Positions 1 through 64,000 of a DNA stretch of 64,000 bases are shown piece after piece. Source of the stretch: Pseudomonas pergaminensis (GTDB lineage: Bacteria; Pseudomonadota; Gammaproteobacteria; Pseudomonadales; Pseudomonadaceae); NCBI RefSeq assembly GCF_024112395.2, contig NZ_CP078013.2, positions 2,666,001-2,730,000 on the forward strand. The letters run 5' to 3'. How positions within the stretch are numbered: the first letter of the stretch is position 1; each line of letters begins with the position of its first letter. The position numbers and the translations under genes were made by a program. The notes beneath the pieces are model-generated. The model was not told where the DNA came from, ran no database searches, and saw only the letters and a list, made by a program, of their open reading frames with translations.

Positions 1-998
1 GAGGGCGCTTCTTTCATGCGCCGCTGATTGCTACACTGCCCGGCGCCACGTTTGTTGGCGTCGTTACTCGCTCACTTGAACGCCGCCAGCAGTTGGCGAC
101 TGACCATCCTGGTCTCAAGGCTTTCGATTCCATCGGCCAGATCGTCGAGGCGGGTGTCGACGCCTTGGTTATTTCCACCACCCTCAAAGGCCGCCCGGCC
201 CTGGTGCTGGAAGCCATCGAACACGGCGTTACCGTGGTCAGCGACAAACCCTTCGCCGCCAACGCCGAACAGGCCCAGGCGCTGATCACTGCGGCCGAGC
301 GCCAGGGCACGCTGCTCAGCGTGTATCAGAACCGGCGCTGGGATTCGGACTACCTGACCCTGCGCAAGCTCATCGACGCCGGTGCCCTGGGCAAAATCAG
401 CCGCTTTGAATCCCGCGTGGAACGCTACAGCCCGCAAGCCGTAGGTAACGCCAGCGGTGGTGGCTGGCTGCGCGACTTGGGCAGCCATTTGGTCGACCAG
501 GCGTTGCAACTGTTCGGCCCGGTAGATCGAGTGTTCGCCCAGCTGCATTACACCGCCGAACACCCCACGGTGGATCACGGCTTCTTTGTCTCCCTGACTC
601 ATGCCAACGGCGTGATCTCCCATCTGTGGGGCAACGCCTTGCAAAACAGCCAGGCACCGCGTTTTCGCGTCAGTGGCAGCGCAGGCTGTTACACCGTCGA
701 AGGCCTGGACGGTCAGGAAGAGGCGTTAATGGCCGGCAAGTCGCCGAAAACCGAAGGCGAGCACTGGGGTGCCGAAGAGCATCGACGCTGGGGCTGGTTC
801 GAACAAGGTTCTGAGCGTGAGCGAGTACCTTCGGAAAAGGGCTGCTGGACGCAGTTCTATCGGCAGTTGCAACTGGCGGTGCAAGGGCAGGGGCCGTTGC
901 CGGTGGACGCCTATGACGCGCTGGAAACCACCCGTATATTGGACGCCGCACGCCTGAGCGCCGAGCGCCAGCAGGTGGTTTCAACAAAAATAGAATAA
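1..998 (+). CDS. Gfo/Idh/MocA-family oxidoreductase (5' truncated by window edge)
   Basis: The reading frame is open from the first bases of the window to the TAA at 996-998, so the true start and the first strand of the Rossmann fold lie upstream. What is visible is the rest of the NAD(P)-binding domain, including the family's E/D-K-P motif as SDKPFAA, followed by the C-terminal alpha/beta domain with GGGWLRDLGSHLVDQ, the usual region carrying the catalytic His. Such enzymes oxidise or reduce sugars and cyclitols. Its position just before a rhizopine/inositol-type ABC transporter suggests a role in inositol or related cyclitol catabolism, which is inference. The TTG near position 93 is not the start because homologous sequence continues upstream of it. 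Confidence 0.88.
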   Translation, partial: GRFFHAPLIATLPGATFVGVVTRSLERRQQLATDHPGLKAFDSIGQIVEAGVDALVISTTLKGRPALVLEAIEHGVTVVSDKPFAANAEQAQALITAAERQGTLLSVYQNRRWDSDYLTLRKLIDAGALGKISRFESRVERYSPQAVGNASGGGWLRDLGSHLVDQALQLFGPVDRVFAQLHYTAEHPTVDHGFFVSLTHANGVISHLWGNALQNSQAPRFRVSGSAGCYTVEGLDGQEEALMAGKSPKTEGEHWGAEEHRRWGWFEQGSERERVPSEKGCWTQFYRQLQLAVQGQGPLPVDAYDALETTRILDAARLSAERQQVVSTKIE

Positions 999-1018
999 AA
1001 TTCTAAAACAGGTTGATA

Positions 1019-1034
1019 TGGAAATTATTTTCCA
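1019..1034. promoter_or_regulatory. Candidate IolR operator (GGAA-N6-TTCC)
   Basis: A palindrome TGGAAA-N4-TTTCCA sits between the oxidoreductase and the ABC transporter genes. It contains GGAA-N6-TTCC, the motif reported for the RpiR-type inositol repressor IolR in Sinorhizobium. Finding it upstream of a rhizopine-type transporter supports inositol control. Function is inferred, and no iolR gene is in the window. A second inverted repeat, TAGAAT-aaa-ATTCTA, at 991-1005 overlaps the upstream stop codon. Confidence 0.45.
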
Positions 1035-1125
1035 ATAAAGTCTTTTCCAGGTTGCATAAAGTACGTTCGGACTCGATCCGCACGGCTCAACAAAAACAAG
1101 ATCAAAAACAACCAGGTACCGTCAG

Positions 1126-1302
1126 ATGAAAATCTTCAACGCTGTACTGCGAGTTTTACGCCCTGCCCACACGCCACGCGGTCTGCCCCGCGCCCGGCCA
1201 TTCTACTTCTCCTTCCTTAATGTGCTGTGCGTCGAAAACCAAGGCGCGCTGGTCTGCTGTATTCCAGGCGCACCGGTGGTCCGGCTGCCTGCTGAGCTCT
1301 GA
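1126..1302 (+). CDS. Possible small protein, 58 aa, unknown
   Basis: A short ATG frame of 58 codons lies in the leader of the transporter operon, 48 bases before the binding-protein gene. It has only a weak AGG upstream, no recognisable domain, and a composition rich in Pro, Arg and Leu with a Cys-Cys pair near the end. It may be a spurious frame inside a long 5' leader or a leader peptide. I do not recognise it. Confidence 0.2.
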   Translation: MKIFNAVLRVLRPAHTPRGLPRARPFYFSFLNVLCVENQGALVCCIPGAPVVRLPAEL

Positions 1303-1350
1303 TAAACGCAACGTCCAAAAAACCAACAAGAAAGTGGAGACAGACCGTTC

Positions 1351-2280
1351 ATGAAGACCCCGATCCGTTTTACCGCGCTGGCCTTGTCCATGCTGCTCGC
1401 CAGCGGTGTTGCCTCGGCTGCCGACCTGAAGATAGGCGTGAGCATGTCCGCCTTCGATGACACCTTCCTCACCTACCTGCGCGAAGACATGGACAAGCAA
1501 GCCAAATCCTATCCCAAGGGCGATGGCGTGCAGCTGCAGTTCGAGGACGCCCGCGCCGATGTGGTCAAGCAACTGAGCCAGGTCGAAAACTTTATCAGCC
1601 AGAAAGTCGACGCGATCATCGTCAACCCGGTGGATACCGCGTCGACGGCCAACATCATCAAGGCCGCCACCGCAGCGAAAATCCCGCTGGTGTTCGTCAA
1701 CCGTCGTCCTGACAGCCCGACACTGGCACCAGGCGTCGCGGCGGTGACCTCCGATGACGTCGAGGCCGGCAAGCTGCAGATGCAGTACATCGCCGAAAAG
1801 CTTGGCGGCAAAGGCAACATCGTGATCCTGCTGGGTGACTTGGCAAACAACTCCACCACCAACCGTACCAAGGGTGTGAAGGAAGTCCTGACTAAGTACC
1901 CAGGCATCAAGATCGAGCAGGAGCAGACCGGTATCTGGCTGCGTGACAAGGGCATGACCCTGGTCAACGACTGGCTGACCCAGGGCCGCGACTTCCAGGC
2001 GGTGCTGTCGAACAACGACGAGATGGCGATCGGTGCCGCCATGGCGCTGAAATCGGCGGGCAAGAAGGGCGTGTTGATCGCCGGTGTCGACGGCACGCCG
2101 GACGGCCTGAACGCAATCACCAAGGGTGACATGACCGTGTCGGCCTTCCAGGACGCCAAGGGCCAGGCGGACAAGTCGGTCGAGACGGCGCGCAAGATGG
2201 CCAAGAACGAGCCTATCGAGCAGAACGTAGTGATCCCGTTCCAGCTGATCACCCCGGACAACGTCAAAGACTTCAAGTAG
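1351..2280 (+). CDS. Sugar/cyclitol ABC transporter, periplasmic binding protein (rhizopine/inositol type)
   Basis: This 309-residue protein begins with a clear Sec signal peptide ending near residue 24 (ASGVASA then ADLKIG). The rest is a type I periplasmic binding protein of the ribose/rhizopine group: KIGVSMSAFDDTFLTYL opens the first lobe, and the interlobe region has AIIVNPVDT and VFVNRRP, close to MocB-like rhizopine and inositol binders. It should deliver ligand to the ATPase and permease encoded next. The ATG follows GTGGAGACAGACCGTTC, a usable ribosome site. Together with the flanking dehydrogenase it points to myo-inositol or a derivative as substrate, which is inference from family and context. 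Confidence 0.9.
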   Translation: MKTPIRFTALALSMLLASGVASAADLKIGVSMSAFDDTFLTYLREDMDKQAKSYPKGDGVQLQFEDARADVVKQLSQVENFISQKVDAIIVNPVDTASTANIIKAATAAKIPLVFVNRRPDSPTLAPGVAAVTSDDVEAGKLQMQYIAEKLGGKGNIVILLGDLANNSTTNRTKGVKEVLTKYPGIKIEQEQTGIWLRDKGMTLVNDWLTQGRDFQAVLSNNDEMAIGAAMALKSAGKKGVLIAGVDGTPDGLNAITKGDMTVSAFQDAKGQADKSVETARKMAKNEPIEQNVVIPFQLITPDNVKDFK

Positions 2281-2345
2281 CCCCTACATAACAACAATAA
2301 GCCGGCAGGGCGGTCGTGCCCGCCTTGCCGATGGAGTACCTCCTT

Positions 2346-3899
2346 ATGCTCGCTCAAGCCGCTGTCTCACAGCCCCCCGGCATCCAGCCGTTGCCGCTGG
2401 ACGAACCCTACCTGTTGGAAATCGTCAACATCAGCAAAGGCTTCCCCGGCGTCGTGGCCCTGGCCGACGTGCAACTGCGGGTACGCCCCGGCACAGTGCT
2501 GGCGCTGATGGGCGAGAACGGTGCGGGCAAGTCGACGCTGATGAAAATCATCGCCGGCATCTACCAGCCCGACGCTGGCGAGATTCGCCTGCGCGGCAAG
2601 CCGATTGTGTTTGAAACGCCCCTGGCGGCCCAGAAGGCCGGGATCGCGATGATCCACCAGGAACTCAACCTGATGCCGCACATGAGCATCGCCGAGAACA
2701 TCTGGATCGGCCGCGAGCAACTCAACAGCCTGCACATGGTCAATCACCGCGAAATGCACCGCTGCACGGCCGAATTGCTGGCGCGCCTGCGCATCAACCT
2801 GGACCCCGAGGAACACGTGGGTAACCTGAGCATCGCCGAGCGGCAGATGGTCGAGATTGCCAAGGCCGTGTCCTACGACTCCGACATCCTGATCATGGAT
2901 GAGCCGACGTCCGCCATTACCGAGAAGGAAGTGGCCCACCTGTTTTCGATCATTGCCGACCTCAAGTCCCAGGGCAAAGGCATCGTCTACATCACGCATA
3001 AAATGAACGAAGTGTTCGCCATCGCCGATGAAGTGGCGGTGTTCCGCGACGGCCACTACATCGGCCTGCAACGCGCCGACAGCATGAACAGCGACAGCCT
3101 GATCTCGATGATGGTCGGCCGTGAGCTGAGCCAGCTGTTCCCGGTGCGCGAGACGCCCATCGGCGACCTGCTGCTGTCGGTCCGCGACCTGCGCCTGGAC
3201 GGGGTGTTCAAGGACGTCTCCTTCGACCTGCACGCTGGCGAGATCCTTGGCATCGCCGGGCTGATGGGCTCGGGCCGCACCAATGTGGCGGAGACCCTGT
3301 TTGGCATCACCCCAAGCGACGGCGGGCAGATTGAACTGGACGGTAAAGCGGTGCGTATCAGCGACCCGCACATGGCCATCGAGAAAGGGTTTGCCCTGCT
3401 GACTGAGGACCGCAAGCTCAGTGGCCTGTTCCCGTGCCTGTCGGTCCTGGAAAACATGGAAATGGCCGTGCTGCCGCATTACTCGGGCAACGGCTTTATC
3501 CAGCAGAAAGCCCTGCGTGCGCTGTGCGAAGACATGTGCAAGAAGCTGCGGGTGAAAACCCCGTCCCTTGAGCAGTGCATCGACACCTTGTCCGGCGGCA
3601 ACCAGCAGAAGGCCTTGCTGGCACGCTGGCTGATGACCAACCCGCGCCTGCTGATCCTTGATGAACCCACGCGGGGCATCGACGTGGGCGCCAAGGCCGA
3701 GATCTATCGCTTGATCTCGTTCCTGGCCAGCGAAGGCATGGCGGTGATCATGATTTCTTCCGAATTGCCCGAAGTGCTGGGCATGAGCGACCGGGTCATG
3801 GTGATGCACGAAGGCGAATTGATGGGCACCCTGGACCGCAGCGAAGCGACCCAGGAAAAAGTCATGCAGTTGGCCTCCGGGATGACCGCAGTCCACTGA
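2346..3899 (+). CDS. Sugar ABC transporter ATP-binding protein (two ABC domains)
   Basis: About 517 residues with two tandem ABC ATPase domains, as in RbsA/MglA-type importers. The first has Walker [10 protein letters not shown] near residues 57-64 and Walker [10 protein letters not shown]. The second has the degenerate Walker [10 protein letters not shown] typical of this family, signature [14 protein letters not shown] and Walker [16 protein letters not shown] place the start at the ATG preceded by GGAG nine bases upstream rather than the GTG 30 bases earlier. It lies 65 bases after the binding-protein gene and before the permease, so the three form one transcription unit energising uptake of the same cyclitol or sugar. 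Confidence 0.93.
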
Positions 3900-3925
3900 C
3901 GTACAGAATAAGAAGGTGATGGGTT

Positions 3926-4948
3926 ATGAACGCAATAACGGATAACAAGCCTGCGACGGTGCCAACCAAAAGTCGTCGACGCATGCCCACCGAGCTGAGC
4001 ATCTTTTTGGTGCTGATCGGCATCGGCCTGGTCTTCGAGCTGTTTGGCTGGATCGTGCGGGACCAGAGTTTCCTGATGAACGCCCAGCGCCTGGTGCTGA
4101 TGATTCTGCAAGTGTCGATCATTGGTCTGCTGGCAATCGGCGTGACCCAGGTCATCATCACCACGGGGATCGATCTGTCCTCCGGTTCGGTGCTGGCGCT
4201 GTCGGCGATGATCGCTGCGAGTTTGGCCCAGACTTCCGACTTTTCCCGTGCGGTATTCCCGAGCCTGACCGACTTGCCGGTGTGGATCCCGGTGGCGATG
4301 GGGCTGGGCGTCGGGCTGCTGGCGGGGGCGATCAACGGCAGCATCATCGCCGTCACCGGCATTCCGCCGTTCATTGCGACCCTGGGCATGATGGTCTCGG
4401 CCCGTGGCCTGGCGCGTTACTACACCGAAGGCCAGCCGGTGAGCATGCTCTCGGACTCGTACACGGCCATCGGCCATGGCGCGATGCCGGTGATCATCTT
4501 CCTGGTGGTGGCGGTGATCTTCCATATCGCGCTGCGCTACACCAAGTATGGCAAGTACACCTACGCCATCGGCGGCAACATGCAGGCGGCGCGTACCTCG
4601 GGGATCAACGTCAAGCGCCACTTGATCATCGTGTACAGCATCGCCGGTCTCTTGGCTGGCCTGGCGGGTGTGGTGGCCTCGGCACGTGCCGCCACCGGCC
4701 AGGCCGGCATGGGCATGTCTTATGAGCTGGATGCGATTGCTGCGGCAGTGATCGGCGGTACCAGCCTGGCGGGCGGGGTAGGGCGCATCACCGGCACCGT
4801 GATCGGCGCGCTGATCCTTGGGGTGATGGCCAGCGGGTTTACCTTTGTCGGTGTGGATGCGTACATCCAGGACATCATCAAGGGCCTGATCATTGTGGTG
4901 GCGGTGGTGATCGACCAGTACCGCAACAAGCGCAAGCTCAAGCGCTGA
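3926..4948 (+). CDS. Sugar ABC transporter permease (RbsC type)
   Basis: A 340-residue polytopic inner-membrane protein of the branched-chain/ribose permease family. After a basic cytoplasmic N-terminus there are roughly nine hydrophobic segments, starting with LSIFLVLIGIGLVFELFGW. The family loop is present as GVTQVIITTGIDLSSGSV and the later GTSLAGGVGRITGTVIGA stretch. The ATG follows AGAAGGTGATGGGTT 26 bases after the ATPase stop. It would form the homodimeric membrane channel for the preceding binding protein and ATPase. A large inverted repeat follows directly, so this is likely the last gene of the operon. Confidence 0.92.
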   Translation: MNAITDNKPATVPTKSRRRMPTELSIFLVLIGIGLVFELFGWIVRDQSFLMNAQRLVLMILQVSIIGLLAIGVTQVIITTGIDLSSGSVLALSAMIAASLAQTSDFSRAVFPSLTDLPVWIPVAMGLGVGLLAGAINGSIIAVTGIPPFIATLGMMVSARGLARYYTEGQPVSMLSDSYTAIGHGAMPVIIFLVVAVIFHIALRYTKYGKYTYAIGGNMQAARTSGINVKRHLIIVYSIAGLLAGLAGVVASARAATGQAGMGMSYELDAIAAAVIGGTSLAGGVGRITGTVIGALILGVMASGFTFVGVDAYIQDIIKGLIIVVAVVIDQYRNKRKLKR

Positions 4949-4950
4949 GG

Positions 4951-5022
4951 CGCAGCGGCAAGCCTCAAGCCTCAAGCTGCAAGCATGCTGATGTTTGCAG
5001 CTTGTCGCTTGCCGCTTGCGGC
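4951..5022. repeat. Intergenic inverted repeat (GCGGCAAGC / CAAGCTGCAA arms)
   Basis: Both arms carry GCGGCAAGC followed by CAAGCTGCAA in opposite orientation, separated inside the left arm by a 7-base insertion relative to the right. It sits just after the permease stop. There is no T-run, so it is not a classic intrinsic terminator, although the hairpin may stabilise or end the transcript. Similar AGCTTGCAGCTTG-type repeats are common in fluorescent Pseudomonas genomes. The remaining bases up to the next gene at 5287 show nothing else I can identify. Confidence 0.65.
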
Positions 5023-5286
5023 TTATAGCTGCTTCACGAACTTTCCTGCTATAAACGCACTCCGATAACCATTCGCCAAGCCCGTCCTGGTGCCTTTTGG
5101 GGTTATCTGGGAAAAAATGCCTGTCATTTCAGTTGCTGCGCCCTCAAGTCGGCCTTAGACTGCCGCCCCTCGTAAATTGAGTGCCGGGTGGCGCTTGGAA
5201 TGGACGGCGCCTTTCCGAGACCTGCAGAGGTCGGCCGGAACGCTCCCTTATTCGCCTTAATGCACGTATTTTTTATAGAGAAATCA

Positions 5287-5691
5287 ATGACAAAGGAAAA
5301 GTTGCTGGCCATGCCGGCGGATGACTACATGAATGCCGAACAGCACGCTTTTTTCGAGCAGTTGCTGCAAGACATGAAAGTGGAACACCACGAGCGCATT
5401 GAACAGAACCGTATCGCCATTGAAAGCCTGGACACCCCGGCCGATCCGGCTGACGCCGCTTCCGTTGAAGAAGAGCGTACCTGGCTGGTCAACGCAATCG
5501 ACCGCGACCAGCGCATGCTGCCGCAGCTTGAGCGTGCACTGGAACGCATCAAGGAAGATTCCTTTGGCTGGTGCGATGACAGCGGCGAGCCTATCGGCCT
5601 CAAGCGCCTGCTGATCAGCCCGACCACCAAGTACTGCATCGAAGCGCAAGAGCGCCACGAGCAGATCGACAAGCACCAGCGCCAAGCCTGA
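5287..5691 (+). CDS. DksA/TraR-family RNA polymerase-binding regulator, zinc-ligand-poor DksA2-like paralogue
   Basis: A 134-residue DksA-like protein. The coiled-coil tip motif DxxDAA is intact (D53, D56, A57, A58), so it should reach the RNA polymerase secondary channel and act with ppGpp like DksA. The C-terminal zinc-finger region reads C96-D-D-S99 then 17 residues then C117-I-E-A120, so only two of the four Cys ligands of classical DksA remain. This is close to the CxxT-x17-CxxA pattern of the zinc-independent P. aeruginosa DksA2. The start is the ATG at 5287; an upstream in-frame ATG at 5188 lacks a ribosome site. I saw no convincing Zur box upstream, so zinc regulation is unproven. Confidence 0.88.
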   Translation: MTKEKLLAMPADDYMNAEQHAFFEQLLQDMKVEHHERIEQNRIAIESLDTPADPADAASVEEERTWLVNAIDRDQRMLPQLERALERIKEDSFGWCDDSGEPIGLKRLLISPTTKYCIEAQERHEQIDKHQRQA

Positions 5692-5828
5692 TGCGGTGAA
5701 GCTGGGGGATCGCCACGCGGTTCCCCAGGGAAAGACCCGTTACACCCCGTCTATTGATCTGCTGCAAGCTACCCCACTAAAGGCCCATGGATAATGGCCT
5801 GATAGTGGCGTTTAATGCAGGAACAATA

Positions 5829-7469
5829 ATGACAAGCAGTGGGGTAACGACGATGGCTGGAGACGGATCTCTGATGGGCGCAGCTGTGCCACCGCAACCG
5901 GTGGTGCGCGGGTTGCCCGGCTGGCTCACGCCGTTCTTGCAGAGCACCGCCCTGGTGTTGGTACTGCTGGGCCTGGCGCTTGCCAGCCTGCCACTCTACG
6001 TCTGCTTGCCACTGGCGCTGCTGGTGATCTGGCTGCCTCGGCTGAAAAGTCGCACGCCGGTTATTGCCTCCTCCGAAGGCGTCGATGCCATTGGCGAGCT
6101 GACGCGCGACCTGTCCTACACCACCAGCCATAACGCATTGTCCGCCGCCGGCGTGGCCTATTCGGTCAAGCAGCTGGCTGCCCGGTTGCAATCACAGTTG
6201 AGCGCCGCCAAGCAGATTGTCAGCAGTGCCGAGGTGATGATCGGCACCGAAAAGATCACCTCTCAACTCAGTCGCGAAGCGCTAGGCGCTGCCAGCCAGG
6301 CCCACCGGCGCAGCACTGAAGGCCGCGAGGTGCTGGCCCAATCGATCACGCGTATGCACCAGCTCAGCCAGCGCGCGAATGCCAGTCGTGAACTGATCGA
6401 AGCCTTGAGTCAGCGCAGTGAGGAAATCCAGCGGGTGACTCTGGTGATCCAGTCCATCGCCAGCCAGACCAATTTGCTGGCGCTCAACGCGGCCATTGAA
6501 GCCGCACGGGCCGGTGAACACGGGCGCGGGTTCGCGGTGGTCGCCGATGAAGTGCGCGGGCTCGCCGGGCGAACAGCCACGGCCACTGATGAAGTGGGCG
6601 TGATGGTCGCGGATATCCAGCAACGCACTGCCCAGGTGGTGGAACAGATTCGCCAGCTCTCGGCCGACCTGCACACCGGCGTCGAGCAGGTGGAGCACGC
6701 TGGCGAGCAACTGCAAAATATCGCCAGCCTGGCGGCGGATGTGGAGGGCCAGGTTAATGAAATCGCCCAGGGCACCGACACCAATCGCACGCAACTCGAC
6801 AGCCTGTTCCATGCCGTGGAGCAGATGCGCAGCGACCTGGCCGTCAGCGATCAGCAAACCCGTCAACTGGCTGAGGCTGCCGTGCAGATGGAAGGCCAGG
6901 CCGAAACCATCAGCGAGCGCCTGGCCGAAGTCGGGCTGGATGACTACCACCAGCGCATCTACGACCTGGCGCGTGAAGGCGCAAGCCGGATTGCCGCGCA
7001 GTTCGAAGCCGATGTGCAGCAGAACCGCATCAGCCTGGACGACCTGTTCGACCGCAGCTACACGCCGATCGCCAATACCAGCCCGAGCAAATACCACACC
7101 CGCTTTGACGGCTACACCGACCAGGTGCTGCCGGCGATCCAGGAGGCACTGTTGCCACGGCATGAAGGGTTGGTGTTTGCCATCGCCTGCACGCCCCAGG
7201 GCTATGTGCCGACGCACAACAAGGCGTTCTCCCACGCGCTGACCGGTGATGCGCAGGTGGATGCCGTGCAGAACCGCACCAAGCGCAAGTTTGAAGACCG
7301 CACCGGGATCCGCTGTGGCAGCCACCAACAGGCCGTTCTGCTGCAGACCTATACCCGTGACACCGGCGAACTGATGCACGACCTGTCGGTGCCGATCATG
7401 GTCAAGGGCCGGCATTGGGGCGGCTTGCGCCTGGGCTATAAACCCGAGGTAGCAAAAGGCGGACGATAG
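5829..7469 (+). CDS. Methyl-accepting chemotaxis-type protein with C-terminal sensory-like domain
   Basis: About 546 residues. Two hydrophobic segments (roughly 37-72) form a hairpin with no periplasmic loop. The methyl-accepting signalling domain follows, with the conserved tip [16 protein letters not shown] and [12 protein letters not shown] near residues 208-245, which contacts CheA/CheW. Instead of ending there, the protein continues for about 140 residues (from ~405) into a Cache/PAS-like module with [29 protein letters not shown] and a final [21 protein letters not shown]. The start at 5829 has AGGA seven bases upstream; the in-frame ATG at 5787 has no such site. It stands alone, away from che genes. 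Ligand unknown. Confidence 0.88.
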
Positions 7470-7584
7470 GGATTATTGCTGTTTATGCAATGGAGCTATT
7501 CCGGGGATAGCTTTTTCCAACTGGAGGAAAACCGTAGCATGGCCAACATTGTTAGCCAGCTAACTAATGCTGCGGAGAAGCTTC

Positions 7585-7788
7585 ATGCAAAACAAAGTCG
7601 ATGTCGCCGTGATGATTGGCAGTGGCGTTCCCGAAACCTTGCGTGCGCTGGGTCAGAAGGCTTGCTGGGTGGTGTTGCTCAACGGTGAGCAGCGCGGCAC
7701 GGCGTTCGCCAGTCGCGATGAAGCGGAGGAGTGCAGGGCTGCCTGGCAGGCGCTGTTGCGCCTGGAGCAGTCAGACAGCCTGCATTGA
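7585..7788 (+). CDS. Small conserved hypothetical protein, 67 aa
   Basis: A 67-residue soluble protein starting MQNKVDVAVMIGSG with a good GGAG site nine bases before the ATG. It is rich in Trp, Cys and acidic residues (ACWVVLLNGEQRGTAFASRDEAEECRAAW), which reads like a small alpha/beta domain in which a short hairpin is followed by a helix. I do not recognise a family. A second frame starting at 7539 behind a GGAGG site overlaps it and encodes a 49-residue product with poor composition; this could be a coupled leader or chance. Confidence 0.6.
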   Translation: MQNKVDVAVMIGSGVPETLRALGQKACWVVLLNGEQRGTAFASRDEAEECRAAWQALLRLEQSDSLH

Positions 7789-7795
7789 CGCCGAC

Positions 7796-8032
7796 TCAGT
7801 TCGCTTGATGCAGGCGCTGGTTCAGTTCATCCACGGCAATCGCCCATTCGGCATCGTCGCGAAGCTCTTCCTTGAGAAAACTCGCTTGTTGCGCCGACCA
7901 GAACGGTGCATCGATGAGCTTCACGTCTTCAGGCAATGGATGGGCAACGATAAACGCATCGATGGCGTCTGGGGTTGAATCCAGGCCCAATTGTTCAAAC
8001 AGGGTTTCAAGGGTGGGGATTGGCGCGTCCAT
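7796..8032 (-). CDS. DUF2789 family protein
   Basis: A 78-residue acidic protein beginning MDAPIPTLETLFEQLGLDS and containing the family block IDAFIVAHPLPEDVKLIDAPFW and SFLKEELRDDAEWA. This matches DUF2789, a small, widespread gammaproteobacterial family of unknown role. I chose the inner ATG because the bases GGAG of the codons before it provide a ribosome site; the outer ATG four codons earlier lacks one. It ends seven bases from the convergent small gene at 7585-7788. Confidence 0.85.
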   Translation of the reverse strand: MDAPIPTLETLFEQLGLDSTPDAIDAFIVAHPLPEDVKLIDAPFWSAQQASFLKEELRDDAEWAIAVDELNQRLHQAN

Positions 8033-8099
8033 TTGGTTCTCCATGCAGGGTGGTCGTTATGCATGGGAGGGTTGTGGCGCAGCAGAGTTCTATCGGATC

Positions 8100-8384
8100 T
8101 CAGGAATTCAGGGCCCCGGCGTCCACGGCAGTCTTTAACGCCTTGGCGGCGTCCTTGGCGGCGATGGCAGCCGCGTCGACAGTTTTGAACCAGCGGTCTT
8201 TTTCCACCTGGTGGGTGGTGACAGTGGTCAGCGGTGGCTTGGCCCGCATTACGATCACAGCTTGGAATTCGCCGTCTACTTCTCTCGCGTCGCCATGGAT
8301 GAAAAATTCGCCGATATCAAATTCCGTCACGTAGAGCCTTCCCTTGGAGATAACTGCACTGGTGAAACCTGGCCCGGCGGGCAC
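8100..8384 (-). CDS. Conserved hypothetical protein, about 94 aa
   Basis: A small protein with a beta-rich first half (GFTSAVISKGRLYVTEFDIGEFFIHGD, split here by my reading) and an Ala/Lys-rich helical tail ending KDAAKALKTAVDAGALNS. No signal peptide or membrane segment is seen. The start is uncertain: the GTG used here has a poor ribosome site, and the frame stays open for about 15 codons upstream with CTG codons only. It lies between two other small minus-strand genes and may be co-transcribed with the one at 8441-8716. I do not recognise the family. Confidence 0.5.
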   Translation of the reverse strand: MPAGPGFTSAVISKGRLYVTEFDIGEFFIHGDAREVDGEFQAVIVMRAKPPLTTVTTHQVEKDRWFKTVDAAAIAAKDAAKALKTAVDAGALNS

Positions 8385-8440
8385 AAACTTCAGTGGACGG
8401 GCCAGTATGGCAGTTGTTGCGGGTCGGCGGCGCAGTTAAG

Positions 8441-8716
8441 TTAATGGCCTGACGAAACGATTGCTCCGTGGGCTGTCTGCAGCATTGCTTCAAGTTTCTT
8501 GGCCAGCTCGCAGGCCTTGACATGGTCGCTGCGAAAGCCTTTGATTCGGCCGCTGAGCACTTCGCGGATGTGGAAGAAGTTTCTACCGGCAGGCACGACT
8601 TGGTAAAGAACCGAATCCGAGTACCCATCAGAGCCATTCAAGCGGTAGTATTGGGCTTCGTCCTGACGGGATGGACGGGTGTACGAAGACATAGCGCTGT
8701 AGGTTGATCGTTGCAT
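8441..8716 (-). CDS. Conserved hypothetical protein, 91 aa
   Basis: A 91-residue protein whose ATG is preceded by AAAGGAG at ideal spacing, which makes translation credible. The sequence starts MQRSTYSAMSSYTRPSR, then has YRLNGSDGYSDSVLYQVV and a helical C-terminus FRSDHVKACELAKKLEAML. The central part suggests a small beta-sheet followed by a long helix. No catalytic motif is evident. It is the first gene of a short minus-strand series running to 7796. Confidence 0.6.
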   Translation of the reverse strand: MQRSTYSAMSSYTRPSRQDEAQYYRLNGSDGYSDSVLYQVVPAGRNFFHIREVLSGRIKGFRSDHVKACELAKKLEAMLQTAHGAIVSSGH

Positions 8717-9113
8717 GGCCTGCTCCTTTCGGTCGATCCGGGTAATGTGATTGCAACGCTGTGGGTGGTTTTGCTCTGTGCTGCTGTTTTAGTATTGTCG
8801 TCGGCGGTCAACACCCAGTTCCGTGGCAGGTGTGTCTTTTTGTGTTGGCATGTCGGAAAACTGCATTTTTAATTGGGTTTTTCTCTGAAGTTGGTCAGCC
8901 CGTATTCTCGGGCCGTTGAACCTGTGATCTCCTGTGATGCCTGATGACCTTTACAAAGGTCCATCGCGTACGTCTGTACTAGTCTTATGGCGCGACAGCG
9001 GGATTTTCTTCAGTTTTTTTCAAACAATGCGTTGTGTGATCGTGCCGTAACGGCCGTTTTTTTGTGCTGCCCGCTCTGGCGGACGGCGCTCTTTTCGATG
9101 TGGGGGCGTTTCC
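8717..9113. other. Intergenic region with one perfect palindrome, no gene seen
   Basis: No credible coding frame on either strand. The stretch is T-rich around 8780-8890. It holds a perfect palindrome, GACCTTT-ac-AAAGGTC at 8946-8961, whose size suits a dimeric repressor; the following gene on the plus strand starts about 150 bases downstream. Promoters of the two divergent genes probably lie here, but I cannot assign them. Confidence 0.4.
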
Positions 9114-9584
9114 TTGGCAGTCAGTAATCTGGATATGCACGCGTTGTTCGTGCTGGGTGATTTGCGCGCAAAGTTGGTCAAACAGTTTCAATCCCGTTTT
9201 GTTTACATTACCGAACAGACGCCGGAAGGCATCTACATTGCCGAAATCGACACTGAAGCGGCGCTGGTGGTGGACGACAAGCCTCGCCTTGAACTCAAAG
9301 TCGGCGACCATTTCCGCGCGGCGGTATTGCCCAGTCGTGAAGGCGGCAAGTTCGAGTTGAAGTTCCGCGACATCAAGTTGACCGTCTATGGCCTGGGCGA
9401 CTACGCCTTTGTGTCCTCGACCGAAGGCCAGGGCATTGTGTTCAAGGAAGGCCACAGCGTGATGCTGGTGTTCGCCGCCAACGAGCAGTTGCAAGAAGGC
9501 CTGACCAAAACCCTGAAAGCCGTGACCGGCAAGGCCGCCAAATGGCGAAAGGGTGAACTGGTCACGTTCAAGGCCAGCGAGTAA
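9114..9584 (+). CDS. Conserved hypothetical protein, about 156 aa
   Basis: A soluble protein that looks like a compact beta-domain: FVYITEQTPEGIYIAEID, LELKVGDHFRAAVLP and KFELKFRDIKLTVYGLGDY, ending in a Lys-rich helix. No signal peptide, membrane segment or catalytic motif is visible. The start is either TTG 9114 (GGGGGCG upstream) or ATG 9135 (MHALFVLGDL); I keep the longer form. It is monocistronic, followed by the promoter region of a betaine-type binding protein. I do not recognise its family. Confidence 0.6.
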   Translation: MAVSNLDMHALFVLGDLRAKLVKQFQSRFVYITEQTPEGIYIAEIDTEAALVVDDKPRLELKVGDHFRAAVLPSREGGKFELKFRDIKLTVYGLGDYAFVSSTEGQGIVFKEGHSVMLVFAANEQLQEGLTKTLKAVTGKAAKWRKGELVTFKASE

Positions 9585-9717
9585 TCAGCAAAAACCGCGA
9601 TCACCCGCTATCTCCCGGAACCTCTACTACAGTTGAGTTGACTTAACTATTCAGAGGCTTCGCGCATACGCAGCAAAGCCGTCCGCCATTGGCTGCGATA
9701 TCGCGAGGTGCGAAGGC

Positions 9718-10734
9718 ATGAAAGGATTGAGAACACTATTGGCTGCGTCCCTGACGACACTGGGGCTTTCAGTGGCGACGCTGCCGGTTAACGCCGCCCA
9801 GGCACCGATACATTTTGCCGACCTGAACTGGGAAAGCGGCAGCCTGATCACCGAAGTGCTGCGGGTGATTGTCGAGAAGGGTTTCGAGCTGCCCACCGAC
9901 ACGTTGCCGGGTACCACCATCACCCTGGAAACCGCCTTGGCGAAGAACGACATCCAGGTGATCGGCGAAGAGTGGGCCGGCCGCAGTCCGGTGTGGGTCA
10001 AGGCTGAGGCCGAAGGCAAGGTGGTGGGCCTGGGCGATACGGTCAAGGGTGCAACCGAAGGCTGGTGGGTGCCGGAATACGTGGTCAAGGGTGACCCGGC
10101 CAAAGGCATCAAGCCCCTCGCCCCCGAGCTCAAGAGCGTGAAGGACCTGGCGCGCTACAAAGACGTGTTCAAGGACCCGGAATCCCCAGGCAAGGGGCGC
10201 TTCCTCAACAGCCCGATCGGCTGGACCTCGGAAGTGGTCAACAAGCAGAAGCTCAAGGCCTATGGCTTGGATGACAGCTACGTGAACTTCCGCAGTGGCT
10301 CGGGCGCGGCACTGGATGCCGAGATTGCCTCATCGATCCGCCGGGGCAAGCCGGTGTTGTTCTACTACTGGTCGCCGACGCCGCTGATGGGGCGCTACAA
10401 GTTGATCCAGCTGGAAGAACCACCGTTCGATGCCGAGGCATGGAAGACCCTCACGGATGCGGATAACCCTGATCCGAAGCCGACGCGATCGTTGGCGTCC
10501 AAGTTGAGCATCGGCGTTTCTACGCCGTTCCAGAAGGAACACCCGCAGATCGCCCAGTTCTTCGAGAAGGTCGAATTTCCGATTGACCCGCTGAATAAAG
10601 CCCTGGCGACCATGAGCGAAAATCACACCGCCCCTCGGGAAGTGGCCCAGGCGTTTCTCAAGGAACATCCCGAGGTGTGGAAGGCGTGGTTGACCGAGGA
10701 TGTGGCACAGAAGGTTGAGGCCAGCCTGAAATAA
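9718..10734 (+). CDS. ABC transporter substrate-binding protein, OpuAC (glycine betaine/proline) family
   Basis: A 338-residue exported protein with a Sec signal peptide ending near residue 27 (LPVNAAQA). The mature part matches the OpuAC/ProX-type fold: FADLNWESGSLITEVLRVIVE, GTTITLETALAKNDIQVIGEEW and the hinge FYYWSPTPLMGRYKL, with aromatic residues that could cage a quaternary amine. The frame starts after GCGAAGGC. No ATPase or permease gene is adjacent, so it must dock with a transporter encoded elsewhere, a frequent arrangement for choline, carnitine and betaine binders in Pseudomonas. A REPIN follows its stop codon. Confidence 0.87.
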   Translation: MKGLRTLLAASLTTLGLSVATLPVNAAQAPIHFADLNWESGSLITEVLRVIVEKGFELPTDTLPGTTITLETALAKNDIQVIGEEWAGRSPVWVKAEAEGKVVGLGDTVKGATEGWWVPEYVVKGDPAKGIKPLAPELKSVKDLARYKDVFKDPESPGKGRFLNSPIGWTSEVVNKQKLKAYGLDDSYVNFRSGSGAALDAEIASSIRRGKPVLFYYWSPTPLMGRYKLIQLEEPPFDAEAWKTLTDADNPDPKPTRSLASKLSIGVSTPFQKEHPQIAQFFEKVEFPIDPLNKALATMSENHTAPREVAQAFLKEHPEVWKAWLTEDVAQKVEASLK

Positions 10735-10758
10735 GCTCGGACCTCACGGCCTGGTGAA

Positions 10759-10845
10759 TGTGGGAGCTGGCTTGCCGGCGATGCAGGCGACTCGGTACCT
10801 CAGGTGTACCCAGGTGATGCCATCGCTGGCAAGCCAGCTCCTACA
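10759..10845. repeat. REPIN (two inverted REP elements)
   Basis: Two copies of the fluorescent-pseudomonad REP consensus face each other: GGGAGCTGGCTTGCCGGCG on the left and its near complement GGCAAGCCAGCTCCTACA on the right, with a short variable centre. It separates the betaine-type binding protein from the convergent TonB receptor, so it could also act as a bidirectional transcript end. Confidence 0.85.
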
Positions 10846-10863
10846 GTGGTTTGTGTTTGAATG

Positions 10864-12990
10864 TCAGAACCGGGTTTGTACCGCCACCTCAAAGGTTCGT
10901 GGCGAGCCCAGGTAATAGGCCGGCGATACATGCGCGAACTCGGCATACACTTCATTCGTCAGGTTGCGCACCCGGCCCGTCACCGAGGTGCGCGAGTCGA
11001 CCTTATAGCGCAGGAACGTTCCGAACAGCGTGTAGGCCGGCACTGTCTGGGTGTTGGCATTATCCGCGTACACCTCGGCGACATACCGCGCATCCACCCC
11101 CCCTTGCCAGTCCTCGGCAAAGTCATACGTCAGCCACAGGTTGCCCACGCGCTTGGGCACGTTAGTGGGCGTGTTGCCCTTGCGCGAAACCACTGCGCCA
11201 CTGGCGATTTTCTCGTTGAAGTCATCGTACTCGGCATCGACCCAGGCGAAGTTGCCCTCTGCCAGTAGCTTGGGCGTGATGCGCAGCGAGCTGGCCAACT
11301 CGATACCCTTGGATGATTGCGCGCCGACCGGAATGCTGTTGGTCGGATCCTGCGGGTCGGTGACGGCAAAGTCCTTGCGCTCGATCTTGTACGCGGCAAC
11401 GGTGGCCGATCCACGGCCGTCCAGGTAGTCGAACTTGCTGCCCACTTCCCACTGTTTGCCGGTCGAGACATCGAACACTTGCGTCGTGGTAGTCGGTTGC
11501 TCGGCGGCAGTGCTGTATTGCACATACACATTGGCCGATGGGATGAACTGATAGGTCAGGCCCACGCGGCCAGTCACCGGGTCCCAGCTGCGCTTGAAGT
11601 GGCGAGGGTTGGTAGCGGTTATCGCGCGGTGGTTGGTGACGTCCAGGTCAATGGCGTCATAACGCAGGCCGGTCAGCAGCGAGAGTTTGTCAGTGAGGCC
11701 CAGACGATTCTCCACGAACAGCGCCTTGGTGGTGACTTCGTTGGTCTTGTCCTTGCCGAACTTCTCTCGGGTTCGCGGGATGTCGTAGAAGTGGCCGGGG
11801 TCGAAGTTGTTCGGGTCTACCGTGCTGTTGCCGGGCACATTCAGCGGGGTGTTGGTGGTGCTGTTGACCTTGTACTCGAAACCGCCAGACCAGGTGGTCG
11901 ACAGGCCAAAAATACGGTCGTCGTGTCGCAACTCGAACTGGTTGCCGTTCTGCTCGCCCTGATGACGCACTTGGTAAGCCGTCGAGCGGTTCACCGCGCT
12001 GTTGTCGGCGTTGTACTGGTAGGTTTCCAGGTTGCGGTAATCGCGTTGGCTGTCCAGGTGATAGAGGGTGTTTTTCAGCGTGGTGCTGTCGTTGAGACGA
12101 TAGTCGATGATCGAACGCGCCCAGATCGTGCGCTGCTCGTAGCGGCCGTCGGCGACGTTGTAGTTGTTGAAGCGGTTGTGCTTGTCGATCTTCAGTTCGC
12201 CCGCCTTGGGGTTGAGCACCGGCGTGCCCCAGTAGGGACTGTCTTCGTGCTCGTCCTGGTATTCCAGCGCCAGGGTGTGGGACAGGTTGGGGGTGAGGTC
12301 GCTGAGCAGGGAAAACGCCAGGCTCCAGGCCTCGCGCTGATCACGGTCGATGTAACTGTGGTTGGTGTTGCGGCTGACATCCAGGCGGGCGTAATGCTGC
12401 ACCTCGGCACCGGGTTCGGTCAGGGCATGATTGACCCCGAAAGCCATGCCGGCAGTGTCGTAGCTACCATAGGTGAGTTGGCCTTCGGCCGCCTGTTCCT
12501 CACGGGTCGCCAGCTTGGTCACGTAGTTGAGCGAACCGCCCACGGAGCCTGCACCGTTGATCAGCGAGGAGGGGCCGCCCACCAGTTCCACCCGGTCATA
12601 GATCCACGCATCCACGGGACGGGCCAGGCCGGTCGCGACGTTGATGCCGTTGAACATCTGGGTGATCTGGCTGCTGGTAAAGCCACGGAAGGAGACAAAC
12701 CCGCCAAACCCCGGTGGGGCGCTGGCGTTGACGCCGGGCAGGGTATTGGCCGCGTCGCGGAAGGTCTTGGCGCCATGGCGCTCGATATCATTGCGATTGG
12801 CGATGGCCACCGACGCCGGGGTTTCCCGCACGCTCAAGCCCAACCGCGATGCCATGCCACTGGATTGGTCCAGGGCCAGGCCGGGTTCGGCGGCTTGTTC
12901 GCCATCAATGGTCGTTGGGGCCAACTCAAGGGCCCAGGCGCAGACAGGCAGGCAGCCGAACAGGCCTGCCAACAGAGGTAGATGTTTCAT
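10864..12990 (-). CDS. TonB-dependent siderophore receptor
   Basis: About 708 residues. A signal peptide (MKHLPLLAGLFGCLPVCAWA) is followed by a TonB-box-like LELAPTTIDG, then directly by the plug domain (SVRETPASVAIANRNDIE, GFGGFVSFRGFTSSQ, DRVELVGGPSSL) and a 22-strand barrel ending in Phe. There is no N-terminal STN signalling domain, so it should not drive an ECF sigma factor. The start is the inner ATG with AGGA upstream. Iron-siderophore uptake is the usual role of this class, and the exact ligand is unknown. The DUF2946 gene lies 95 bases upstream on the same strand and probably belongs to the same unit, which raises the possibility of another metal such as copper. Confidence 0.9.
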   Translation of the reverse strand: MKHLPLLAGLFGCLPVCAWALELAPTTIDGEQAAEPGLALDQSSGMASRLGLSVRETPASVAIANRNDIERHGAKTFRDAANTLPGVNASAPPGFGGFVSFRGFTSSQITQMFNGINVATGLARPVDAWIYDRVELVGGPSSLINGAGSVGGSLNYVTKLATREEQAAEGQLTYGSYDTAGMAFGVNHALTEPGAEVQHYARLDVSRNTNHSYIDRDQREAWSLAFSLLSDLTPNLSHTLALEYQDEHEDSPYWGTPVLNPKAGELKIDKHNRFNNYNVADGRYEQRTIWARSIIDYRLNDSTTLKNTLYHLDSQRDYRNLETYQYNADNSAVNRSTAYQVRHQGEQNGNQFELRHDDRIFGLSTTWSGGFEYKVNSTTNTPLNVPGNSTVDPNNFDPGHFYDIPRTREKFGKDKTNEVTTKALFVENRLGLTDKLSLLTGLRYDAIDLDVTNHRAITATNPRHFKRSWDPVTGRVGLTYQFIPSANVYVQYSTAAEQPTTTTQVFDVSTGKQWEVGSKFDYLDGRGSATVAAYKIERKDFAVTDPQDPTNSIPVGAQSSKGIELASSLRITPKLLAEGNFAWVDAEYDDFNEKIASGAVVSRKGNTPTNVPKRVGNLWLTYDFAEDWQGGVDARYVAEVYADNANTQTVPAYTLFGTFLRYKVDSRTSVTGRVRNLTNEVYAEFAHVSPAYYLGSPRTFEVAVQTRF

Positions 12991-13085
12991 GGTTGAATCC
13001 TGAAAAACTTGGCTTGAAAACAACGCACAGCCGCCCGTACTTCCTTGCGGAAACGGTGCTCAGTGCAGATCAAAACGCGAAGGAA

Positions 13086-13475
13086 TCAGGCGAACGCAGG
13101 TGGCGCGCGTGGATTAGCCGCGGGCCAGGTGAAGCGGGCAGGGATGTCAGCAGCCAGGACAATGGCTGGCGGTGGGGCGTGGGGTTGTGGCAATACGGCC
13201 ACATTCAGGCTGGAACTCAGGGCCGGGCCCATGCCACCGGTGGAACACAGCGGGCAACCAAACGCCTTGGACAGCGTAGGCAAATTCTCTTCAGTGGAGT
13301 TGGACGGCTTGGGCGCCTGGGTACGCGGGTCCACCGTACAAAACTGACCGCCGATGCCATTGAGCTGCATCCCGACCATCTGCCCATGACCGATACTGCA
13401 GGCGAACACATTGAACAGGACGCAGCTGTAGAGCATCCAGGCAATGAGCGAGCGGTCGGCACGGGCGATTTTCAT
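13086..13475 (-). CDS. DUF2946 family protein
   Basis: About 129 residues. The N-terminus has a hydrophobic segment (SLIAWMLYSCVLFNVFACS) that may be a signal anchor, and later CysXXCys-type and isolated Cys residues (QFCTVD, CPLCSTGG), then a Pro/Ala-rich tail. This fits DUF2946, a family found beside TonB receptors and copper-related genes in proteobacteria. The start codon is uncertain because two in-frame ATGs 18 bases apart both lack a good ribosome site. Co-orientation and close spacing with the downstream TonB receptor suggest they are co-expressed. The metal-handling role is inference. Confidence 0.75.
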   Translation of the reverse strand: MKIARADRSLIAWMLYSCVLFNVFACSIGHGQMVGMQLNGIGGQFCTVDPRTQAPKPSNSTEENLPTLSKAFGCPLCSTGGMGPALSSSLNVAVLPQPHAPPPAIVLAADIPARFTWPAANPRAPPAFA

Positions 13476-13568
13476 GGGGCGGCACTTTACCATCAGCCGC
13501 CGACGAAATGCCTGCAAAAAATCTCAGGGCGACTATCCTGTTTCGCACCTTTTCAGGGAGAGCCAGCC

Positions 13569-14006
13569 ATGAGCTTTGTTGTCGCACGATGGATTGTCGG
13601 GGTTTTTACCTGCATCAGCATGGTCCACCTGTACTGGGCCGCCGGCGGCAAACTCGGCAGCCTCGCCGCCATCCCCCAACTGCCCGGCGAATTCGCCAGC
13701 GGGCCAAAGCCCGCGTTCAAGCCCTCGGCGCTCGGGACCTTCCTGGTCGCGATGGGGCTGGTGGCCATTGCCCTGCTGGTTTGCCTGCGGGCGGGGCTGT
13801 ATTTCTCGGCGGTGTCTCACGGGGCCTTGCAGTGGGGGATCAGCGCGATTGCGGTGGTGATGTTTGCCAGGGCGATTGGGGATTCGGAGTTGGTGGGGTT
13901 TTTCAAGAAGGTCGGTGGGTCGAGGTTTGCGAGGTTGGATACGTATTTTTACTCGCCGTTGTGTTTGGTGTTGGGGGTGGGGTTGTTGGTGGTGGCGTGG
14001 GGGTGA
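13569..14006 (+). CDS. DUF3995 integral membrane protein
   Basis: A 145-residue membrane protein with four predicted helices: ARWIVGVFTCISMVHLYW, GTFLVAMGLVAIALLVCL, ALQWGISAIAVVMFARAIGD and CLVLGVGLLVVAWG. The order and the conserved HLYWAxGG and RFARLDTYFYSPLC blocks match DUF3995. The ATG follows AGGGAGAGCCAGCC. Codon use turns unusually G-rich over the last 150 bases. It is transcribed towards the AT-rich immunity cluster, whose last gene it meets tail to tail. Function unknown. Confidence 0.85.
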   Translation: MSFVVARWIVGVFTCISMVHLYWAAGGKLGSLAAIPQLPGEFASGPKPAFKPSALGTFLVAMGLVAIALLVCLRAGLYFSAVSHGALQWGISAIAVVMFARAIGDSELVGFFKKVGGSRFARLDTYFYSPLCLVLGVGLLVVAWG

Positions 14007-14013
14007 ACAGGCC

Positions 14014-14397
14014 TTAAGTGTTTGTGGGGTATAGGTGGAGTTTAGTTGTGGTTACTTGAACAAAATCTGATTGTTGAGGGTGCTGCTCTTCAATGTCAAT
14101 GAGAATTATCGCCTGGCCTAGTTTTAAAACGGCGTGATCGTTGTCAAGGTCATGGATTAGTCTGGCGATTATTTGGGTTGTATTTTTGGAGAAAGTGATC
14201 AGTGGTGTTTTGGGTGGAGAAGGGATAATGTTCTTATGCCAGCAAAGGACTTCATCTATATCCATCTCTACATCCGGAGTGTCGCCAATATTAGGTGCTG
14301 TGCCGTTCCAAAAGGCAATGCCATTTCCGTTCGTTGAATAAAATTTCACGATTACCTTGTTATGGTCTTCATGTGTCTGGTTTATTTTTATCTTCAT
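14014..14397 (-). CDS. AT-rich hypothetical protein, putative orphan immunity gene (127 aa)
   Basis: A 127-residue protein with many Ile, Asn, Asp and Lys codons, unlike the GC-rich genes around it. It is beta-rich by eye (KVIVKFYSTNGNGIAFW, AVLKLGQAIILIDIEE). Its ATG overlaps the stop of the preceding gene by four bases, so the two are translationally coupled. Lying at the far end of the small-gene tail behind an Rhs toxin, it fits an orphan immunity gene retained from an earlier toxin tip, but I recognise no family. Confidence that it is coding is good, the role is inference. Confidence 0.6.
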   Translation of the reverse strand: MKIKINQTHEDHNKVIVKFYSTNGNGIAFWNGTAPNIGDTPDVEMDIDEVLCWHKNIIPSPPKTPLITFSKNTTQIIARLIHDLDNDHAVLKLGQAIILIDIEEQHPQQSDFVQVTTTKLHLYPTNT

Positions 14398-14810
14398 AAA
14401 AGCCTCGCGATATCCAAGTCTCCTTCAAATGACATGCAAGCAATCCACGTCAATGATCTCGAGACGATGTAGGTGTATTGAGGAATTGTTGAGAAAATCC
14501 TAAGCGCTTTCTCTATGTGCTTTAGGCTTACGGAGTAAGCCTCGTCACAGGCTGAGTCGCCAATGAAAATCGGATTCTCGCTAGTGAGCTTCTGAACTTC
14601 CTCAGCTAGGTGTGATATCGCTAAGTCTGATGATGAACGTCCAAGGTTCATACTCGTTTCTAATTTTTCCCAAGCAACTTTACTCACCGAAAACGGCACG
14701 ATGTCATTGATTGTGTTAACCAATGATGTGTGATCAGCCTCAGGCAGGATGGCGAATTTTATGTTGAACGCGTTTAAGTCGGTCGTGACTTCTTTGTCGT
14801 AATAATTCAT
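14394..14810 (-). CDS. AT-rich hypothetical protein, putative orphan immunity gene (138 aa)
   Basis: A 138-residue acidic, helical protein starting MNYYDKEVTTDLNAFNIKF, with no signal peptide or membrane helix. Its 3' end overlaps the next gene (ATGA), which indicates a two-gene unit. No clear ribosome site precedes its ATG. Size, acidity, low GC and position in the series downstream of the Rhs gene are typical of immunity proteins for polymorphic toxins. I cannot assign a named immunity family. Confidence 0.6.
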   Translation of the reverse strand: MNYYDKEVTTDLNAFNIKFAILPEADHTSLVNTINDIVPFSVSKVAWEKLETSMNLGRSSSDLAISHLAEEVQKLTSENPIFIGDSACDEAYSVSLKHIEKALRIFSTIPQYTYIVSRSLTWIACMSFEGDLDIARLL

Positions 14811-15001
14811 GTCATTGGAAAACTTTAGGTTTTAAGTATTGGTTTCTGAGTTGCCTTAAAAAAGTTAATGAGGTCTCTCTTTTTTTTGTCAGGCAAAACA
14901 TTCATGTAGGCACCACTTAAATGTGTCTGTATTTCTGTTGGTTTTCTCTATGCGCGGAGGTGGATGTTCAATCATTGCGTTCTCTACTCGGTGAGCCATT
15001 C

Positions 15002-15511
15002 TCACTCACATACATTTGTTTTATGATTTTTCGCTGGGCAATCAAGTTCATGCTGTATGAAGTACAGGTTGGACGTTGAACCGGGGATTTTTTTGGCTTT
15101 TCCCAATTTCAGGTACTCGAGGAACTCATGCTCTAGGTACCCTTCGTCGGTGTATTGTTTGTATTTATGCGGTAGCTCACAAGCGTAATTATATAATCGC
15201 CAAATATCAAATCCGTCGACCCTGTCATCAGGCCCGTAATCAAAATCGATGTATAGATTAGATAGGTAAACGCAACAGCCAATGCCGTGCAATTCGTAAG
15301 TCACGTCTTTGGTGACAGAGCCTCGTTGTGGAATTTTTCCGGAACGCCATAACCTCAGAATGTTTTTGGTTCCGAAGTATCGTTCGAGTAGTTCCGTTGC
15401 TTCATACACATGGTTCAGATATTCCGATATCAGGGTTTCTAATGTATGGGTTTGCACTGTGCTAGTGTTTCCAGGCTGAGGGATTGACTTAGTTGGATGG
15501 GGGGTGAGCAT
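15002..15511 (-). CDS. DUF6896-like protein, putative immunity gene
   Basis: About 169 residues. The central block YELHGIGCCVYLSNLYIDF followed by DYGPDDRVDGFDIWRLYNYA resembles DUF6896, a small family often seen beside polymorphic toxins; I name it from memory of the motif, not from a search. The first ~25 residues are Pro/Thr-rich and the ATG lacks a ribosome site, so the true start may be internal, for example nearer the LISEYLNHVYEATELLERYF helix. It is AT-rich and lies in the Rhs downstream array, consistent with an immunity role. Confidence 0.62.
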   Translation of the reverse strand: MLTPHPTKSIPQPGNTSTVQTHTLETLISEYLNHVYEATELLERYFGTKNILRLWRSGKIPQRGSVTKDVTYELHGIGCCVYLSNLYIDFDYGPDDRVDGFDIWRLYNYACELPHKYKQYTDEGYLEHEFLEYLKLGKAKKIPGSTSNLYFIQHELDCPAKNHKTNVCE

Positions 15512-15571
15512 TTATTTTTTTGCCGAACCTTTTTCGTATTGCCTGGCATAAGTAAATCTTAATCTTTAGTG

Positions 15572-15865
15572 TTATGCGGGCTTCCAGAATTTTAAACCTT
15601 GTATGTGGCGCTCTAAGTCATCCATGTCGTCGTCTCCCAAAGTTGTATCAAATCCTGCGGTGATTAGTCCTCTCACCTTAGCGAGTCTTGATGTGATTCG
15701 AGCGTTGTCAATAAAATCAGTGGTGGCACGCTGATACTCCTCAGAAGACTTGTCAATATAGTAAGTGCCTATTTTTCGTAGTGAAACCAGTATGAGTTCG
15801 ATCTCTGTCAACGCATTCAAGGCGTCCTCTCCGGAGATTGTTATTCTTTTGTTTGCATCCAGCAT
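15572..15865 (-). CDS. AT-rich hypothetical protein, putative immunity gene (97 aa)
   Basis: A 97-residue helical protein. The ATG at 15865 has a strong AGGAG eight bases upstream; the longer frame beginning at 15898 does not. The sequence has ISGEDALNALTEIELILVSLR, then DFIDNARITSRLAKVRGLITA and an acidic TLGDDDMDDLERHIQ. No known domain is recognised. Low GC and its place in the Rhs downstream series suggest immunity or a stranded accessory gene. Confidence 0.58.
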   Translation of the reverse strand: MLDANKRITISGEDALNALTEIELILVSLRKIGTYYIDKSSEEYQRATTDFIDNARITSRLAKVRGLITAGFDTTLGDDDMDDLERHIQGLKFWKPA

Positions 15866-16065
15866 TTCACTTTCTCCTAAGAAAGTAGGATTTAGCATTG
15901 CAGGGGGAATATTCCTACCTCGGAGGAGTATTCGGGGGTGGAGAGTGTGGCGCGCGGGTTTATCTGCTCAGCCGGATGATATTGAGCCTTCGAAGCGGTG
16001 CTCATAGTGAGAGGGAAATTTTCAGTTTGTGTACTCCCTCATTTCTGCTGAGCACTTTTTTGTTT

Positions 16066-16195
16066 TGTGGTGAGCATGCTTGCCCTGCGTCGGGCTACGC
16101 AGCAGCCTCAAAACAGACATGCTGATTGACCTGAAGTACCCACTGACTGCCCGGGGCTGCTTCGCGGCCCAACGCGAGCAAGCTCGCTCACCACA
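16066..16195. repeat. REPIN of the GTGGTGAGC type inside the immunity array
   Basis: Inverted ends GTGGTGAGCATGCTTGCCC on the left and GAGCAAGCTCGCTCACCACA on the right enclose GC-rich palindromic arms containing GCAGCAGCC and GGGCTGCTTCGC. It occupies the gap between the genes at 15572-15865 and 16231-16650, which otherwise holds no gene that I can see. The same element class occurs near 58.6 kb. Confidence 0.75.
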
Positions 16196-16230
16196 GGGGG
16201 ACGGTGTTGCCTTTGAGAGTGGTGTTGGTG

Positions 16231-16650
16231 TCACCAAGTTGACTGGTCTTCGAGGCTGGCTTTTTGAAGGTCTTCTTTCCAGACCTCGTTGGCGAGTCGA
16301 TAGATGTCGGCGAAGAAGCCTCGGGGGTCGGCTATTTCTGTTTCGTCCCAGGCCATTTTCGAATACGACTCTGGGTCGTCTTCAAAGAAAGAGTGGAAGT
16401 TAAATGATTCAGTGTTTAATGCATCAAGTAAATTTTCTATTAATTTATATCTGTGGCGATATGAAAGCTTGTTAAAGGGGTCCAGGCAGTATTCAAGTAT
16501 GAGAGTTTCTCTGTCTCTATTTTCGTTAGGGTTGAAACGGGCGAGCGCTTTTCCCTTAGTTTCCTCCCTATCATAAATGTCGAAAATCCCTACGAAATAA
16601 CTCAAGCTGGCGTCGAAAGGTATGTGCTCGGAAGAAGGATGAAATAGCAT
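16231..16650 (-). CDS. Probable cognate immunity protein of the Rhs toxin (139 aa)
   Basis: Its ATG lies only three bases beyond the stop codon of the rhs gene, the standard position of the cognate immunity gene, and translation is probably coupled. The product is 139 residues, acidic and soluble, with YFVGIFDIYDREETKGK, a Tyr/Arg-rich middle and an acidic FEDDPESYSKMAWDETEIADP loop that could neutralise a basic toxin. It is AT-rich like the toxin tip and unlike the rhs core. No named immunity family is recognised; the assignment rests on position and composition. Confidence 0.78.
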   Translation of the reverse strand: MLFHPSSEHIPFDASLSYFVGIFDIYDREETKGKALARFNPNENRDRETLILEYCLDPFNKLSYRHRYKLIENLLDALNTESFNFHSFFEDDPESYSKMAWDETEIADPRGFFADIYRLANEVWKEDLQKASLEDQSTW

Positions 16651-16653
16651 TTT

Positions 16654-19600
16654 TCACTCCTTAATGGGGAATAGAGTAAAAGGCGTACCATCTTCACGGA
16701 ATTTCATTTCTGCACCATTCATTGAAGGGTTGAAAGTTGGATTGTTCGGATCTTTCTTATTTGGTCTGTAGCCACGTCCTGCCCCTGGTAGTTCTAAGCG
16801 CACGATATCGTTTTTCTTGTCATCGACGCCAGTGTAGCGTGGTAGCCCTCTTTCAGTACGAGACGTAGCTTTCGTCCAAGCCTGAAGTTGAAGCTTCCAG
16901 CTATTAAACTGCGAACTTGGAACTCCCTTCCCGTTGTTCGGAAGTATGTCTGTTATGGGGTCTCTTCCGTCGACTGATCGCCTCCTTATTTTCGTGCTGT
17001 CTACCGCTGGTCCGTGCTTGCCGACCATATGCATGTCGTACTTCGATTCGTATTCCAAAATTCGACGCTTCGCATTGGCTTCGGTGAGCTCCTCAATGCG
17101 CGCCTGCGTTTCTGTACGCGCAGAGTAGGGAGTGAATGGCTCACCATGGTCAACTTTAGCGTCATCAAATGGATTTGGCGATTTAATAGTTGACTTGCAA
17201 TTATCAGCGTGAGGACAAGAACTCAGTCCTAGGGGGTCTATCCATCCAGTAGGGTTGGGTACGTACTGATATCCGTTGATCCCACCTGCCAACTTCACCG
17301 GGTCCGGCGTCAGGTACCGACCAACATCCGGATTGTAGTAGCGATGGCGGTTGTAATGCAGCCCGCTTTCTTGATCGAAATACTGTCCCTGAAATCGCAG
17401 CGGGTTGTCGACTTTTCCTATGTCGAGACGGCTGATTTCGCCGTACGCGCGGTAATGCGCGGACCATACGATTTCGCCATCGGGGGCGGTGAGTTCCTGT
17501 GGGGTGCCGAGGTGGTCGAGTTGGTAGTGGTAGGCCTTGGTTTCCTTTGGGCCGAAGCCTTCCAGCAGGGCCAGCGGGCGGAAGCTGTCCGGTTCGTAGA
17601 GGTAGCTGCGGTGGCGGTTCGCGTGGTGCTCGGCGATGAGTTTGTCGCCCTGCCAGAAGAACTCGGTCGTTATGTCATCAACGGTTTTGCTGATGCGGCG
17701 GCCAAATGGGTCGTAGCGGTAGCTGGCGGTTTGGCCGTTGGGCGTCTTAACGCCGATCAGCCGATGCTGGCAGTCGTAACGGTATTCGGTGACGAGTTGA
17801 TGGCCTTTGCCGCGTCGTTCGCGGATGAGGTTGCCGAAGGCGTCGTAGTCGTAGTGGTGGTCGCCCTGGATCATCAGGCGGTTGCCGGCGACGATGTCGG
17901 GGCCGGGGCGGTTTTGCATGAGCAGGTTGCCGGCGGGGTCGTGGCCGAAGCGTTCTTGCTCGTCTTGGGTGTGGTCGGCGCGGGTGAGGCGGCTTAGGGG
18001 GTCGTAGTGGTAGCGGTGATCGCCTTTGCGGGTGTCGAGCAGGCGGGTGAGGTTGCCGGATTTGTCGTAGTCGTAGTGGCGTTGGTAGAGGGTGTAAGCC
18101 TGCTGGCTGACGGCGTGAGCGTGTAGGCGCTGCTGGTCGTCGTAGTGGTAATGGCTGATCAGTTGGCCTTGTTGGCGTTGGTGTTCCTGGCCGGCTTTGA
18201 ATAGATGAGAAGTAAGGACTTCACCGTTCAGTTCGACGGTGGCGAGATGGCCACCTTTGGTGTGGTTGAACGTGAGGCGGTTATTGTCCGGCAGGCGTAG
18301 GTTTTGCAGTTGGCCGCAGGCGTCGTAGCCGTAGCGCAGGGTGCCCCAGCCTTGGTGTTCGGCGGTGAGGCGGTTTTGAGCGTCGTATTCGTAGGCCAGG
18401 GCCCAATGGCCATCTTCGACGCTTAGGAGATTGCCCTGGCGGTCGTAGGCGTAATCAACCTTGTTGCCATCAGGTAGGGTTTTTCTTACGAGTCGACCGG
18501 CATGGTCGCGCTCGTAGCGGGTAACCAACTGACTACCGTCATCACCGTGTTCGGTCTTTTCCTGCAGGTTGCCATTGAGGTCGTAGACGTAAGCCGTGCG
18601 CTGCCCGTCAAACCCGGTTTCCTGCTGGATCAGGCCGTTGCTGTGGTACTGGAGTCGGTAGGTTTCGCCAACCTCGTTTTCAATTTCGGTCAGCAATAAC
18701 CGCACATTGTCGTAACGGTATTTGACCTGGCTGCCATCAGCGTTGATGCGCCGGCTGATCAGGTGCAAGCCGTCGGCGTATTCGTAGCGGGTGACGTGGC
18801 CGAGTTCATCCCGTTCGGAGGTGATTTTTCCGTACGCGTTGTAGGTATATTTACGCGTATCACCGCTCGGCAAGACGATTTGGACTAATCGCCCAACGTC
18901 GTTCCACTCAAATTGTGTGAGCGCCCCGTGCTCATCTTCTTGGGAGATTTTTCGCCCAAGATCGTCATAGCGATAACGCTTGATCCCACCATTGGGCAAT
19001 TGCTCTTCAAGCAACTGCCCACGCTCATTCCACACCAGCCGCTGACAGCTATGATCCGGGTACCAAACCCCAACCAACTGCCCGTATTTGTTGTAGCTGT
19101 AGTCAGTCACATGACCGTCAGGATCGGTCTTGCGCGTTACATCGCCTTGATCATTGCGCTCATACTTCCAAACCGCCTGACCCCGCCTTACAACCCGTAC
19201 GAACCCGTTGTCATGCTCGTAGGTCGTTGGCTCATCGTCCCCCGGAAACAACGCCACCAAACGTCCGGCTTCGTCGTACTGATACGCCGTGATCGCGCCC
19301 AGCGGATCCTGCTCAACCGTCAGCCGCCCGTTGTCATCGTAGGACTTGAAGTGCTCGGCCCCGTCCGGATCCACCCGCTGCACCAGCCGTGCGCGCTGGT
19401 CATGCACGTAGACTTCCTGGCTGCCATCGGCGTTAAACACCGTGACCTGCCCGTTGTCGTCCCAGGCATAGCGCGTGTCCATCTGCGAAAAGCTCGCCCA
19501 ATGCCGAACACACCGCGCCGCCTTGCCAGCCCGTTCCCACTCCCAGTAGAAACTCGCCCCACCGGCCAAGCCGCGTTCAAGAATGACGTGCTGATCGTCG

Positions 19601-21417
19601 TACCGATAAACCTCGCTTTCGCCGACAGCGTTAGTCGCTGAAATCAGTCGGCCAAGGTCGTCATAGGCGTAGGAAACAACCGTCTGTTCCGTCACCCAAA
19701 CATACGGACCCTCGTCCACGATGCGTTGAATTTGGTAGTCCACCGCCACAATCCGGCCCGATGCGTAGCGCAACAACAGCGAGCGCCCCACGCCGTTATC
19801 CAGGCGTTCAATGCGCCCCAGAAAATCCCGGGCAATACGCAGCCGGTTGTCATACGCGTCGCTGATCGCTGTCAGCACACCGTCGCGGAAGTGGTAGAAG
19901 CGTGACGCCTGAGCCAGCACCAGTTCATCGGGCAACGACCCCAAATAGATCGCCGCTTCAGCCAGGCTATTGGTGATTGCGGGACGAGAAACGGAAGGCA
20001 AGGGCAGGGTGGTCGAGCGATTTTCATGATCGGTCCACACCACCGAATCACCGGAAACACTCAGCCGATGGGCCAGCGAGTGGCTCCAGCCAAACCCCAG
20101 CCCGCAATCCATTTCTACCGCGCTGGTGCGGTACAACCGGGTCCACTCAAACGGCAAAATGCCGTCCAACGCCCCATCGGTGAGGGTCAGCAGTTCTTCG
20201 CCCGTGACCATCGACACCGGGCAGCCGTTGGTGGCGGTCTTGTCCGAAGGCGCGGCCGCATCCCCAGCCGGGTTCTTCGCAACAGCCGGCACGTCATCCA
20301 CAGGCTCTTTCTGCTTCAGCACCGCGTTCTGCCGCGCCTTCCAGCGCATCTGCATCGTGCCTTGCTTGAGCCCGCCGACCACCCCGCGGACCGCGACCGC
20401 CTTATAGCGATCCACGGCCTGCATGAACTTCGTCAGGATTGCCAAAAGCCCCTTAACAAAGCCCACCGCCGCATCAAGAATCTGCGCCCCATACTTGACC
20501 AGCCGCAGACTCAAATACGCCACACCCGCCGCCGGCAAGGCGATGGTCAACACCACGCCAATCACTAGGTCGATCAGCAGCGACACCACAAACCCAGCCG
20601 CCACTTTCGCTATTTCGCTGGGTGGCAATGCATCCAACCAGATCATCGCCGTGCGCAACATCAGGTACAGCGCGGCCTCGTCACTGGCCAGCAACATGGC
20701 CTGCTCCATGACCTTGGGTGCATCGGTCGCGAGCTGCGCCAACTTGGCTGCTTCGGTGCCCAACTGTTCGACGAACTTCAGCGGGTCTTCAAGAATCGCC
20801 TGCACCAGCTTGATGCTGTCCCACACGTCGCGAATCGCCGCCCAACTGCCCGCCAACAGGCCGCTGCCAATTGCACTGGCGGTCGAGTGTTTCCACTGGG
20901 GTTTAAAGCCAGACCATTGCTCCCGAAGCCACCGCTCCAGGTCGCCGGTCAGCCCGGCGTAAGAGGTAAACAGGGCCTCGACCTGTTCCTCGGACACGCC
21001 ACCCTGCACCCGCACCTGGTAGCGCCCACCCGCCGCGCAGTGGTGCGAACCCTTACCCTGTTCATCCAGCATGATCACGGTGGAACTGCCGTCATCCAGG
21101 CCGATGACCTCCACCGGGATATTGCCGATCGGCACGTCATACACCGACTCGAACAGGCTCTCGATCTTCAGTTCGCCGCCCATTGGGCACTGGCTCACGG
21201 TCGAGAAATCAGCATCTGCCATGCTCACCGAGCGCTGTGAATCCCCCACCCGCAACACCCGGTCCATCCCCAGCAGCGAAGGCATGTCCAGCCCATGGCT
21301 GACTGAATCCAGCGCGCGCGAATACCAAGTGCCCATTTGCTGGCGATAAATCACCAGGCTCTGGTGAAAGCCATTCAGTTCATGTTCGATCAGGGCAATG
21401 TGGGCAGCGTGGGTCAT
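16654..21417 (-). CDS. Rhs-family polymorphic toxin
   Basis: About 1587 residues. The N-terminus (1-260) is helical with no PAAR motif; a hydrophobic stretch at roughly 269-305 (VVSLLIDLVIGVVLTIALP) may insert in membrane. From ~394 a DUF6531-like block (GCPVSMVTGEELLTLTDG) opens the Rhs core, followed by dozens of YDxxGRL-type repeats that build the cocoon. The core ends with GLHYNRHRYYNPDVGRYLTP and DPLGL near residue 1396, where self-cleavage is expected, and a variable 187-residue tip follows. I chose ATG 21417; the in-frame TTG at 21441 lacks support. No vgrG, EagR or other type VI gene lies nearby, so its export route is unclear. The immunity gene follows at once. Confidence 0.93.
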   Translation of the reverse strand: MTHAAHIALIEHELNGFHQSLVIYRQQMGTWYSRALDSVSHGLDMPSLLGMDRVLRVGDSQRSVSMADADFSTVSQCPMGGELKIESLFESVYDVPIGNIPVEVIGLDDGSSTVIMLDEQGKGSHHCAAGGRYQVRVQGGVSEEQVEALFTSYAGLTGDLERWLREQWSGFKPQWKHSTASAIGSGLLAGSWAAIRDVWDSIKLVQAILEDPLKFVEQLGTEAAKLAQLATDAPKVMEQAMLLASDEAALYLMLRTAMIWLDALPPSEIAKVAAGFVVSLLIDLVIGVVLTIALPAAGVAYLSLRLVKYGAQILDAAVGFVKGLLAILTKFMQAVDRYKAVAVRGVVGGLKQGTMQMRWKARQNAVLKQKEPVDDVPAVAKNPAGDAAAPSDKTATNGCPVSMVTGEELLTLTDGALDGILPFEWTRLYRTSAVEMDCGLGFGWSHSLAHRLSVSGDSVVWTDHENRSTTLPLPSVSRPAITNSLAEAAIYLGSLPDELVLAQASRFYHFRDGVLTAISDAYDNRLRIARDFLGRIERLDNGVGRSLLLRYASGRIVAVDYQIQRIVDEGPYVWVTEQTVVSYAYDDLGRLISATNAVGESEVYRYDDQHVILERGLAGGASFYWEWERAGKAARCVRHWASFSQMDTRYAWDDNGQVTVFNADGSQEVYVHDQRARLVQRVDPDGAEHFKSYDDNGRLTVEQDPLGAITAYQYDEAGRLVALFPGDDEPTTYEHDNGFVRVVRRGQAVWKYERNDQGDVTRKTDPDGHVTDYSYNKYGQLVGVWYPDHSCQRLVWNERGQLLEEQLPNGGIKRYRYDDLGRKISQEDEHGALTQFEWNDVGRLVQIVLPSGDTRKYTYNAYGKITSERDELGHVTRYEYADGLHLISRRINADGSQVKYRYDNVRLLLTEIENEVGETYRLQYHSNGLIQQETGFDGQRTAYVYDLNGNLQEKTEHGDDGSQLVTRYERDHAGRLVRKTLPDGNKVDYAYDRQGNLLSVEDGHWALAYEYDAQNRLTAEHQGWGTLRYGYDACGQLQNLRLPDNNRLTFNHTKGGHLATVELNGEVLTSHLFKAGQEHQRQQGQLISHYHYDDQQRLHAHAVSQQAYTLYQRHYDYDKSGNLTRLLDTRKGDHRYHYDPLSRLTRADHTQDEQERFGHDPAGNLLMQNRPGPDIVAGNRLMIQGDHHYDYDAFGNLIRERRGKGHQLVTEYRYDCQHRLIGVKTPNGQTASYRYDPFGRRISKTVDDITTEFFWQGDKLIAEHHANRHRSYLYEPDSFRPLALLEGFGPKETKAYHYQLDHLGTPQELTAPDGEIVWSAHYRAYGEISRLDIGKVDNPLRFQGQYFDQESGLHYNRHRYYNPDVGRYLTPDPVKLAGGINGYQYVPNPTGWIDPLGLSSCPHADNCKSTIKSPNPFDDAKVDHGEPFTPYSARTETQARIEELTEANAKRRILEYESKYDMHMVGKHGPAVDSTKIRRRSVDGRDPITDILPNNGKGVPSSQFNSWKLQLQAWTKATSRTERGLPRYTGVDDKKNDIVRLELPGAGRGYRPNKKDPNNPTFNPSMNGAEMKFREDGTPFTLFPIKE
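16657..17217 (-). other. Variable C-terminal toxin tip of the Rhs protein
   Basis: The 187 codons after the DPLGLSS junction differ in base composition from the rhs core, as expected for exchangeable tips. They begin CPHADNCKST and include MHMVGKHGPAV, KIRRRSVDGRDP, a basic GAGRGYRPNKKDPNNP stretch and end AEMKFREDGTPFTLFPIKE. The HxxxKHG arrangement with later Arg and the closing GTPFTLFP recall small secreted RNase-type (BECR-like) tips. This is only resemblance; the activity is unknown. Confidence 0.7.
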
Positions 21418-21670
21418 CCGTGACGTCCGGGCAGAGGGCAAGGCGTCGGAGCATGCCGCAGCAAAAAGCGTCTGGATGAGCGGTTGAGAAAATCAGAAAA
21501 CGCCGACTACCCAGAGGGAAAAACCGCGAGAAACCCACCCAAAGGGCTACACGAAAAAGCGACAAACCTGATTGCGTCATCGCTTCTCAAATAAAAATCG
21601 CTCGCATCCTTGCCCGATTTCCCGACGTGGCCGTCATGGTTAATAGAACCTCCCTTACGCAGGATTTCCC

Positions 21671-24175
21671 ATGTCGCGCCTTGCTCGTCCCTTGCATCCA
21701 CTGGCTTTGTCAGTGGCGATGGCTTTTGCCGCTGTGCCGTTGCTGACCGTCCAGAGCTCCTTTGCCGAAGAAAGCACCAGCAGCGCCGAGCGCAGTTTTT
21801 CAGTTCCCGCCGGAGATTTGAGCCAAGCGCTCAATAGCCTGGCCGAGCAGGCAGGCTTGGTGCTGGCCTTCGATGCAAGTCTGACCCGTGGCAAGCGCAG
21901 CAAGGGTTTAAAAGGACAATACGCCACCGACGTGGCACTGAATCAACTGCTCGCCGGCAGTGGCCTGCAAGCCTTGAAGATTTCCGCCGACCGCTATCGC
22001 CTGGAAGCCATCCCGGACAACGGCGGTGCCATGGAGCTGCAGGCCACCACCATCAGCGGCGCGTACCAGAGCGAAAGCCCGACCGGGCCGGTGGCCGGCT
22101 ATGTGGCCACGCGCAGTTTGTCGGGCACCAAGACCGATACCGCGCTGATCGAAACCCCGCAGTCGATTTCCATCGTCACCAAAGACCAGATGCGCGCGCA
22201 GAACGCCGAGAGCCTCAACCAGATCCTGCGCTACAGCGCCGCCGTCATCCCGGAAACCCGTGGCGCCACCGCGTCGCGTCTCGACCAGTTGACCATCCGT
22301 GGTTTCTCCCCGGCCACCTACCTTGACGGCCTGCGCATGCCATCGAGCCGTGACGCCTTGCCGCAGAAAGACGCCTTCGACCTGGAGCGCGTGGAAGTGC
22401 TGCGCGGCCCGGCATCGGTGCTGTACGGGCAGGGCACGCCGAGCGGGGTGATCAACATGGTCAGCAAACGCCCGCTGGACACACCGTTTCATGAAGTGGG
22501 TGTGGAATACGGCACCTTCAACAAGAAGCGCACCACCTTTGACTTGAGCGGCCCGCTGGATGATCAGGGGGTGTATTCCTACCGTGTGGCCGGGCTTTTC
22601 GACGATGCCGATGGCCAGGTGGAGCACACCGAGACGCGCCGTCAGTCGCTGTCCAGCGCGTTCACCTGGCGCCCGGACGACGCCACCTCGCTGACCCTGC
22701 TCGGGCATTTCCAGAAGGACCCCAAAGGCGCGTCCTACGGCTCGGTGCCGGCCTGGGGCTCGGTGCTGCACAGCCCGACCGGGCACAACATCGATGTGGA
22801 TTTCTACGACGGCGAAAAGAACTTCGAGAAGAGCGACCGCGAGTACTACTCCATCGGCTGGGCGTTCGAGCATCATTTCGATGACGTGTGGACCGTACGC
22901 CAGAACGCGCGTTACCTGCGCAGCGAAGGACAGTACCGCAGCCTCTACAGCAATTACCTGCTGACGGATTACCGCACTATCCGCCGTTCGACCATCGCCA
23001 GCGATGTCGACCTGGATGCCTACACCCTCGACAACCAGCTGCAGGCCAAATTCGACACCGGCCCCTTGCAGCACACCTTGTTGATGGGCCTCGACTATCA
23101 GAACACCAGTACCGACACCAAGTCGGGTTCCGGCGTGTACACCGCCGGCCCGTCTCTGGATATTTTCAACCCGGTCTACGGCGCGGCGGTGCCGGTGCCG
23201 GCCTACACCACCGACGGCACCTCGCGCAGCGAGCAGACCGGCGTGTACCTGCAAGAACAGATGAAGTGGGACAAATGGGTGCTGTTGCTGGGCGGGCGCT
23301 ATGACTGGGCCAGCACCGACAGCAGCACCAAGACCCTTCGTACCGGTGCCAAGTCCGAGTCATCCCTGGACAGCAAGGCGTTCACTGGCCGTATCGGCCT
23401 GGTCTACCTCTTCGATAATGGCCTGGCGCCGTATGCCAGTTACGCGGAGTCGTTCAATCCGCAGTCGGGTACCGGTTACGGTGGCTCGGTGTTCAAGCCG
23501 ACCGAAGGCAAGCAGTATGAAATCGGTATCAAATACCAACCGCCGGGCAGCAACAGCTTTATCACGGCGGCGATCTTCGACCTGCGCCAGACCAACGTGC
23601 TGACCACCGACCCGGACCCCACCCATTTGTGTGGCACCGGGCGCTGCCAGAGCCAGGACGGCGAAGTGCAGTCCCGTGGTTTTGAGCTGGAGGGCAAGGC
23701 CAGCCTCAACGATAACCTGGACATCACTGCGGCCTATGCCTACCTGGACAACCGCATCAGCAAGTCGAACAACACCGTGCGTTATGCGCCCATCAGCGAT
23801 ATCGGCGTAGGCCCGGCCATTGCCGCCGAAGGCACCACCACCTACGGTGTGCCGCGCCATACGGCCTCGGCGTGGGCCGACTACACCTTCCACGACGGCA
23901 CCCTCAAGGGCTTCGGCGCCGGCGCGGGTGCGCGTTACGTCGGGTCTTCTTGGGGGGACACCGCCAACACCCTCAAGGTGCCGGGCTACACCTTGTTCGA
24001 TGCCGCCGTGCACTATGACATCCCGAACATTACTAGCCTGAAGGACAACCTGCGCCTGGCGCTCAACGCCACCAACCTGGCGAACAAAGAGTATGTCGCG
24101 TCCTGCTACTCCTATTCGTGGTGCTGGTATGGCTCGCAGCGCACCGTGCAGGCGAGCGCCACCTACCAGTGGTGA
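21671..24175 (+). CDS. TonB-dependent ferrichrome-type receptor with STN domain (FiuA-like)
   Basis: 834 residues. A signal peptide (to about residue 32) precedes an STN signalling domain (~40-110, RSFSVPAGDLSQALNSLAEQ), a TonB-box-like MELQATTISG, the plug (TALIETPQSISIVTKDQMR, LRGPASVLYGQGTPSG) and the barrel. The C-terminus EYVASCYSYSWCWYGSQRTV with its Cys pair is typical of FhuA/FiuA hydroxamate receptors, so ferrichrome or a similar ligand is likely. The STN domain implies signalling to an anti-sigma/ECF pair, yet none lies beside it. It is divergent from the rhs gene. The ATG follows CGCAGGATTTCCC. A minus-strand terminator follows. Confidence 0.92.
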   Translation: MSRLARPLHPLALSVAMAFAAVPLLTVQSSFAEESTSSAERSFSVPAGDLSQALNSLAEQAGLVLAFDASLTRGKRSKGLKGQYATDVALNQLLAGSGLQALKISADRYRLEAIPDNGGAMELQATTISGAYQSESPTGPVAGYVATRSLSGTKTDTALIETPQSISIVTKDQMRAQNAESLNQILRYSAAVIPETRGATASRLDQLTIRGFSPATYLDGLRMPSSRDALPQKDAFDLERVEVLRGPASVLYGQGTPSGVINMVSKRPLDTPFHEVGVEYGTFNKKRTTFDLSGPLDDQGVYSYRVAGLFDDADGQVEHTETRRQSLSSAFTWRPDDATSLTLLGHFQKDPKGASYGSVPAWGSVLHSPTGHNIDVDFYDGEKNFEKSDREYYSIGWAFEHHFDDVWTVRQNARYLRSEGQYRSLYSNYLLTDYRTIRRSTIASDVDLDAYTLDNQLQAKFDTGPLQHTLLMGLDYQNTSTDTKSGSGVYTAGPSLDIFNPVYGAAVPVPAYTTDGTSRSEQTGVYLQEQMKWDKWVLLLGGRYDWASTDSSTKTLRTGAKSESSLDSKAFTGRIGLVYLFDNGLAPYASYAESFNPQSGTGYGGSVFKPTEGKQYEIGIKYQPPGSNSFITAAIFDLRQTNVLTTDPDPTHLCGTGRCQSQDGEVQSRGFELEGKASLNDNLDITAAYAYLDNRISKSNNTVRYAPISDIGVGPAIAAEGTTTYGVPRHTASAWADYTFHDGTLKGFGAGAGARYVGSSWGDTANTLKVPGYTLFDAAVHYDIPNITSLKDNLRLALNATNLANKEYVASCYSYSWCWYGSQRTVQASATYQW

Positions 24176-24181
24176 GGTAAG

Positions 24182-24226
24182 AAAAAGGCCTTGGCGCAAG
24201 GATTCGGGAGCAGCATCGCCAAGGCC
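24182..24226 (-). terminator. Intrinsic terminator of the LOG gene
   Basis: A perfect 10-bp stem GGCCTTGGCG/CGCCAAGGCC with a 20-base loop, followed on the minus strand by five T residues. It lies just beyond the stop of the minus-strand LOG gene and also separates it from the convergent TonB receptor. Confidence 0.8.
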
Positions 24227-24234
24227 GAAACGGG

Positions 24235-24816
24235 CTAGCGCTTAGCGGGCTCAATCCATTTGTTGACCACCGGCGCCTGCCACTGCCCAAGGGCATCGAG
24301 CAGGGCGCCGGGGTTGTCTTCGACGATCAGCATTTGGCCGTGTTCGGCCTTCATGAAACCTTCCCTGACGGCATGTGCGAACACGCTGCGCAGCGGTGCA
24401 AAGAAATTGGCGGTATTCAGGCAGGCCACGCCTTTGTGGTGCTCGCCCAATTGCGTCAAGGTCATCGCTTCCAACACTTCTTCGAAGGTGCCGAGGCCAC
24501 CGGGCAGGGCGATGAAACCATCGGCCAGTTCGCTCATGCGCGCTTTGCGGCTGCGCATGTCCGGCAGGGTTTCATAGGCGCTGAGCCCCGGTTGCAGGTG
24601 CCCAAGGTCATGCAGCAATCGGGTGATGATGCCGATCACTTCGCCACCTTCGGCCAGCGCACTGTCGGCAATCACACCCATCAAGCCCTTGGCGCTGCCG
24701 CCGTAGACCAGTCGAATGCCACGCCGGGCGATTTCTCGACCCAGGGCCTTGGCGTCCTCGGCGTACTGGGGGCTTGCGCCGACATTGGAACCGCAAAAAA
24801 CCGTGATACTGCGCAT
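24235..24816 (-). CDS. LOG family protein (nucleoside 5'-monophosphate phosphoribohydrolase)
   Basis: 193 residues, the normal length for the TIGR00730/LOG family. The catalytic and nucleotide-binding motif PGGLGTFEE is at 105-113 and the companion Arg-Lys motif MRSRKARM at about 87-94. These enzymes split AMP-type nucleotides or cytokinin riboside monophosphates into base and ribose 5-phosphate. In bacteria they often salvage or remove modified nucleotides. It is a single gene, starting 80 bases after the mocR stop, with an intrinsic terminator directly after it. Substrate in this organism is not shown by sequence. Confidence 0.93.
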   Translation of the reverse strand: MRSITVFCGSNVGASPQYAEDAKALGREIARRGIRLVYGGSAKGLMGVIADSALAEGGEVIGIITRLLHDLGHLQPGLSAYETLPDMRSRKARMSELADGFIALPGGLGTFEEVLEAMTLTQLGEHHKGVACLNTANFFAPLRSVFAHAVREGFMKAEHGQMLIVEDNPGALLDALGQWQAPVVNKWIEPAKR

Positions 24817-24896
24817 CGGAACTCCTGGTTGGGGGAGGGCGTGGCAGTTTCATGCTTGGTTGCTGTCACGGACAGCGCCAAGAAATGCCCGGGCAA

Positions 24897-26282
24897 CTAG
24901 GCCATCAGGCATGCCAGGATGCGCCGCCCCAAGGCTTCAGCGCGGGCCTGGGAGTCGATATTGGCAAAGCCCAGCAGCAAGCCGGGACCGGTCTGCTGCA
25001 CCACACCCCACTCGCTCAATGCCTCCGCGTAGATACCCTCGTCCGCCAGTTTCTGCACCAGCAGGCGGTCTGATTGCGGCGCCTTGAGTCGTAGGATTAG
25101 GTGCATGCCGCCAGGCTGCGCATCGATGGAAACATGTTCGCCCATTGCCTTGCGCAAGCCGTTGGCAGTTGCCTCGCGCCGTTCGCTATACAGCTTGCGC
25201 ATGCGTTGGATATGCCGGGCGAAATGCCCTTCGGCGATAAAGCTGGCGACGATTGCCTGCGTCAGTTCCGGGCAATGGCCGAGGAAGCTTTGGCTGACCT
25301 GTTCGAAACGCGCCACTTGGGCCGCAGGCACCACCAGATAGGCCAGACGGATGCCGGGGAACAGCACTTTGCTGAAGGTGCCGGCGTAGAGCACCCGGCC
25401 ATCGCGGTCCAGGCTCTTGAGGGCAGGCAACGGGCGGCTGACATAGCGGTATTCGCCGTCATAGTCGTCCTCGATGATCCAGGCGTGTTCGCGTCGGGCC
25501 CAGTCCAGCAGGGCCAGGCGGTGCGGCAGCGACAGGGAAGCGCACAGCGGGCTTTGATGGGCCGGCGTGACAATCACTGCGCGTGCGGTGCTGGTGGGGG
25601 ACACGCACAGGCCATCCTGGTCCACCGGAACGGGGGTCGTGTTGATTTGCAAGAACGACAGCAGCGGACGCGTCGGCGGGTAGCCGGGGTCTTCGACCAG
25701 CACCTCGTCGCCGGGTTTGAGCAAGGCATGGGTGATCAGGCTCAGGGTGTTGCGGTAGCCCGAGGTGACAAAGATCTGCTCCGGAGCGCAGTGAATGCCC
25801 CGGGCCACTTGCAGGTAGCTGGCGATCGCGGTGCGCAGCGCGGGCAGGCCGCCGATTGGCGGGTTGGCCATGTCCGCCAGTTGCGTGGCACGCACGCAGC
25901 GCGCGGCGATTTTCGACCAGATCTTGCGGGGGAAGGCGTCCAGGGCCGGCAGGCCCATCTGGAAGGGCAGGACCTGCGCCTGTTGCCGTACGGCCTTGTA
26001 GGGCGTGATGACCACCGGCGTGGGCTGGGCGCTGGCAATGCCGTGGGCAACCACCGTGCCTGCCTGGCCACGGGGTTCGAAGTAACCCTCGGCGGTCAGC
26101 AAGGCGTAGGCGTTGTCGATGGTGCCCCGCGCCACGCCCAGTTCCTTGGCCAGCGCCCGTGCGGCCGGGACGCGCTCGCCCGGCTTGAGCAACCCCTCGG
26201 CAATCGCGCGGCGAAACCGCCAATACAACTGGCGGTAGATCGGCTCGGTCGAGCCAGGGTCTGGGGGTGGCAAGGTATGCAT
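24897..26282 (-). CDS. MocR-type GntR/aminotransferase transcriptional regulator
   Basis: 461 residues in two parts. Residues ~12-80 form a GntR winged helix (PIYRQLYWRFRRAIAEGLLKP, then GTIDNAYALLTAEGYF). The rest is a class I aminotransferase fold with the PLP lysine in GTFSK at 301-305 and the aspartate motif IIEDDYDGEYRY. MocR proteins bind PLP or an amine and control neighbouring genes. It is divergent from the AhpD-like gene with about 180 bases between, the usual MocR arrangement, so that gene is its likely target. It could belong to the PdxR subgroup, but no pyridoxal genes are adjacent. Confidence 0.92.
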   Translation of the reverse strand: MHTLPPPDPGSTEPIYRQLYWRFRRAIAEGLLKPGERVPAARALAKELGVARGTIDNAYALLTAEGYFEPRGQAGTVVAHGIASAQPTPVVITPYKAVRQQAQVLPFQMGLPALDAFPRKIWSKIAARCVRATQLADMANPPIGGLPALRTAIASYLQVARGIHCAPEQIFVTSGYRNTLSLITHALLKPGDEVLVEDPGYPPTRPLLSFLQINTTPVPVDQDGLCVSPTSTARAVIVTPAHQSPLCASLSLPHRLALLDWARREHAWIIEDDYDGEYRYVSRPLPALKSLDRDGRVLYAGTFSKVLFPGIRLAYLVVPAAQVARFEQVSQSFLGHCPELTQAIVASFIAEGHFARHIQRMRKLYSERREATANGLRKAMGEHVSIDAQPGGMHLILRLKAPQSDRLLVQKLADEGIYAEALSEWGVVQQTGPGLLLGFANIDSQARAEALGRRILACLMA

Positions 26283-26465
26283 TGAAACGATCTCCAGGTC
26301 GCGGCTGCCCTCACTGTAGTCGCTTCATGACCTATGCCCAAGTGCCATAACCGGATGTGTTGACTGGGCCATCATGGTCCAGTCGCCATGGCTGTTCATG
26401 GCCCTTCAGGGGTGGGCCATGGCGCGGCAACATGGTGCCTTCACTCAACCTAAACAGGATTCATC

Positions 26466-26906
26466 ATGACCACTCGCCTCGACTACACCCAAGCATCCCC
26501 GGAAGGTTACAAGGCTTTCGGCGGCGTTTATGTCTACCTGCAAAACAGCGGCTTGCCCAAAGCGCTGATCGACCTGGTCTACCTGCGCGTGTCGCAGATA
26601 AACGGCTGCGCATTCTGCATCGACATGCACTCGCGTGACCTGCTCAAGCAAGGCCTGGCCGTGGACAAGCTGGTATTGGTGCCGGTGTGGCACGATGCCC
26701 GCAATGTATTCACGCCCCGTGAGCGCATCGCCCTGGCCTTTGCCGAAGCCGTGACCCGCAGCGATGTGTCGGACGCGGATTACGCAGCGGCCGCCGCCGA
26801 GTTCAGCGCCAAGGAACTGGCCGACCTCACGTATGGCATCGCGTTGATGAACGCCTTCAACCGCCTGGGCGTCACCTTTCGCACCACGCCTGCTGCGGCC
26901 CACTGA
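26466..26906 (+). CDS. Carboxymuconolactone decarboxylase/AhpD-family protein
   Basis: 146 residues with the AhpD core: LIDLVYLRVSQINGCAFCIDMH holds the redox CxxC and the following His three residues later. Such proteins reduce peroxides or other substrates through the Cys pair. The ATG comes after CAGGATTCATC. It lies alone, divergent from a MocR regulator; the intergenic region carries CATGG at four places between 26388 and 26425, possible regulator contacts. It is a candidate MocR-controlled antioxidant enzyme. Confidence 0.9.
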   Translation: MTTRLDYTQASPEGYKAFGGVYVYLQNSGLPKALIDLVYLRVSQINGCAFCIDMHSRDLLKQGLAVDKLVLVPVWHDARNVFTPRERIALAFAEAVTRSDVSDADYAAAAAEFSAKELADLTYGIALMNAFNRLGVTFRTTPAAAH

Positions 26907-26998
26907 AACATTGCGCAATAAGGCAATTTAATGGCCCCTTTGTAACAAAATCCTCGCCAGAATCGCTTTTATTTTCAGGTGGTTAGGTGAGGATGCAA

Positions 26999-27328
26999 AT
27001 GCGCACTGTTGGAATCATGCTGATCGCCTGCTCCCTGGCCGGCGGCGCGGCTGCCGTGCAGGCACGGGAGCTGCGCGAGGGTGACAAGTACATGTGCAGT
27101 TGGGGCGCCGGCACTGCCGCCAGGGCCCAGGAACTCAAGTTATCTGGAGTGTCGTTGTACGCGGCGCGGCAGAAGATCCAGACCATGAAATTCAACAAAT
27201 CGTGGATGCGCATGATGGCCATGGGCATCACCGAACAAACCTACGACAGCCGCTCACGGCTCAAGCCCGAGGCGATTCGCCAGGGGTTCTATCAGGATTG
27301 CGTGCGCTACAAGGTCGCACGCAAATAA
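26999..27328 (+). CDS. Exported small conserved protein, 109 aa
   Basis: A signal peptide is evident (MRTVGIMLIACSLAGGAAAVQA), cleaved near residue 22. The mature part of about 87 residues is basic, with two Cys (YMCSWG and QDCVRY) that could form a disulfide in the periplasm, and a Met-rich stretch WMRMMAMGITEQTYDSR. I chose the ATG that has AGGTGAGG six bases upstream, not the GTG at 26987. No family recognised. It converges on the LysR gene with only five bases between stops. Confidence 0.68.
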   Translation: MRTVGIMLIACSLAGGAAAVQARELREGDKYMCSWGAGTAARAQELKLSGVSLYAARQKIQTMKFNKSWMRMMAMGITEQTYDSRSRLKPEAIRQGFYQDCVRYKVARK

Positions 27329-27332
27329 CCCC

Positions 27333-28232
27333 TTAGCGCGACAGCGGCGAGCTGGCGTCCTCCTGGAAATACTGCTTTGCCGTTTCAATGAACCGCCGAT
27401 TGGCCTGGGACAGGTATTCACTGGCGCGCCAGCACAGGTTGAAGTGCATGAACTGCGCCGGCTCGAATGACACGCCGACCAACCCCGGCTCCTGCTCCTG
27501 AACCGAACGCAGCAGGGTCGACACGCCCATCCCGCTGCGCGTCGCGGTAATCACCAGTGGCACAAAGTTGCTCTCCAGGGCGATGGTGAAACGCACGCGA
27601 GCGTTGCTGCAAAACGCATCCAGCAGATGGCGTTGCAGGAAGGTGTTGTCGAACACCAGCATCGGTTCACCCTGCAGGCGTTGCGCCGAAATGGATGGCG
27701 CGCCCGCCAGCGGATGCTGTTCGGCCATGCACAGCACCATCTCATCGCTGCCCAGCAACACCGATTCCCACGCCGGATCAACCCGCCGCGACTCCAGCAG
27801 CGCCACGTCGATGTCCCGCGTAGCCAGGCGTTCGCTGATGTCATCGGCACTGCCTTCCACCACATGCATGGCAATGCCTGGGTAACGCGTGCGAAATTGC
27901 ATCAGCAGTTCGGGAATATGGCGGATGCCATACATGGGCGGCACGCCGACGCGGATCTCGCCGCTGTGCAGTTGGGTAAGGTCCTGCAATTCACGTCGGG
28001 CGCCGGCCAGTCCTTCCAGGCACGCTTCGGCACGCGCCAGGAACAACTGGCCTTCGGCGGTCACGCTGATCTGCCGCGTGGCGCGGTTGAACAGCGCTAC
28101 TCCCAATTCGTCTTCCAGCCGGCTCACCGCCATGCTCAGCGCCGGCTGTGCCACGTGCAACGCGTGGGCGGCCTTGGTAAAGCTGCCTTGACGGGCGATC
28201 TCGACGCAGTACTCCAACGCTTTCAGGTTCAT
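27333..28232 (-). CDS. LysR-type transcriptional regulator
   Basis: 299 residues with an N-terminal winged helix (MNLKALEYCVEIARQGSFTKAAHALHVAQPALS, shown in part) and a C-terminal effector-binding domain (HSGEIRVGVPPMYGIRHIPELL). It is divergent from the abrB-like transporter and FAH hydrolase, so it likely controls these. The 109-base gap between the two start codons contains the palindrome TGTGA-N9-TCACA. The inner ATG at 28232 is used; the frame extends four codons further to 28244. The effector is unknown; from context it may be a carboxylic or aromatic acid. Confidence 0.9.
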   Translation of the reverse strand: MNLKALEYCVEIARQGSFTKAAHALHVAQPALSMAVSRLEDELGVALFNRATRQISVTAEGQLFLARAEACLEGLAGARRELQDLTQLHSGEIRVGVPPMYGIRHIPELLMQFRTRYPGIAMHVVEGSADDISERLATRDIDVALLESRRVDPAWESVLLGSDEMVLCMAEQHPLAGAPSISAQRLQGEPMLVFDNTFLQRHLLDAFCSNARVRFTIALESNFVPLVITATRSGMGVSTLLRSVQEQEPGLVGVSFEPAQFMHFNLCWRASEYLSQANRRFIETAKQYFQEDASSPLSR

Positions 28233-28251
28233 ACGGGCTCGCATAACAAAC

Positions 28252-28270
28252 TGTGATGACTGGTTTCACA
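28252..28270. promoter_or_regulatory. Palindrome in the lysR/abrB intergenic region
   Basis: TGTGA and TCACA face each other with nine bases between them, in the gap separating the divergent lysR and abrB-like genes. Another TGTGATG follows at 28284. LysR regulators bind T-N11-A dyads, and this repeat fits that geometry loosely. It is a candidate operator only. Confidence 0.35.
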
Positions 28271-28341
28271 AATGGATATTTTCTGTGATGAAGGCGAGTC
28301 TATAACCTGTCGGCATTCTTCTCCACGCCGAGTGCCACACC

Positions 28342-29394
28342 ATGCACAACTTTCGACCTTATTGGCTTGTCACCCTGATCGTCGGTGCTTTGGGCGGCAG
28401 CCTTGCCAGTTGGGCGGGGTGGCCCTTGCCCTGGGTGATCGGCTCGCTGGTGGCGGTGATGCTGACGCGCTGCGCCGGCAGCCTGGTGCCGGAAGTTCCC
28501 CATGGCCGCCAAGCCGGGCAACTGATTGTGGCGGTCGCCATTGGCTGTCATTTCACCTTGCCGGTAATGCAGCAGGTGGCGGCCCACCTCGGGCTGATCG
28601 TCACGGCCGTGTTGCTGACGCTGGTGCTTGCGCTGTGTTCGGTGCTGGTCCTGCATCGCTGGGGCGTGGGGTTTGGCACGGCGTTTTTTGCCCTGATGCC
28701 CGCCAACTCCAGCGAAATGGTGCACCTGGGCCGCCAACGCCAGGCAGACACCAGCTTTATCGCCGCCGCCCACAGCATCCGGCTGCTGCTGATCCTGCTG
28801 ACAGTCCCTGCCGTCGCCACCTTTGGCATGCCCGCCGTGGCTGCCCCTGTGCCCTTGCCGGTGATCTGGCCGTGGCTGATCTTCATTCTGGCGATGGGCT
28901 GGCTGGCGGCCCTGGGTTTCAAGCAGTGCAAGCTGCCCAACCCGTGGACGTTCGGACCGTTCCTGATCTGCGCGGTGGGAGTGGGCTGCAATCATCTGTC
29001 GATGAGCATGCCGGGCTGGCTCAGTGGCAGCGGGCAGTTGTTGATCGGCTGTGCATTGGGCGTCGCGTTTGACCGCAGTTTCTTTCGCCGCGCACCAGGG
29101 CTGCTGGCCAAGGTGATGCTGTTATTGGTCGTGTCGGTGGTCACCACCGCCGTGGTTGCCTGGGCGCTTGGCGCCGGGTTGGGCATACCCTGGCTGTCGC
29201 TGGCCCTGGGCATGATGCCTGGCAGTGCGCCGGAAATGAGCCTGACCGCCGAAGCCCTGGGGCTGGCGGTGACCCTGGTGACGGCGATGCAAGTGATCCG
29301 CATGCTGCTGATCCAGGCGGCCTGCCTGCCACTCTATCGCCTGCTCAACCCGCAGCCGCAGGTGCAAGCACCGGTCAGTGCAAAATCTGCGTAA
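28342..29394 (+). CDS. AbrB-family inner-membrane transporter
   Basis: 350 residues with about ten hydrophobic segments and an internal duplication: GGSLASWAGWPLPWVIGSLVA in the first half is echoed by WALGAGLGIPWLSLALGMMPG in the second, as in the AbrB duplication family (TIGR03082). The LMPANSSEMVHL and MPGSAPEMSLTAEALG blocks are the conserved re-entrant-like motifs. The family is often misnamed ammonia monooxygenase; it is probably a transporter. With FAH 66 bases downstream and LysR divergent, it may import or export a dicarboxylate-like compound. Confidence 0.88.
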   Translation: MHNFRPYWLVTLIVGALGGSLASWAGWPLPWVIGSLVAVMLTRCAGSLVPEVPHGRQAGQLIVAVAIGCHFTLPVMQQVAAHLGLIVTAVLLTLVLALCSVLVLHRWGVGFGTAFFALMPANSSEMVHLGRQRQADTSFIAAAHSIRLLLILLTVPAVATFGMPAVAAPVPLPVIWPWLIFILAMGWLAALGFKQCKLPNPWTFGPFLICAVGVGCNHLSMSMPGWLSGSGQLLIGCALGVAFDRSFFRRAPGLLAKVMLLLVVSVVTTAVVAWALGAGLGIPWLSLALGMMPGSAPEMSLTAEALGLAVTLVTAMQVIRMLLIQAACLPLYRLLNPQPQVQAPVSAKSA

Positions 29395-29460
29395 GCCTGT
29401 CCAACTTTGCCCCGGCGACCCTGGCCATACTGGCGCCAAGTAAACGAAGAGGCACAGGCC

Positions 29461-30156
29461 ATGACTGATTACGTATTCACCCCCGCGCCAATCCCATCCC
29501 TCGCGGTAGAAGGCAGCGAGGCGCGCTTCCCGCTGCGCCGTGTGTTCTGCGTGGGCCGCAACTACAGCGAACATGCACGCGAGATGGGGCATGACCCGGA
29601 CCGCGAGCCGCCATTCTTCTTCATGAAACCTGCAGATGCGGTGGTGCCGGCGCACGGGGTGATTGCCTACCCGCCGTTGACTGCCGACCTGCACCACGAG
29701 GTGGAACTGGTGGTGGCGATCGGCAAGGACGGCGTGGATATCAGCCCGGACCAGGCGCTTTCCCACGTCTGGGGGTATGGCCTCGGCATCGACCTGACCC
29801 GCCGCGACCTGCAAGCCCAGGCGAAAAAACACGCGCGTCCGTGGGAGTGGGCCAAGGCCTTTGACGAGTCTGCGCCCACCACGGCACTGCGTCCGGTTAG
29901 CGCGGTCGGGCACCCGTCCAGCGGCAAGATCTGGCTCAAGGTCAATGGCGAACAGCGTCAGGTGGGCGACCTGGCCGACCTGATCTGGTCTGTCAGTGAC
30001 GTGATCAGCCATGCCTCGCGGTCCGTCGCGCTCAAGGCCGGCGACCTGATCTTCACCGGCACACCCGCAGGCGTTGGCGCGTTGCAGCCGGGCGACGTGG
30101 TCACCGCCGGCATCGATGGCATCGGCGAGTTGCGTTTCACCCTCGGCCAGGGTTGA
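29461..30156 (+). CDS. Fumarylacetoacetate hydrolase (FAH)-family protein
   Basis: 231 residues, a single FAH fold. The metal-binding acids are in HHEVELVVAIGKDG and in IDLTRRDLQ, and the typical motifs FFMKPADAV, GEQRQVGDL and IFTGTPAGVG are all present. FAH proteins cleave C-C bonds of acylpyruvates or decarboxylate oxaloacetate. Closest in pattern are fumarylpyruvate hydrolases and YcgM/FAHD1-type acylpyruvases. I used the ATG at 29461 (MTDYVFTPAP) rather than the upstream frame. It likely forms an operon with the AbrB-like transporter. Confidence 0.92.
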   Translation: MTDYVFTPAPIPSLAVEGSEARFPLRRVFCVGRNYSEHAREMGHDPDREPPFFFMKPADAVVPAHGVIAYPPLTADLHHEVELVVAIGKDGVDISPDQALSHVWGYGLGIDLTRRDLQAQAKKHARPWEWAKAFDESAPTTALRPVSAVGHPSSGKIWLKVNGEQRQVGDLADLIWSVSDVISHASRSVALKAGDLIFTGTPAGVGALQPGDVVTAGIDGIGELRFTLGQG

Positions 30157-30192
30157 GGCTACAGTGGTGCCCAGGCCACACGAGAGACCGTT

Positions 30193-31101
30193 ATGCCAGG
30201 CACCCGCGTCACCACCTATGGCATGGAACAGCGCAGCGACCGCCCCGACTTCTACATCCGCGACAAACGCGGCAGGGCGGCGCTGACCCATCCCCATCGC
30301 CATGAGTACTTCCAGATCCAGATCAACCTCGGCGGCGACACCGTGCAGCATATCGGTGGCGCAGTGCGGCCGTTTCCGCGCAAGGCCCTGGCGTTTATCC
30401 TGCCTCATCGCTTGCATGTGATTCCCCATCCCGCGGATGGCGAGTTCATGTTGATCAACTTCAGCCAGGCGTTTTTCCTGCCGCAGCTGACCTGCGACCC
30501 CTTGGACCTGGAAGACATCCCCATCGGCCAGGCGCCTGAGCTGTCGCCGTTTCGTTTCCAGGAACAGTTGGATTTCATCCTCGATGACACGGCGTTCGAG
30601 CAGGTGCAAACCTGGCTCACCCACATGCGTGAACTGGATGCCCAGCGTACCTTCGGCGCCCGTGAGCGCCTCAAGGGCTACCTGTTTCAACTGGTTGGCC
30701 TGGTCTGCGAACAGTACGCCGAGCCCCTGCAAGCCTTCGCCGCCAACAATGCCACCCAGCGTGGGCGCAAGGATGCACTGGCGCGCGTGCAGGGGTATAT
30801 CCGCGAGCACCTGCATGAGCCGACGCTCAACCTGACCGACGCGGCCGCCGCCGCATTCCTGTCCCCCAATTACCTCACCCACCTATTGCGCAAGGAAACC
30901 GGCAAACCCTTCTCGCAACTGGTGCTCGACCGGCGCATGCAGTTGGCGCGTACCTTGTTGCTCAACAGTGCGCAGCTGATTGGCGCCATCGCGCACCGCT
31001 GCGGTTTTACCGATGAGGCGTACTTTTCCCGGTGTTTCCGCAAGGCCCATGGAGTGACGCCTGGGCAGTTCCGTCGCCAGCAGCATGGCGAGGCTCCGTA
31101 G
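30193..31101 (+). CDS. AraC-family transcriptional regulator
   Basis: 302 residues: an N-terminal cupin-like sensor (HPHRHEYFQIQINLGGD) and two C-terminal helix-turn-helix motifs (LNLTDAAAAAFLSPNYLTHLL and LIGAIAHRCGFTDEAYFSRC), ending with the family's GVTPGQFRRQ. It follows the FAH gene by 36 bases on the same strand, so it could be part of that unit or control it together with the LysR protein. Its effector is not evident. Confidence 0.92.
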   Translation: MPGTRVTTYGMEQRSDRPDFYIRDKRGRAALTHPHRHEYFQIQINLGGDTVQHIGGAVRPFPRKALAFILPHRLHVIPHPADGEFMLINFSQAFFLPQLTCDPLDLEDIPIGQAPELSPFRFQEQLDFILDDTAFEQVQTWLTHMRELDAQRTFGARERLKGYLFQLVGLVCEQYAEPLQAFAANNATQRGRKDALARVQGYIREHLHEPTLNLTDAAAAAFLSPNYLTHLLRKETGKPFSQLVLDRRMQLARTLLLNSAQLIGAIAHRCGFTDEAYFSRCFRKAHGVTPGQFRRQQHGEAP

Positions 31102-31175
31102 GGCGTTTTACAAATCCACGACATTCACTGTGTTTCTATTTGCATACAATTGCGTCCTTCATCCGGGAGGCCAGT

Positions 31176-31622
31176 ATGCAAACCCTGATCCGCACAGCGA
31201 CACAGGACGACGTCAACACGCTTTTTGCCATTCGCACCTCGGTGGTGCAAAACCATTTGAGTGTCGAGCAAATGGCCGACCTGGGCATCACGCCACAGGC
31301 GCTGGCCGACAGCATCCGCGCGGCGCCTTGCGTATGGATCGCAGAAGTGGATGGCCAGCCCGCGGGGTTCAGCATGGTCGACCTCGCCGGGGGCGAGGTG
31401 TTCGCGATGTTTGTGTTGCCGACCCACGAGAACCTGGGCCTGGGCCGTCAATTGATGGCGGTGGCCGAGGCCGCGCTGTTTGAGCACCATGAGCGGCTGT
31501 TTCTGATCACTGACGGACGCGACGGCATACGGGCCAACGGGTTCTATCAGCGGCTGGGCTGGGCGGTGGTCGGCCAGGTCGAGGGTGGCGACGTGCGTTA
31601 CGAGAAGAGCAGGGCGCCGTAA
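31176..31622 (+). CDS. GNAT-family N-acetyltransferase
   Basis: 148 residues. The acetyl-CoA pyrophosphate loop is seen as LPTHENLGLGRQLMAVAEAAL (Q/RxxGxG/A type), with the flanking strands AGFSMVDLAGGEVFAMFVL and LFLITDGR, and the closing GFYQRLGW motif. The ATG has GGGAGG at good spacing. Acceptor substrate cannot be told. The small membrane-protein gene begins five bases after its stop, and the two are probably co-transcribed. Confidence 0.92.
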   Translation: MQTLIRTATQDDVNTLFAIRTSVVQNHLSVEQMADLGITPQALADSIRAAPCVWIAEVDGQPAGFSMVDLAGGEVFAMFVLPTHENLGLGRQLMAVAEAALFEHHERLFLITDGRDGIRANGFYQRLGWAVVGQVEGGDVRYEKSRAP

Positions 31623-31626
31623 CGTC

Positions 31627-31887
31627 ATGAACGCGCCCGAGTCGCCGTCCTCCAACAGCTTTCGCTACTTCGTCGTCGGCGTGCTGTGCGTTGCGGTGTT
31701 GCTGGGTGTCTATTTTGTTTGGCTCAATGCCGAGGTTGACCGCGAGCGGGACGCGGCCAATGAGCGCCTGGCACTGTGCAGGCAGGTGGAAAGTGTGGCG
31801 CGTTCGGTACTGCCGCACAGCATTGAAGCCGAAGACACCTGCACGCATTTAAAGGGGCGTGTATCAAGAAGTGCGACAACGCAATAA
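31627..31887 (+). CDS. Small single-pass membrane protein, 86 aa
   Basis: An 86-residue protein with one strong hydrophobic segment (YFVVGVLCVAVLLGVYFVWL, residues ~14-33), then a charged, helical tail with three Cys (ALCRQVES, DTCTHLKG). Orientation is probably N-in with the tail in the periplasm. It begins five bases after the acetyltransferase. No family is recognised. The long non-coding stretch that follows carries a candidate small RNA. Confidence 0.6.
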   Translation: MNAPESPSSNSFRYFVVGVLCVAVLLGVYFVWLNAEVDRERDAANERLALCRQVESVARSVLPHSIEAEDTCTHLKGRVSRSATTQ

Positions 31888-32056
31888 CCCTTTTTAATAA
31901 GTGGAAATATCACCGGTAGTTGCACCAAAAAGTGGCACTTATATACCTGCCCACCTTAAAAAAGGTGTGGTTATTGAATGACTTACAGCGCTTTTAATCC
32001 GACGAAAGGATTAAATTAATCTTGTGACGGCTTTTATCACTCGATACTATAGCCGG
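31888..32056 (+). promoter_or_regulatory. AT-rich intergenic leader with two hairpins and a promoter
   Basis: Two hairpins are visible: CACCTT/AAGGTG at 31952-31967 and TTTAATCC-N7-GGATTAAA at 31993-32015 (eight perfect pairs). Seven bases after the second comes a strong sigma-70 type promoter, TTGTGA at 32022-32027, 17 bases, then TACTAT at 32045-32050. No coding frame lies here. The second repeat is well placed to be an operator for this promoter. Confidence 0.55.
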
Positions 32057-32124
32057 GCGTTCACCTCCCACGGTTTATGCATTTTTAAATCCCAAGTTTC
32101 CATCAGCTACTTGGGATTTTTTTT
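32057..32124 (+). ncRNA. Candidate small RNA, about 68 nt
   Basis: A near-consensus promoter (32022-32050) would start transcription near 32057, and an intrinsic terminator with an 11-bp stem and eight T residues ends it at 32124, with no coding frame between. The 5' part, predicted unpaired, contains CACCTCCC, complementary to the Shine-Dalgarno GGAGG, as in many Hfq-dependent regulators. It could instead be the far 3' end of the preceding gene's transcript. I do not recognise it as a named Pseudomonas sRNA. Confidence 0.5.
32087..32124 (+). terminator. Intrinsic terminator
   Basis: AAATCCCAAGT pairs perfectly with ACTTGGGATTT across an 11-base loop and is followed by an unbroken run of T residues. 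The reverse strand has no T-run, so it acts on plus-strand transcripts. It separates the plus-strand genes from the convergent diguanylate cyclase gene. Confidence 0.88.
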
Positions 32125-32145
32125 GCCTGCGATTTGACCTCTGCG

Positions 32146-33090
32146 TCACACTTCGCCGTCGGCGAATGCTGCACGCATTCGCCCAGTGCGTTTGGCCTGG
32201 TACAGCAATTTGTCGACCTCTTCGACAAACTCCAGCATCGGCGTATCAGGTTTGACGATGCGCGTGCCGACGCCGAGGCTCAGGGTGAGCAGGTTCGACA
32301 CCGTCGAATAGCCGTGCTCGATCTGTTGCTGACGGACCAGATGCAGACAGCGTTGCGCCACTTGCCTGGCTGATTGCGCATCGGTTTCCGGCAACAACCA
32401 CACAAATTCCTCACCGCCGATACGTGCAATGAAATCCCGTGGCCGGTTGGCCGCCTGGGACAGGGTGTTCGCCACGTGCCGCAAGCATTCGTCGCCCTTG
32501 ATATGGCCGTAGTGGTCGTTGTACTGCTTGAAAAAATCGATATCCAGAATGATCAACGACAGCGGCAACTGGCTGCGCTGGGCGCTGGCCCATTCGCGTT
32601 CCAGTACGGTGTCGAACATGCGCCGGTTGGCGATGCCGGTCAGGCCATCCTGGTAGGAGTATTCCTCAAGTTGTTTTTGCAGGCGCACCAGGTGTTCTTC
32701 GGTCTTCTTGCGCTCGCTGATATCGAACATGAAGCCGATCAAGGCCTCGACCTCACCGTCCTTGCGCACCACGTGCACCACATCGCGAATCCATACGTAG
32801 TCGCCATTCACCGTCAGCGCCCGGTAGTCCGCCTCATGGTCCACCCCGGCGCGCGATTGCGACACGCAGAAGTTCACCACATAGTCGCGGTCGTCGGGGT
32901 GCATGCGCTCGACCCAATCGTCCACGCTGACCCAGCTTTGCGGCGCCCAGCCGAGCAATGTCTCGATCTGCGGGCCGATGTAGCTGAAGGTCATGGTCGG
33001 CCAATCGATGCGCCAGGGGATGGCCTTGGTCGACTCCAGCAAGGTCTTGTACACATCGCTGTCGGGCTGGCTCGGGGGGTCGATGCTCAT
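32146..33090 (-). CDS. PAS-GGDEF diguanylate cyclase
   Basis: About 314 residues, soluble. A PAS domain (~20-125, FSYIGPQIETLLGWAPQSW, with a PAC-like tail VEALIGFMFDISERKK) precedes a GGDEF domain. The active-site GGEEF lies at 225-229 and the product-inhibition site RxxD (R216, D219) five residues before it, so an active, feedback-inhibited cyclase making c-di-GMP is expected. No EAL domain and no membrane segment. I place the start at the ATG giving MSIDPPSQ; an upstream extension of 21 codons looks non-coding. The ligand of the PAS domain is unknown. Confidence 0.92.
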   Translation of the reverse strand: MSIDPPSQPDSDVYKTLLESTKAIPWRIDWPTMTFSYIGPQIETLLGWAPQSWVSVDDWVERMHPDDRDYVVNFCVSQSRAGVDHEADYRALTVNGDYVWIRDVVHVVRKDGEVEALIGFMFDISERKKTEEHLVRLQKQLEEYSYQDGLTGIANRRMFDTVLEREWASAQRSQLPLSLIILDIDFFKQYNDHYGHIKGDECLRHVANTLSQAANRPRDFIARIGGEEFVWLLPETDAQSARQVAQRCLHLVRQQQIEHGYSTVSNLLTLSLGVGTRIVKPDTPMLEFVEEVDKLLYQAKRTGRMRAAFADGEV

Positions 33091-33337
33091 GGTGGGCTGC
33101 TCAGGATGATGGCGAAAAGCCAAGAGCCTCTTTCGATCCTGGCGTCGAGTCAAGTGCTCGCCGCAACAGCAGACGAGAGGTCCAAAGGCAGGTTTTCTGG
33201 CGTCAGCGATTCGACGTTTCCAAGGCGAAATGAGGCCTGGCTAACACTTTCGCATGAATCGCTACATGCCCCGTAAAACCTCATCTACTCTGTCTCCATC
33301 ACAACTACCGGGTGAGGCCCAGGGAAGGGGACTTATC

Positions 33338-33586
33338 ATGATTTCAATCGTTGAATTCAACCGCATCATGGCGTCGGGGTTCCTGCCGCTGACGTGCGAC
33401 TGCACGCTCAACAGCGACGGCTCGTTGCGCATCAATATCTTCGAACCGGTGTCCGGCCGGGTCGAGCTGTTACTGACGGGTGTGTCCCCCAACGGTTTGG
33501 ACAGCATCCGTTCCATCTCAAACCTGATTGGCGAGTTGCGCACCGAGATCAAGGCTGGGCGCCGTGGGTTTGCGGCGGTGGGCTAG
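33338..33586 (+). CDS. DUF1652 family protein
   Basis: 82 residues, starting MISIVEFNRIMASGFLPL with AGGGGACTTATC before the ATG. The pattern CDCTLNSDGSLRINIFEP and GLDSIRSISNLIGELRTEI matches DUF1652, a small family almost confined to Pseudomonas and present in many copies per genome. Function unknown. Its 3' end meets the small lipoprotein gene on the opposite strand with a four-base overlap. Confidence 0.9.
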   Translation: MISIVEFNRIMASGFLPLTCDCTLNSDGSLRINIFEPVSGRVELLLTGVSPNGLDSIRSISNLIGELRTEIKAGRRGFAAVG

Positions 33587-33723
33587 CCGTTGACGGTGTG
33601 GCTCGGCGCATCGAGGGCGCCGTAATAACGCCAGCAGCAATGGCGGTGTTCCGGCACGATCACGCAGCCGCTCAGGCTGACAATCAGCAGTGCGGCAACC
33701 AGCATGTAAAGTCGGCGGTACAT
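33583..33723 (-). CDS. Small lipoprotein, 46 aa
   Basis: A 46-residue product with a lipoprotein signal peptide: MYRRLYMLVAALLIVSLSGC, with the lipobox LSGC placing the acylated Cys at residue 20. The mature part is only about 27 residues (VIVPEHRHCCWRYYGALDA...). AGAGGA precedes the ATG at good spacing. It probably sits in the membrane on the periplasmic side. The histidine and double-cysteine cluster could bind metal, which is speculation. Confidence 0.62.
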   Translation of the reverse strand: MYRRLYMLVAALLIVSLSGCVIVPEHRHCCWRYYGALDAPSHTVNG

Positions 33724-33936
33724 GGTGTTTCCTCTTGGGTTGATCAGCGTTAATCCTTCAACGCCGCCACGTGGGTAAATCCGTCGCCAAGCTTTCAAAC
33801 ATTTCATCAAGCCCCGCCATCCCCTGGGCAATACTGCTCCCGTAAATAATCCGCGCGTTCTGCGACGGATTTTTCACCACCCGCCGTTCAACCCATCAGC
33901 AACCTGCACTGTCGCCCGTTGCATGAAGGAGTTGCC

Positions 33937-34248
33937 ATGAGACCCCTGGCCAAATTGCGTTTTGCCTTGCTTGCTCCGCTGGCCCTCGCCGCGTTTGTCA
34001 GCACCCTTGTGTTTGCCCAGACCGAAATCATCATCCGCCAGGCGCCACCGCCGCAACGCGTGGAAGTGATCCCTGTGGAGCGCCCCGGTTACGTCTGGGA
34101 CCGCGGGCACTGGCGCTGGGAAGGGCGTGGCTACGCCTGGGAGCCTGGTCATTGGCAACCGGTGATGCGCAACGCGCGCTGGGAGCCCGGCCACTGGGAG
34201 GCCCATGGCCCCAATTGGTACTGGCGTGAAGGGCATTGGATCCGCTGA
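33937..34248 (+). CDS. YXWGXW-repeat exported protein
   Basis: 103 residues: signal peptide (to about residue 28, STLVFAQ) followed by a short strand and then Trp/Gly/His-rich repeats, GYVWDRGHWRWEGRGYAWEP, GHWQPVM, RWEPGHWEAH and WYWREGHW. This is the YXWGXW repeat family of envelope proteins. GGAG TTGCC precedes the ATG. It ends 15 bases before the ECF sigma gene, so it may be the first gene or a target of that unit. Molecular role unknown. Confidence 0.85.
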   Translation: MRPLAKLRFALLAPLALAAFVSTLVFAQTEIIIRQAPPPQRVEVIPVERPGYVWDRGHWRWEGRGYAWEPGHWQPVMRNARWEPGHWEAHGPNWYWREGHWIR

Positions 34249-34263
34249 CCGAGAATTGCCCGA

Positions 34264-34842
34264 TTGAAAGACACTGATCCGGACGTTGAACTGCTTGCAC
34301 GTATCAGCAACAACGAGCCTGCGGCCGTCAACGAAATGGTGACGCGCAAACTGCCGCGTCTGCTGGCGCTTGCCAGCCGGATCCTGGGGGATGCCGATGA
34401 GGCCAAGGACGTGGCCCAGGAAAGCTTCCTGCGCATCTGGCGCCACGCGGCCAGCTGGCGCAGTGGCGAGGCGCGCTTCGACACCTGGCTGCACCGGGTC
34501 GCGCTCAACCTGTGCCATGACCGCTTGCGCCGGCGCAAGGAGCGCCCGTTGAGCGACGACGACACGGCGGCGTTGGTCGACACCACGCCGTCCCTGGACG
34601 AACAGTTGGAAGCCGCCGACCGCAGCGCTCGCATGGCCGCCGCGTTGGCGGCGTTGCCCGAGCGGCAGCGTGAAGCGATTGTGTTGCAGTACTACCAGGA
34701 GCTGTCGAACATCGACGCCGCGGCCCTGATGAATATCAGCGTCGAGGCACTGGAGAGCCTGCTGTCGCGGGCCCGGCGCCAGTTGCGCAGTCAACTTGCC
34801 GACACACCCGGGCTTGCCCGCCCAGGAAGGGGAACATCATGA
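34264..34842 (+). CDS. ECF RNA polymerase sigma factor
   Basis: 192 residues. Region 2 is clear in ADEAKDVAQESFLRIWRH and DTWLHRVALNLCHDRLRR; region 4 in ALPERQREAIVLQYYQELS and the HTH ISVEALESLLSRARRQL. The start is a TTG. The last four bases overlap the next gene's ATG, and that gene overlaps the third, so sigma factor, anti-sigma and sensor form a tight operon. The arrangement recalls the P. aeruginosa SbrI/SbrR locus, but I cannot confirm orthology. Targets may include its own operon. Confidence 0.9.
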   Translation: MKDTDPDVELLARISNNEPAAVNEMVTRKLPRLLALASRILGDADEAKDVAQESFLRIWRHAASWRSGEARFDTWLHRVALNLCHDRLRRRKERPLSDDDTAALVDTTPSLDEQLEAADRSARMAAALAALPERQREAIVLQYYQELSNIDAAALMNISVEALESLLSRARRQLRSQLADTPGLARPGRGTS

Positions 34843-35270
34843 CACCTGAACGATTTGCTTATCTGGCCGACGCCTACGGGGCCAATCTACAGCGCTGGCC
34901 ATTGGCAGAGCAAGGCGCCGCCCAGGCGCTGCTCGACAGCGGTAATGCCAGTGCGCGCGACGCAGTGCACGCCGCTGGCTGGCTGGATGCCCAACTGGAC
35001 AGCCATCAACTGGCCTTTCTCGACCCGGCACTGACCCGGAAGATTCGCCAGTCTGCGCCGCGTCGCGCGTCGTTCTGGTCGCGTTATGCCGGTTGGTTGT
35101 CGCCTGCGGGGCTGGTGGGGGTGGGCATTGCCGGCATCGTCACCGGCATGCTGGTGGCGTCCATGAGCGTGCCGCTGCCGATGGTGTCCGCCGAGGTGTT
35201 GCCCAGTGTGTTTGATCAGGGCGATGCGCAGGTCATCTTTTCCGTCAACGCCGAGGACACCGAGCAATGA
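34839..35270 (+). CDS. Putative anti-sigma factor, single-pass membrane protein
   Basis: 143 residues. A cytoplasmic N-terminal half (MTPERFAYLADAYGANLQRW...) is followed by one membrane helix (LVGVGIAGIVTGMLVASMSV, near 91-110) and a short periplasmic tail. There is no HxxxCxxC zinc motif, so it differs from classical ZAS anti-sigma factors. Its start overlaps the sigma gene (ATGA) and its end overlaps the next gene by four bases, which strongly suggests stoichiometric coupling with the ECF factor. Assignment is by topology and position. Confidence 0.75.
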   Translation: MTPERFAYLADAYGANLQRWPLAEQGAAQALLDSGNASARDAVHAAGWLDAQLDSHQLAFLDPALTRKIRQSAPRRASFWSRYAGWLSPAGLVGVGIAGIVTGMLVASMSVPLPMVSAEVLPSVFDQGDAQVIFSVNAEDTEQ

Positions 35271-35734
35271 GCGCCCAATCCCTGAAACCGTGGTTGCTTG
35301 TCTCGGTGCTGCTCAATGTGTTTTTGATCGGCGGGGTGGGCGGTGGGTGGTACCACTGGGTGGCGAGTGCCAAGCCGGTGGAGGCGGTGGTCAACCAGCA
35401 TGGGTTGCGGCAGGCGATGGTCAAGTTGCCCCCGGAACGGCGCAAGGAATTGCGCGCATTGCTGCGGCAGAACCGTGCGGACAGTCAGCCGTTGGTGATG
35501 GCGGGGCGGGAAGCGCGGTTGGGGGTGATCAAGCAACTGGAGGCGCCGACGTTGGACCGGGATGTGTTGGTGACGGAGTTGGCCAAGGCGCGGGAGGCGG
35601 ATATGGCGTTGCGGGCGTTGGTGGATTCAACGTTGGCGCAGTTTGCCGCGACGTTGCCTCGGGAAGAACGGCAGAGGTTGGTGGAGGCGTTGTATTTGCG
35701 GGGGCAGGAAGGAGGGAAGAAGCCTCGGTCTTGA
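35267..35734 (+). CDS. Periplasmic heavy-metal-sensor/Spy-like protein
   Basis: 155 residues with an N-terminal anchor (PWLLVSVLLNVFLIGGVGGGW) and an all-helical periplasmic part containing MVKLPPERRKELRALLRQNR, a pattern of the CnrR/Spy/ZraP-type sensors. The rest is Arg/Leu-rich with helices and no obvious His/Cys metal cluster, so it may sense misfolding or membrane state more than metal. It starts within the stop of the putative anti-sigma gene. Together these suggest an envelope stress circuit. Confidence 0.75.
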   Translation: MSAQSLKPWLLVSVLLNVFLIGGVGGGWYHWVASAKPVEAVVNQHGLRQAMVKLPPERRKELRALLRQNRADSQPLVMAGREARLGVIKQLEAPTLDRDVLVTELAKAREADMALRALVDSTLAQFAATLPREERQRLVEALYLRGQEGGKKPRS

Positions 35735-35831
35735 GTACAGGATTACGGCCAGCGTGTTTGACGGGGCGCCTAAGATCAATACCAAAAAGCAAGAGCACGC
35801 CGGCCTGTGTGGTTGGATCATAAGCAGGTAC

Positions 35832-35858
35832 GTGTAGGCACTGGCTTGCCGGCGATGC
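35832..35858. repeat. Single REP element
   Basis: One copy of the REP consensus, GTGTAGGCACTGGCTTGCC followed by GGCGATGC. No inverted partner is close, so it is an unpaired REP. It lies just upstream of an aconitase-like remnant. Confidence 0.65.
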
Positions 35859-35925
35859 TAGCGCCTCGGTGATGCGGCCAAGTGGATTCAGGGCTGCTTC
35901 GCAACTCTGCATTTGGACGGCCTTG

Positions 35926-36033
35926 CACCTCGACGTGTTGCAAGCGCTTGGGTACCTTGAGCACGGCGGCGTGCTGCCGTTTGTGATCCGCAAGACCGTG
36001 CAACGAACCCGCCCAGGAGCGCTCGATGATTGA
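35926..36033 (+). pseudogene. Remnant of an aconitase C-terminus
   Basis: In frame, the bases encode HLDVLQALGYLEHGGVLPF and VIRKTVQRTRPGALDD before a stop. The block Y-x-x-x-G-G-V-L-P-F-V-I-R aligns with the C-terminal end of aconitases of the AcnA type (YxxGGILPYVLRQL). Nothing upstream continues the homology, and the reading frame has no plausible start. The stop overlaps the ATG of the next gene, indicating that in an ancestor aconitase and that gene formed a coupled pair. Assignment is by short-motif resemblance. Confidence 0.45.
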
Positions 36034-36739
36034 TCCCGCTGTACTGCAACAATTGGCCCCCGATGGCGTGCTGCGTGCTGCCATCAACTTCGGCAACCCG
36101 GTGCTGGCGCAACGCGGCGCGGGCGGTGAGCCACAGGGGGTCTCAGTGGCGTTGGCCAAGGCCTTGGCTGAAGAGCTGGGTGTCGAGTTGGCGCTGATCA
36201 CCTTCGAGGCGGCGGGCAAGGTCTTTGCTGCGCTGGCCGAGGATGCCTGGCGCGTGGCGTTCCTGGCCATCGAGCCGGTGCGTGAGCAGGAGATCGCGTT
36301 CAGCGCACCCTACGTGGCGATCAAGGGCACCTACCTGGTGGCGACGGATTCGCCCTTTACCCACGTCGCCCAATTGGATGCAGCGGGTCGACGCATCGCC
36401 GTCGGCCAAGGCGCAGCCTACGACCTGTACCTGAGCCGTACGGTGGCGCACGCCGAGTTGGTACGGGCGCCCACGTCGGCGGCCGCGGTGGACTGGTTTA
36501 TCGCGCAAGGGCTGGATGCGGCGGCGGGGGTGCGGGACTTTCTGCGCACCCGGGTGAGCGCACAATGGCGCCTGGTCGAGGATGACTTCATGACCATCCG
36601 CCAAGCCATGGCAGTACCGGTGGCACATGCAGCCGCTGCCGCGTTCGTCAGATCCTTTGTCGAACGGCAGAAAGAGAATGGTGGGGTAAAGCGAGGTCTC
36701 GAGGCCAGCGGGCAGAGCGCTGAATTACAGGCGACGTAG
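36026..36739 (+). CDS. Substrate-binding-domain protein without signal peptide
   Basis: 237 residues resembling family 3 solute-binding proteins: LRAAINFGNPVLAQ, GEPQGVSVALAKALAEELGVEL and the inner-lobe block VREQEIAFSAPYVAIKGTYLV. However, the protein starts directly with MIDPAVLQQLAPDGVL and has no signal peptide or anchor, so it is predicted cytoplasmic. AGGAGC precedes the ATG inside the upstream aconitase remnant. No transporter genes are adjacent. It may be a cytosolic ligand sensor or enzyme-like derivative. Its last 15 bases overlap the convergent NUDIX gene. Confidence 0.78.
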   Translation: MIDPAVLQQLAPDGVLRAAINFGNPVLAQRGAGGEPQGVSVALAKALAEELGVELALITFEAAGKVFAALAEDAWRVAFLAIEPVREQEIAFSAPYVAIKGTYLVATDSPFTHVAQLDAAGRRIAVGQGAAYDLYLSRTVAHAELVRAPTSAAAVDWFIAQGLDAAAGVRDFLRTRVSAQWRLVEDDFMTIRQAMAVPVAHAAAAAFVRSFVERQKENGGVKRGLEASGQSAELQAT

Positions 36740-37087
36740 GAAGGATTTGACGATGTGCCGGGTGGCGTCGGTGGTGTCCAGGTCGTCCATGGCGCCATAG
36801 GGATGCCACTGGCAATCGATTATTTCATTGCAAGGTTTTGCATCGGCGAGGTTTACCACCGAAGCTTCGAACACGTGGTGCACGGTGTCGCGCGCCTTGA
36901 GCTCCTGCAGGTACAGCAAGCCGTCCACGTTCAACCCGGTCTCTTCTTCCAGCTCGCGGGCCGCCGCGCCGACCGGACGCTCGTTGCGTTCGACCTTGCC
37001 CCCCGGCAGCGCCCATTTTGATCTGGCCTTGCGCACGAAGAGGATATGCCCCTCGTGTTCGCAAATGACCGTGGCCCTAATTTTCAT
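36725..37087 (-). CDS. NUDIX hydrolase
   Basis: 120 residues. The Nudix box GX5EX7REUXEEXGU is complete as GGKVERNERPVGAAARELEEETGL read in two parts, GGKVERNERPVG and AARELEEETGL. The flanking strands MKIRATVICEHEGHILFVRK and VHHVFEASVVNL are typical. It cleaves nucleoside diphosphates linked to another moiety; the substrate is not deducible. I start at the inner ATG giving MKIRATV; the outer ATG 54 bases upstream adds residues not expected for the family. It is divergent from the next oxidoreductase. Confidence 0.9.
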   Translation of the reverse strand: MKIRATVICEHEGHILFVRKARSKWALPGGKVERNERPVGAAARELEEETGLNVDGLLYLQELKARDTVHHVFEASVVNLADAKPCNEIIDCQWHPYGAMDDLDTTDATRHIVKSFLRRL

Positions 37088-37214
37088 CGTCTGTGCCCCC
37101 GCAGTGGGATGAGTGTCATAAAAGTGTAATGCAATTGTCATGCTAAGTGGTTATGGCGCTGACGTGTGGGGATGTGGATACTGCCCGATTGATCAAAACG
37201 GACGAGGAGAGCAG

Positions 37215-38195
37215 ATGAGCACCGTACGCTGGGGCATGATCGGCTGTGGCAGTGTCACTGAATTGAAGAGTGGACCCGCTTTCTACAAAGCGCCAGGTTC
37301 GGCGTTGGTGGCCGTGATGGGACGCCGTGAAGAGGCGGTGCGCGATTATGCGGCACGCCACGGCATCGCGCGCTTCTACACCGACGCCCAGGCACTGATC
37401 AACGACCCCGAGGTGGACGCGGTGTACATCGCTACGCCGCCGGACAGTCACCTCGAATACAGCCTGATGGTCGCGGCGGCCGGCAAGCATTGCTGCGTCG
37501 AGAAGCCCATGTCCCTCAATGCCGAGCAAAGCGCTTTGATGCAGCGCACCTTCGAGCGCGCCGGGTTGCATCTGTTTGTCTCCTACTACCGGCGTTCGCT
37601 GCCGCGCTTCCAGCAAGTGCGTGATTGGCTGCGGGACGGGCGGATTGGTGAGCTGCGCCATCTGACCTGGACCCTGTGCAAACCACCGGGCGCCGACGAT
37701 GCCAGCGCCGCCAACTGGCGCACCGACCCGGCCATTGCCGGCGGTGGCTACTTTGCCGACCTGGCCAGCCATGGGTTCGACCTGTTCCAGTACCTGGCCG
37801 GCGACATCATCGAAGTCTCGGGCTTTACTGCGCGACAAGCCGAGCGCTATGCGGCCGAGGACGCCGTGACGGCGTGCTGGACCTTCAGTTCGGGCGCACT
37901 CGGCATGGGCTGCTGGAATTTCGTCGCAGACCGCCGTGAAGACCAGGTGGAGCTGATCGGCAGCCGTGGGCGCATCCGCTTCTCGGTCTTCGAAGACCAG
38001 CCCCTGCACCTTGAAGGTGAAACCAACGAGGTGCTGGAAGTGCCGTGCCATGCGCATATCCAATGGCATCACGTGCTGGCGATGAACGCGCATATTCGCG
38101 GCGATGCCGAGCACCCGTCACTGGGCATCGAGGCGCTGAAGACCGATCGCATCCTCGACAAGGTGCTACAACGTAACCCCAATCATCCGGGGTAA
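37215..38195 (+). CDS. Gfo/Idh/MocA-family oxidoreductase
   Basis: 326 residues with the Rossmann start VRWGMIGCGSVTELKSGPAF, nucleotide-binding GxGxxxE variant, the catalytic CVEKPMSLN (EKP) motif at roughly 96-103 and the C-terminal GGGYFADLASHGFDL block with the family His. GAGGAGAGCAG precedes the ATG. It is monocistronic between NUDIX and RNase T2 genes, unlike the inositol-linked homologue at the window's start. Its substrate is unknown. Confidence 0.92.
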   Translation: MSTVRWGMIGCGSVTELKSGPAFYKAPGSALVAVMGRREEAVRDYAARHGIARFYTDAQALINDPEVDAVYIATPPDSHLEYSLMVAAAGKHCCVEKPMSLNAEQSALMQRTFERAGLHLFVSYYRRSLPRFQQVRDWLRDGRIGELRHLTWTLCKPPGADDASAANWRTDPAIAGGGYFADLASHGFDLFQYLAGDIIEVSGFTARQAERYAAEDAVTACWTFSSGALGMGCWNFVADRREDQVELIGSRGRIRFSVFEDQPLHLEGETNEVLEVPCHAHIQWHHVLAMNAHIRGDAEHPSLGIEALKTDRILDKVLQRNPNHPG

Positions 38196-38232
38196 GCGCG
38201 ATAGGGTTGTTGTTTTTGGAAGGAACGGACGG

Positions 38233-38862
38233 ATGAAATACTGGATGGCGTTGTGGCTGGTACTGGCCACAAGTGCAGGGGCGGCCCCGCGTACCCAAGG
38301 TACGCCGGGGGAGTTTGATTTTTATGTGTTGTCGCTGTCGTGGTCGCCGACCTTTTGCCTGACGCACCCGGACAATGAACAGTGCTCGGGCAAGGGCTAC
38401 GGTTTTGTATTGCACGGCTTGTGGCCGCAGTACGCACGGGGAGGGTGGCCGGCCTCATGCGCACCCCAAGCGCAGTTGACTCACGAAGCGATCGAGAAGG
38501 GCGCGGCCCTTTTCCCGACCCGGTCGCTGCTCAAGCACGAATGGGCCAAGCACGGCACGTGCACGGGGCTGGAGCCGTTGGCCTACCTGGAAAAAACCGA
38601 CCAGGCATTGGGCGTGGTGACTATTCCGCAGCCGTTGCAGCCGTTCAATACGCCGCCGTCGCTGCAGGCCAGTGAGATCGAGGCGTTGTTTCGCGAGAGC
38701 AACCCGCGCATGGGCAACCATGGGCTGGCGGTGATCTGCAAAGGCAAGGTGCTGTCGGAGGTGCGGGTGTGCCTGACCAAGGACCTGGCGTTCGCCGGTT
38801 GCCCGCGTAGCGTAAAAACCCAGTGCCGCGACGGCGATATCCGCATCCCCGCCCAGCGCTAA
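38233..38862 (+). CDS. Secreted ribonuclease T2-family protein
   Basis: 209 residues with a short signal peptide (to about residue 18, TSAGAA). Both catalytic segments are intact: CAS I FVLHGLWPQ with H61 and CAS II KHEWAKHGTC with E103 and H107. Cys residues at 42, 51, 76 and 110 should form disulfides. The enzyme would cleave RNA via 2',3'-cyclic phosphates in the periplasm or outside, for nutrient scavenging or defence. It converges with the Rrf2 gene with four bases of overlap. Confidence 0.93.
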   Translation: MKYWMALWLVLATSAGAAPRTQGTPGEFDFYVLSLSWSPTFCLTHPDNEQCSGKGYGFVLHGLWPQYARGGWPASCAPQAQLTHEAIEKGAALFPTRSLLKHEWAKHGTCTGLEPLAYLEKTDQALGVVTIPQPLQPFNTPPSLQASEIEALFRESNPRMGNHGLAVICKGKVLSEVRVCLTKDLAFAGCPRSVKTQCRDGDIRIPAQR

Positions 38863-39296
38863 GGCAGCATCGCCACGCGATAGCGCTCGTCAAAATCTTC
38901 GGCCAATTGCGCCAACGTGACCTCGCCCAGGCGCTTCAACAGCAGCGCCTGGGCTTGCTCGAAGGCGTCCGTCAGCGCGGCGTTCACCGCTTGTTCCACC
39001 AGGCATTCCGGGTGGTCAGTGGACAGGCCGATGGCAAATATCGACGGCGTGCCCAAGGCGTTGTGAATCTCCAGCAAGGTGATTTCACTCAACGGCTTGC
39101 CCAGGCTCCAGCCACCTTGATGGCCTTTTTCCGAGCGGACGTAGCCCTTTTCCTTGAGCAGCCCGAGTGTGCGCCGCACCACCACCGGGTTGGTGCCCAG
39201 CATCTGCGCGATGGTTTCCGACGTGGCGCGCTCTTCATGGCGACCCATATGGATCAGCACATGCAGCATGCGCGAAAGACGGGTGTCGTTTCTCAT
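38859..39296 (-). CDS. Rrf2-family transcriptional regulator
   Basis: 145 residues with a winged helix (TRLSRMLHVLIHMGRHEERAT, then IAQMLGTNPVVVRRTLGLLKEKGYV) and the Rrf2-type Gly hairpin EKGHQGGWSLGK. Only a single Cys (HPECLVEQ) is present, so it lacks the three-Cys Fe-S cluster of IscR and NsrR. It is divergent from a thioredoxin-reductase-like gene, with an inverted repeat TCGCAAC-N7-GTTGCGA in the gap that suits an operator. It is probably a repressor of that gene. Confidence 0.92.
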   Translation of the reverse strand: MRNDTRLSRMLHVLIHMGRHEERATSETIAQMLGTNPVVVRRTLGLLKEKGYVRSEKGHQGGWSLGKPLSEITLLEIHNALGTPSIFAIGLSTDHPECLVEQAVNAALTDAFEQAQALLLKRLGEVTLAQLAEDFDERYRVAMLP

Positions 39297-39332
39297 CAAG
39301 GGACCTCGGGTCAATTCAGCGCACAGTATCCT

Positions 39333-39353
39333 TCGCAACCTGAAAAGTTGCGA
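39333..39353. promoter_or_regulatory. Candidate Rrf2 operator
   Basis: A perfect inverted repeat, TCGCAAC and GTTGCGA separated by seven bases, lies between the divergent rrf2 and oxidoreductase genes. It ends five bases before a TTGACG (39359-39364), with TTATGG 17 bases further, a likely promoter for the oxidoreductase. This placement suits regulation of both genes. Binding is inferred. Confidence 0.5.
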
Positions 39354-39440
39354 GACTCTTGACGGCGTATTTTTACGTAACTTATGGTGTGTCGTGAAAG
39401 CGCCTGGATAACCGGGGGCACACCGCATGGGGTCATTTTC

Positions 39441-40313
39441 ATGATGTACGACGTAATCATCGTGGGCGGCAGCTACGCTGGCCTGTCCGCCGGCCTGCAA
39501 TTGGCACGGGCGCGGCGCCAGGTGCTGGTGATCGATGCCGGGCAGCGGCGCAACCGCTTTGCAGCCACGTCCCACGGGTTTCTCGGTCAGGACGGGCAGA
39601 CGCCAGCGATCATCGCCGCCGAAGGTCGTAGCCAGCTGATGGAGTACGCGACGGTCACGTGGGTGCAGGACCGCGTGGTTGAGGCCGAAGGCTTCAGCGT
39701 GCGCACCGAACATAACGGTACCTTTGAAGGCAAGCGCTTGATCCTCGCCACGGGTGTGGTCGACGTGCTGCCCGACATCGAAGGCCTGGAAGAACGCTGG
39801 GGCAAGCACGTATTCCACTGCCCTTACTGCCATGGTTATGAGCTGGATCAAGGCCGCATCGGGGTACTCGCGACCTCACCGCTGGCCATGCACCACGCGC
39901 TGATGCTGCCGGACTGGGGCACCACCACCTTGTTTACCAATGGCGTGTTTACCCCGGATGCCGAACAGCAGGCGCAGTTGGACCGTCGTGGGGTGCGTGT
40001 GGAAAGCGGGGCGGTACGAAGGATTTGCGGTGCGCGTGCCGACCTGGAATTGGACGATGGCCGGGTGTTCAATCTCGACGGTCTCTTCACGATGTCTCGC
40101 ACGCACATCAGTCCATTGGCTGCACAGTTGGGGTGTGAGTTGGCCGACGGCCCCACTGGCCGTTACCTGCTCACCAATGACATGCGCCAGACCTCCGTGC
40201 CTGGTGTGTTTGCCTGTGGCGATGCCTCCCTCGCCGCGGGTTCCGTGGCGCTGGCCGTGGCCGAGGGCGTGCGCGCCGGGGTGGGCGCGCATTTTTCCTT
40301 GATCAGTGGTTGA
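39441..40313 (+). CDS. Thioredoxin-reductase-like NAD(P)/FAD oxidoreductase
   Basis: About 290 residues with the FAD motif YDVIIVGGSYAGLSAGLQLA, the ATG motif LILATGVVDVLPDIEGLEE and the C-terminal FAD-binding GVFACGDASLAAG. A CxxC sits in the middle as FHCPYCHGYE, as in thioredoxin reductases. The region where the NADPH GxGxxA would be is shortened (RIGVLATSPLAMHH). In fungi and bacteria such short relatives include dithiol oxidases and flavin oxidoreductases. Divergent Rrf2 gene suggests redox or NO control. Its 3' end overlaps the SDR gene by 11 bases. Confidence 0.88.
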   Translation: MMYDVIIVGGSYAGLSAGLQLARARRQVLVIDAGQRRNRFAATSHGFLGQDGQTPAIIAAEGRSQLMEYATVTWVQDRVVEAEGFSVRTEHNGTFEGKRLILATGVVDVLPDIEGLEERWGKHVFHCPYCHGYELDQGRIGVLATSPLAMHHALMLPDWGTTTLFTNGVFTPDAEQQAQLDRRGVRVESGAVRRICGARADLELDDGRVFNLDGLFTMSRTHISPLAAQLGCELADGPTGRYLLTNDMRQTSVPGVFACGDASLAAGSVALAVAEGVRAGVGAHFSLISG

Positions 40314-41001
40314 GGTAGACCGGGCTGGCAGTGGACAACGAGGCTTTCACCGCATGGGTCATGTCGGTGATCAGCACTTCTTCGCGGTCTTCGCTCAGGG
40401 CTTGCAGGGTGAGGGCGACGACTTCCTGCGGCGTGCTTTTGGGGGCTTGCACATCGGCGACCATGTCGGTGTCGATGTAGGCCGGGTGCACGCCGATGAC
40501 CAGGGTGTTCTGCTCGCGCAACTCGCCTCGCAGGCCGTTGGTGAGGCCCCACTGGGCCGACTTGGAGGTGCTGTAGCCACCGGTGCCGGGAGGGCTCAGC
40601 CAGCTCAATACCGACAGCACGTTGATCAACGCGCCGCCGCCTTGCTTGGCCAGGATCGGCGCAAAGGCACGGCTGACGCGCAGGGTGCCAAAGGTGTTCA
40701 CGTCAAAGTGCTGCTGCAGGTTCTCGACGCTGTCTTCGGCCAGCAACGAGCCGTACTTCAGGAACCCCGCGTTGTTGATCACCACGTCGACATCCGTGCA
40801 GTGCTCGGCGGCACGCTGCACGCTGGCCGGGTCGGTGATGTCCAGTGCAATCGGGGTGCTGCCGGGGATGTCGACGCTGTTGGGGTCACGCGCGCCGGCA
40901 TAGACCTTGGCTGCACCGCCTTCCAGCAAGGCGTTGACGAAGGCTTTGCCCAGGCCGCGATTGGCGCCGGTGACCAGTACTACTTTTCCACGAATGTCCA
41001 T
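40303..41001 (-). CDS. Short-chain dehydrogenase/reductase (SDR)
   Basis: 232 residues with the classical SDR pattern: TGANRGLG at 11-18, NNAG at 76-79, catalytic Tyr and Lys in YSTSK (143-147), and a Ser near 130 in INVLS. GGAG precedes the ATG ten bases upstream. It acts on an alcohol or carbonyl; the substrate is unknown. Divergent HxlR regulator, 118 bases away, suggests control by a redox or quinone-type signal, as many HxlR/SDR pairs respond to electrophiles. Confidence 0.93.
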   Translation of the reverse strand: MDIRGKVVLVTGANRGLGKAFVNALLEGGAAKVYAGARDPNSVDIPGSTPIALDITDPASVQRAAEHCTDVDVVINNAGFLKYGSLLAEDSVENLQQHFDVNTFGTLRVSRAFAPILAKQGGGALINVLSVLSWLSPPGTGGYSTSKSAQWGLTNGLRGELREQNTLVIGVHPAYIDTDMVADVQAPKSTPQEVVALTLQALSEDREEVLITDMTHAVKASLSTASPVYLNH

Positions 41002-41036
41002 GATGCGCTCCAGCCTGCGAAATAAGGGATGAATTT

Positions 41037-41053
41037 GGTTTAATAATGAAACC
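41037..41053. promoter_or_regulatory. Inverted repeat between SDR and hxlR genes
   Basis: GGTTT and AAACC are separated by seven bases within the divergent gap. A TATAAT at 41079-41084 probably serves the hxlR promoter. The size and location fit an HxlR-dimer operator; no direct evidence. Confidence 0.35.
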
Positions 41054-41119
41054 GTTTTTATCCTGAGCCTGTTGGTCCTATAATGCAACCTAATTTTACG
41101 CCTGCCTGGAGGGCCGACG

Positions 41120-41554
41120 ATGAAACGCAAATGCCTGGAAGGCGACGGCTGCCCGGTGGCTCGCGCCTTGGACGTGGTGGGTGACTGGTGGACGTTGCTG
41201 ATCATTCGCGACGCCTTCGCCGGGGTGACGCGCTTCGGTGATTTCCAGAAGCACTTGGGCGTGGCAAAAAACATCCTCGCCACACGGCTCAAGGACATGG
41301 TCGAGCAGGGCCTGTTGCACACCAGCGAAGTCGGCGCGCGCAGCGAATACCAGCTCACTGACAAAGGCCGCGCGCTCATGCCGGTGCTGGTGACGCTGGC
41401 GCAATGGGGCCAAGCCTTCACTGAGGCCGAGCATGTCAGCGCCCAGGTGCTGGATGCGCGCTCGCTCAAGCCGCTGCGTAACGTGCAGATCGTTGCCGAG
41501 GATGGGCGGGTGTTGGGCATCGGCGATATCGTCACGCAATCGCCACTGGCTTGA
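41120..41554 (+). CDS. HxlR-family transcriptional regulator
   Basis: 144 residues. The HxlR winged helix is clear from the opening Cys motif MKRKCLEGDGCPVARALDVV to DWWTLLIIRDAFAGVTRFGD and NILATRLKDMVEQGLL. The conserved Cys near the start (C5 and C11) may be redox sensors, as in HypR-type members. GGAG precedes the ATG. It likely controls the divergent SDR gene and itself. Confidence 0.93.
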   Translation: MKRKCLEGDGCPVARALDVVGDWWTLLIIRDAFAGVTRFGDFQKHLGVAKNILATRLKDMVEQGLLHTSEVGARSEYQLTDKGRALMPVLVTLAQWGQAFTEAEHVSAQVLDARSLKPLRNVQIVAEDGRVLGIGDIVTQSPLA

Positions 41555-41607
41555 TGCCGCACAGGCGCTAGACTCTAAGGAACGTCTCCCATTGGAAGGG
41601 ACATCAC

Positions 41608-43296
41608 TTGAGCGCCGATTTCGAGAGCAAGACAACATTCCAAGGGTTGACCTTCAAGCTGTACCGAGGAGAGGGCGCTGCACTGCTGGCATTCGACCTG
41701 GCCCCCGACCTCGCCACCGTCGATTTTGTCGGCTTCAGCATCGAAGTGCGTTACCCCGGCAGTACGCACTGGGGCGTGCTGCACAACCGGTTGCACTTCG
41801 ACTACCCACCCACGCCCGAGCGCCCGCGTATTTTTCCGTCCACCGAGGCGCCGTTCCAGAAATTCCGCTGGATCCATGTGCCCAGCGAGATCCTGCCGGG
41901 CTATTACCGCTACCGGGTCACCGCCTGCTACATGCGCGCCGACGGCGTGCTGAGCAAGGGTGTGGGCGTGGAGGGGCAGGTCAGCCTCGAAGCGCAAACC
42001 CTCAACCAGTTCGTGAATATCGGCTTCACCCGAGGTTTTGCGTCGTCCCAGGCGTACGGCGACCGTTTCGATAATGAAACACGTATCCTGCCGCCGGCTC
42101 GCTCTGCACCCAGCGCCTACCTGGCGTTGGACATGGCGCCGTTCGAACGCAATTACCAATGGCTGGGGTTCGAGGCACGGCAGTTGATTCTGCAGGTGCT
42201 GGATCAAGTGGCCAACGATCCCGAGCTGACCCTTGATGCACTGATCTACGAAAGCAAGGAGCCCGACCTCCTGCGCCGCCTGGAACACCTCGGCCCGCGC
42301 CTGCGCGCAATCATCGATGACCATGGCGACCAGGGCGCCGCCGACAGCTGTGAAAACCTCAGCGCCACGCGCTTGAGCGCAGCCGGGGCGCAGGTCAAAC
42401 GCTTGCATTTTTCCAGCCAGCAGCACAATAAGGTGCTGATTGTGCGCCGCGCCGGCAAGGCGATCCGCGTGCTGGGCGGCTCCACCAACTTTGCCCTGCG
42501 TGGTTTGTATATCCAGGCCAATAACGTGCTGTTGTTCGACGATGAAAGGGTCGCGGGCAAGTTTGCAGAGGTATTCGATGTTTACTGGCATTCGCCCGCG
42601 ATGTTCCGCCAGCATCCGCTCGCGCAAAAGTGGTGGGTGGTGCGCGACGAGCCGGGCTCCAAAGTGTCGTTGTGCTTTGCACCCCATGCTGACAGCGCAC
42701 TGTCCCTGGACCCCATCGCCACTAGCATCGAAAACGCCACCAGCTCGGTGCTGTATTCCATCGTGTTCCTCAGCCTGATCAACGGCAAAGTGCGCACCGC
42801 GCTGGATGAGTTGATGCGGCGCGCGCTGTTCTCCTATGGCGTGGCCCAGCGCACCGGCAAGCTGGCGGTGCGCAAGCCGGACGGCTCGGTGGGGCTGCTG
42901 CCGTTCGCTTACCTGGCGAGTAACGCGCCGGCGCCGTTCAGGTCGGAATGGTCGGGCAATGCGGGGAACATGGTGCACAACAAGTTTGTGGTCACCGACT
43001 TCAACGGCGCCAACCCCACGGTGTACACCGGGTCATCCAACCTGGCCGGGGGCGGGGAGAAGAACAACGGCGACCACCTGATCCGCATTGAAGACCGCAA
43101 GGTCGCCGTGGTGTATGCCATCGAGGCGTTGCGCCTATTTGACCACTTCCACTTTCGCGTCAATGCCAGCCAGCCCGGTGCGCTGCAGACCCTGCGCCTG
43201 GCCAAGCCACCGGCAGCGGGGCAAAAAACCTGGTTTGACGCCTACTACCGACCCGGTCATGTGAAGGCGCGGGACCGCGAGTTGTTCGTCAAATAG
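41608..43296 (+). CDS. Phospholipase D-family protein with one degenerate HKD motif
   Basis: 562 residues, no signal peptide. The N-terminal ~135 residues form a beta-rich module. The first PLD motif is H273-N-K275 followed by Arg at position 280 where Asp is expected; the second, H457-N-K459 with D464 and G475-S476, is complete. PLD enzymes use both His, so activity is still possible. Such large cytosolic PLD proteins hydrolyse phospholipids or nucleic acid, or act in antibacterial systems. A TTG start with AAGGGAC upstream is used. It is single, between hxlR and a tetR gene. Confidence 0.85.
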   Translation: MSADFESKTTFQGLTFKLYRGEGAALLAFDLAPDLATVDFVGFSIEVRYPGSTHWGVLHNRLHFDYPPTPERPRIFPSTEAPFQKFRWIHVPSEILPGYYRYRVTACYMRADGVLSKGVGVEGQVSLEAQTLNQFVNIGFTRGFASSQAYGDRFDNETRILPPARSAPSAYLALDMAPFERNYQWLGFEARQLILQVLDQVANDPELTLDALIYESKEPDLLRRLEHLGPRLRAIIDDHGDQGAADSCENLSATRLSAAGAQVKRLHFSSQQHNKVLIVRRAGKAIRVLGGSTNFALRGLYIQANNVLLFDDERVAGKFAEVFDVYWHSPAMFRQHPLAQKWWVVRDEPGSKVSLCFAPHADSALSLDPIATSIENATSSVLYSIVFLSLINGKVRTALDELMRRALFSYGVAQRTGKLAVRKPDGSVGLLPFAYLASNAPAPFRSEWSGNAGNMVHNKFVVTDFNGANPTVYTGSSNLAGGGEKNNGDHLIRIEDRKVAVVYAIEALRLFDHFHFRVNASQPGALQTLRLAKPPAAGQKTWFDAYYRPGHVKARDRELFVK

Positions 43297-43882
43297 GCTC
43301 GGGTTGGCCATCCACCAACTGCTGGAACAGCGGCGTCAGCAGGTCGACCAACACCTGGGGATCGGCCTTGGCCAGTGCCGACAGTTCGAGCATTTGGCGC
43401 ATCATCTGGAACCCGGAAACCAACGCCATCACCAGCGCCGCGCGCTCCTCGTGGTGAGCGCCCTTGAGGGCGGCGGCCATGGTCGCCTGGTGACCTTTTT
43501 CTACCTGTTCGCGGCCGATGATGGCGGCGCGTTTGCTGGAAGCCGAGTGCAGCATGATCAGGAAACCTTCCAGCGGCGTGCTGCCGGCTTCGGTGATGCT
43601 GACCAATGCGGTGGCGAGGGTGCGTCCGAGGTTTTGCGAAGGGAGGTTGCCTTCGGTGAGGATGATAGGGGTGGCCATGGTGTCGGCGATCACTTCGGCA
43701 AACAGCTGCTCCTTGGAGCCGAAGTAGCGGTTGACCAGCATCGCGGTCACCCCCGCGCCGGCGGCGATTTCACCTACGCCGGCGCCGTCATAGCCCGATT
43801 GGGCGAACGCTTTGCGCGCGGAGAGCAAGATGGCTTCGCGCGTGACGGCGGCGTTGCGCCGTCGTGGAATGGGGTTGGGCAT
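43289..43882 (-). CDS. TetR-family transcriptional regulator
   Basis: 197 residues. The N-terminal helix-turn-helix is standard: TREAILLSARKAFAQSGYDG, then GEIAAGAGVTAMLVNRYFGSKEQLF. The C-terminal ligand domain ends LTPLFQQLVDGQPEP. AGGAC lies before the ATG. It follows the secreted hydrolase gene by 64 bases on the same strand and may be co-transcribed with and control it. Its last bases overlap the convergent PLD gene by eight. Confidence 0.92.
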   Translation of the reverse strand: MPNPIPRRRNAAVTREAILLSARKAFAQSGYDGAGVGEIAAGAGVTAMLVNRYFGSKEQLFAEVIADTMATPIILTEGNLPSQNLGRTLATALVSITEAGSTPLEGFLIMLHSASSKRAAIIGREQVEKGHQATMAAALKGAHHEERAALVMALVSGFQMMRQMLELSALAKADPQVLVDLLTPLFQQLVDGQPEPI

Positions 43883-43946
43883 TGGCGTCCTGACGTGGCT
43901 GGAAACGGTGGGCGCGCAGGTGATGCGCGCCGACAGGGTACAGGGT

Positions 43947-44789
43947 CTATTTGCCGTCGAGGAAGCCCAGCAATGCCGCATTGAACAACGCCGGGTCCTG
44001 CAGGAAGGCAAAGTGGCTGGTATTGGGCAGGATCAACAGGCCCGCACCGGGAATGGTCGCGGCCATGTACTCGGTGTGTTCGCGCTTGATCGCCTCGTCA
44101 TGGTCGCCATCGGCAATCAGGATCGGCGTCTTGATGCTTTGCAGTTGCGCGTCGGTCCAGTTCGGTTGGCTGGCCCACATGTGGCTGATCTGTTCGACAA
44201 ACGCGTCGTACTCTTTCGGCGTTGGCGACAGCTTGCCGTACTCCTTGCCCGCGCGTTCGATGAAGGCCGCGAAGGTCGGGTTCTTCTCGACGCCATCCTT
44301 CACCCCGGCAGTCTGGGTGTTGGCGGCGAAGGCGAACACTTTGCCGATACGGTCCGGGTGACGCAGGGCCAGGTCGATGCCGATGATGGCGCCGTCGCTC
44401 CAGCCGACGATATCGGCGCGGGGGATTTTCAGGCTGTCGAGCACGGCGACCACGTCGTCGGCCATCAGGTCGTAGCCGTAGGGTTTGTCGTCCCGCGAGC
44501 TGCGCCCGTGGCCACGGCTGTCGATACTGATCACCGTGTGCTTGGCGGCCAGCGCCTTGACCTGGTTGCCCCAGTAATCGGAGTTGGACAAACCACCGTG
44601 CAGCAGCACCACCGGCGAGCCATGGCCGGTGCGGGTGTAATAGACCTTGATGCCGTTGACGGCGGCGTAGCCGCCCTTGGCGCCAGCCACGGGGGCGGGC
44701 GTTGGCGGCAGGGTTTCCCAGCGTTCAGCGGCTTGGGCCGCAGAAAAACACAGCATCAGGCAGGCGGCTGCCAACAGGCGACGTGACAT
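43947..44789 (-). CDS. Exported alpha/beta hydrolase
   Basis: 280 residues with a signal peptide (MSRRLLAAACLMLCFSAAQA). The hydrolase fold shows the oxyanion block VVLLHGGLSNSDYWG, the nucleophile elbow IVGWSDGAIIG with Ser in GWSDG, an acid in ILIADGDHDE and the His in PNTSHFAF. AAGGAACC precedes the ATG. Probable periplasmic esterase or lactonase-type enzyme. Paired with the following TetR gene, it may answer to a xenobiotic or acyl compound. Confidence 0.9.
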   Translation of the reverse strand: MSRRLLAAACLMLCFSAAQAAERWETLPPTPAPVAGAKGGYAAVNGIKVYYTRTGHGSPVVLLHGGLSNSDYWGNQVKALAAKHTVISIDSRGHGRSSRDDKPYGYDLMADDVVAVLDSLKIPRADIVGWSDGAIIGIDLALRHPDRIGKVFAFAANTQTAGVKDGVEKNPTFAAFIERAGKEYGKLSPTPKEYDAFVEQISHMWASQPNWTDAQLQSIKTPILIADGDHDEAIKREHTEYMAATIPGAGLLILPNTSHFAFLQDPALFNAALLGFLDGK

Positions 44790-44898
44790 AGCGGTTCCTT
44801 TTTTGTGTTGAGGGGGGCTGAACTCTAGCATCGGCTGCGGCCCGGCAAATACGCATTTTTGCCTATCAAAACCTGCCGTTCGAAAGAAAAAAATGCAG

Positions 44899-45180
44899 TT
44901 ATATCAATGGAATAAAAGCGTCTAAAAGCACCTTGTGGGCAATCAGGCTGTTGGCACAATCGATCAGCGTTTCGCGGGCCGGGCGTGTGTGCCAGCCGAG
45001 CATGACGCGGGCTTTTTCGGCTGTGTGGCGATGTTGGCGGCCGAGGTTGGGGGGCAGGCCGCGCAGGAGCGGATCGAAACGTGCCAGCAGGCGCAGCAGC
45101 CAATCGGGGATATTGCGGGTGGGCACCTGGATGGCCGCTTCGTCTAGATGGTCAGGCTGCCGCTGGGACATGTCGGCCAT
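44899..45180 (-). pseudogene. Remnant of an NAD-dependent epimerase/dehydratase
   Basis: The frame reads AIQVPTRNIPDWLLRLLARFD, then LLRGLPPNLGRQHRHTAEKARV and MLGWHTRPARETLIDCANSLI, which is the C-terminal end of extended-SDR epimerases (PTRxxPDWLxRLLARFD and KARxLLGWxPRP). The N-terminal two-thirds with the Rossmann fold are missing. Frame extension upstream to 45303 runs into the leader of the lysE gene, so the longer reading is not a protein. Probably a decayed gene. Confidence 0.65.
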
Positions 45181-45204
45181 CCACGGGAATTGCGGCGATC
45201 GTCT

Positions 45205-45233
45205 ACAAAATAATTCGACGAGGGTTATTTTGT
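45205..45233. promoter_or_regulatory. Perfect inverted repeat upstream of the LysE-type gene
   Basis: ACAAAATAA and TTATTTTGT form nine perfect pairs with an 11-base centre, about 70 bases before the lysE-type start. It is AT-rich and strongly palindromic, fitting an operator, perhaps of the AraC or an Lrp/ArgP-type regulator. It could also be a transcript hairpin for the pseudogene side. Confidence 0.4.
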
Positions 45234-45302
45234 TCAATACCCCGCTCTTGATGCGCTTTACCGTGGGCCCATCGTCACTCGTTCGAATAAGAAGGAATTG
45301 CA

Positions 45303-45890
45303 ATGAGCTTGATCGTTTCCATGGCTGCGTTTGCGTTGGCCACCTCCATCACACCGGGACCTGTGAATGTGGTCGCCCTGAGTTCAGGGGCGCGCTTCGG
45401 TTTTGTGGCGAGCCAGAAACACGTGTTTGGCGCGGCGGCGGGTTTTACCTTGTTGCTGGTATTGATCGGCCTGGGCTTGCATGAAGTGCTGCTGCGCTGG
45501 CCGATCCTGACTCAGTTGATCCAGTGGGGCGGGGTGGTCTTCCTGCTGTACATGGCCTGGAAGCTGGCAGTGGACGATGGCCGGCTGGATGCCGATGGCA
45601 CCGCCACCGCGCCGTCGATGCTGTATGGCGCAGTCATGCAATGGCTCAACCCCAAGGCATGGCTGGCCTGCGTCGCGGGGATGGGGCTGTTTGTGGCCGA
45701 CGGTGATGCGCAGCAAGTGTGGCTGTTCGCGAGCCTCTACCTGGTGATCTGCTACCTGTCGGTGGCGTGCTGGGCCTATGCCGGGACGTTTCTGCGCCGC
45801 TACCTGGGCAACCCCCAGGGCGTGCGTGTGTTCAACCGCTCAATGGCCGCGTTGCTGGTGGCCAGTGTGGGTTATTTGCTGATGGCTTGA
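45303..45890 (+). CDS. LysE-family amino-acid exporter
   Basis: 195 residues with six hydrophobic segments and the LysE/RhtB opening MAAFALATSITPGPVNVVAL plus ARFGFVASQKHVFGAAAGF. AAGGAATTGCA precedes the ATG. It would export an amino acid such as lysine, arginine, threonine or homoserine derivatives across the inner membrane. It converges with the AraC gene, their 3' ends overlapping by 59 bases, which is unusually long. AraC next to LysE is a recurrent pair in Pseudomonas. Confidence 0.92.
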   Translation: MSLIVSMAAFALATSITPGPVNVVALSSGARFGFVASQKHVFGAAAGFTLLLVLIGLGLHEVLLRWPILTQLIQWGGVVFLLYMAWKLAVDDGRLDADGTATAPSMLYGAVMQWLNPKAWLACVAGMGLFVADGDAQQVWLFASLYLVICYLSVACWAYAGTFLRRYLGNPQGVRVFNRSMAALLVASVGYLLMA

Positions 45891-46725
45891 GCAGGTCGCG
45901 GTACTGCCCGGGCGTGGCGGCGAAGTGCAGCTTGAACGCGCGCTGGAAATGCGCCTGGTCGGCAAAGCCGGCGGCCAGGGCGACCTCGGCGATCAGCTCG
46001 CCGTTACGCAACTGGGCGCGGGCAAACTGGATACGCTGGTTCACCAGGAACGCATGGGGCGTCAGCCCGTAATACTGCTTGAACGCGCGAATCAGGTAGG
46101 ACGGCGATAACTCGGCAGCCAGGCAGATATCTTCGAGTTTCAACGCCTGGGTGCAATGGGCGCGGATGAACTCGGCGGCGCGTTCCAGCTTGTGGTTGAC
46201 CTCACGTGGCGGCGTGTCGGAGGGGTTGAGGCGCTGTTGCACTTCACTAAAGTAACTCACCAGCGCACTTTGCTTTTGCAGGTGTTCAGCTTGCGTGTCC
46301 ACCAGTGTGCGGTAGAGCGCCAACAGCCCGCGATACAACACGGGGTCGCACGTGTAAGGGGTGTTGAACGCTCGATAGCCCTGGTCGGTGCTGAACCCCA
46401 GTTGGTATTGCAGGTCGGTCAGCCAGGGCGTATCGAGGTACAGCATCTGATAAGACCAGTGCTCGTTATCGATGGGGTTGCAGGCGTGCACATCGCCTGG
46501 GTTCATCAACACCACGGTGCCGGCGCTGATCTGGAAGGTCTGCGCGCCGTAGTGGTAATAGCTGCGCCCCAGGGTCACCGCACCGATGGAGAAGTGTTCG
46601 TGGGCGTGCCGACCGTAGGTGACCTTGCGTCCGTCGGCGATGGTGCGCGCTTCGATGAACGGCAGGCGCTCGTCGCGCCAGAACTGCGGCGCGTGCGCGG
46701 GATGCATGGGGGTGTTCGGCAGCAT
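45832..46725 (-). CDS. AraC-family transcriptional regulator
   Basis: 297 residues: N-terminal cupin (HAHEHFSIGAVTLGRSYYHYG, VVLMNPGDVHACNPID), then two HTHs (LKLEDICLAAELSPSYLIRAF and IAEVALAAGFADQAHFQRAF) and ATPGQYRDLL. A 17-residue extension follows the usual C-terminus, and this part lies opposite the lysE gene's end. It is likely to regulate the exporter. The start is the GTG/ATG region at MLPNTPMHPAHAPQF; a later in-frame Met is possible. Confidence 0.92.
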   Translation of the reverse strand: MLPNTPMHPAHAPQFWRDERLPFIEARTIADGRKVTYGRHAHEHFSIGAVTLGRSYYHYGAQTFQISAGTVVLMNPGDVHACNPIDNEHWSYQMLYLDTPWLTDLQYQLGFSTDQGYRAFNTPYTCDPVLYRGLLALYRTLVDTQAEHLQKQSALVSYFSEVQQRLNPSDTPPREVNHKLERAAEFIRAHCTQALKLEDICLAAELSPSYLIRAFKQYYGLTPHAFLVNQRIQFARAQLRNGELIAEVALAAGFADQAHFQRAFKLHFAATPGQYRDLLKPSANNPHWPPATRPLSG

Positions 46726-46858
46726 GGTGGCGGTTCCGTCCCTTGAGAGATCGAAGGAGGATCATTGCACAGGCTGCCACAAGTTTCAGGTGCTTAAGCG
46801 CGGCTGCTGCACGTTTGGCAAGAGAGCAAGCTCCCTTGCCACCGGTTAGCGTTCGAGC

Positions 46859-49321
46859 CTAGAAGTCCCACTTGGTCGCCAATTGCAGGCTACGCGGTTC
46901 GCCGTAGAAACCGGTGCCGAAGTTGCCCAGGCCCGTGTAGTACGTTTTGTCGAACAGGTTCTTCACGTTGAGCGTGGTGCTCAGGTGGTCGTTGAAGCGG
47001 TAGCGCGCCATCAGGTCCACCAGGTAGTAGCTGTCCTGGGTGATGCGTGAGTTGTGGCCGAAGTTGACCGTGTCATTCGGGTCCGGCTGGAACACATTGC
47101 CGAAGAATTCGCTCTGCCAGTTCACGCCGCCGCCGACGGTGACGTTCTCGAGGGCGCCGGGCAGGCGGTAAGTGCTGAACAGGCGCACCACTTGCCGTGG
47201 CGTGGTGGTTTGCAGCACCGAGCTGTAGACGTAGCCGTCATTGGCGTCGCGGGTGTGTTGGTAAGTGTAGCCGGCGGAGACGTTCCAGCCGTCCAGCACT
47301 TCACCCGACAACTCCGCTTCGAAGCCCTTGGTGGTGGCGCCGGCGATGGCGCGGTACACCGAGTCGGTCTCGAAGCCCGAGACGTACTCGGCAACATTGT
47401 CCTGCTCAATGCGAAACGCTGCAAAGCTGGCGTTGAGGCGGCCGTCGTAGAACGCGGCCTTGATCCCGGCTTCGTAGGTATCGCCTTCGATCGGATCAAG
47501 CAGTTTGCGGTCGGCGTCCTTGCTGGTTTGCGGGCGGTAGATCTGGGTGTAGCTGGTGTACACCGACCAGGTGTCGTTGAGGTCATAGACGATGCCGGCG
47601 TACGGCGTGACCACGCCGCTCTGGTGGTAGGTGGTGCGGTTGTCGGCCTTGGTCGGGTCGTAGAAGTCGGTGGTGTCGGTGCCGCTGAACGTGCTCACGC
47701 GGGTGCCGAGGATCACCGACAAATCATCGGTGGGTTTCAGGCGCGTGGCCAGGTACGCCCCGGTCTGGCGCTGCACGATATCGTTCTGGCCGCTGCGCGG
47801 GATGTCCGGCTTGGCGTATTCGCCGTGCCAGTCGAAGATACTGCCGCCCACCGGTGGGTAGATCGAGCCGTACACCGGCACGTCCTGTTTAGAGCGGGTG
47901 GCCATGAAGCCCATGATCAACTCGTGCTCGCGGCCAAACAGGCTGAACGGCCCGCTGAGGTTGACGTCCAGGGTGTTCTGCACCTGGTCGCCCTTGTACT
48001 TGCCCATGAACATGTACATGTTCTCGCCGCTGACCGGGTCCGGGTTGCCACCGCTGGCGGACGCGAGCAGGGTGTCGTGCTGGCTGCGCTTGCGGTCGAG
48101 GCTGACCTTGAGCGACCAGTCATTCGCCAGCTTCTGCTGCACCGAGGCGAAGAGCGTCTGGTTGGTGAAATCGCGGCGGCTCCAGTCGGCGGCTGGGTTG
48201 AACGAACGCGAGAAGTGGGTGCGCGAACCGTCGCTGAAATACATCGGGAAACCGGTCCAACTGGCGCCGCGTGAGCGCGTGTCCTGCTGGTCGATGCCGA
48301 AGGTCAGCAGGGTGTCGGGCGTCAAGTCGGCTTCGAGGATGCCGTAGGCGATGTCCTTGGTGTGCTGGTAGTGGTCCAGGTACGACTGGCGGTCCTGGTA
48401 CACGCCGACAAAACGCCCGCGCACATTGCCGGACTCGGTCAGCGGGCCGGAGAGGTCGCCTTCGGTGCGGTAGTTGTCCCAGGAACCGAAGGTCTGGGTC
48501 ACCGAGGCCTTGAACGCCGCCGTGGGTTTCTTGCGGATCAGGTTGACGGTGGCCGACGGGTCGCCGGAGCCGCTCAGCAGGCCGGCCGAGCCCTTGATGA
48601 TTTCCAGGTGGTCATACACCGCCATGTCGGTGCTGGTGGTGCCGTAGTCATACACGCCGTCGTAGGTGGAGTTGACGCCGTCATACTGGAAATTGGTGAT
48701 CGGCAAGCCCCGGCTGGAGAACTCCCAGCGCTCGCTGTCGTAGTTCTGCACGCTGACGCCAGGGGCGCGGCGCAGGGTGTCGGCGATGTTCGTGGAGCCC
48801 TGGTCGTCCATCTGCTGGCGGGTGATCACCGTGACCGATTGCGGGGTTTCGCGCATCGACAGCGGCAGGCCGGTGGCCGACGCCATGGAACCGGTGGTGT
48901 ACGAATGCGTGTCTTCGGTGGTCGCGCCCAGGCCCTGGCCGGAGATCGTGGTGGCGCCCAGTTCCAGGGCGCCGCTGTTGGCTGGAATCGGCTCCAGCAC
49001 GTAGCTGTTGTTGCCCTGGGCGACGGCCTGCAAGCCACTGCCTTGCAACAGGCGCTGCAAACCGCTGGCGGGGGTGTAGCTGCCATTCAGGCCGGGGCTG
49101 GTTTTACCGGCGGCGAGGTTGTTGTGGCCTGCGATGAAAAGGCCGGACTGCTCGGCAAAGCTGTTCAACACACTGACCAGGGAGCCGGCGGCGATCCGGT
49201 AGTTGCGAGTGGCTTCCTGGGTGGCGGCTGATTCGGCGGCGTAGGCCGCCGGCGCGCCGAGGCAAAACAGCGACGTGGCCAGCGCCAATGGGCGCAGCGC
49301 AAAACGAGCAGGTTGCGACAT
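46859..49321 (-). CDS. TonB-dependent siderophore receptor with STN domain (FpvA/FhuE-like)
   Basis: 820 residues. Signal peptide (to about residue 29, APAAYAAESA), STN domain (~40-110, YRIAAGSLVSVLNSFAEQS), TonB-box-like LELGATTISG, plug (SMRETPQSVTVITRQQMDDQ, HLEIIKGSAGLLSGSGDPS) and barrel ending YGEPRSLQLATKWDF, as in FpvA, FoxA and FhuE receptors. It is likely to import a ferric hydroxamate or xenosiderophore. Lying directly behind fecI-like and fecR-like genes, it is the input of a cell-surface signalling system that reports the presence of its siderophore. The start is the inner Met giving MSQPARF. Confidence 0.93.
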   Translation of the reverse strand: MSQPARFALRPLALATSLFCLGAPAAYAAESAATQEATRNYRIAAGSLVSVLNSFAEQSGLFIAGHNNLAAGKTSPGLNGSYTPASGLQRLLQGSGLQAVAQGNNSYVLEPIPANSGALELGATTISGQGLGATTEDTHSYTTGSMASATGLPLSMRETPQSVTVITRQQMDDQGSTNIADTLRRAPGVSVQNYDSERWEFSSRGLPITNFQYDGVNSTYDGVYDYGTTSTDMAVYDHLEIIKGSAGLLSGSGDPSATVNLIRKKPTAAFKASVTQTFGSWDNYRTEGDLSGPLTESGNVRGRFVGVYQDRQSYLDHYQHTKDIAYGILEADLTPDTLLTFGIDQQDTRSRGASWTGFPMYFSDGSRTHFSRSFNPAADWSRRDFTNQTLFASVQQKLANDWSLKVSLDRKRSQHDTLLASASGGNPDPVSGENMYMFMGKYKGDQVQNTLDVNLSGPFSLFGREHELIMGFMATRSKQDVPVYGSIYPPVGGSIFDWHGEYAKPDIPRSGQNDIVQRQTGAYLATRLKPTDDLSVILGTRVSTFSGTDTTDFYDPTKADNRTTYHQSGVVTPYAGIVYDLNDTWSVYTSYTQIYRPQTSKDADRKLLDPIEGDTYEAGIKAAFYDGRLNASFAAFRIEQDNVAEYVSGFETDSVYRAIAGATTKGFEAELSGEVLDGWNVSAGYTYQHTRDANDGYVYSSVLQTTTPRQVVRLFSTYRLPGALENVTVGGGVNWQSEFFGNVFQPDPNDTVNFGHNSRITQDSYYLVDLMARYRFNDHLSTTLNVKNLFDKTYYTGLGNFGTGFYGEPRSLQLATKWDF

Positions 49322-49418
49322 GAAGGGTTCCCTTTGGATCAAATCGATCGGCGAAATAGAGCGTCTGCAGGGTTAACCGAACGAGTGTGGGAAAAGGGAA
49401 CTGACATTCAGCGTTTTT

Positions 49419-50369
49419 TTACTTTGGCCCGACAGTGACCCACCAGGGCATCGGCTTGTCGACGCGAATCGGCAGCGCCGCTTGCAACAGGTGCAGGGCG
49501 TGATCGCTGTCGATCAGCGGGAATGAACCCATCACCGGCAGTTGCGCCACAGCCGGGTCGCAGCCCAGGTGGCCGGGGCGATAGCGGTTGAGTTCGGCGA
49601 TCAATTGGCCCAGCGGGAGGTTGTCCGCCAACAGTACGCCACGGCTCCAGGCTTCACGGGCCGGGGAGGCCGGTGCAGTAGGGGCGAAGCCGTCGCGCGT
49701 AAAGGACACCTGTTGGCCGGCTTCGAGGATGCGCGCCTGCGCGTCGTGCGTGGTGACCTGCACCCGCCCTTCGAAGACGTTGAGCTGGGTGTGATGCTCG
49801 CCGTGCAGCACACTGAATCGTGTCCCCAGCGCCTGCATACGCCCGTGTTCGGTGTCCACCAGGAATGGCCGGCTGGCGTCCTTGGCCGTGTCGATCAGCA
49901 CTTCGCCAAAGCGCAACTGCAACAACCGTTGTAGCCCATCAAAACGCACATCCAACGCACTCAAGGCGTTCAGCCACACATGGCTGCCGTCGGCCAGCAG
50001 CGCATCGCGCGTCTCGCCGCTGCCGGTGGCGTAGTCCGCACGCCAGCCGCCTACCAGTCGAGGCAGGGCGGTCGTGCGCCAGGTGCCCCAGGCCAGTGTC
50101 GAACCGGCACACAGCACCAACAGCGTCTTGAGGGCCTGGCGCCGCGAACTGCGCAACGCCCGGCTGGCGCCTTGGGGTTGTTCCATCAAGGGCGCAAAGC
50201 GTTGGCTGACCCGCTCTACATACTGCCAGGCCGCCAGGTGCTCGGGGTTCTGTGCCACCCAGGCTTGCCAACGCTGGTGTTCCTGGTTGCTGGCCGGGTC
50301 CTGCAGGCGCACGTACCAGTGCGCCGCCTGCTCCAGGCTGGCATGGCTGAGGGTGCCGGAAGTGTTCAT
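49419..50369 (-). CDS. FecR-family anti-sigma/sigma regulator
   Basis: 316 residues with a cytoplasmic DUF4880-type N-terminus (ASLEQAAHWYVRLQDP, HQRWQAWVAQNPEHLAAW), a single membrane helix (TLLVLCAGSTLAWGTW, near 84-99), and the periplasmic FecR domain (GSGETRDALLADGSHVWLNA, VFEGRVQVTTHDA). It transmits the signal from the STN domain of the adjacent receptor to its sigma factor. Its ATG overlaps the sigma gene's stop by four bases. The gap of about 95 bases to the receptor gene probably holds the sigma-dependent promoter. Confidence 0.93.
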   Translation of the reverse strand: MNTSGTLSHASLEQAAHWYVRLQDPASNQEHQRWQAWVAQNPEHLAAWQYVERVSQRFAPLMEQPQGASRALRSSRRQALKTLLVLCAGSTLAWGTWRTTALPRLVGGWRADYATGSGETRDALLADGSHVWLNALSALDVRFDGLQRLLQLRFGEVLIDTAKDASRPFLVDTEHGRMQALGTRFSVLHGEHHTQLNVFEGRVQVTTHDAQARILEAGQQVSFTRDGFAPTAPASPAREAWSRGVLLADNLPLGQLIAELNRYRPGHLGCDPAVAQLPVMGSFPLIDSDHALHLLQAALPIRVDKPMPWWVTVGPK

Positions 50370-50887
50370 TGCACCAGCATCCCGTCGAGTTCGGCTTCAA
50401 GGATGGCGCAGTGCAGCAGGGCCTGGGCCATGTATTTCTTGACCATGCGTTCACCCACGCCCAGGTGCTCGGCGATCTGTTTGTAGGGTTGGCCGTGCAA
50501 CTGGGCGAGCAGGAAGGCTTCGCTGACTTTCTTCGGCAGGCGCGCGAGCATGGCGTCTACTTCGTAGAGGGTCTCGACGATGATTGCGCGTTGTTCCGGT
50601 GAAGGTTGGATGGCTTCCGGGCACAGGGCCAGGCTCTCCAGCCAGGCTTTTTCGAGCTGACGGCGGCGCCAGTGGTCGATGCACAAGCCACGGGCGATGG
50701 TGGCCAGGTAGGAGCGCTGGCGCAGGTGATCGGTCTCGACCGGAGGCCGGTTGAGGATACGGATAAACGTGTCGTGGGCCAGGTCGGCGGCATCCCAACG
50801 GTCGTTCAAGCGGCGCCGTAACAGGCCGAGCAGCCAGCTGTGGTGGGTGCCGTAGAGGTGGGTGAAAGAGGTCGACACGATTTCCAT
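50366..50887 (-). CDS. FecI-type ECF sigma factor
   Basis: 173 residues, typical of iron-regulated ECF sigma factors: region 2 LLGLLRRRLNDRWDAADLAH with DTFIRIL, and region 4 RLPKKVSEAFLLAQLHGQPYKQ with LGVGERMVKKYMAQALLHC (both split by my reading). It heads the sigma-FecR-receptor series. Upstream, TAAATAAGAATTGGTC resembles half of a Fur box. It is expected to be expressed under low iron and to activate the receptor gene. Confidence 0.93.
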   Translation of the reverse strand: MEIVSTSFTHLYGTHHSWLLGLLRRRLNDRWDAADLAHDTFIRILNRPPVETDHLRQRSYLATIARGLCIDHWRRRQLEKAWLESLALCPEAIQPSPEQRAIIVETLYEVDAMLARLPKKVSEAFLLAQLHGQPYKQIAEHLGVGERMVKKYMAQALLHCAILEAELDGMLVQ

Positions 50888-50908
50888 CCAGCGCAAAAGG
50901 ATTGGCGT

Positions 50909-50927
50909 AAATAAGAATTGGTCGCGA
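50909..50927. promoter_or_regulatory. Weak candidate Fur box upstream of the fecI-like gene
   Basis: AAATAAGAATTGGTC just upstream of the sigma-factor start resembles the Pseudomonas Fur consensus GATAATGATTATC repeats only partly. Position and gene type support it; base match is modest. Confidence 0.3.
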
Positions 50928-50975
50928 TTAAAGCAAAGGGGGCGCGTGCGCGCAAATGATATTGAATGGCTGTTA

Positions 50976-51065
50976 TGGGGGAGCGGGCTTGCCCGCGATG
51001 GCGGCGCATCAGTCGATGAATGTATAGGGTGGCCCGCCGCTAACGCAGGCGAGCCAGCTCCCGCA
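50976..51065. repeat. REPIN between the fecI-like gene and nppD
   Basis: A left REP GGGGGAGCGGGCTTGCCCGCG and, inverted, AGGCGAGCCAGCTCCCGCA on the right, with about 30 divergent bases between. The right REP lies immediately before the end of nppD, so it could help terminate the npp transcript. Confidence 0.75.
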
Positions 51066-51072
51066 TTTTGGG

Positions 51073-52674
51073 TCAGGCGGGTACGAGGAACGCGGCCTCC
51101 AGCAGCTGACGGGTGTAGGCATGCTGCGGATCGGCGAAAATCGCCTGGGCATCGCCTTGCTCCACCACCTGCCCATGTTTGACCACCATCAACTGGTGAC
51201 TCAAGGCTTTGACCACCGCCAAGTCATGGCTGATAAACAGGTACGTCAGGTTGTACTTGGCCTGCAGGCTGCGTAGCAGTTCCACCACCTGGCGTTGCAC
51301 CGTACGGTCGAGGGCCGAGGTGGGTTCGTCGAGCAGGATCAGGCGTGGCTTGAGCACCAGTGCGCGGGCGATGGCGATGCGTTGGCGCTGGCCGCCGGAG
51401 AATTCGTGGGGGTAGCGGTGCCGGGATTCCGGGTCCAGGCCCACCTCCTTGAGTGCTGCGATAATCGCGACTTCCTGCTCGGCCGGTGTACCCATCTTGT
51501 GGATGCGCAGGCCTTCACCGACGATCTCGCTGACGCACATGCGCGGGCTCAGGCTGCCGAACGGGTCCTGGAACACCACCTGCATTTCCCGGCGCAGCGG
51601 GCGCACCTGCTGCTGGGTCAGCTTGTCCAGTTGCTGGCCTTCGAAGCGGATCCCGCCCTTGCTGGCGATCAACCGCAAAATCGCCAGGCCCAGGGTGGAT
51701 TTGCCCGAGCCGCTTTCGCCAACGATGCCCAGGGTCTGCCCCTGGGGCAGGCTGAAGTTGATACCGTCCACCGCCTTGACGTAGTCGACGGTGTTGCGCA
51801 AAAAGCCTTTTTTGATCGGGAACCACACCTTGAGGTCATCGACTTCCAAAAGCGGCGCGCCCACCGCGTTGTTGGCGGGCCCGCCACTGGGCTCGGCCGC
51901 AAGCAGTTCCTGGGTGTAGGGATGCTGGGGCGACTGGAACAGCGTCTCGCAGTCCGCCTGTTCGACGATGCAACCCTTCTGCATCACGCACACGCGGTGG
52001 GCGATGCGCCGCACCAGGTTAAGGTCATGGCTGATCAACAGCAGCGCCATGCCCAGGCGCGCCTGCAACTCCTTGAGCAATTCCAGGATCTTCAGTTGCA
52101 CCGTCACATCCAGCGCCGTGGTCGGCTCATCGGCAATCAGCAGTTCTGGCTCATTGGCCAATGCCATGGCGATCATCACCCGCTGGCGCTGGCCGCCGGA
52201 CAACTCATGGGGCAGGGCCTTGAGGCGCTTGTGCGGTTCGGGAATGCCCACCAGTTCCAGCAACTCCAGGGTGCGCTGGGTGGCGACCTTGCCGGTGAGC
52301 CCCTTGTGCAGGCCCAGCACTTCATTGATCTGCTTCTCGATGTTGTGCAGCGGGTTCAAGGAGGTCATCGGCTCCTGGAAGATCATCGCAATGCGGTTGC
52401 CGCGAATGTGGCGGATGGTTTTTTCTTTCAGCGTGAGCAGGTCCTGCCCGGCATAGTTGATGGTGCCGGAGGGGTGCCGCGCCAGCGGGTAGGGCAGCAG
52501 GCGCAGGATCGAGTGGGCCGTCACCGATTTGCCCGAGCCGCTTTCGCCCACCAGCGCGATGGTTTCGCCGCGCTTGATGTCGAAGCTGACGTTGTTCACC
52601 ACACGGTGGTGATGGTCGCCCGTGACAAACTCGACGGAGAGGTCGCGGATTTCGATCAGATTGTCCTGATTCAT
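51073..52674 (-). CDS. nppD: Peptide/nucleoside-antibiotic ABC importer, fused double ATPase (NppD/YejF)
   Basis: 533 residues holding two complete ABC domains: the first with Walker A ALVGESGSGKSVTAHS, signature LSGGQRQRVMIAMAL and Walker B LLIADEPTTALD; the second with IVGESGSGKSTLGLAI, FSGGQRQRIAIARAL and LILLDEPTSALD. This fusion is the YejF/NppD type, unlike DppD plus DppF. It sits at the end of a five-gene minus-strand operon with 0-1 base gaps. In P. aeruginosa PA14 the equivalent transporter imports peptidyl-nucleoside antibiotics; in E. coli YejABEF takes up microcin C. The start is the inner Met giving MNQDNLIE. Confidence 0.93.
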   Translation of the reverse strand: MNQDNLIEIRDLSVEFVTGDHHHRVVNNVSFDIKRGETIALVGESGSGKSVTAHSILRLLPYPLARHPSGTINYAGQDLLTLKEKTIRHIRGNRIAMIFQEPMTSLNPLHNIEKQINEVLGLHKGLTGKVATQRTLELLELVGIPEPHKRLKALPHELSGGQRQRVMIAMALANEPELLIADEPTTALDVTVQLKILELLKELQARLGMALLLISHDLNLVRRIAHRVCVMQKGCIVEQADCETLFQSPQHPYTQELLAAEPSGGPANNAVGAPLLEVDDLKVWFPIKKGFLRNTVDYVKAVDGINFSLPQGQTLGIVGESGSGKSTLGLAILRLIASKGGIRFEGQQLDKLTQQQVRPLRREMQVVFQDPFGSLSPRMCVSEIVGEGLRIHKMGTPAEQEVAIIAALKEVGLDPESRHRYPHEFSGGQRQRIAIARALVLKPRLILLDEPTSALDRTVQRQVVELLRSLQAKYNLTYLFISHDLAVVKALSHQLMVVKHGQVVEQGDAQAIFADPQHAYTRQLLEAAFLVPA

Positions 52675-52675
52675 C

Positions 52676-53695
52676 TCATTTCCTCGGGTCGAAGGCATCG
52701 CGAGCGGACTCGCCGATAAACACCAGCAAACTCAACATGATCGCCAGCACGGCAAAGGCACTCATGCCCAGCCACGGCGCTTGCAGATTGGATTTGCCTT
52801 GGGCCACCAGTTCACCCAGCGATGGCGAGCCAGCCGGCAAACCAAAGCCGAGGAAGTCCAGGGCGGTGAGGGTGCCGATGGCGCCGGTGAGGATGAACGG
52901 CATGAAGGTCATGGTCGACACCATCGCATTCGGCAAAATGTGGCGGAACATGATCGCGCCGTTCTGCATGCCCAGGGCCCTGGCGGCGCGCACGTATTCC
53001 AGGTTGCGTCCGCGCAGGAACTCGGCGCGTACCACGTCCACCAGGCTCATCCACGAAAACAGCAGCATGATCCCCAGCAGCCACCAGAAGTTGGGCTGCA
53101 CGAAACTGGCGAGAATGATCAGCAAGTACAACACCGGCAACCCGGACCATATTTCCAGGAACCGCTGCCCCGCCAGGTCGACCCAGCCGCCATAGAAGCC
53201 CTGCAAGGCCCCGGCGATCACGCCGATGATCGAGCTGAGCACTGTCAGCGTCAGGGCAAACAGCACCGACACACGGAAGCCGTAGATGACCCGCGCCAGT
53301 ACGTCGCGGCCTTGGTCGTCGGTGCCCAGCAGGTTCACGGAAGAGGGCGGCGCCGGGGCGGGCACCTTGAGGTCGTAGTTGATGCTCTGGTAGCTGAACG
53401 GGATCGGCGCCCATAAGGTCCAGGCGTCTTTGGCCTTGAGCAGTTCCTGGATATACGGGCTCTTGTAGTTGGCCTCCAGCGGGAACTCGCCGCCAAAGGT
53501 GGTCTCCGGGTAGCGCTTGAGCGCCGGGAAGTACCAGCCACCGTCGTAGTGCACCGCCAGGGGCTTGTCGTTGGCGATCAGCTCGGCGCCCAGGCTCAGC
53601 ACAAACAGGATCAGGAACAGCCACAGCGACCACCAGCCACGTTTGTTGGCCTTGAACCGTTCGAACCGGCGGCGATTGAGGGGGGATAGATTCAT
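52676..53695 (-). CDS. nppC: ABC importer permease (NppC/YejE)
   Basis: 339 residues with the long N-terminal extension and loop of YejE-type permeases (RRRFERFKANKRGWWSLWLFLILFVLSL start). Six membrane segments follow, and the ATPase-contact EAA-like loop is RAARALGMQNGAIMFRHILPNA. GGGAGC precedes the ATG. The upstream nppB stop is one base away. It forms the membrane channel with NppB. Confidence 0.92.
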   Translation of the reverse strand: MNLSPLNRRRFERFKANKRGWWSLWLFLILFVLSLGAELIANDKPLAVHYDGGWYFPALKRYPETTFGGEFPLEANYKSPYIQELLKAKDAWTLWAPIPFSYQSINYDLKVPAPAPPSSVNLLGTDDQGRDVLARVIYGFRVSVLFALTLTVLSSIIGVIAGALQGFYGGWVDLAGQRFLEIWSGLPVLYLLIILASFVQPNFWWLLGIMLLFSWMSLVDVVRAEFLRGRNLEYVRAARALGMQNGAIMFRHILPNAMVSTMTFMPFILTGAIGTLTALDFLGFGLPAGSPSLGELVAQGKSNLQAPWLGMSAFAVLAIMLSLLVFIGESARDAFDPRK

Positions 53696-53696
53696 C

Positions 53697-54773
53697 TCAA
53701 TGCTCCCGGCTGGCAAAGTCGATACGCGGATCGACCAAGGTGTAGGTGAGGTCGCCGATCAGTTTCACAATCAGCCCCAGCAGGGTGAAGATGAACAACG
53801 TGCCGAACACCACCGGGTAGTCGCGGTTGATCGCCGCTTCAAAGCTCATCAGGCCCAGGCCGTCGAGGGAAAAGATCACCTCCACCAGCAACGAACCGGT
53901 GAAGAAAATGCCGATAAACGCCGAAGGGAAGCCGGCGATTACCAGCAACATCGCATTGCGGAACACATGGCCGTACAGCACGCGGTGGTTGGTCAGGCCC
54001 TTGGCCTTGGCGGTGATCACGTACTGCTTGTTGATCTCGTCGAGAAAGCTGTTCTTGGTCAGCAGGGTCATGGTGGCAAAGTTGCCGATCACCAAGGCCG
54101 TGATGGGCAGCGCCAGGTGCCAGAAGTAATCGAGGACCTTGCCGCCCCAGCTCAGCTCGTCGAAGTTGTTCGACGTGAGCCCGCGCAGGGGGAACCAGTC
54201 CAGGTAACTGCCACCGGCAAACACCACGATCAACAGGATCGCAAACAGGAACGCCGGGATCGCGTAGCCAACGATGATCGCCGAACTGGTCCACACATCG
54301 AAATGGCTGCCGTGCCGCCTGGCCTTGGCGATCCCCAGGGGGATGGACACCAGGTACATGATCAGCGTGCTCCATAACCCGAGGGAGATGGACACCGGCA
54401 TCTTTTCCTTGATCAGGTCGATGACCTTGGCGTCACGAAAGAAGCTGTCGCCGAAATCCAGCTGGGCGTAGTTCTTGACCATGATCCACAGGCGTTCCGG
54501 CGCCGATTTGTCGAAGCCGTACATCTTCTCGATTTCTTTGATCAGCGCCGGGTCCAGGCCCTGGGCGCCTCGGTAGCTGCTGGAACCGGCCACCGACACC
54601 TCGGCACCGCCGCCGGCAATGCGGCTGGTGGCGCCTTCAAAGCCTTCGAGCTTGGCGATCATCTGTTCCACCGGGCCCCCGGGGGCGGCCTGGATGATGA
54701 CGAAGTTGATCAGCAGGATCCCGAACAGCGTGGGGATGATCAGTAACAGGCGGCGAAAGATATAGGCCAGCAT
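53697..54773 (-). CDS. nppB: ABC importer permease (NppB/YejB)
   Basis: 358 residues, opening [20 protein letters not shown] like all DppB-type permeases, with a large periplasmic loop (about 40-135) typical of YejB, and the cytoplasmic loop [22 protein letters not shown] that couples to the ATPase. GGAGG precedes the ATG; the stop of nppA2 is directly adjacent with no gap. With NppC it makes the import pore. Confidence 0.92.
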
Positions 54774-56612
54774 TTAATCGCCTCCGCTCGCCGGATCGGC
54801 GTGCGTGCTCGTGTCTAGGGGAATGGCAGGCTTGGCGTCGGGTTTGGCCCACCAGGTGGCCGTGCCGACGTCGTAGCGCGGCGGGACTTTGGGGTGGCCC
54901 AGGTGGTCCCAGTACGCGACGCGGAAGGTCTTGATGTGCCAGTTCGGGATCACGTAGTAGCCGAACTGCAACACGCGGTCCAGGGCCTTGGCATGCGCCA
55001 CCAGGCTTTTGCGCGAATCGGCGTCGATCAGCTCTTCCACCAACTGGTCGATGGCCGGGTCCTTGAGGCCCATGTAGTTGCGGCTGCCAGGTTTGTCGGC
55101 GCTGGAAGACTTCCAGAACTCCCGTTGTTCATTGCCCGGCGAGGTGGACTGCGGGAAGCTGCCCACCAGCATGTCGAAGTCCCGCGAGCGAATGCGGTTG
55201 ACGAACTGCGAGACGTCCACCCGGCGGATCACCAGGTCGATCCCCAGGTCAGCCAGGTTGCGCTTGAACGGCAGCAGGATGCGTTCGAACTCGGTCTGGG
55301 CCAGCAGGAACTCGATTTTCACCGGCTTGCCAGTGGTGTCGACCATCTTGTCGTCGACGATGCGCCAGCCGGCTTCCTGCAGCAGTTGGTAGGCTTCGCG
55401 TTGCTGGGTGCGGATCATGCCGCTGCCGTCGGTCTTGGCCGGTTCGAACGCCTGGGTGAAGACTTCGGGCGGGATCTTGTCGCGCAGGGGCTCGAGGATT
55501 TTCAGCTCATCTGGACCTGGCAGGCCGGTGGCGGCCATCTCCGAGTTTTCGAAGTAACTGCGGGTGCGGGTGTAGGCACCGTTGAACAGCTGCTTGTTGC
55601 TCCACTCGAAATCCAGCAACAGGCTGATGGCCTTGCGCACCCGCACGTCCTGGAACATCGGTTTGCGCATGTTGAACACGAAGCCCTGCATGCCGGTGGG
55701 GTTGCCGTTGGGGATTTCTTCCTTGATCAGGCGACCCTGGGCCACCGCCGGGATGTTGTAGGCGTTGGCCCAGTTCTTGGCGCTGAATTCCAGCCAGTAG
55801 TCGAACTGCCCGGCCTTCAAGGCTTCCAGGGACACGGTGCTGTCGCGGTAATAGTCGGTGATGCGGTTATCGAAGTTGTAGAAACCCTTGGCGACCGGCA
55901 GGTCCTTGGCCCAGTAGTCCTTGACCCGCTCGTAGCGGATCATGCGCCCGGCCTTGACCTCGGCGACCTTGTACGGCCCGCTGCCCAGCGGCACTTCAAG
56001 GTTGCCCTTGGCGAAGTCGCGGGTCGCCCACCAATGCTTGGGCAATACCGGCAGTTGGCCGAGGATCAGCGGCAATTCGCGGTTATTGGTGCGCTTGAAC
56101 TTGAACAGCACCTTCAGCGGGTCCTCGGCGACCACTTCGTCGACGTCGGCGTAATAGGTGCGGTAGATCGGCGAGCCTTCCTTGATCAGTTCCTGGAAGG
56201 TAAACACCACATCTTCGGCGCGGATCGGGTGGCCGTCGTGGAAGCGTGCTTCGGGGCGCAGGTAGAAGCGCACCCAGCTGTTGTCCGGGGCTTTTTCGAT
56301 CTTGCCAGCGACCAGTCCGTACTCGGTGATGGGTTCATCCAGGCTCTGCATGGCCAGGGTGTCGTAGATCAGGCCGAGGTTGTCGGCCGGTACGCCCTTG
56401 CTGATGTAGGGGTTGAGGCTGTCGAAACCACCCATGGCCGACTCTCGGAACGTGCCGCCCTTGGGCGCATCCGGGTTGACATAGTCGAAGTGCTTGAAGT
56501 CGGCGGGGTATTTCGGCGGCTCGTTGTAGAGCGTCAACGCATGTTGCGGGGCGGCTTGGGCCACGGTGCACAGCAGCAGGCCACCGAGCAGGGCAGTACG
56601 CAAAGACATCAT
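54774..56612 (-). CDS. nppA2: Periplasmic solute-binding protein (NppA2/YejA-like)
   Basis: 612 residues with a signal peptide (MMSLRTALLGGLLLCTVAQA). It belongs to family 5 peptide binders of the YejA subgroup: YPADFKHFDYVNPDAPKGGT near the start, then GAMGGFDSLNPYI-type block and LGSGPYKVAEVKAGRMIRYERV. It overlaps the upstream nppA1 by the ATGATG doublet (start at either Met). It and NppA1 share the same layout, so tandem duplication is likely. Both may feed NppBCD with different peptides or nucleoside peptides. GGAG precedes the first ATG. Confidence 0.93.
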   Translation of the reverse strand: MMSLRTALLGGLLLCTVAQAAPQHALTLYNEPPKYPADFKHFDYVNPDAPKGGTFRESAMGGFDSLNPYISKGVPADNLGLIYDTLAMQSLDEPITEYGLVAGKIEKAPDNSWVRFYLRPEARFHDGHPIRAEDVVFTFQELIKEGSPIYRTYYADVDEVVAEDPLKVLFKFKRTNNRELPLILGQLPVLPKHWWATRDFAKGNLEVPLGSGPYKVAEVKAGRMIRYERVKDYWAKDLPVAKGFYNFDNRITDYYRDSTVSLEALKAGQFDYWLEFSAKNWANAYNIPAVAQGRLIKEEIPNGNPTGMQGFVFNMRKPMFQDVRVRKAISLLLDFEWSNKQLFNGAYTRTRSYFENSEMAATGLPGPDELKILEPLRDKIPPEVFTQAFEPAKTDGSGMIRTQQREAYQLLQEAGWRIVDDKMVDTTGKPVKIEFLLAQTEFERILLPFKRNLADLGIDLVIRRVDVSQFVNRIRSRDFDMLVGSFPQSTSPGNEQREFWKSSSADKPGSRNYMGLKDPAIDQLVEELIDADSRKSLVAHAKALDRVLQFGYYVIPNWHIKTFRVAYWDHLGHPKVPPRYDVGTATWWAKPDAKPAIPLDTSTHADPASGGD

Positions 56613-58438
56613 TGGGCTTTCTCCGAAGCTTTCAGCCACCATGCGCTCAGGCCCAGGCTGTAAGGCGGCGTGGTGACAAAGGCGAACCGGTTGCGGTACG
56701 CCAAGCGATGATAGTTGAGGTACCAGTTGGGAATGCTGTAGTGCTGCCACAGCAGCACCCGGTCCAGGGCACGGCCGGCGGCCAGTTGTTCCTCGCGGGT
56801 CTTGGCAGCCAGCAGGTGTTCCAGCAGGTGATCGACAACCGGGTTGGCGATGCCTGCGAAGTTCTTGCTGCCCTTGATCGCGGCCTGGCTGGAGTGGAAA
56901 TACTGCCACTGCTCAAGGCCCGGGCTCAGGGTCTGGTTGAGGGTGATCAGGATCATGTCGAAGTCGAATTGATCCAGGCGTTGCTTGTACTGGGCGCGGT
57001 CGACGGTACGCAGGCGCGCGTCGATGCCGATGCTGATCAGGTTCTCGACGTAGGGCTGCAGGATGCGCTCCAGGTTCGGGTTGACCAGCAGAATCTCGAA
57101 CCGTAGCGGTTGGCCGTCCTTGTTGAGCAGGCGCTGGCCGGAAAGCTTCCAGCCGGCGTCGCTGAGCAGCGCCAGCGCACGGCGCAGGGTTTCGCGGGGG
57201 ATGCCACGCCCGTCGGTCTGGGGCAGGCTGAACGGCTGGGTAAACAGGTTGGCCGGCAACTGCTCGCGGTAGGGCGAGAGCATCAGCCACTCATGGCCGG
57301 TGGGCACACCGGTCGCGGCGAATTCGCTGTTGGGGTAGTAGCTCAAGGTGCGCTTGTAGGCGCTGCTGAACAGGGTGCGGTTGGTCCATTCGAAGTCGAA
57401 CATCAGCCCCAGGGCTTCACGCACCTTGGTCTGGCTGAAGGTGGGCCGCCGGGTGTTCATGAACAGGCCCTGGCTCTGGGTCGGGATCTGGTGGGCGATC
57501 TGCGCCTTGATCACGTCGCCACGGTTCACCGCGGGGAAGTTGTAGCCATTGGCCCAGTTCTTGGCCTGGTGCTCTATGTAGATATCGAACTCGCCGGCCT
57601 TGAAGGCTTCGAAGGCCACGTCGCTGTCGCGGTAGAACTCCACCTCGACCTTGTCGTAGTTATAGAAACCCTGATTGACCGGCAGGTCCTTGCCCCAGTA
57701 ATCCTTGACCCGTTCGAACACCAGTTGCCGGCCAGGCGTGACTTTGCTGATGCGGTACGGCCCGCTGCCCAGTGGCGGTTCAAAAGTGGTGGCCTTGAAA
57801 TCGCGGTTTTTCCAATAGTGTTGGGGCAATACCGGCAACTCGCCCAGGCGCAGGATCAGCAACGGGTTGCCGGCGCGCTTGAACACAAAGCGGATGCGGT
57901 GCCGGTTGAGGATATCCACCCGTGCCACTTCCTGCAGGTTGGTGCGGTACTGCGGGTGGCCTTCGGTCAGCAGGGTGCGATAGGAAAACTCCACGTCATA
58001 GGCGGTGATCGGCTTGCCATCGTGAAAGCGCGCTTCCGGGCGCAGGTTGAACACCACCCAGCTGCGGTCCTCGCTGTATTCCACCGACTGGGCGATCAAC
58101 CCATAGCTGGAGGTGGGTTCATCGCCGGAAGGCGCGTACAGGCCGGTGCCGACCATCAACGGCTCGTTCAGCTCATTGACGCCGTATTGCAGGAAGTTGG
58201 GCGTGGAAACCGGGCTGGAGCCCTTGAAGGTGTAGGGGTTGAGGGTGTCGAAGGTGCCAAAGGCCATGACCCGCAATGTCCCGCCTTTCGGCGCTGCAGG
58301 GTTTACCCAATCGAAGTGGGTGAATTTGGCCGGGTACTTGAGGCTGCCGAACTGTGCATAACCGTGGCTTTCGGTAATCGTCGCGTTCGCAGCAAAGCTC
58401 AAGGCCAGACTTATTAGTAGAAGGAGGGGACGCTTCAA
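56609..58438 (-). CDS. nppA1: Periplasmic solute-binding protein (NppA1/YejA-like)
   Basis: 609 residues with a signal peptide (MKRPLLLLISLALSFAANA) and the same family 5 landmarks as its neighbour: KFTHFDWVNPAAPKGGTLRV, LGSGPYRISKVTPGRQLVFE and the C-terminal HYSIPNWYLNYHRLAYRNR. A TTG start is used because no ATG lies near; GGAT is a weak ribosome site. It is the first gene of the npp operon, so its promoter should lie between it and the REPIN at 58.6 kb. Confidence 0.93.
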   Translation of the reverse strand: MKRPLLLLISLALSFAANATITESHGYAQFGSLKYPAKFTHFDWVNPAAPKGGTLRVMAFGTFDTLNPYTFKGSSPVSTPNFLQYGVNELNEPLMVGTGLYAPSGDEPTSSYGLIAQSVEYSEDRSWVVFNLRPEARFHDGKPITAYDVEFSYRTLLTEGHPQYRTNLQEVARVDILNRHRIRFVFKRAGNPLLILRLGELPVLPQHYWKNRDFKATTFEPPLGSGPYRISKVTPGRQLVFERVKDYWGKDLPVNQGFYNYDKVEVEFYRDSDVAFEAFKAGEFDIYIEHQAKNWANGYNFPAVNRGDVIKAQIAHQIPTQSQGLFMNTRRPTFSQTKVREALGLMFDFEWTNRTLFSSAYKRTLSYYPNSEFAATGVPTGHEWLMLSPYREQLPANLFTQPFSLPQTDGRGIPRETLRRALALLSDAGWKLSGQRLLNKDGQPLRFEILLVNPNLERILQPYVENLISIGIDARLRTVDRAQYKQRLDQFDFDMILITLNQTLSPGLEQWQYFHSSQAAIKGSKNFAGIANPVVDHLLEHLLAAKTREEQLAAGRALDRVLLWQHYSIPNWYLNYHRLAYRNRFAFVTTPPYSLGLSAWWLKASEKAQ

Positions 58439-58548
58439 GTCAGGGATCCGATCCAGGCGGCTTGGGCTTTATGATCGGTACAGTAACAGCTTGTTCCGGT
58501 TGGAAAAAGCCGGTCGGCTGACGGAGATTCCATGTGGCGCTGGCTTGC

Positions 58549-58712
58549 GTGGTGAGCGGGCTTGCTGTGGTGAGCGGGCCTGCCCCGCGCAGAGCTGCGC
58601 AGCAGCCCCGTTGGCTATACGCATTGTTCCAGACAAAATGCATTGCATGGTTTTAGGGCTGCTGCGCAGCCCAGCGCGGGGCAAGCCCGCTCACCACAAA
58701 GCCCGCTCACAC
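58549..58712. repeat. Compound REPIN with duplicated ends
   Basis: The left end carries GTGGTGAGCGGGCTTGCT and, directly after it, GTGGTGAGCGGGCCTGCCC; the right end mirrors this with GGGCAAGCCCGCTCACCACA and then AAGCCCGCTCACAC. Palindromic arms with GCAGCAGCCCC and GGGCTGCTGCGC lie inside. It occupies the space between nppA1 and mltD, where no gene is seen. Confidence 0.8.
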
Positions 58713-58732
58713 AAACAAGCTTTGTTTGTCAG

Positions 58733-60148
58733 TCAGCGTGGCCCGGAAACCACCAGCATCTGCCCCGGCTTGAGCGCCTGGCCAGTACGCGGGTTCCAGC
58801 GCTTGAGATGTTGCATCTCAACGTTGAAGCGCTTGGCGACGATGTACAGCGAGTCGCCTTTCTTGACCTTGTATTGCACCGGCTTCTTGCTGTCGGCCTT
58901 GGCCACCAGCTTGCGCGTGTCCTGCATCACCAGGGTCTGGCCGACCTTGAGGGCCTGGCCGTTGAGCTTGTTCCAGCGCTGCAGGTCATGCACATCGACC
59001 TTGTTGGCCTTGGCGATCAGCGTGAGGTTGTCGCCACTGCGCACCTTGTAGCTGCGGGTACGCCCGGCCACGCGCGCGGTCTCGACTTCGTCGAACACCT
59101 GCTTTTTAGGGCGCATCGCCAGCAATTCTTCCGGCTTCATCGTCGAAAGGGTGCTGGTGAGCAATTGCGCCTTGGAGCTTGGCACCAGCAAATGCTGAGG
59201 GCCGTCCAGGGTGGTGCGTTGCTTCAGGGCCGGGTTGAGCTGGAACAGTTCGTCTTCGTCGATTTCGGCCAGCGCGGCAACCCGGGACAGGTCCATGCTT
59301 TGCTTGACTTCAACCACTTCGAAGTACGGTGTGTTGGCAATCGGGTTGAGGTTGACGCCATAGGCCTCGGGCGCCAGCACCACCTGGGACAGCGCCAGGA
59401 ACTTGGGCACGTAGTCCTTGGTTTCCTGGGGCAGCGGCAGGTTCCAGTAGTCGGTCGGCAGGCCGAGCTTCTCGTTGCGTTCGATTGCCCGGCTCACCGT
59501 GCCTTCGCCAGCGTTGTAGGCGGCCAGGGCCAGCAGCCAGTCACCGTTGAACATGTCGTGCAGGCGGGTCAGGTAGTCGAGTGCGGCGGTGGTGGAGGCG
59601 GTGATGTCACGGCGGCCATCGTAGGCGCGGGTCTGGCGCAGGTTGAAGTAGCGCCCGGTAGAGGGAATGAATTGCCACAAGCCGACCGCATCGCTGCGCG
59701 AATAGGCCATCGGGTTGTAGGCACTTTCAATCACTGGCAGGAGTGCCAGCTCCAGGGGCATGTTGCGTTCTTCAAGGCGTTCGACGATGTAATGAATGTA
59801 GAGACTGCCGCGTTCCCCGGCATTCTCCAGAAAGGACGGGTTGCTGGCGAACCACAGGCGCTGTTGCTCGATGCGCGGGTTGACGCCTACGCCGTCCTGC
59901 AATTGAAAGCCACGTCGCATGCGCTCCCAGACGTCCTGGGGGGCCTCGGGAGTTGGCTTTTCCGACAGCCAGATGACGGGTTTCTGTTTGATCTTGGCGC
60001 TGAGGTTAGGCTTGGGTTGCACGGTGGATTGTGCGGTGAAATTGCTGGATTGGCAGCCCGCCAGTGTGGCGGACACAGCCACCGCCACAGCTTGAGCCAG
60101 GCGGGTCAATGCGTCTGAATGGTTGGATTTACGAATAGATGACGACAT
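58733..60148 (-). CDS. mltD: Membrane-bound lytic murein transglycosylase D
   Basis: About 471 residues. A lipoprotein signal with LAGC near residue 32 would anchor it in the membrane. The SLT domain has the catalytic Glu in LPVIESAYNPMAYS and the family blocks GLWQFIPSTGRYF and LALAAYNAGEGTVSRAI. Two C-terminal LysM domains are clear (RSYKVRSGDNLTLIAKAN, then YKVKKGDSLYIVAKRF). It cleaves peptidoglycan to 1,6-anhydro ends. It follows gloB by about 100 bases on the same strand, as in other Pseudomonas. Confidence 0.94.
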   Translation of the reverse strand: MSSSIRKSNHSDALTRLAQAVAVAVSATLAGCQSSNFTAQSTVQPKPNLSAKIKQKPVIWLSEKPTPEAPQDVWERMRRGFQLQDGVGVNPRIEQQRLWFASNPSFLENAGERGSLYIHYIVERLEERNMPLELALLPVIESAYNPMAYSRSDAVGLWQFIPSTGRYFNLRQTRAYDGRRDITASTTAALDYLTRLHDMFNGDWLLALAAYNAGEGTVSRAIERNEKLGLPTDYWNLPLPQETKDYVPKFLALSQVVLAPEAYGVNLNPIANTPYFEVVEVKQSMDLSRVAALAEIDEDELFQLNPALKQRTTLDGPQHLLVPSSKAQLLTSTLSTMKPEELLAMRPKKQVFDEVETARVAGRTRSYKVRSGDNLTLIAKANKVDVHDLQRWNKLNGQALKVGQTLVMQDTRKLVAKADSKKPVQYKVKKGDSLYIVAKRFNVEMQHLKRWNPRTGQALKPGQMLVVSGPR

Positions 60149-60246
60149 TGGCTGGAAGTAAGTTCCGGGCAAAAATGTCGGGCGATTCTAGAAACCCGAT
60201 TGGTTCCGGTCAACCATTCAGAAATTACGTATCAGATTGCATCCCG

Positions 60247-61014
60247 TTAGAACTTATCTTTCCAAGCCCTCAAGCTAGCAAACACCTCGGCCCCAGAGCG
60301 GTTGTCGCGGCCATTCCGTTCGTCCGCTTTTTGTTTAACGGATGTTTCAGCGGTGCGCAAAAAAGGGTTGGTGCGTTTTTCCAGGGCCAGATTGGAAGGC
60401 AGCGTGATCTCGCCACGGGCCCGAAGTTGGCGGACAGTTTCCACCCGTTCGGCGATATCGGCATTGTCCGGTTCCACCGCCTGGGCGAATTTGAGGTTAC
60501 TTTGGGTGTATTCGTGGGTGCAGTACACCCGCGTGTCAGCGGGCAGGGCGGCCAGACGCTCAAGGGAGGTGTACATCTGTTCTGGCGTGCCTTCGAACAA
60601 GCGCCCGCAACCGGCGGCGAACAGGGTATCGCCACACAACAGCACGCCCGGGTGATAAAAGGCGATATGGCCCAGGGTGTGGCCGGGCACTGTATAGATG
60701 TCAAAGTCCCAGCCGAGCACGGTGATGCGGTCGTTGTCGTTGAGCGCCACGTCCCGTGCCGGGATCTTCTCGTTGGCCGGGCCGTACACCTTGGCATCGG
60801 TTGCGCCTTTGAGTTGTTCGACGCCGCCGACATGATCATGGTGGTGGTGGGTGATCAGGATGTCGCTGAGGCTCCAGCCAGGGTTCTGCTCGAGCCAGGC
60901 CAGCACGGGGGCGGCGTCGCCAGGGTCGACCACGGCGCAGCGTCGGGTGCTTGGGTCCTGTAACAACCATATGTAGTTATCGGTGAAGGCGGGCAGGGCA
61001 CTGATCTGTATCAT
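60247..61014 (-). CDS. gloB: Hydroxyacylglutathione hydrolase (glyoxalase II)
   Basis: 255 residues, full length for GloB. The binuclear zinc motif THxHxDH is seen as T55-H-H-H-H-D-H61, followed by [10 protein letters not shown] and the C-terminal [13 protein letters not shown] with the glutathione-contact block [10 protein letters not shown]. It hydrolyses S-D-lactoylglutathione to D-lactate in methylglyoxal detoxification. It is divergent from the methyltransferase gene, 65 bases apart. Confidence 0.96.
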
Positions 61015-61079
61015 TCTTCGATTCGCCAAGCTGAACACATTGGTGCATCTTAGAACGTCTAGGCGAGTTGGAGAATGCA

Positions 61080-61838
61080 ATGACTGATAAAGCGTTCGCC
61101 CAGGCCGATCCTGAGTGGCTGGCCTTGATCGGTGCAGCCCGCGAATGGCTGTCCGGTCCCATCGGGCAATTTCTGCTGGACGAAGAACGGCGCATGCTCG
61201 AAGACGAGTTGGGCCGTTTCTTTGGTGGCTACCTGGTGCATTACGGTCCTTCGGCCGAAACGCCGCCGTCCGCGCCGCAGGTGCAGCGCAATGTGCGCCT
61301 GGGGGCACCGTTGCCGGGGGTGGAGATTGTCTGTGAGGAGCAGGCCTGGCCGCTCAGCGAACACGCCGCTGACGTGGTGGTGTTGCAGCATGGCCTGGAT
61401 TTCTGCCTGTCGCCCCATGGCTTGCTGCGCGAAGCCGCGAGCAGCGTACGGCCAGGGGGCCATTTGCTGATTGTGGGGATCAACCCCTGGAGCAGTTGGG
61501 GCCTGCGCCATGTGTTCGCCCACGACGGCCTGCGCCAGGCACGCTGTATCTCGCCGCAACGGGTGGGCGACTGGCTGAACCTGCTGGGCTTCGCGCTGGA
61601 GAAACGCCGCTTCGGGTGCTATCGTCCGCCGCTTGCGTCAACCAAGTGGCAAAGCCGCCTGGCCGGCTGGGAGCGCCGCGCAGGTGCCTGGCAATTGGGC
61701 GGTGGCGGCTTCTATCTGCTGGTGGCACGCAAGATCGTGGTTGGGCTGCGGCCGGTGCAGCAGGTGCGCCGCGAGCCGATGGGCAAGCTGGTGCCCATGC
61801 CGATGGCCAAGGTCAACCGCAAGCAAAGCGATGCATGA
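61080..61838 (+). CDS. Class I SAM-dependent methyltransferase (YafS-like)
   Basis: 252 residues. The SAM-binding core is weakly marked: [21 protein letters not shown] and [21 protein letters not shown] correspond to motifs II-III, typical of methyltransferase 11-type proteins. Genes of this family lie between gloB and rnhA in many gammaproteobacteria (yafS in E. coli). GGAGAATGCA precedes the ATG. Substrate unknown. It is followed 30 bases later by rnhA. Confidence 0.88.
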
Positions 61839-61868
61839 CCCTCTTCTTGAATGAATACCGAGTGACCG

Positions 61869-62321
61869 ATGACCGATAGCGTAGAACTCTTCACCGATGG
61901 CGCCTGCAAAGGCAATCCGGGCCCTGGCGGCTGGGGCGCGTTGCTGGTGTGCAAAGGCGTGGAGAAAGAGTTGTGGGGCGGTGAAGCCAATACCACCAAC
62001 AATCGCATGGAGCTGATGGGCGCCATTCGCGGCCTCGAAGAACTCAAGCGCCGCTGCAACGTGCTGCTGGTGACCGACTCGCAATACGTGATGAAGGGCA
62101 TCAACGAGTGGATGGTCAACTGGAAGAAGCGCGGCTGGAAGACCGCCGCCAAGGAGCCGGTGAAAAATGCCGACCTGTGGCAACTGCTCGATGAACAATG
62201 CAATCGCCACGACATCACCTGGAAATGGGTGCGCGGCCACATCGGCCACCCCGGCAACGAACGCGCCGACCAGTTGGCCAACCGAGGCGTGGACGAAGTG
62301 CGCGGCTACAAGCAGAGCTGA
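61869..62321 (+). CDS. rnhA: Ribonuclease HI
   Basis: 150 residues. All four acidic catalytic residues are in place, D10, E48, D70 and D134, plus H124 in the [12 protein letters not shown] block. The enzyme removes RNA from RNA-DNA hybrids. It is encoded directly before dnaQ, a conserved neighbourhood in gammaproteobacteria. In many genomes the two are divergent; here they are in tandem with a 75-base gap. Confidence 0.97.
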
Positions 62322-62396
62322 TGGCGACTCACGTGTTAATATCGCGCGCCTTGATTCACACACACCGCACACCACACCGTTGAGAGCTGAACCCTG

Positions 62397-63143
62397 ATGG
62401 CCATCCGATCTGTTGTACTCGATACCGAAACCACCGGCATGCCGGTGACCGACGGCCACCGGATCATTGAAATCGGCTGTGTCGAACTGATGGGTCGTCG
62501 TCTCACCGGTCGTCACTTCCACGTCTACCTGCAACCGGACCGCGACAGTGACGAGGGCGCGATCGGCGTCCACGGTATCACTGACGAATTCCTCAAGGGC
62601 AAGCCGCGTTTTGCCGAAGTCGCCGATGAGTTCTTCGAATTCATCAACGGCGCCCAGCTGATCATCCATAACGCGGCGTTCGACGTCGGCTTCATCAACA
62701 ACGAATTTGCCCTGATGGGGCAAACCGATCGCGCAGACATTTCCCAGCACTGCTCGATCCTCGACACCTTGATGATGGCCCGTGAGCGTCACCCGGGCCA
62801 GCGCAACAGCCTGGATGCCTTGTGCAAACGTTATGGCGTCGACAACTCCGGCCGTGAACTCCACGGCGCCTTGCTCGACTCCGAGATTCTCGCCGACGTC
62901 TACCTGACCATGACCGGCGGGCAGACCAGCCTGTCCCTGGCGGGTAATGCCAGCGATGGCAGCGGCTCGGCGGAAGGCTCGGGTAACCGACCTTCGGAAA
63001 TCCGCCGCCTGCCGGCTGATCGCAAGCCCACGCCGATTATTCGCGCCAGTGAGCAGGACCTGGCCGAGCACCTGGCACGGCTGGAAGCGATCGCCAAGTC
63101 GGCGGGTGCGCCGGCGCTGTGGACCCAACTGACCCAGCAATAA
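62397..63143 (+). CDS. dnaQ: DNA polymerase III epsilon subunit (proofreading exonuclease)
   Basis: 248 residues. DEDDh exonuclease motifs are all seen: Exo I VLDTETTG (D9, E11), Exo II IHNAAFDVGFINNE, and Exo III with HGALLDSEILADVYLTM. The linker SLAGNASDGSGSAEGSG and a short C-terminal helix, which binds the polymerase alpha subunit, follow. A REPIN comes after the stop. Confidence 0.97.
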   Translation: MAIRSVVLDTETTGMPVTDGHRIIEIGCVELMGRRLTGRHFHVYLQPDRDSDEGAIGVHGITDEFLKGKPRFAEVADEFFEFINGAQLIIHNAAFDVGFINNEFALMGQTDRADISQHCSILDTLMMARERHPGQRNSLDALCKRYGVDNSGRELHGALLDSEILADVYLTMTGGQTSLSLAGNASDGSGSAEGSGNRPSEIRRLPADRKPTPIIRASEQDLAEHLARLEAIAKSAGAPALWTQLTQQ

Positions 63144-63153
63144 CCCATCCTCC

Positions 63154-63239
63154 CTGTAGGAGCCGACTTGCCGACGATGAAGCCCTTGAACCTTGCGATA
63201 GGTTCGGGGCCGCCATCGCCGGCAAGCCGGCGCCTACAG
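63154..63239. repeat. REPIN after dnaQ
   Basis: CTGTAGGAGCCGACTTGCCG on the left and CGGCAAGCCGGCGCCTACAG on the right are imperfect inverted copies of the P. fluorescens REP consensus. It lies in the 186-base gap between dnaQ and ldcA, which holds no other feature I can see. Confidence 0.85.
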
Positions 63240-63329
63240 AGGGTGTGTTGCCTGTTCGAAATCTTCATTCGCCACATCCGCTTCCAGCTTCTACCCTTGA
63301 GTGCATAGCCCTCAGGACTACAAGCGCTG

Positions 63330-64000
63330 ATGTATAAAGACCTGAAGTTCCCCGTCCTTATAGTGCACCGCGACATCAAGGCCGACACCGTTGCCGGTGA
63401 CCGGGTCCGAGGCATCGCCCGAGAGTTGGAGCAAGAGGGCTTCAGTATCTTTTCCGCAGTGGACTACGCCGAAGGCAGGCTGGTGGCTTCTACCCATCAC
63501 GGCCTGGCGTGCATGCTGATCGCCGCCGAAGGCGCCGGCGAGAATACCCATCTGTTGCAGAATATGGTCGAGTTGATCCGGCTTGCGCGGCTGCGGGCGC
63601 CCAATTTGCCGATCTTCGCGCTGGGCGAGCAAGTCACCCTGGAAAATGCGCCGGCGGACGCCATGAGCGAGCTCAACCAACTGCGTGGCATCCTGTACCT
63701 GTTCGAAGACACCGTGCCGTTTCTGGCCCGGCAAGTCGCTCGCGCGGCCCGTACTTACCTGGATGGCCTGTTGCCGCCGTTCTTCAAGGCGCTGGTGCAG
63801 CACACCGCGGATTCGAATTACTCCTGGCACACCCCCGGCCATGGCGGCGGCGTGGCCTACCGCAAGAGCCCGGTAGGGCAGGCGTTCCATCAGTTCTTCG
63901 GTGAAAATACCCTGCGTTCGGACTTGTCGGTGTCGGTGCCCGAGCTGGGTTCGCTGCTCGACCACACCGGGCCGCTGGCCGAAGCCGAGGCCCGCGCGGC
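63330..64000 (+). CDS. ldcA: Lysine/ornithine/arginine decarboxylase (3' truncated by window edge)
   Basis: The first 223 residues are present. MYKDLKFPVLIVHRDIKADT begins the N-terminal wing (response-regulator-like) domain, and HTADSNYSWHTPGHGGGVAY is the start of the PLP-binding core of Orn/Lys/Arg decarboxylases. The sequence pattern and the position after dnaQ match LdcA of P. aeruginosa (PA1818), which decarboxylates lysine to cadaverine. The catalytic lysine lies beyond the window end, so specificity cannot be confirmed. Confidence 0.88.
   Translation, partial: MYKDLKFPVLIVHRDIKADTVAGDRVRGIARELEQEGFSIFSAVDYAEGRLVASTHHGLACMLIAAEGAGENTHLLQNMVELIRLARLRAPNLPIFALGEQVTLENAPADAMSELNQLRGILYLFEDTVPFLARQVARAARTYLDGLLPPFFKALVQHTADSNYSWHTPGHGGGVAYRKSPVGQAFHQFFGENTLRSDLSVSVPELGSLLDHTGPLAEAEARA

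What the first reader, a model, noticed from the sequence alone, without database searches (positions are those of the whole stretch)
14014..16650. AT-rich bank of putative immunity genes behind one Rhs toxin
Five small genes of low GC follow the rhs gene on its strand. The first is three bases from its stop and is the presumed cognate partner. The others are spaced by gaps, one pair is coupled by ATGA, one resembles DUF6896, and a REPIN is inserted among them. This is the picture expected from repeated replacement of toxin tips with retained immunity genes that protect against kin toxins. At least three of the proteins match no family I know.
Basis: partly seen in the sequence, partly recalled or inferred. 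Interest (0 to 1): 0.75.

Follow-up and report, generated by a model that had tools for sequence, protein, structure and literature searches.

The report
Layered immunity genes behind Rhs toxin
Behind one bacterial weapon gene lie five small, probably protective genes, each of which in relatives pairs with a different weapon tip, and all five tips are found in use at this same spot in one relative or another, so the row reads like layers recording which weapons were swapped out; the kind of locus is known, but this one can be read layer by layer.

Summary
In detail: five low-GC genes (g1-g5) follow rhs, with a REPIN among them. Relatives of each gene sit directly behind a different Rhs tip. 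Of 116 distinct intact tips, 75 fall in five types: 73 are followed by their own immunity type, 2 by none, 0 by a wrong one. g1 is cognate to the present tip. g2 pairs with a Tox-ART-HYD1 tip, g3 (DUF6896) with a ParB-like DGHHR tip, g4 with a CdiA-like tip (PDB 5t86), g5 with an unnamed tip. Tips 2-5 were not found in this genome (control for tip5 only).

At this site, 27 alleles with both flanks include all five tips, two rhs-less alleles keeping g3, and nine near-empty sites. P. fildesensis carries [tip4-g4]-g5. Scars remain: a tip4 3' end before g4 and, marginally, a tip2 end before g2. The g1-g2 spacer holds the end of an M20 peptidase gene from a second rhs locus, so the newest cassette came from there; the join lies within about 17 bp.

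This is sequential effector displacement, described in Vibrio, here unusually complete. Two predicted intermediates are missing; protection is inferred.

The parts
16654..21441 (-). rhs, 1595 aa: N-terminal part (aa 1-364), core (aa ~365-1410, window 17212-20349) and tip1 (window 16654-17211)
   Evidence: Pfam RHS_repeat, RHS, DUF6531; NCBIfam Rhs_assc_core at 1330-1406; PDB 7q97 Rhs E=1.8e-126
16654..17211 (-). tip1, the present C-terminal toxin tip; no Pfam, NCBIfam or PDB match
   Evidence: 10-sequence alignment with M60-H61, K65-H66, S99-S100-x-F102, G145-x-G-Y-x-P-N151 invariant
16231..16650 (-). g1, presumed cognate immunity gene of tip1
   Evidence: 27 of 29 intact tip1 copies are followed directly by a g1 homologue, 2 (L027, L032) by none of g1-g5
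16066..16195 (.). REPIN-like inverted repeat between g1 and g2
15905..16000 (+). decayed 3' end of an M20 peptidase gene that neighbours another rhs locus (carry-over of the newest cassette)
   Evidence: 83.7% over 98 aligned columns, E=3e-23, to the end of L196:3878-5143, which is Peptidase_M20 E=3.2e-32
15888..15905 (-). recombination junction: homology to peptidase-side cassettes ends, homology to resident tip2-g2 alleles begins
   Evidence: blastn ends at 15888 for L235, L289, L293, at 15903 for L290, at 15905 for L291; starts at 15894 for L236, 15892 for L238, 15878 for L256
15866..15894 (-). short, marginal scar of the tip2 3' end
   Evidence: L132: score 26, largest of 200 shuffles 25; not significant against L124 and L126; homology to L236 starts at 15894
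15572..15898 (-). g2, orphan immunity gene for tip2 (likely start ATG 15865)
   Evidence: 10 of 10 intact tip2 copies followed by g2 homologues; L236, same locus, 89% aa
15002..15511 (-). g3, DUF6896, orphan immunity gene for tip3 (likely start GTG 15457)
   Evidence: Pfam PF21837 E=1.5e-31; 19 of 19 intact tip3 copies followed by g3 homologues
14843..14918 (-). scar of the tip4 3' end, frameshifted
   Evidence: DNA alignment to six tip4 genes, 0 of 200 shuffles reach the score in any of the six (best 51 against shuffle maximum 26; weakest 31 against 30); weak at protein level (best E 0.16)
14394..14810 (-). g4, orphan immunity gene for tip4
   Evidence: g4 homologue next to the tip in 7 of 7 loci (L117 is the contig of the query, L122 has only a partial tip); 7 of 7 intact tip4 copies, an overlapping set
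14014..14397 (-). g5, orphan immunity gene for tip5; oldest layer, 7 nt from the conserved flank
   Evidence: 10 of 10 intact tip5 copies followed by g5 homologues; [tip5-g5]-flank alleles L239, L240, L241
13500..14006 (.). conserved downstream flank used to find the same locus in other species

Best explanation
The locus is an orphan-immunity array made by repeated displacement of the Rhs toxin tip. Each incoming cassette carries the 3' part of the rhs core, a new tip and its immunity gene. It pairs with the resident gene through the conserved core and joins on its right side at a non-homologous point in or near the old tip. The old tip is cut off and decays; the old immunity gene stays behind the new pair. 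Read from the flank inwards, the layers are tip5/g5 (oldest), tip4/g4, tip3/g3, tip2/g2 and tip1/g1 (present). SHOWN by sequence: the pairing of each gene with its own tip type, all five tips as residents at this locus in one genome or another, a tip4 scar, the foreign peptidase tail, and a core shared with two other rhs genes of this genome. INFERRED: that g1-g5 bind and neutralise those tips; that orphans are expressed and shield against kin still using the old tips (I put this at about 0.65); and that the right-hand joins arise by homology-facilitated illegitimate recombination (insertion followed by deletion is also possible). The confidence given is for pairing and displacement.
For: (1) Of 116 distinct intact tips: tip1-g1 27, tip2-g2 10, tip3-g3 19, tip4-g4 7, tip5-g5 10, no cross pairs, 2 tip1 with none, 41 other tips with none of g1-g5. 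(2) Of 27 alleles with both flanks, 15 have an rhs core with tip1 (1, the window), tip2 (2), tip3 (3), tip4 (1), tip5 (4) or another tip (4); rhs is truncated in L238 and L240, and in L266 about 8 kb of other genes separate g5 from the flank. (3) [tip4-g4]-g5 in P. fildesensis L119 beside the same downstream flank; the g5 match ends 7-15 nt before the flank in the window, L119, L122 and the [tip5-g5] alleles L239, L240, L241. (4) The six best relatives of g3, the three best of g4 and the single best of g2 and of g5 are at this locus; 5 of the 6 best for g1 are at the peptidase locus, the sixth undetermined. (5) tip4 scar, peptidase tail and mapped junction. (6) Core of the window rhs against two own paralogues: 16 of 17 sixty-codon blocks (L183) and 11 of 17 (L196) are 0.93-1.00 identical in DNA, lowest 0.76, while N-terminal parts (0.35-0.52) and tips (0.29-0.44) are strongly diverged. 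(7) Tips 2-5 not found in the own genome; for tip5 the same query matched 5 of 7 genomes in a control. (8) g2 dN/dS 0.16.
Against: No expression or protection data. No allele [tip3-g3-g4-g5] or [tip2-g2-g3-g4-g5] was found; L236 [tip2-g2] has four unidentified ORFs and no g3-g5 hit behind g2. No scar before g3 in three comparisons; none was tested before g5, which overlaps g4; the g2 scar is marginal. Order differs elsewhere: g4 precedes g3 in L146 and L267, so histories are plural. Orphan or remnant copies are broken or partial in L122, L172, L173, L234, L255. For g3, g4 and g5 all comparisons have dS of 1.6 or more, too high for a clean test. The negative own-genome searches for tips 2-4 have no matching positive control. 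The loci behind (1) were gathered by hits to g1-g5 or tips or by the flank, so that table is not an unbiased sample.
Confidence: 0.88

Rival explanations
1. The whole array g2-g5 was imported as one ready-made block with the rhs 3' region, not built layer by layer at this site.
For: Kirchberger et al. report such block transfers in V. cholerae (PMC5361080 section 13). g4 and g5 are already neighbours in L119, L121 and L122, and the best relatives of both are in one allele, L119, so at least that pair can move together.
Against: The best relatives of g2, g3 and g4/g5 are at this same locus but in three different alleles (L236, L251, L119). The g1/g2 junction separates two source loci. Identity to the best relative falls with depth (g2 89%, g3 69%, g4 60%, g5 51%), though this could also reflect uneven sampling.
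Confidence: 0.1
2. The orphans are passive debris: left over because the right-hand join falls upstream of them, without benefit. (Compatible with displacement; it rivals only the protection step.)
For: Several orphan or remnant copies elsewhere are broken or partial (L122, L172, L173, L234, L255), and 9 of 27 alleles with both flanks are near-empty sites.
Against: All four orphans here are intact ORFs; g2 shows constraint against L236 (7 nonsynonymous to 7 synonymous on the window branch; binomial p=0.023 against neutrality; part of that branch may predate displacement); g3 persists in L144 and L258 although rhs is reduced to a stub.
Confidence: 0.3
3. Some of the small genes are not immunity genes but independent genes beside rhs.
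For: g2 relatives stand alone beside an EAL-like gene (L137, L138) or behind a VgrG-like gene (L127) (names by eye); diverged g1, g3, g4 and g5 relatives lack a nearby rhs hit (L184-L195).
Against: The strict tip-gene pairing; patchy presence in 14-49 of 159 genomes.
Confidence: 0.05

Closest known systems
T6SS immunity-gene arrays of Vibrio cholerae (Kirchberger et al. 2017, PMC5361080; abstract and sections 12-13 read)
   Same: One live effector followed by old immunity genes in order of displacement, most intermediates in other strains, a displaced effector 3' end, homology-facilitated illegitimate recombination proposed
   Different: Here Rhs tips in Pseudomonas, compared across species at one site; a non-homologous right junction is placed within about 17 bp and carries a tail from another locus
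Rhs C-terminal displacement (Jackson et al. 2009, PMC2935791; abstract and section 10 read)
   Same: Conserved core, swapped tips, low-GC displaced material downstream
   Different: There the displaced pieces keep partial core plus tip; in the window there are immunity genes with at most short 3' tip scars (pieces with core occur in L234 and L256)
Serratia marcescens Rhs1 locus (Hagan et al. 2023, PMC10539506; passages read)
   Same: Orphan immunity genes without tips behind a live Rhs pair; one protects experimentally
   Different: NADase tips; the passages I saw name two downstream orphans; I did not compare the protein families
Polyimmunity loci (Zhang et al. 2012, PMC3482391; passages read)
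   Same: Heterogeneous unrelated immunity genes in tandem
   Different: Those usually lack a toxin gene; this row is attached to a live rhs
Tox-ParB toxins with DGHHR motif (PMC3482391 passages; Pfam ParBc_2)
   Same: tip3 has DGHHR and a ParBc_2 match at 22.7 bits
   Different: Below the Pfam cut-off of 23.6; partner is DUF6896, while the passages shown list Imm20, Imm27 and Imm-SuFu
PDB 5t86 CdiA toxin
   Same: tip4 profile E=4.5e-11 over 70 residues
   Different: Carried by Rhs, with g4 as partner; g4 has no trustworthy PDB match

Membership tests
Immunity array by sequential effector displacement | One live effector with its cognate immunity gene first | tested here: met
   tip1-g1, 27 of 29 tip1 copies
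Immunity array by sequential effector displacement | Further genes are cognate to effectors of other strains | tested here: met
   g2-g5 homologues follow tips 2-5 in 46 of 46 intact cases; by position, not by binding
Immunity array by sequential effector displacement | Own genome lacks those effectors | tested here: met
   matching positive control only for tip5
Immunity array by sequential effector displacement | Simpler intermediates at the same locus elsewhere | tested here: met
   [tip5-g5], [tip4-g4]-g5; the two later predicted intermediates were not found
Immunity array by sequential effector displacement | Orphans protect against the foreign effector | not testable with these tools
   needs bench work
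Rhs effector | YD/RHS repeats and RHS core before a variable tip | tested here: met
T6SS-delivered Rhs | N-terminal PAAR domain | tested here: not met
   No PAAR in the Pfam scans; delivery by other routes remains open
T6SS-delivered Rhs | Adjacent vgrG or adaptor gene | tested here: inconclusive
   ORFs of 160 aa or more up to 31 kb read by eye only: none looked like vgrG; no family scan of them
Tox-ART-HYD1 (tip2) | Pfam PF15633 above cut-off | tested here: met
   34.7 and 49.7 bits, cut-off 25, for L036 and L038
Tox-ParB (tip3) | DGHHR motif | tested here: met
   D84-R88 invariant in 10 of 10 aligned
Tox-ParB (tip3) | Pfam ParBc_2 above cut-off | tested here: inconclusive
   22.7 against 23.6 bits in both tips scanned
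DUF6896 (g3) | Pfam PF21837 above cut-off | tested here: met
   109.5 bits against 27

The most novel reading that the evidence does not exclude
Three rhs genes of one Pseudomonas genome act as a shared exchange system: their near-identical cores are the homologous arm, and tip-immunity cassettes move between loci by recombination that is homologous on one side and illegitimate on the other, dragging bits of neighbouring genes. DUF6896 is an immunity family for ParB-like Rhs tips, and tip1/g1, tip5/g5, g2 and g4 are families without a model in the libraries searched.
Probability: 0.5. Interest if true: 0.62.

Novelty: new member of a known kind. Interest (0 to 1): 0.52.

Why it matters
It gives a readable weapon history at one locus, with live forms of all five layers in other genomes, and predicts the toxin that each orphan should block. 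That makes the question of why bacteria keep old immunity genes directly testable, with five predicted pairs and named carriers such as P. fildesensis. It also gives DUF6896 a predicted function, and a mapped junction that bears on how tips move between rhs loci.

Tried and rejected
Tip profiles against the six frames of the array found no clear remnant (best E 0.16, tip4); DNA alignment did for tip4. DNA scar tests for g3 gave nothing in three comparisons, and for g2 two of three were not significant. A single-sequence AlphaFold model of tip1 was useless (mean pLDDT 42.9), so no fold search was made. PDB sequence searches with tip1, tip5, g4, g3 and g1 gave nothing trustworthy; tip2, g2 and g5 were not searched there. 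tip1 in viral contigs: no relative. Rfam: nothing at the gathering threshold in 13000-18000. Promoter and terminator scans were not above shuffles. The 117-bp piece between g1 and g2 was first considered as a recombination repeat; it is the end of a peptidase gene. Duplication as the origin of the array was set aside because each gene pairs with a different tip; I ran no fold comparison between the five. Plasmids: g3-like matches over about half the query in 33 records, 26 of them Providencia; g1 in 1 record; contexts not read.

Literature: searches (listings and starts of abstracts). No paper held the word DUF6896 or both 5T86 and CdiA. I saw no paper in those listings that describes this Pseudomonas locus, but only open-licence PMC papers are held. 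Passages of PMC11751169 and PMC13392607 were read and add nothing used here.
Full report
WHAT IS THERE. Behind rhs (16654-21441, minus strand) lie five ORFs, g1 to g5, down to 14014. They have GC 0.41-0.44 against 0.58 for rhs. g3 is DUF6896. The other four match no Pfam or NCBIfam model above cut-off, and none of the five has a PADLOC match. g4 and g5 overlap by ATGA. A REP-like inverted repeat lies between g1 and g2. The finding's description is right.

WHAT EACH GENE GOES WITH. Homologues occur in 49 (g1), 18 (g2), 27 (g3), 14 (g4) and 17 (g5) of 159 genomes of the genus, own genome included. I cut out the Rhs tip in front of the homologues and later classified every distinct intact tip of 90-260 residues with at least 350 bases behind it in the held loci: 116 in all. 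tip1 is followed by g1 in 27 of 29, tip2 by g2 in 10 of 10, tip3 by g3 in 19 of 19, tip4 by g4 in 7 of 7, tip5 by g5 in 10 of 10. No tip is followed by a wrong type; 41 other tips are followed by none of the five. The two exceptions (L027, L032) look like a sister tip type that shares the N-terminal stretch. The loci were gathered by hits to these genes or tips or by the flank, so the table is not a random sample, but I see nothing in the gathering that favours matched over crossed pairs. A scan of named genomes with tip4 gave 7 loci, and g4 is next to the tip in all 7; one of them, L117, is the contig of the query itself.

THE TIPS. tip2 is Tox-ART-HYD1 (34.7 and 49.7 bits, cut-off 25). tip3 carries an invariant DGHHR motif, a ParBc_2 match just under the cut-off and a weak sulfiredoxin match in the PDB (E 0.0096). 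Zhang et al. describe DGHHR in ParB toxins (PMC3482391, passages). tip4 matches PDB 5t86, named CdiA toxin (E 4.5e-11). tip1 and tip5 have no Pfam, NCBIfam or trustworthy PDB match.

ORPHANS. None of tips 2-5 was found in the own genome. For tip5 the same query matched 5 of 7 genomes in a control, but not the own; tips 2-4 had no such control. The own genome has three other rhs genes; two of their tips are HNH-superfamily (Tox-HNH-EHHH and AHH), one is unnamed.

THE SAME SITE IN OTHER GENOMES. A DNA search with the array and its downstream flank matched 264 of 398 genomes (the match list was cut by the tool, and many weak matches are short). In 61 listed genomes besides the own the match spans nearly the whole 500-bp flank (76-94% identity); 7 were already held and I fetched the other 54. 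With L119, L122 and L166, found through the genes, and the window, 65 alleles were read. Both flanks were seen in 27. Of these, 15 have an rhs core: tip1 in 1 (the window), tip2 in 2 (L236, L238), tip3 in 3 (L141, L142, L250), tip4 in 1 (L256), tip5 in 4 (L239, L240, L241, L266), other tips in 4 (L234, L242, L243, L252). In L238 and L240 the rhs gene is truncated; in L266 about 8 kb of other genes lie between g5 and the flank; in L243, L252 and L266 the upstream flank match is short. Of the 12 without a core, L144 and L258 keep g3, nine have 242 bp or less between the flanks, and L249 has 879 bp without a hit. The other 38 alleles show one flank only: 14 with a core, 24 without. Among the latter L122 and L166 keep g4 and g5 (damaged in L122) with rhs truncated or gone. 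Where the upstream flank was not seen I do not count a site as empty.

ORDER. In the window the g5 match ends 7 nt before the flank. In L239, L240 and L241 the resident pair is tip5-g5 and g5 ends 11-15 nt before the same flank. In P. fildesensis (L119) the order is [tip4-g4]-g5, 13 nt to the flank. This is the nested series that displacement predicts. The next two stages, [tip3-g3-g4-g5] and [tip2-g2-g3-g4-g5], were not found. L236 has tip2-g2 (g2 89% identical) but no g3-g5 hit behind it; in L141, L142 and L237 tip3-g3 stands alone before the flank; L146 and L267 have g4 before g3. The stages come from different lineages, so the series is a reconstruction.

SCARS AND SOURCE. Window 14843-14918 aligns to the 3' end of six tip4 genes; none of 200 shuffles reached the score in any of the six. 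It lies where tip4 would end in front of g4 and is frameshifted. A short tip2 end may lie in front of g2 (one of three comparisons just above all shuffles). Between g1 and g2, window 15905-16000 is the end of an M20 peptidase gene (83.7%, E 3e-23), which sits beside another rhs locus, in this genome too (L196). Homology to peptidase-side loci ends at 15888 in L235, L289 and L293 and at 15903-15905 in L290 and L291; homology to resident tip2-g2 alleles begins at 15894 in L236, 15892 in L238 and 15878 in L256. The last bases of each alignment are weak, so I place the join within about 15888-15905. Five of the six best relatives of g1 are at the peptidase locus, the sixth is undetermined; the six best of g3, the three best of g4 and the single best of g2 and of g5 are at this locus. 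The newest cassette therefore most likely came from the peptidase-side rhs locus. The own peptidase-side locus now has another tip and immunity gene; G364 (L235) holds a g1 that is 95% identical there, behind a tip1 remnant.

EXCHANGE ARM. Against the window rhs, the paralogues L183 and L196 have strongly diverged N-terminal parts (DNA identity 0.35-0.52) and tips (0.29-0.44 past the join), but a core in which 16 of 17 blocks (L183) and 11 of 17 (L196) are 0.93-1.00 identical, lowest 0.76. The fourth rhs gene (L197) is diverged throughout. That fits repeated recombination through the core.

SELECTION. g2 against L236: dS 0.33, dN 0.05, ratio 0.16, Fisher p 9.7e-6. On the window branch 7 nonsynonymous and 7 synonymous changes, binomial p 0.023 against neutrality; part of that branch may be older than the displacement. 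g3, g4 and g5 are too diverged for a clean test.

READING. The array is an orphan-immunity array by sequential displacement. Kirchberger et al. proposed the same path in V. cholerae, with homology-facilitated illegitimate recombination (PMC5361080, sections 12 and 13). Jackson et al. described Rhs tip displacement (PMC2935791, section 10). Hagan et al. showed protection by one Rhs orphan in Serratia (PMC10539506, passages). What is added here: partners for five genes, a predicted role for DUF6896, live forms of all layers at one site, and a join whose two sides come from different loci. Binding, expression and protection remain inferred. Delivery is open: no PAAR domain, and no vgrG-like ORF seen by eye next door.

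Noticed in passing
L140 (G127:C57), about 8000-8790 on the reverse strand: Two g2-like domains lie in tandem inside one ORF of about 260 aa, like a polyimmunity protein.
   Followed up: no
L127 (G108:C1:562145-578444), about 8001-8300: A g2 relative (64%) sits behind a VgrG-like gene and a smaller gene without rhs (names by eye).
   Followed up: partly
L137 and L138, about 8000-8300: A diverged g2 relative (45-46%) stands alone beside an EAL-like gene in two genomes, no toxin seen (names by eye).
   Followed up: no
L256 (G358), 10224-12980: [tip4-g4] followed by a short core fragment and [tip2-g2]: a displaced tip still intact with a piece of core.
   Followed up: no
L234 (G364), 8182-13104: Same locus with another tip, then a tip1 remnant and g1, a core fragment with tip5-g5, a tip4 fragment and broken g3: another deep array.
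   Followed up: no
L183 (own genome 1924290-1936498), 4852-5626: Behind the second rhs gene lie two tandem paralogous small genes (both contain MKYWNELD), similar to a gene in L146.
   Followed up: no
Plasmids of Providencia, Proteus, Morganella, Caballeronia: DUF6896-like stretches (the 15 rows shown: 40% over half of g3) on 33 plasmid records, 29 of them typed conjugative; context not read.
   Followed up: no
window 58566-58700: Two pieces of the same REP-like repeat, in opposite orientation.
   Followed up: no
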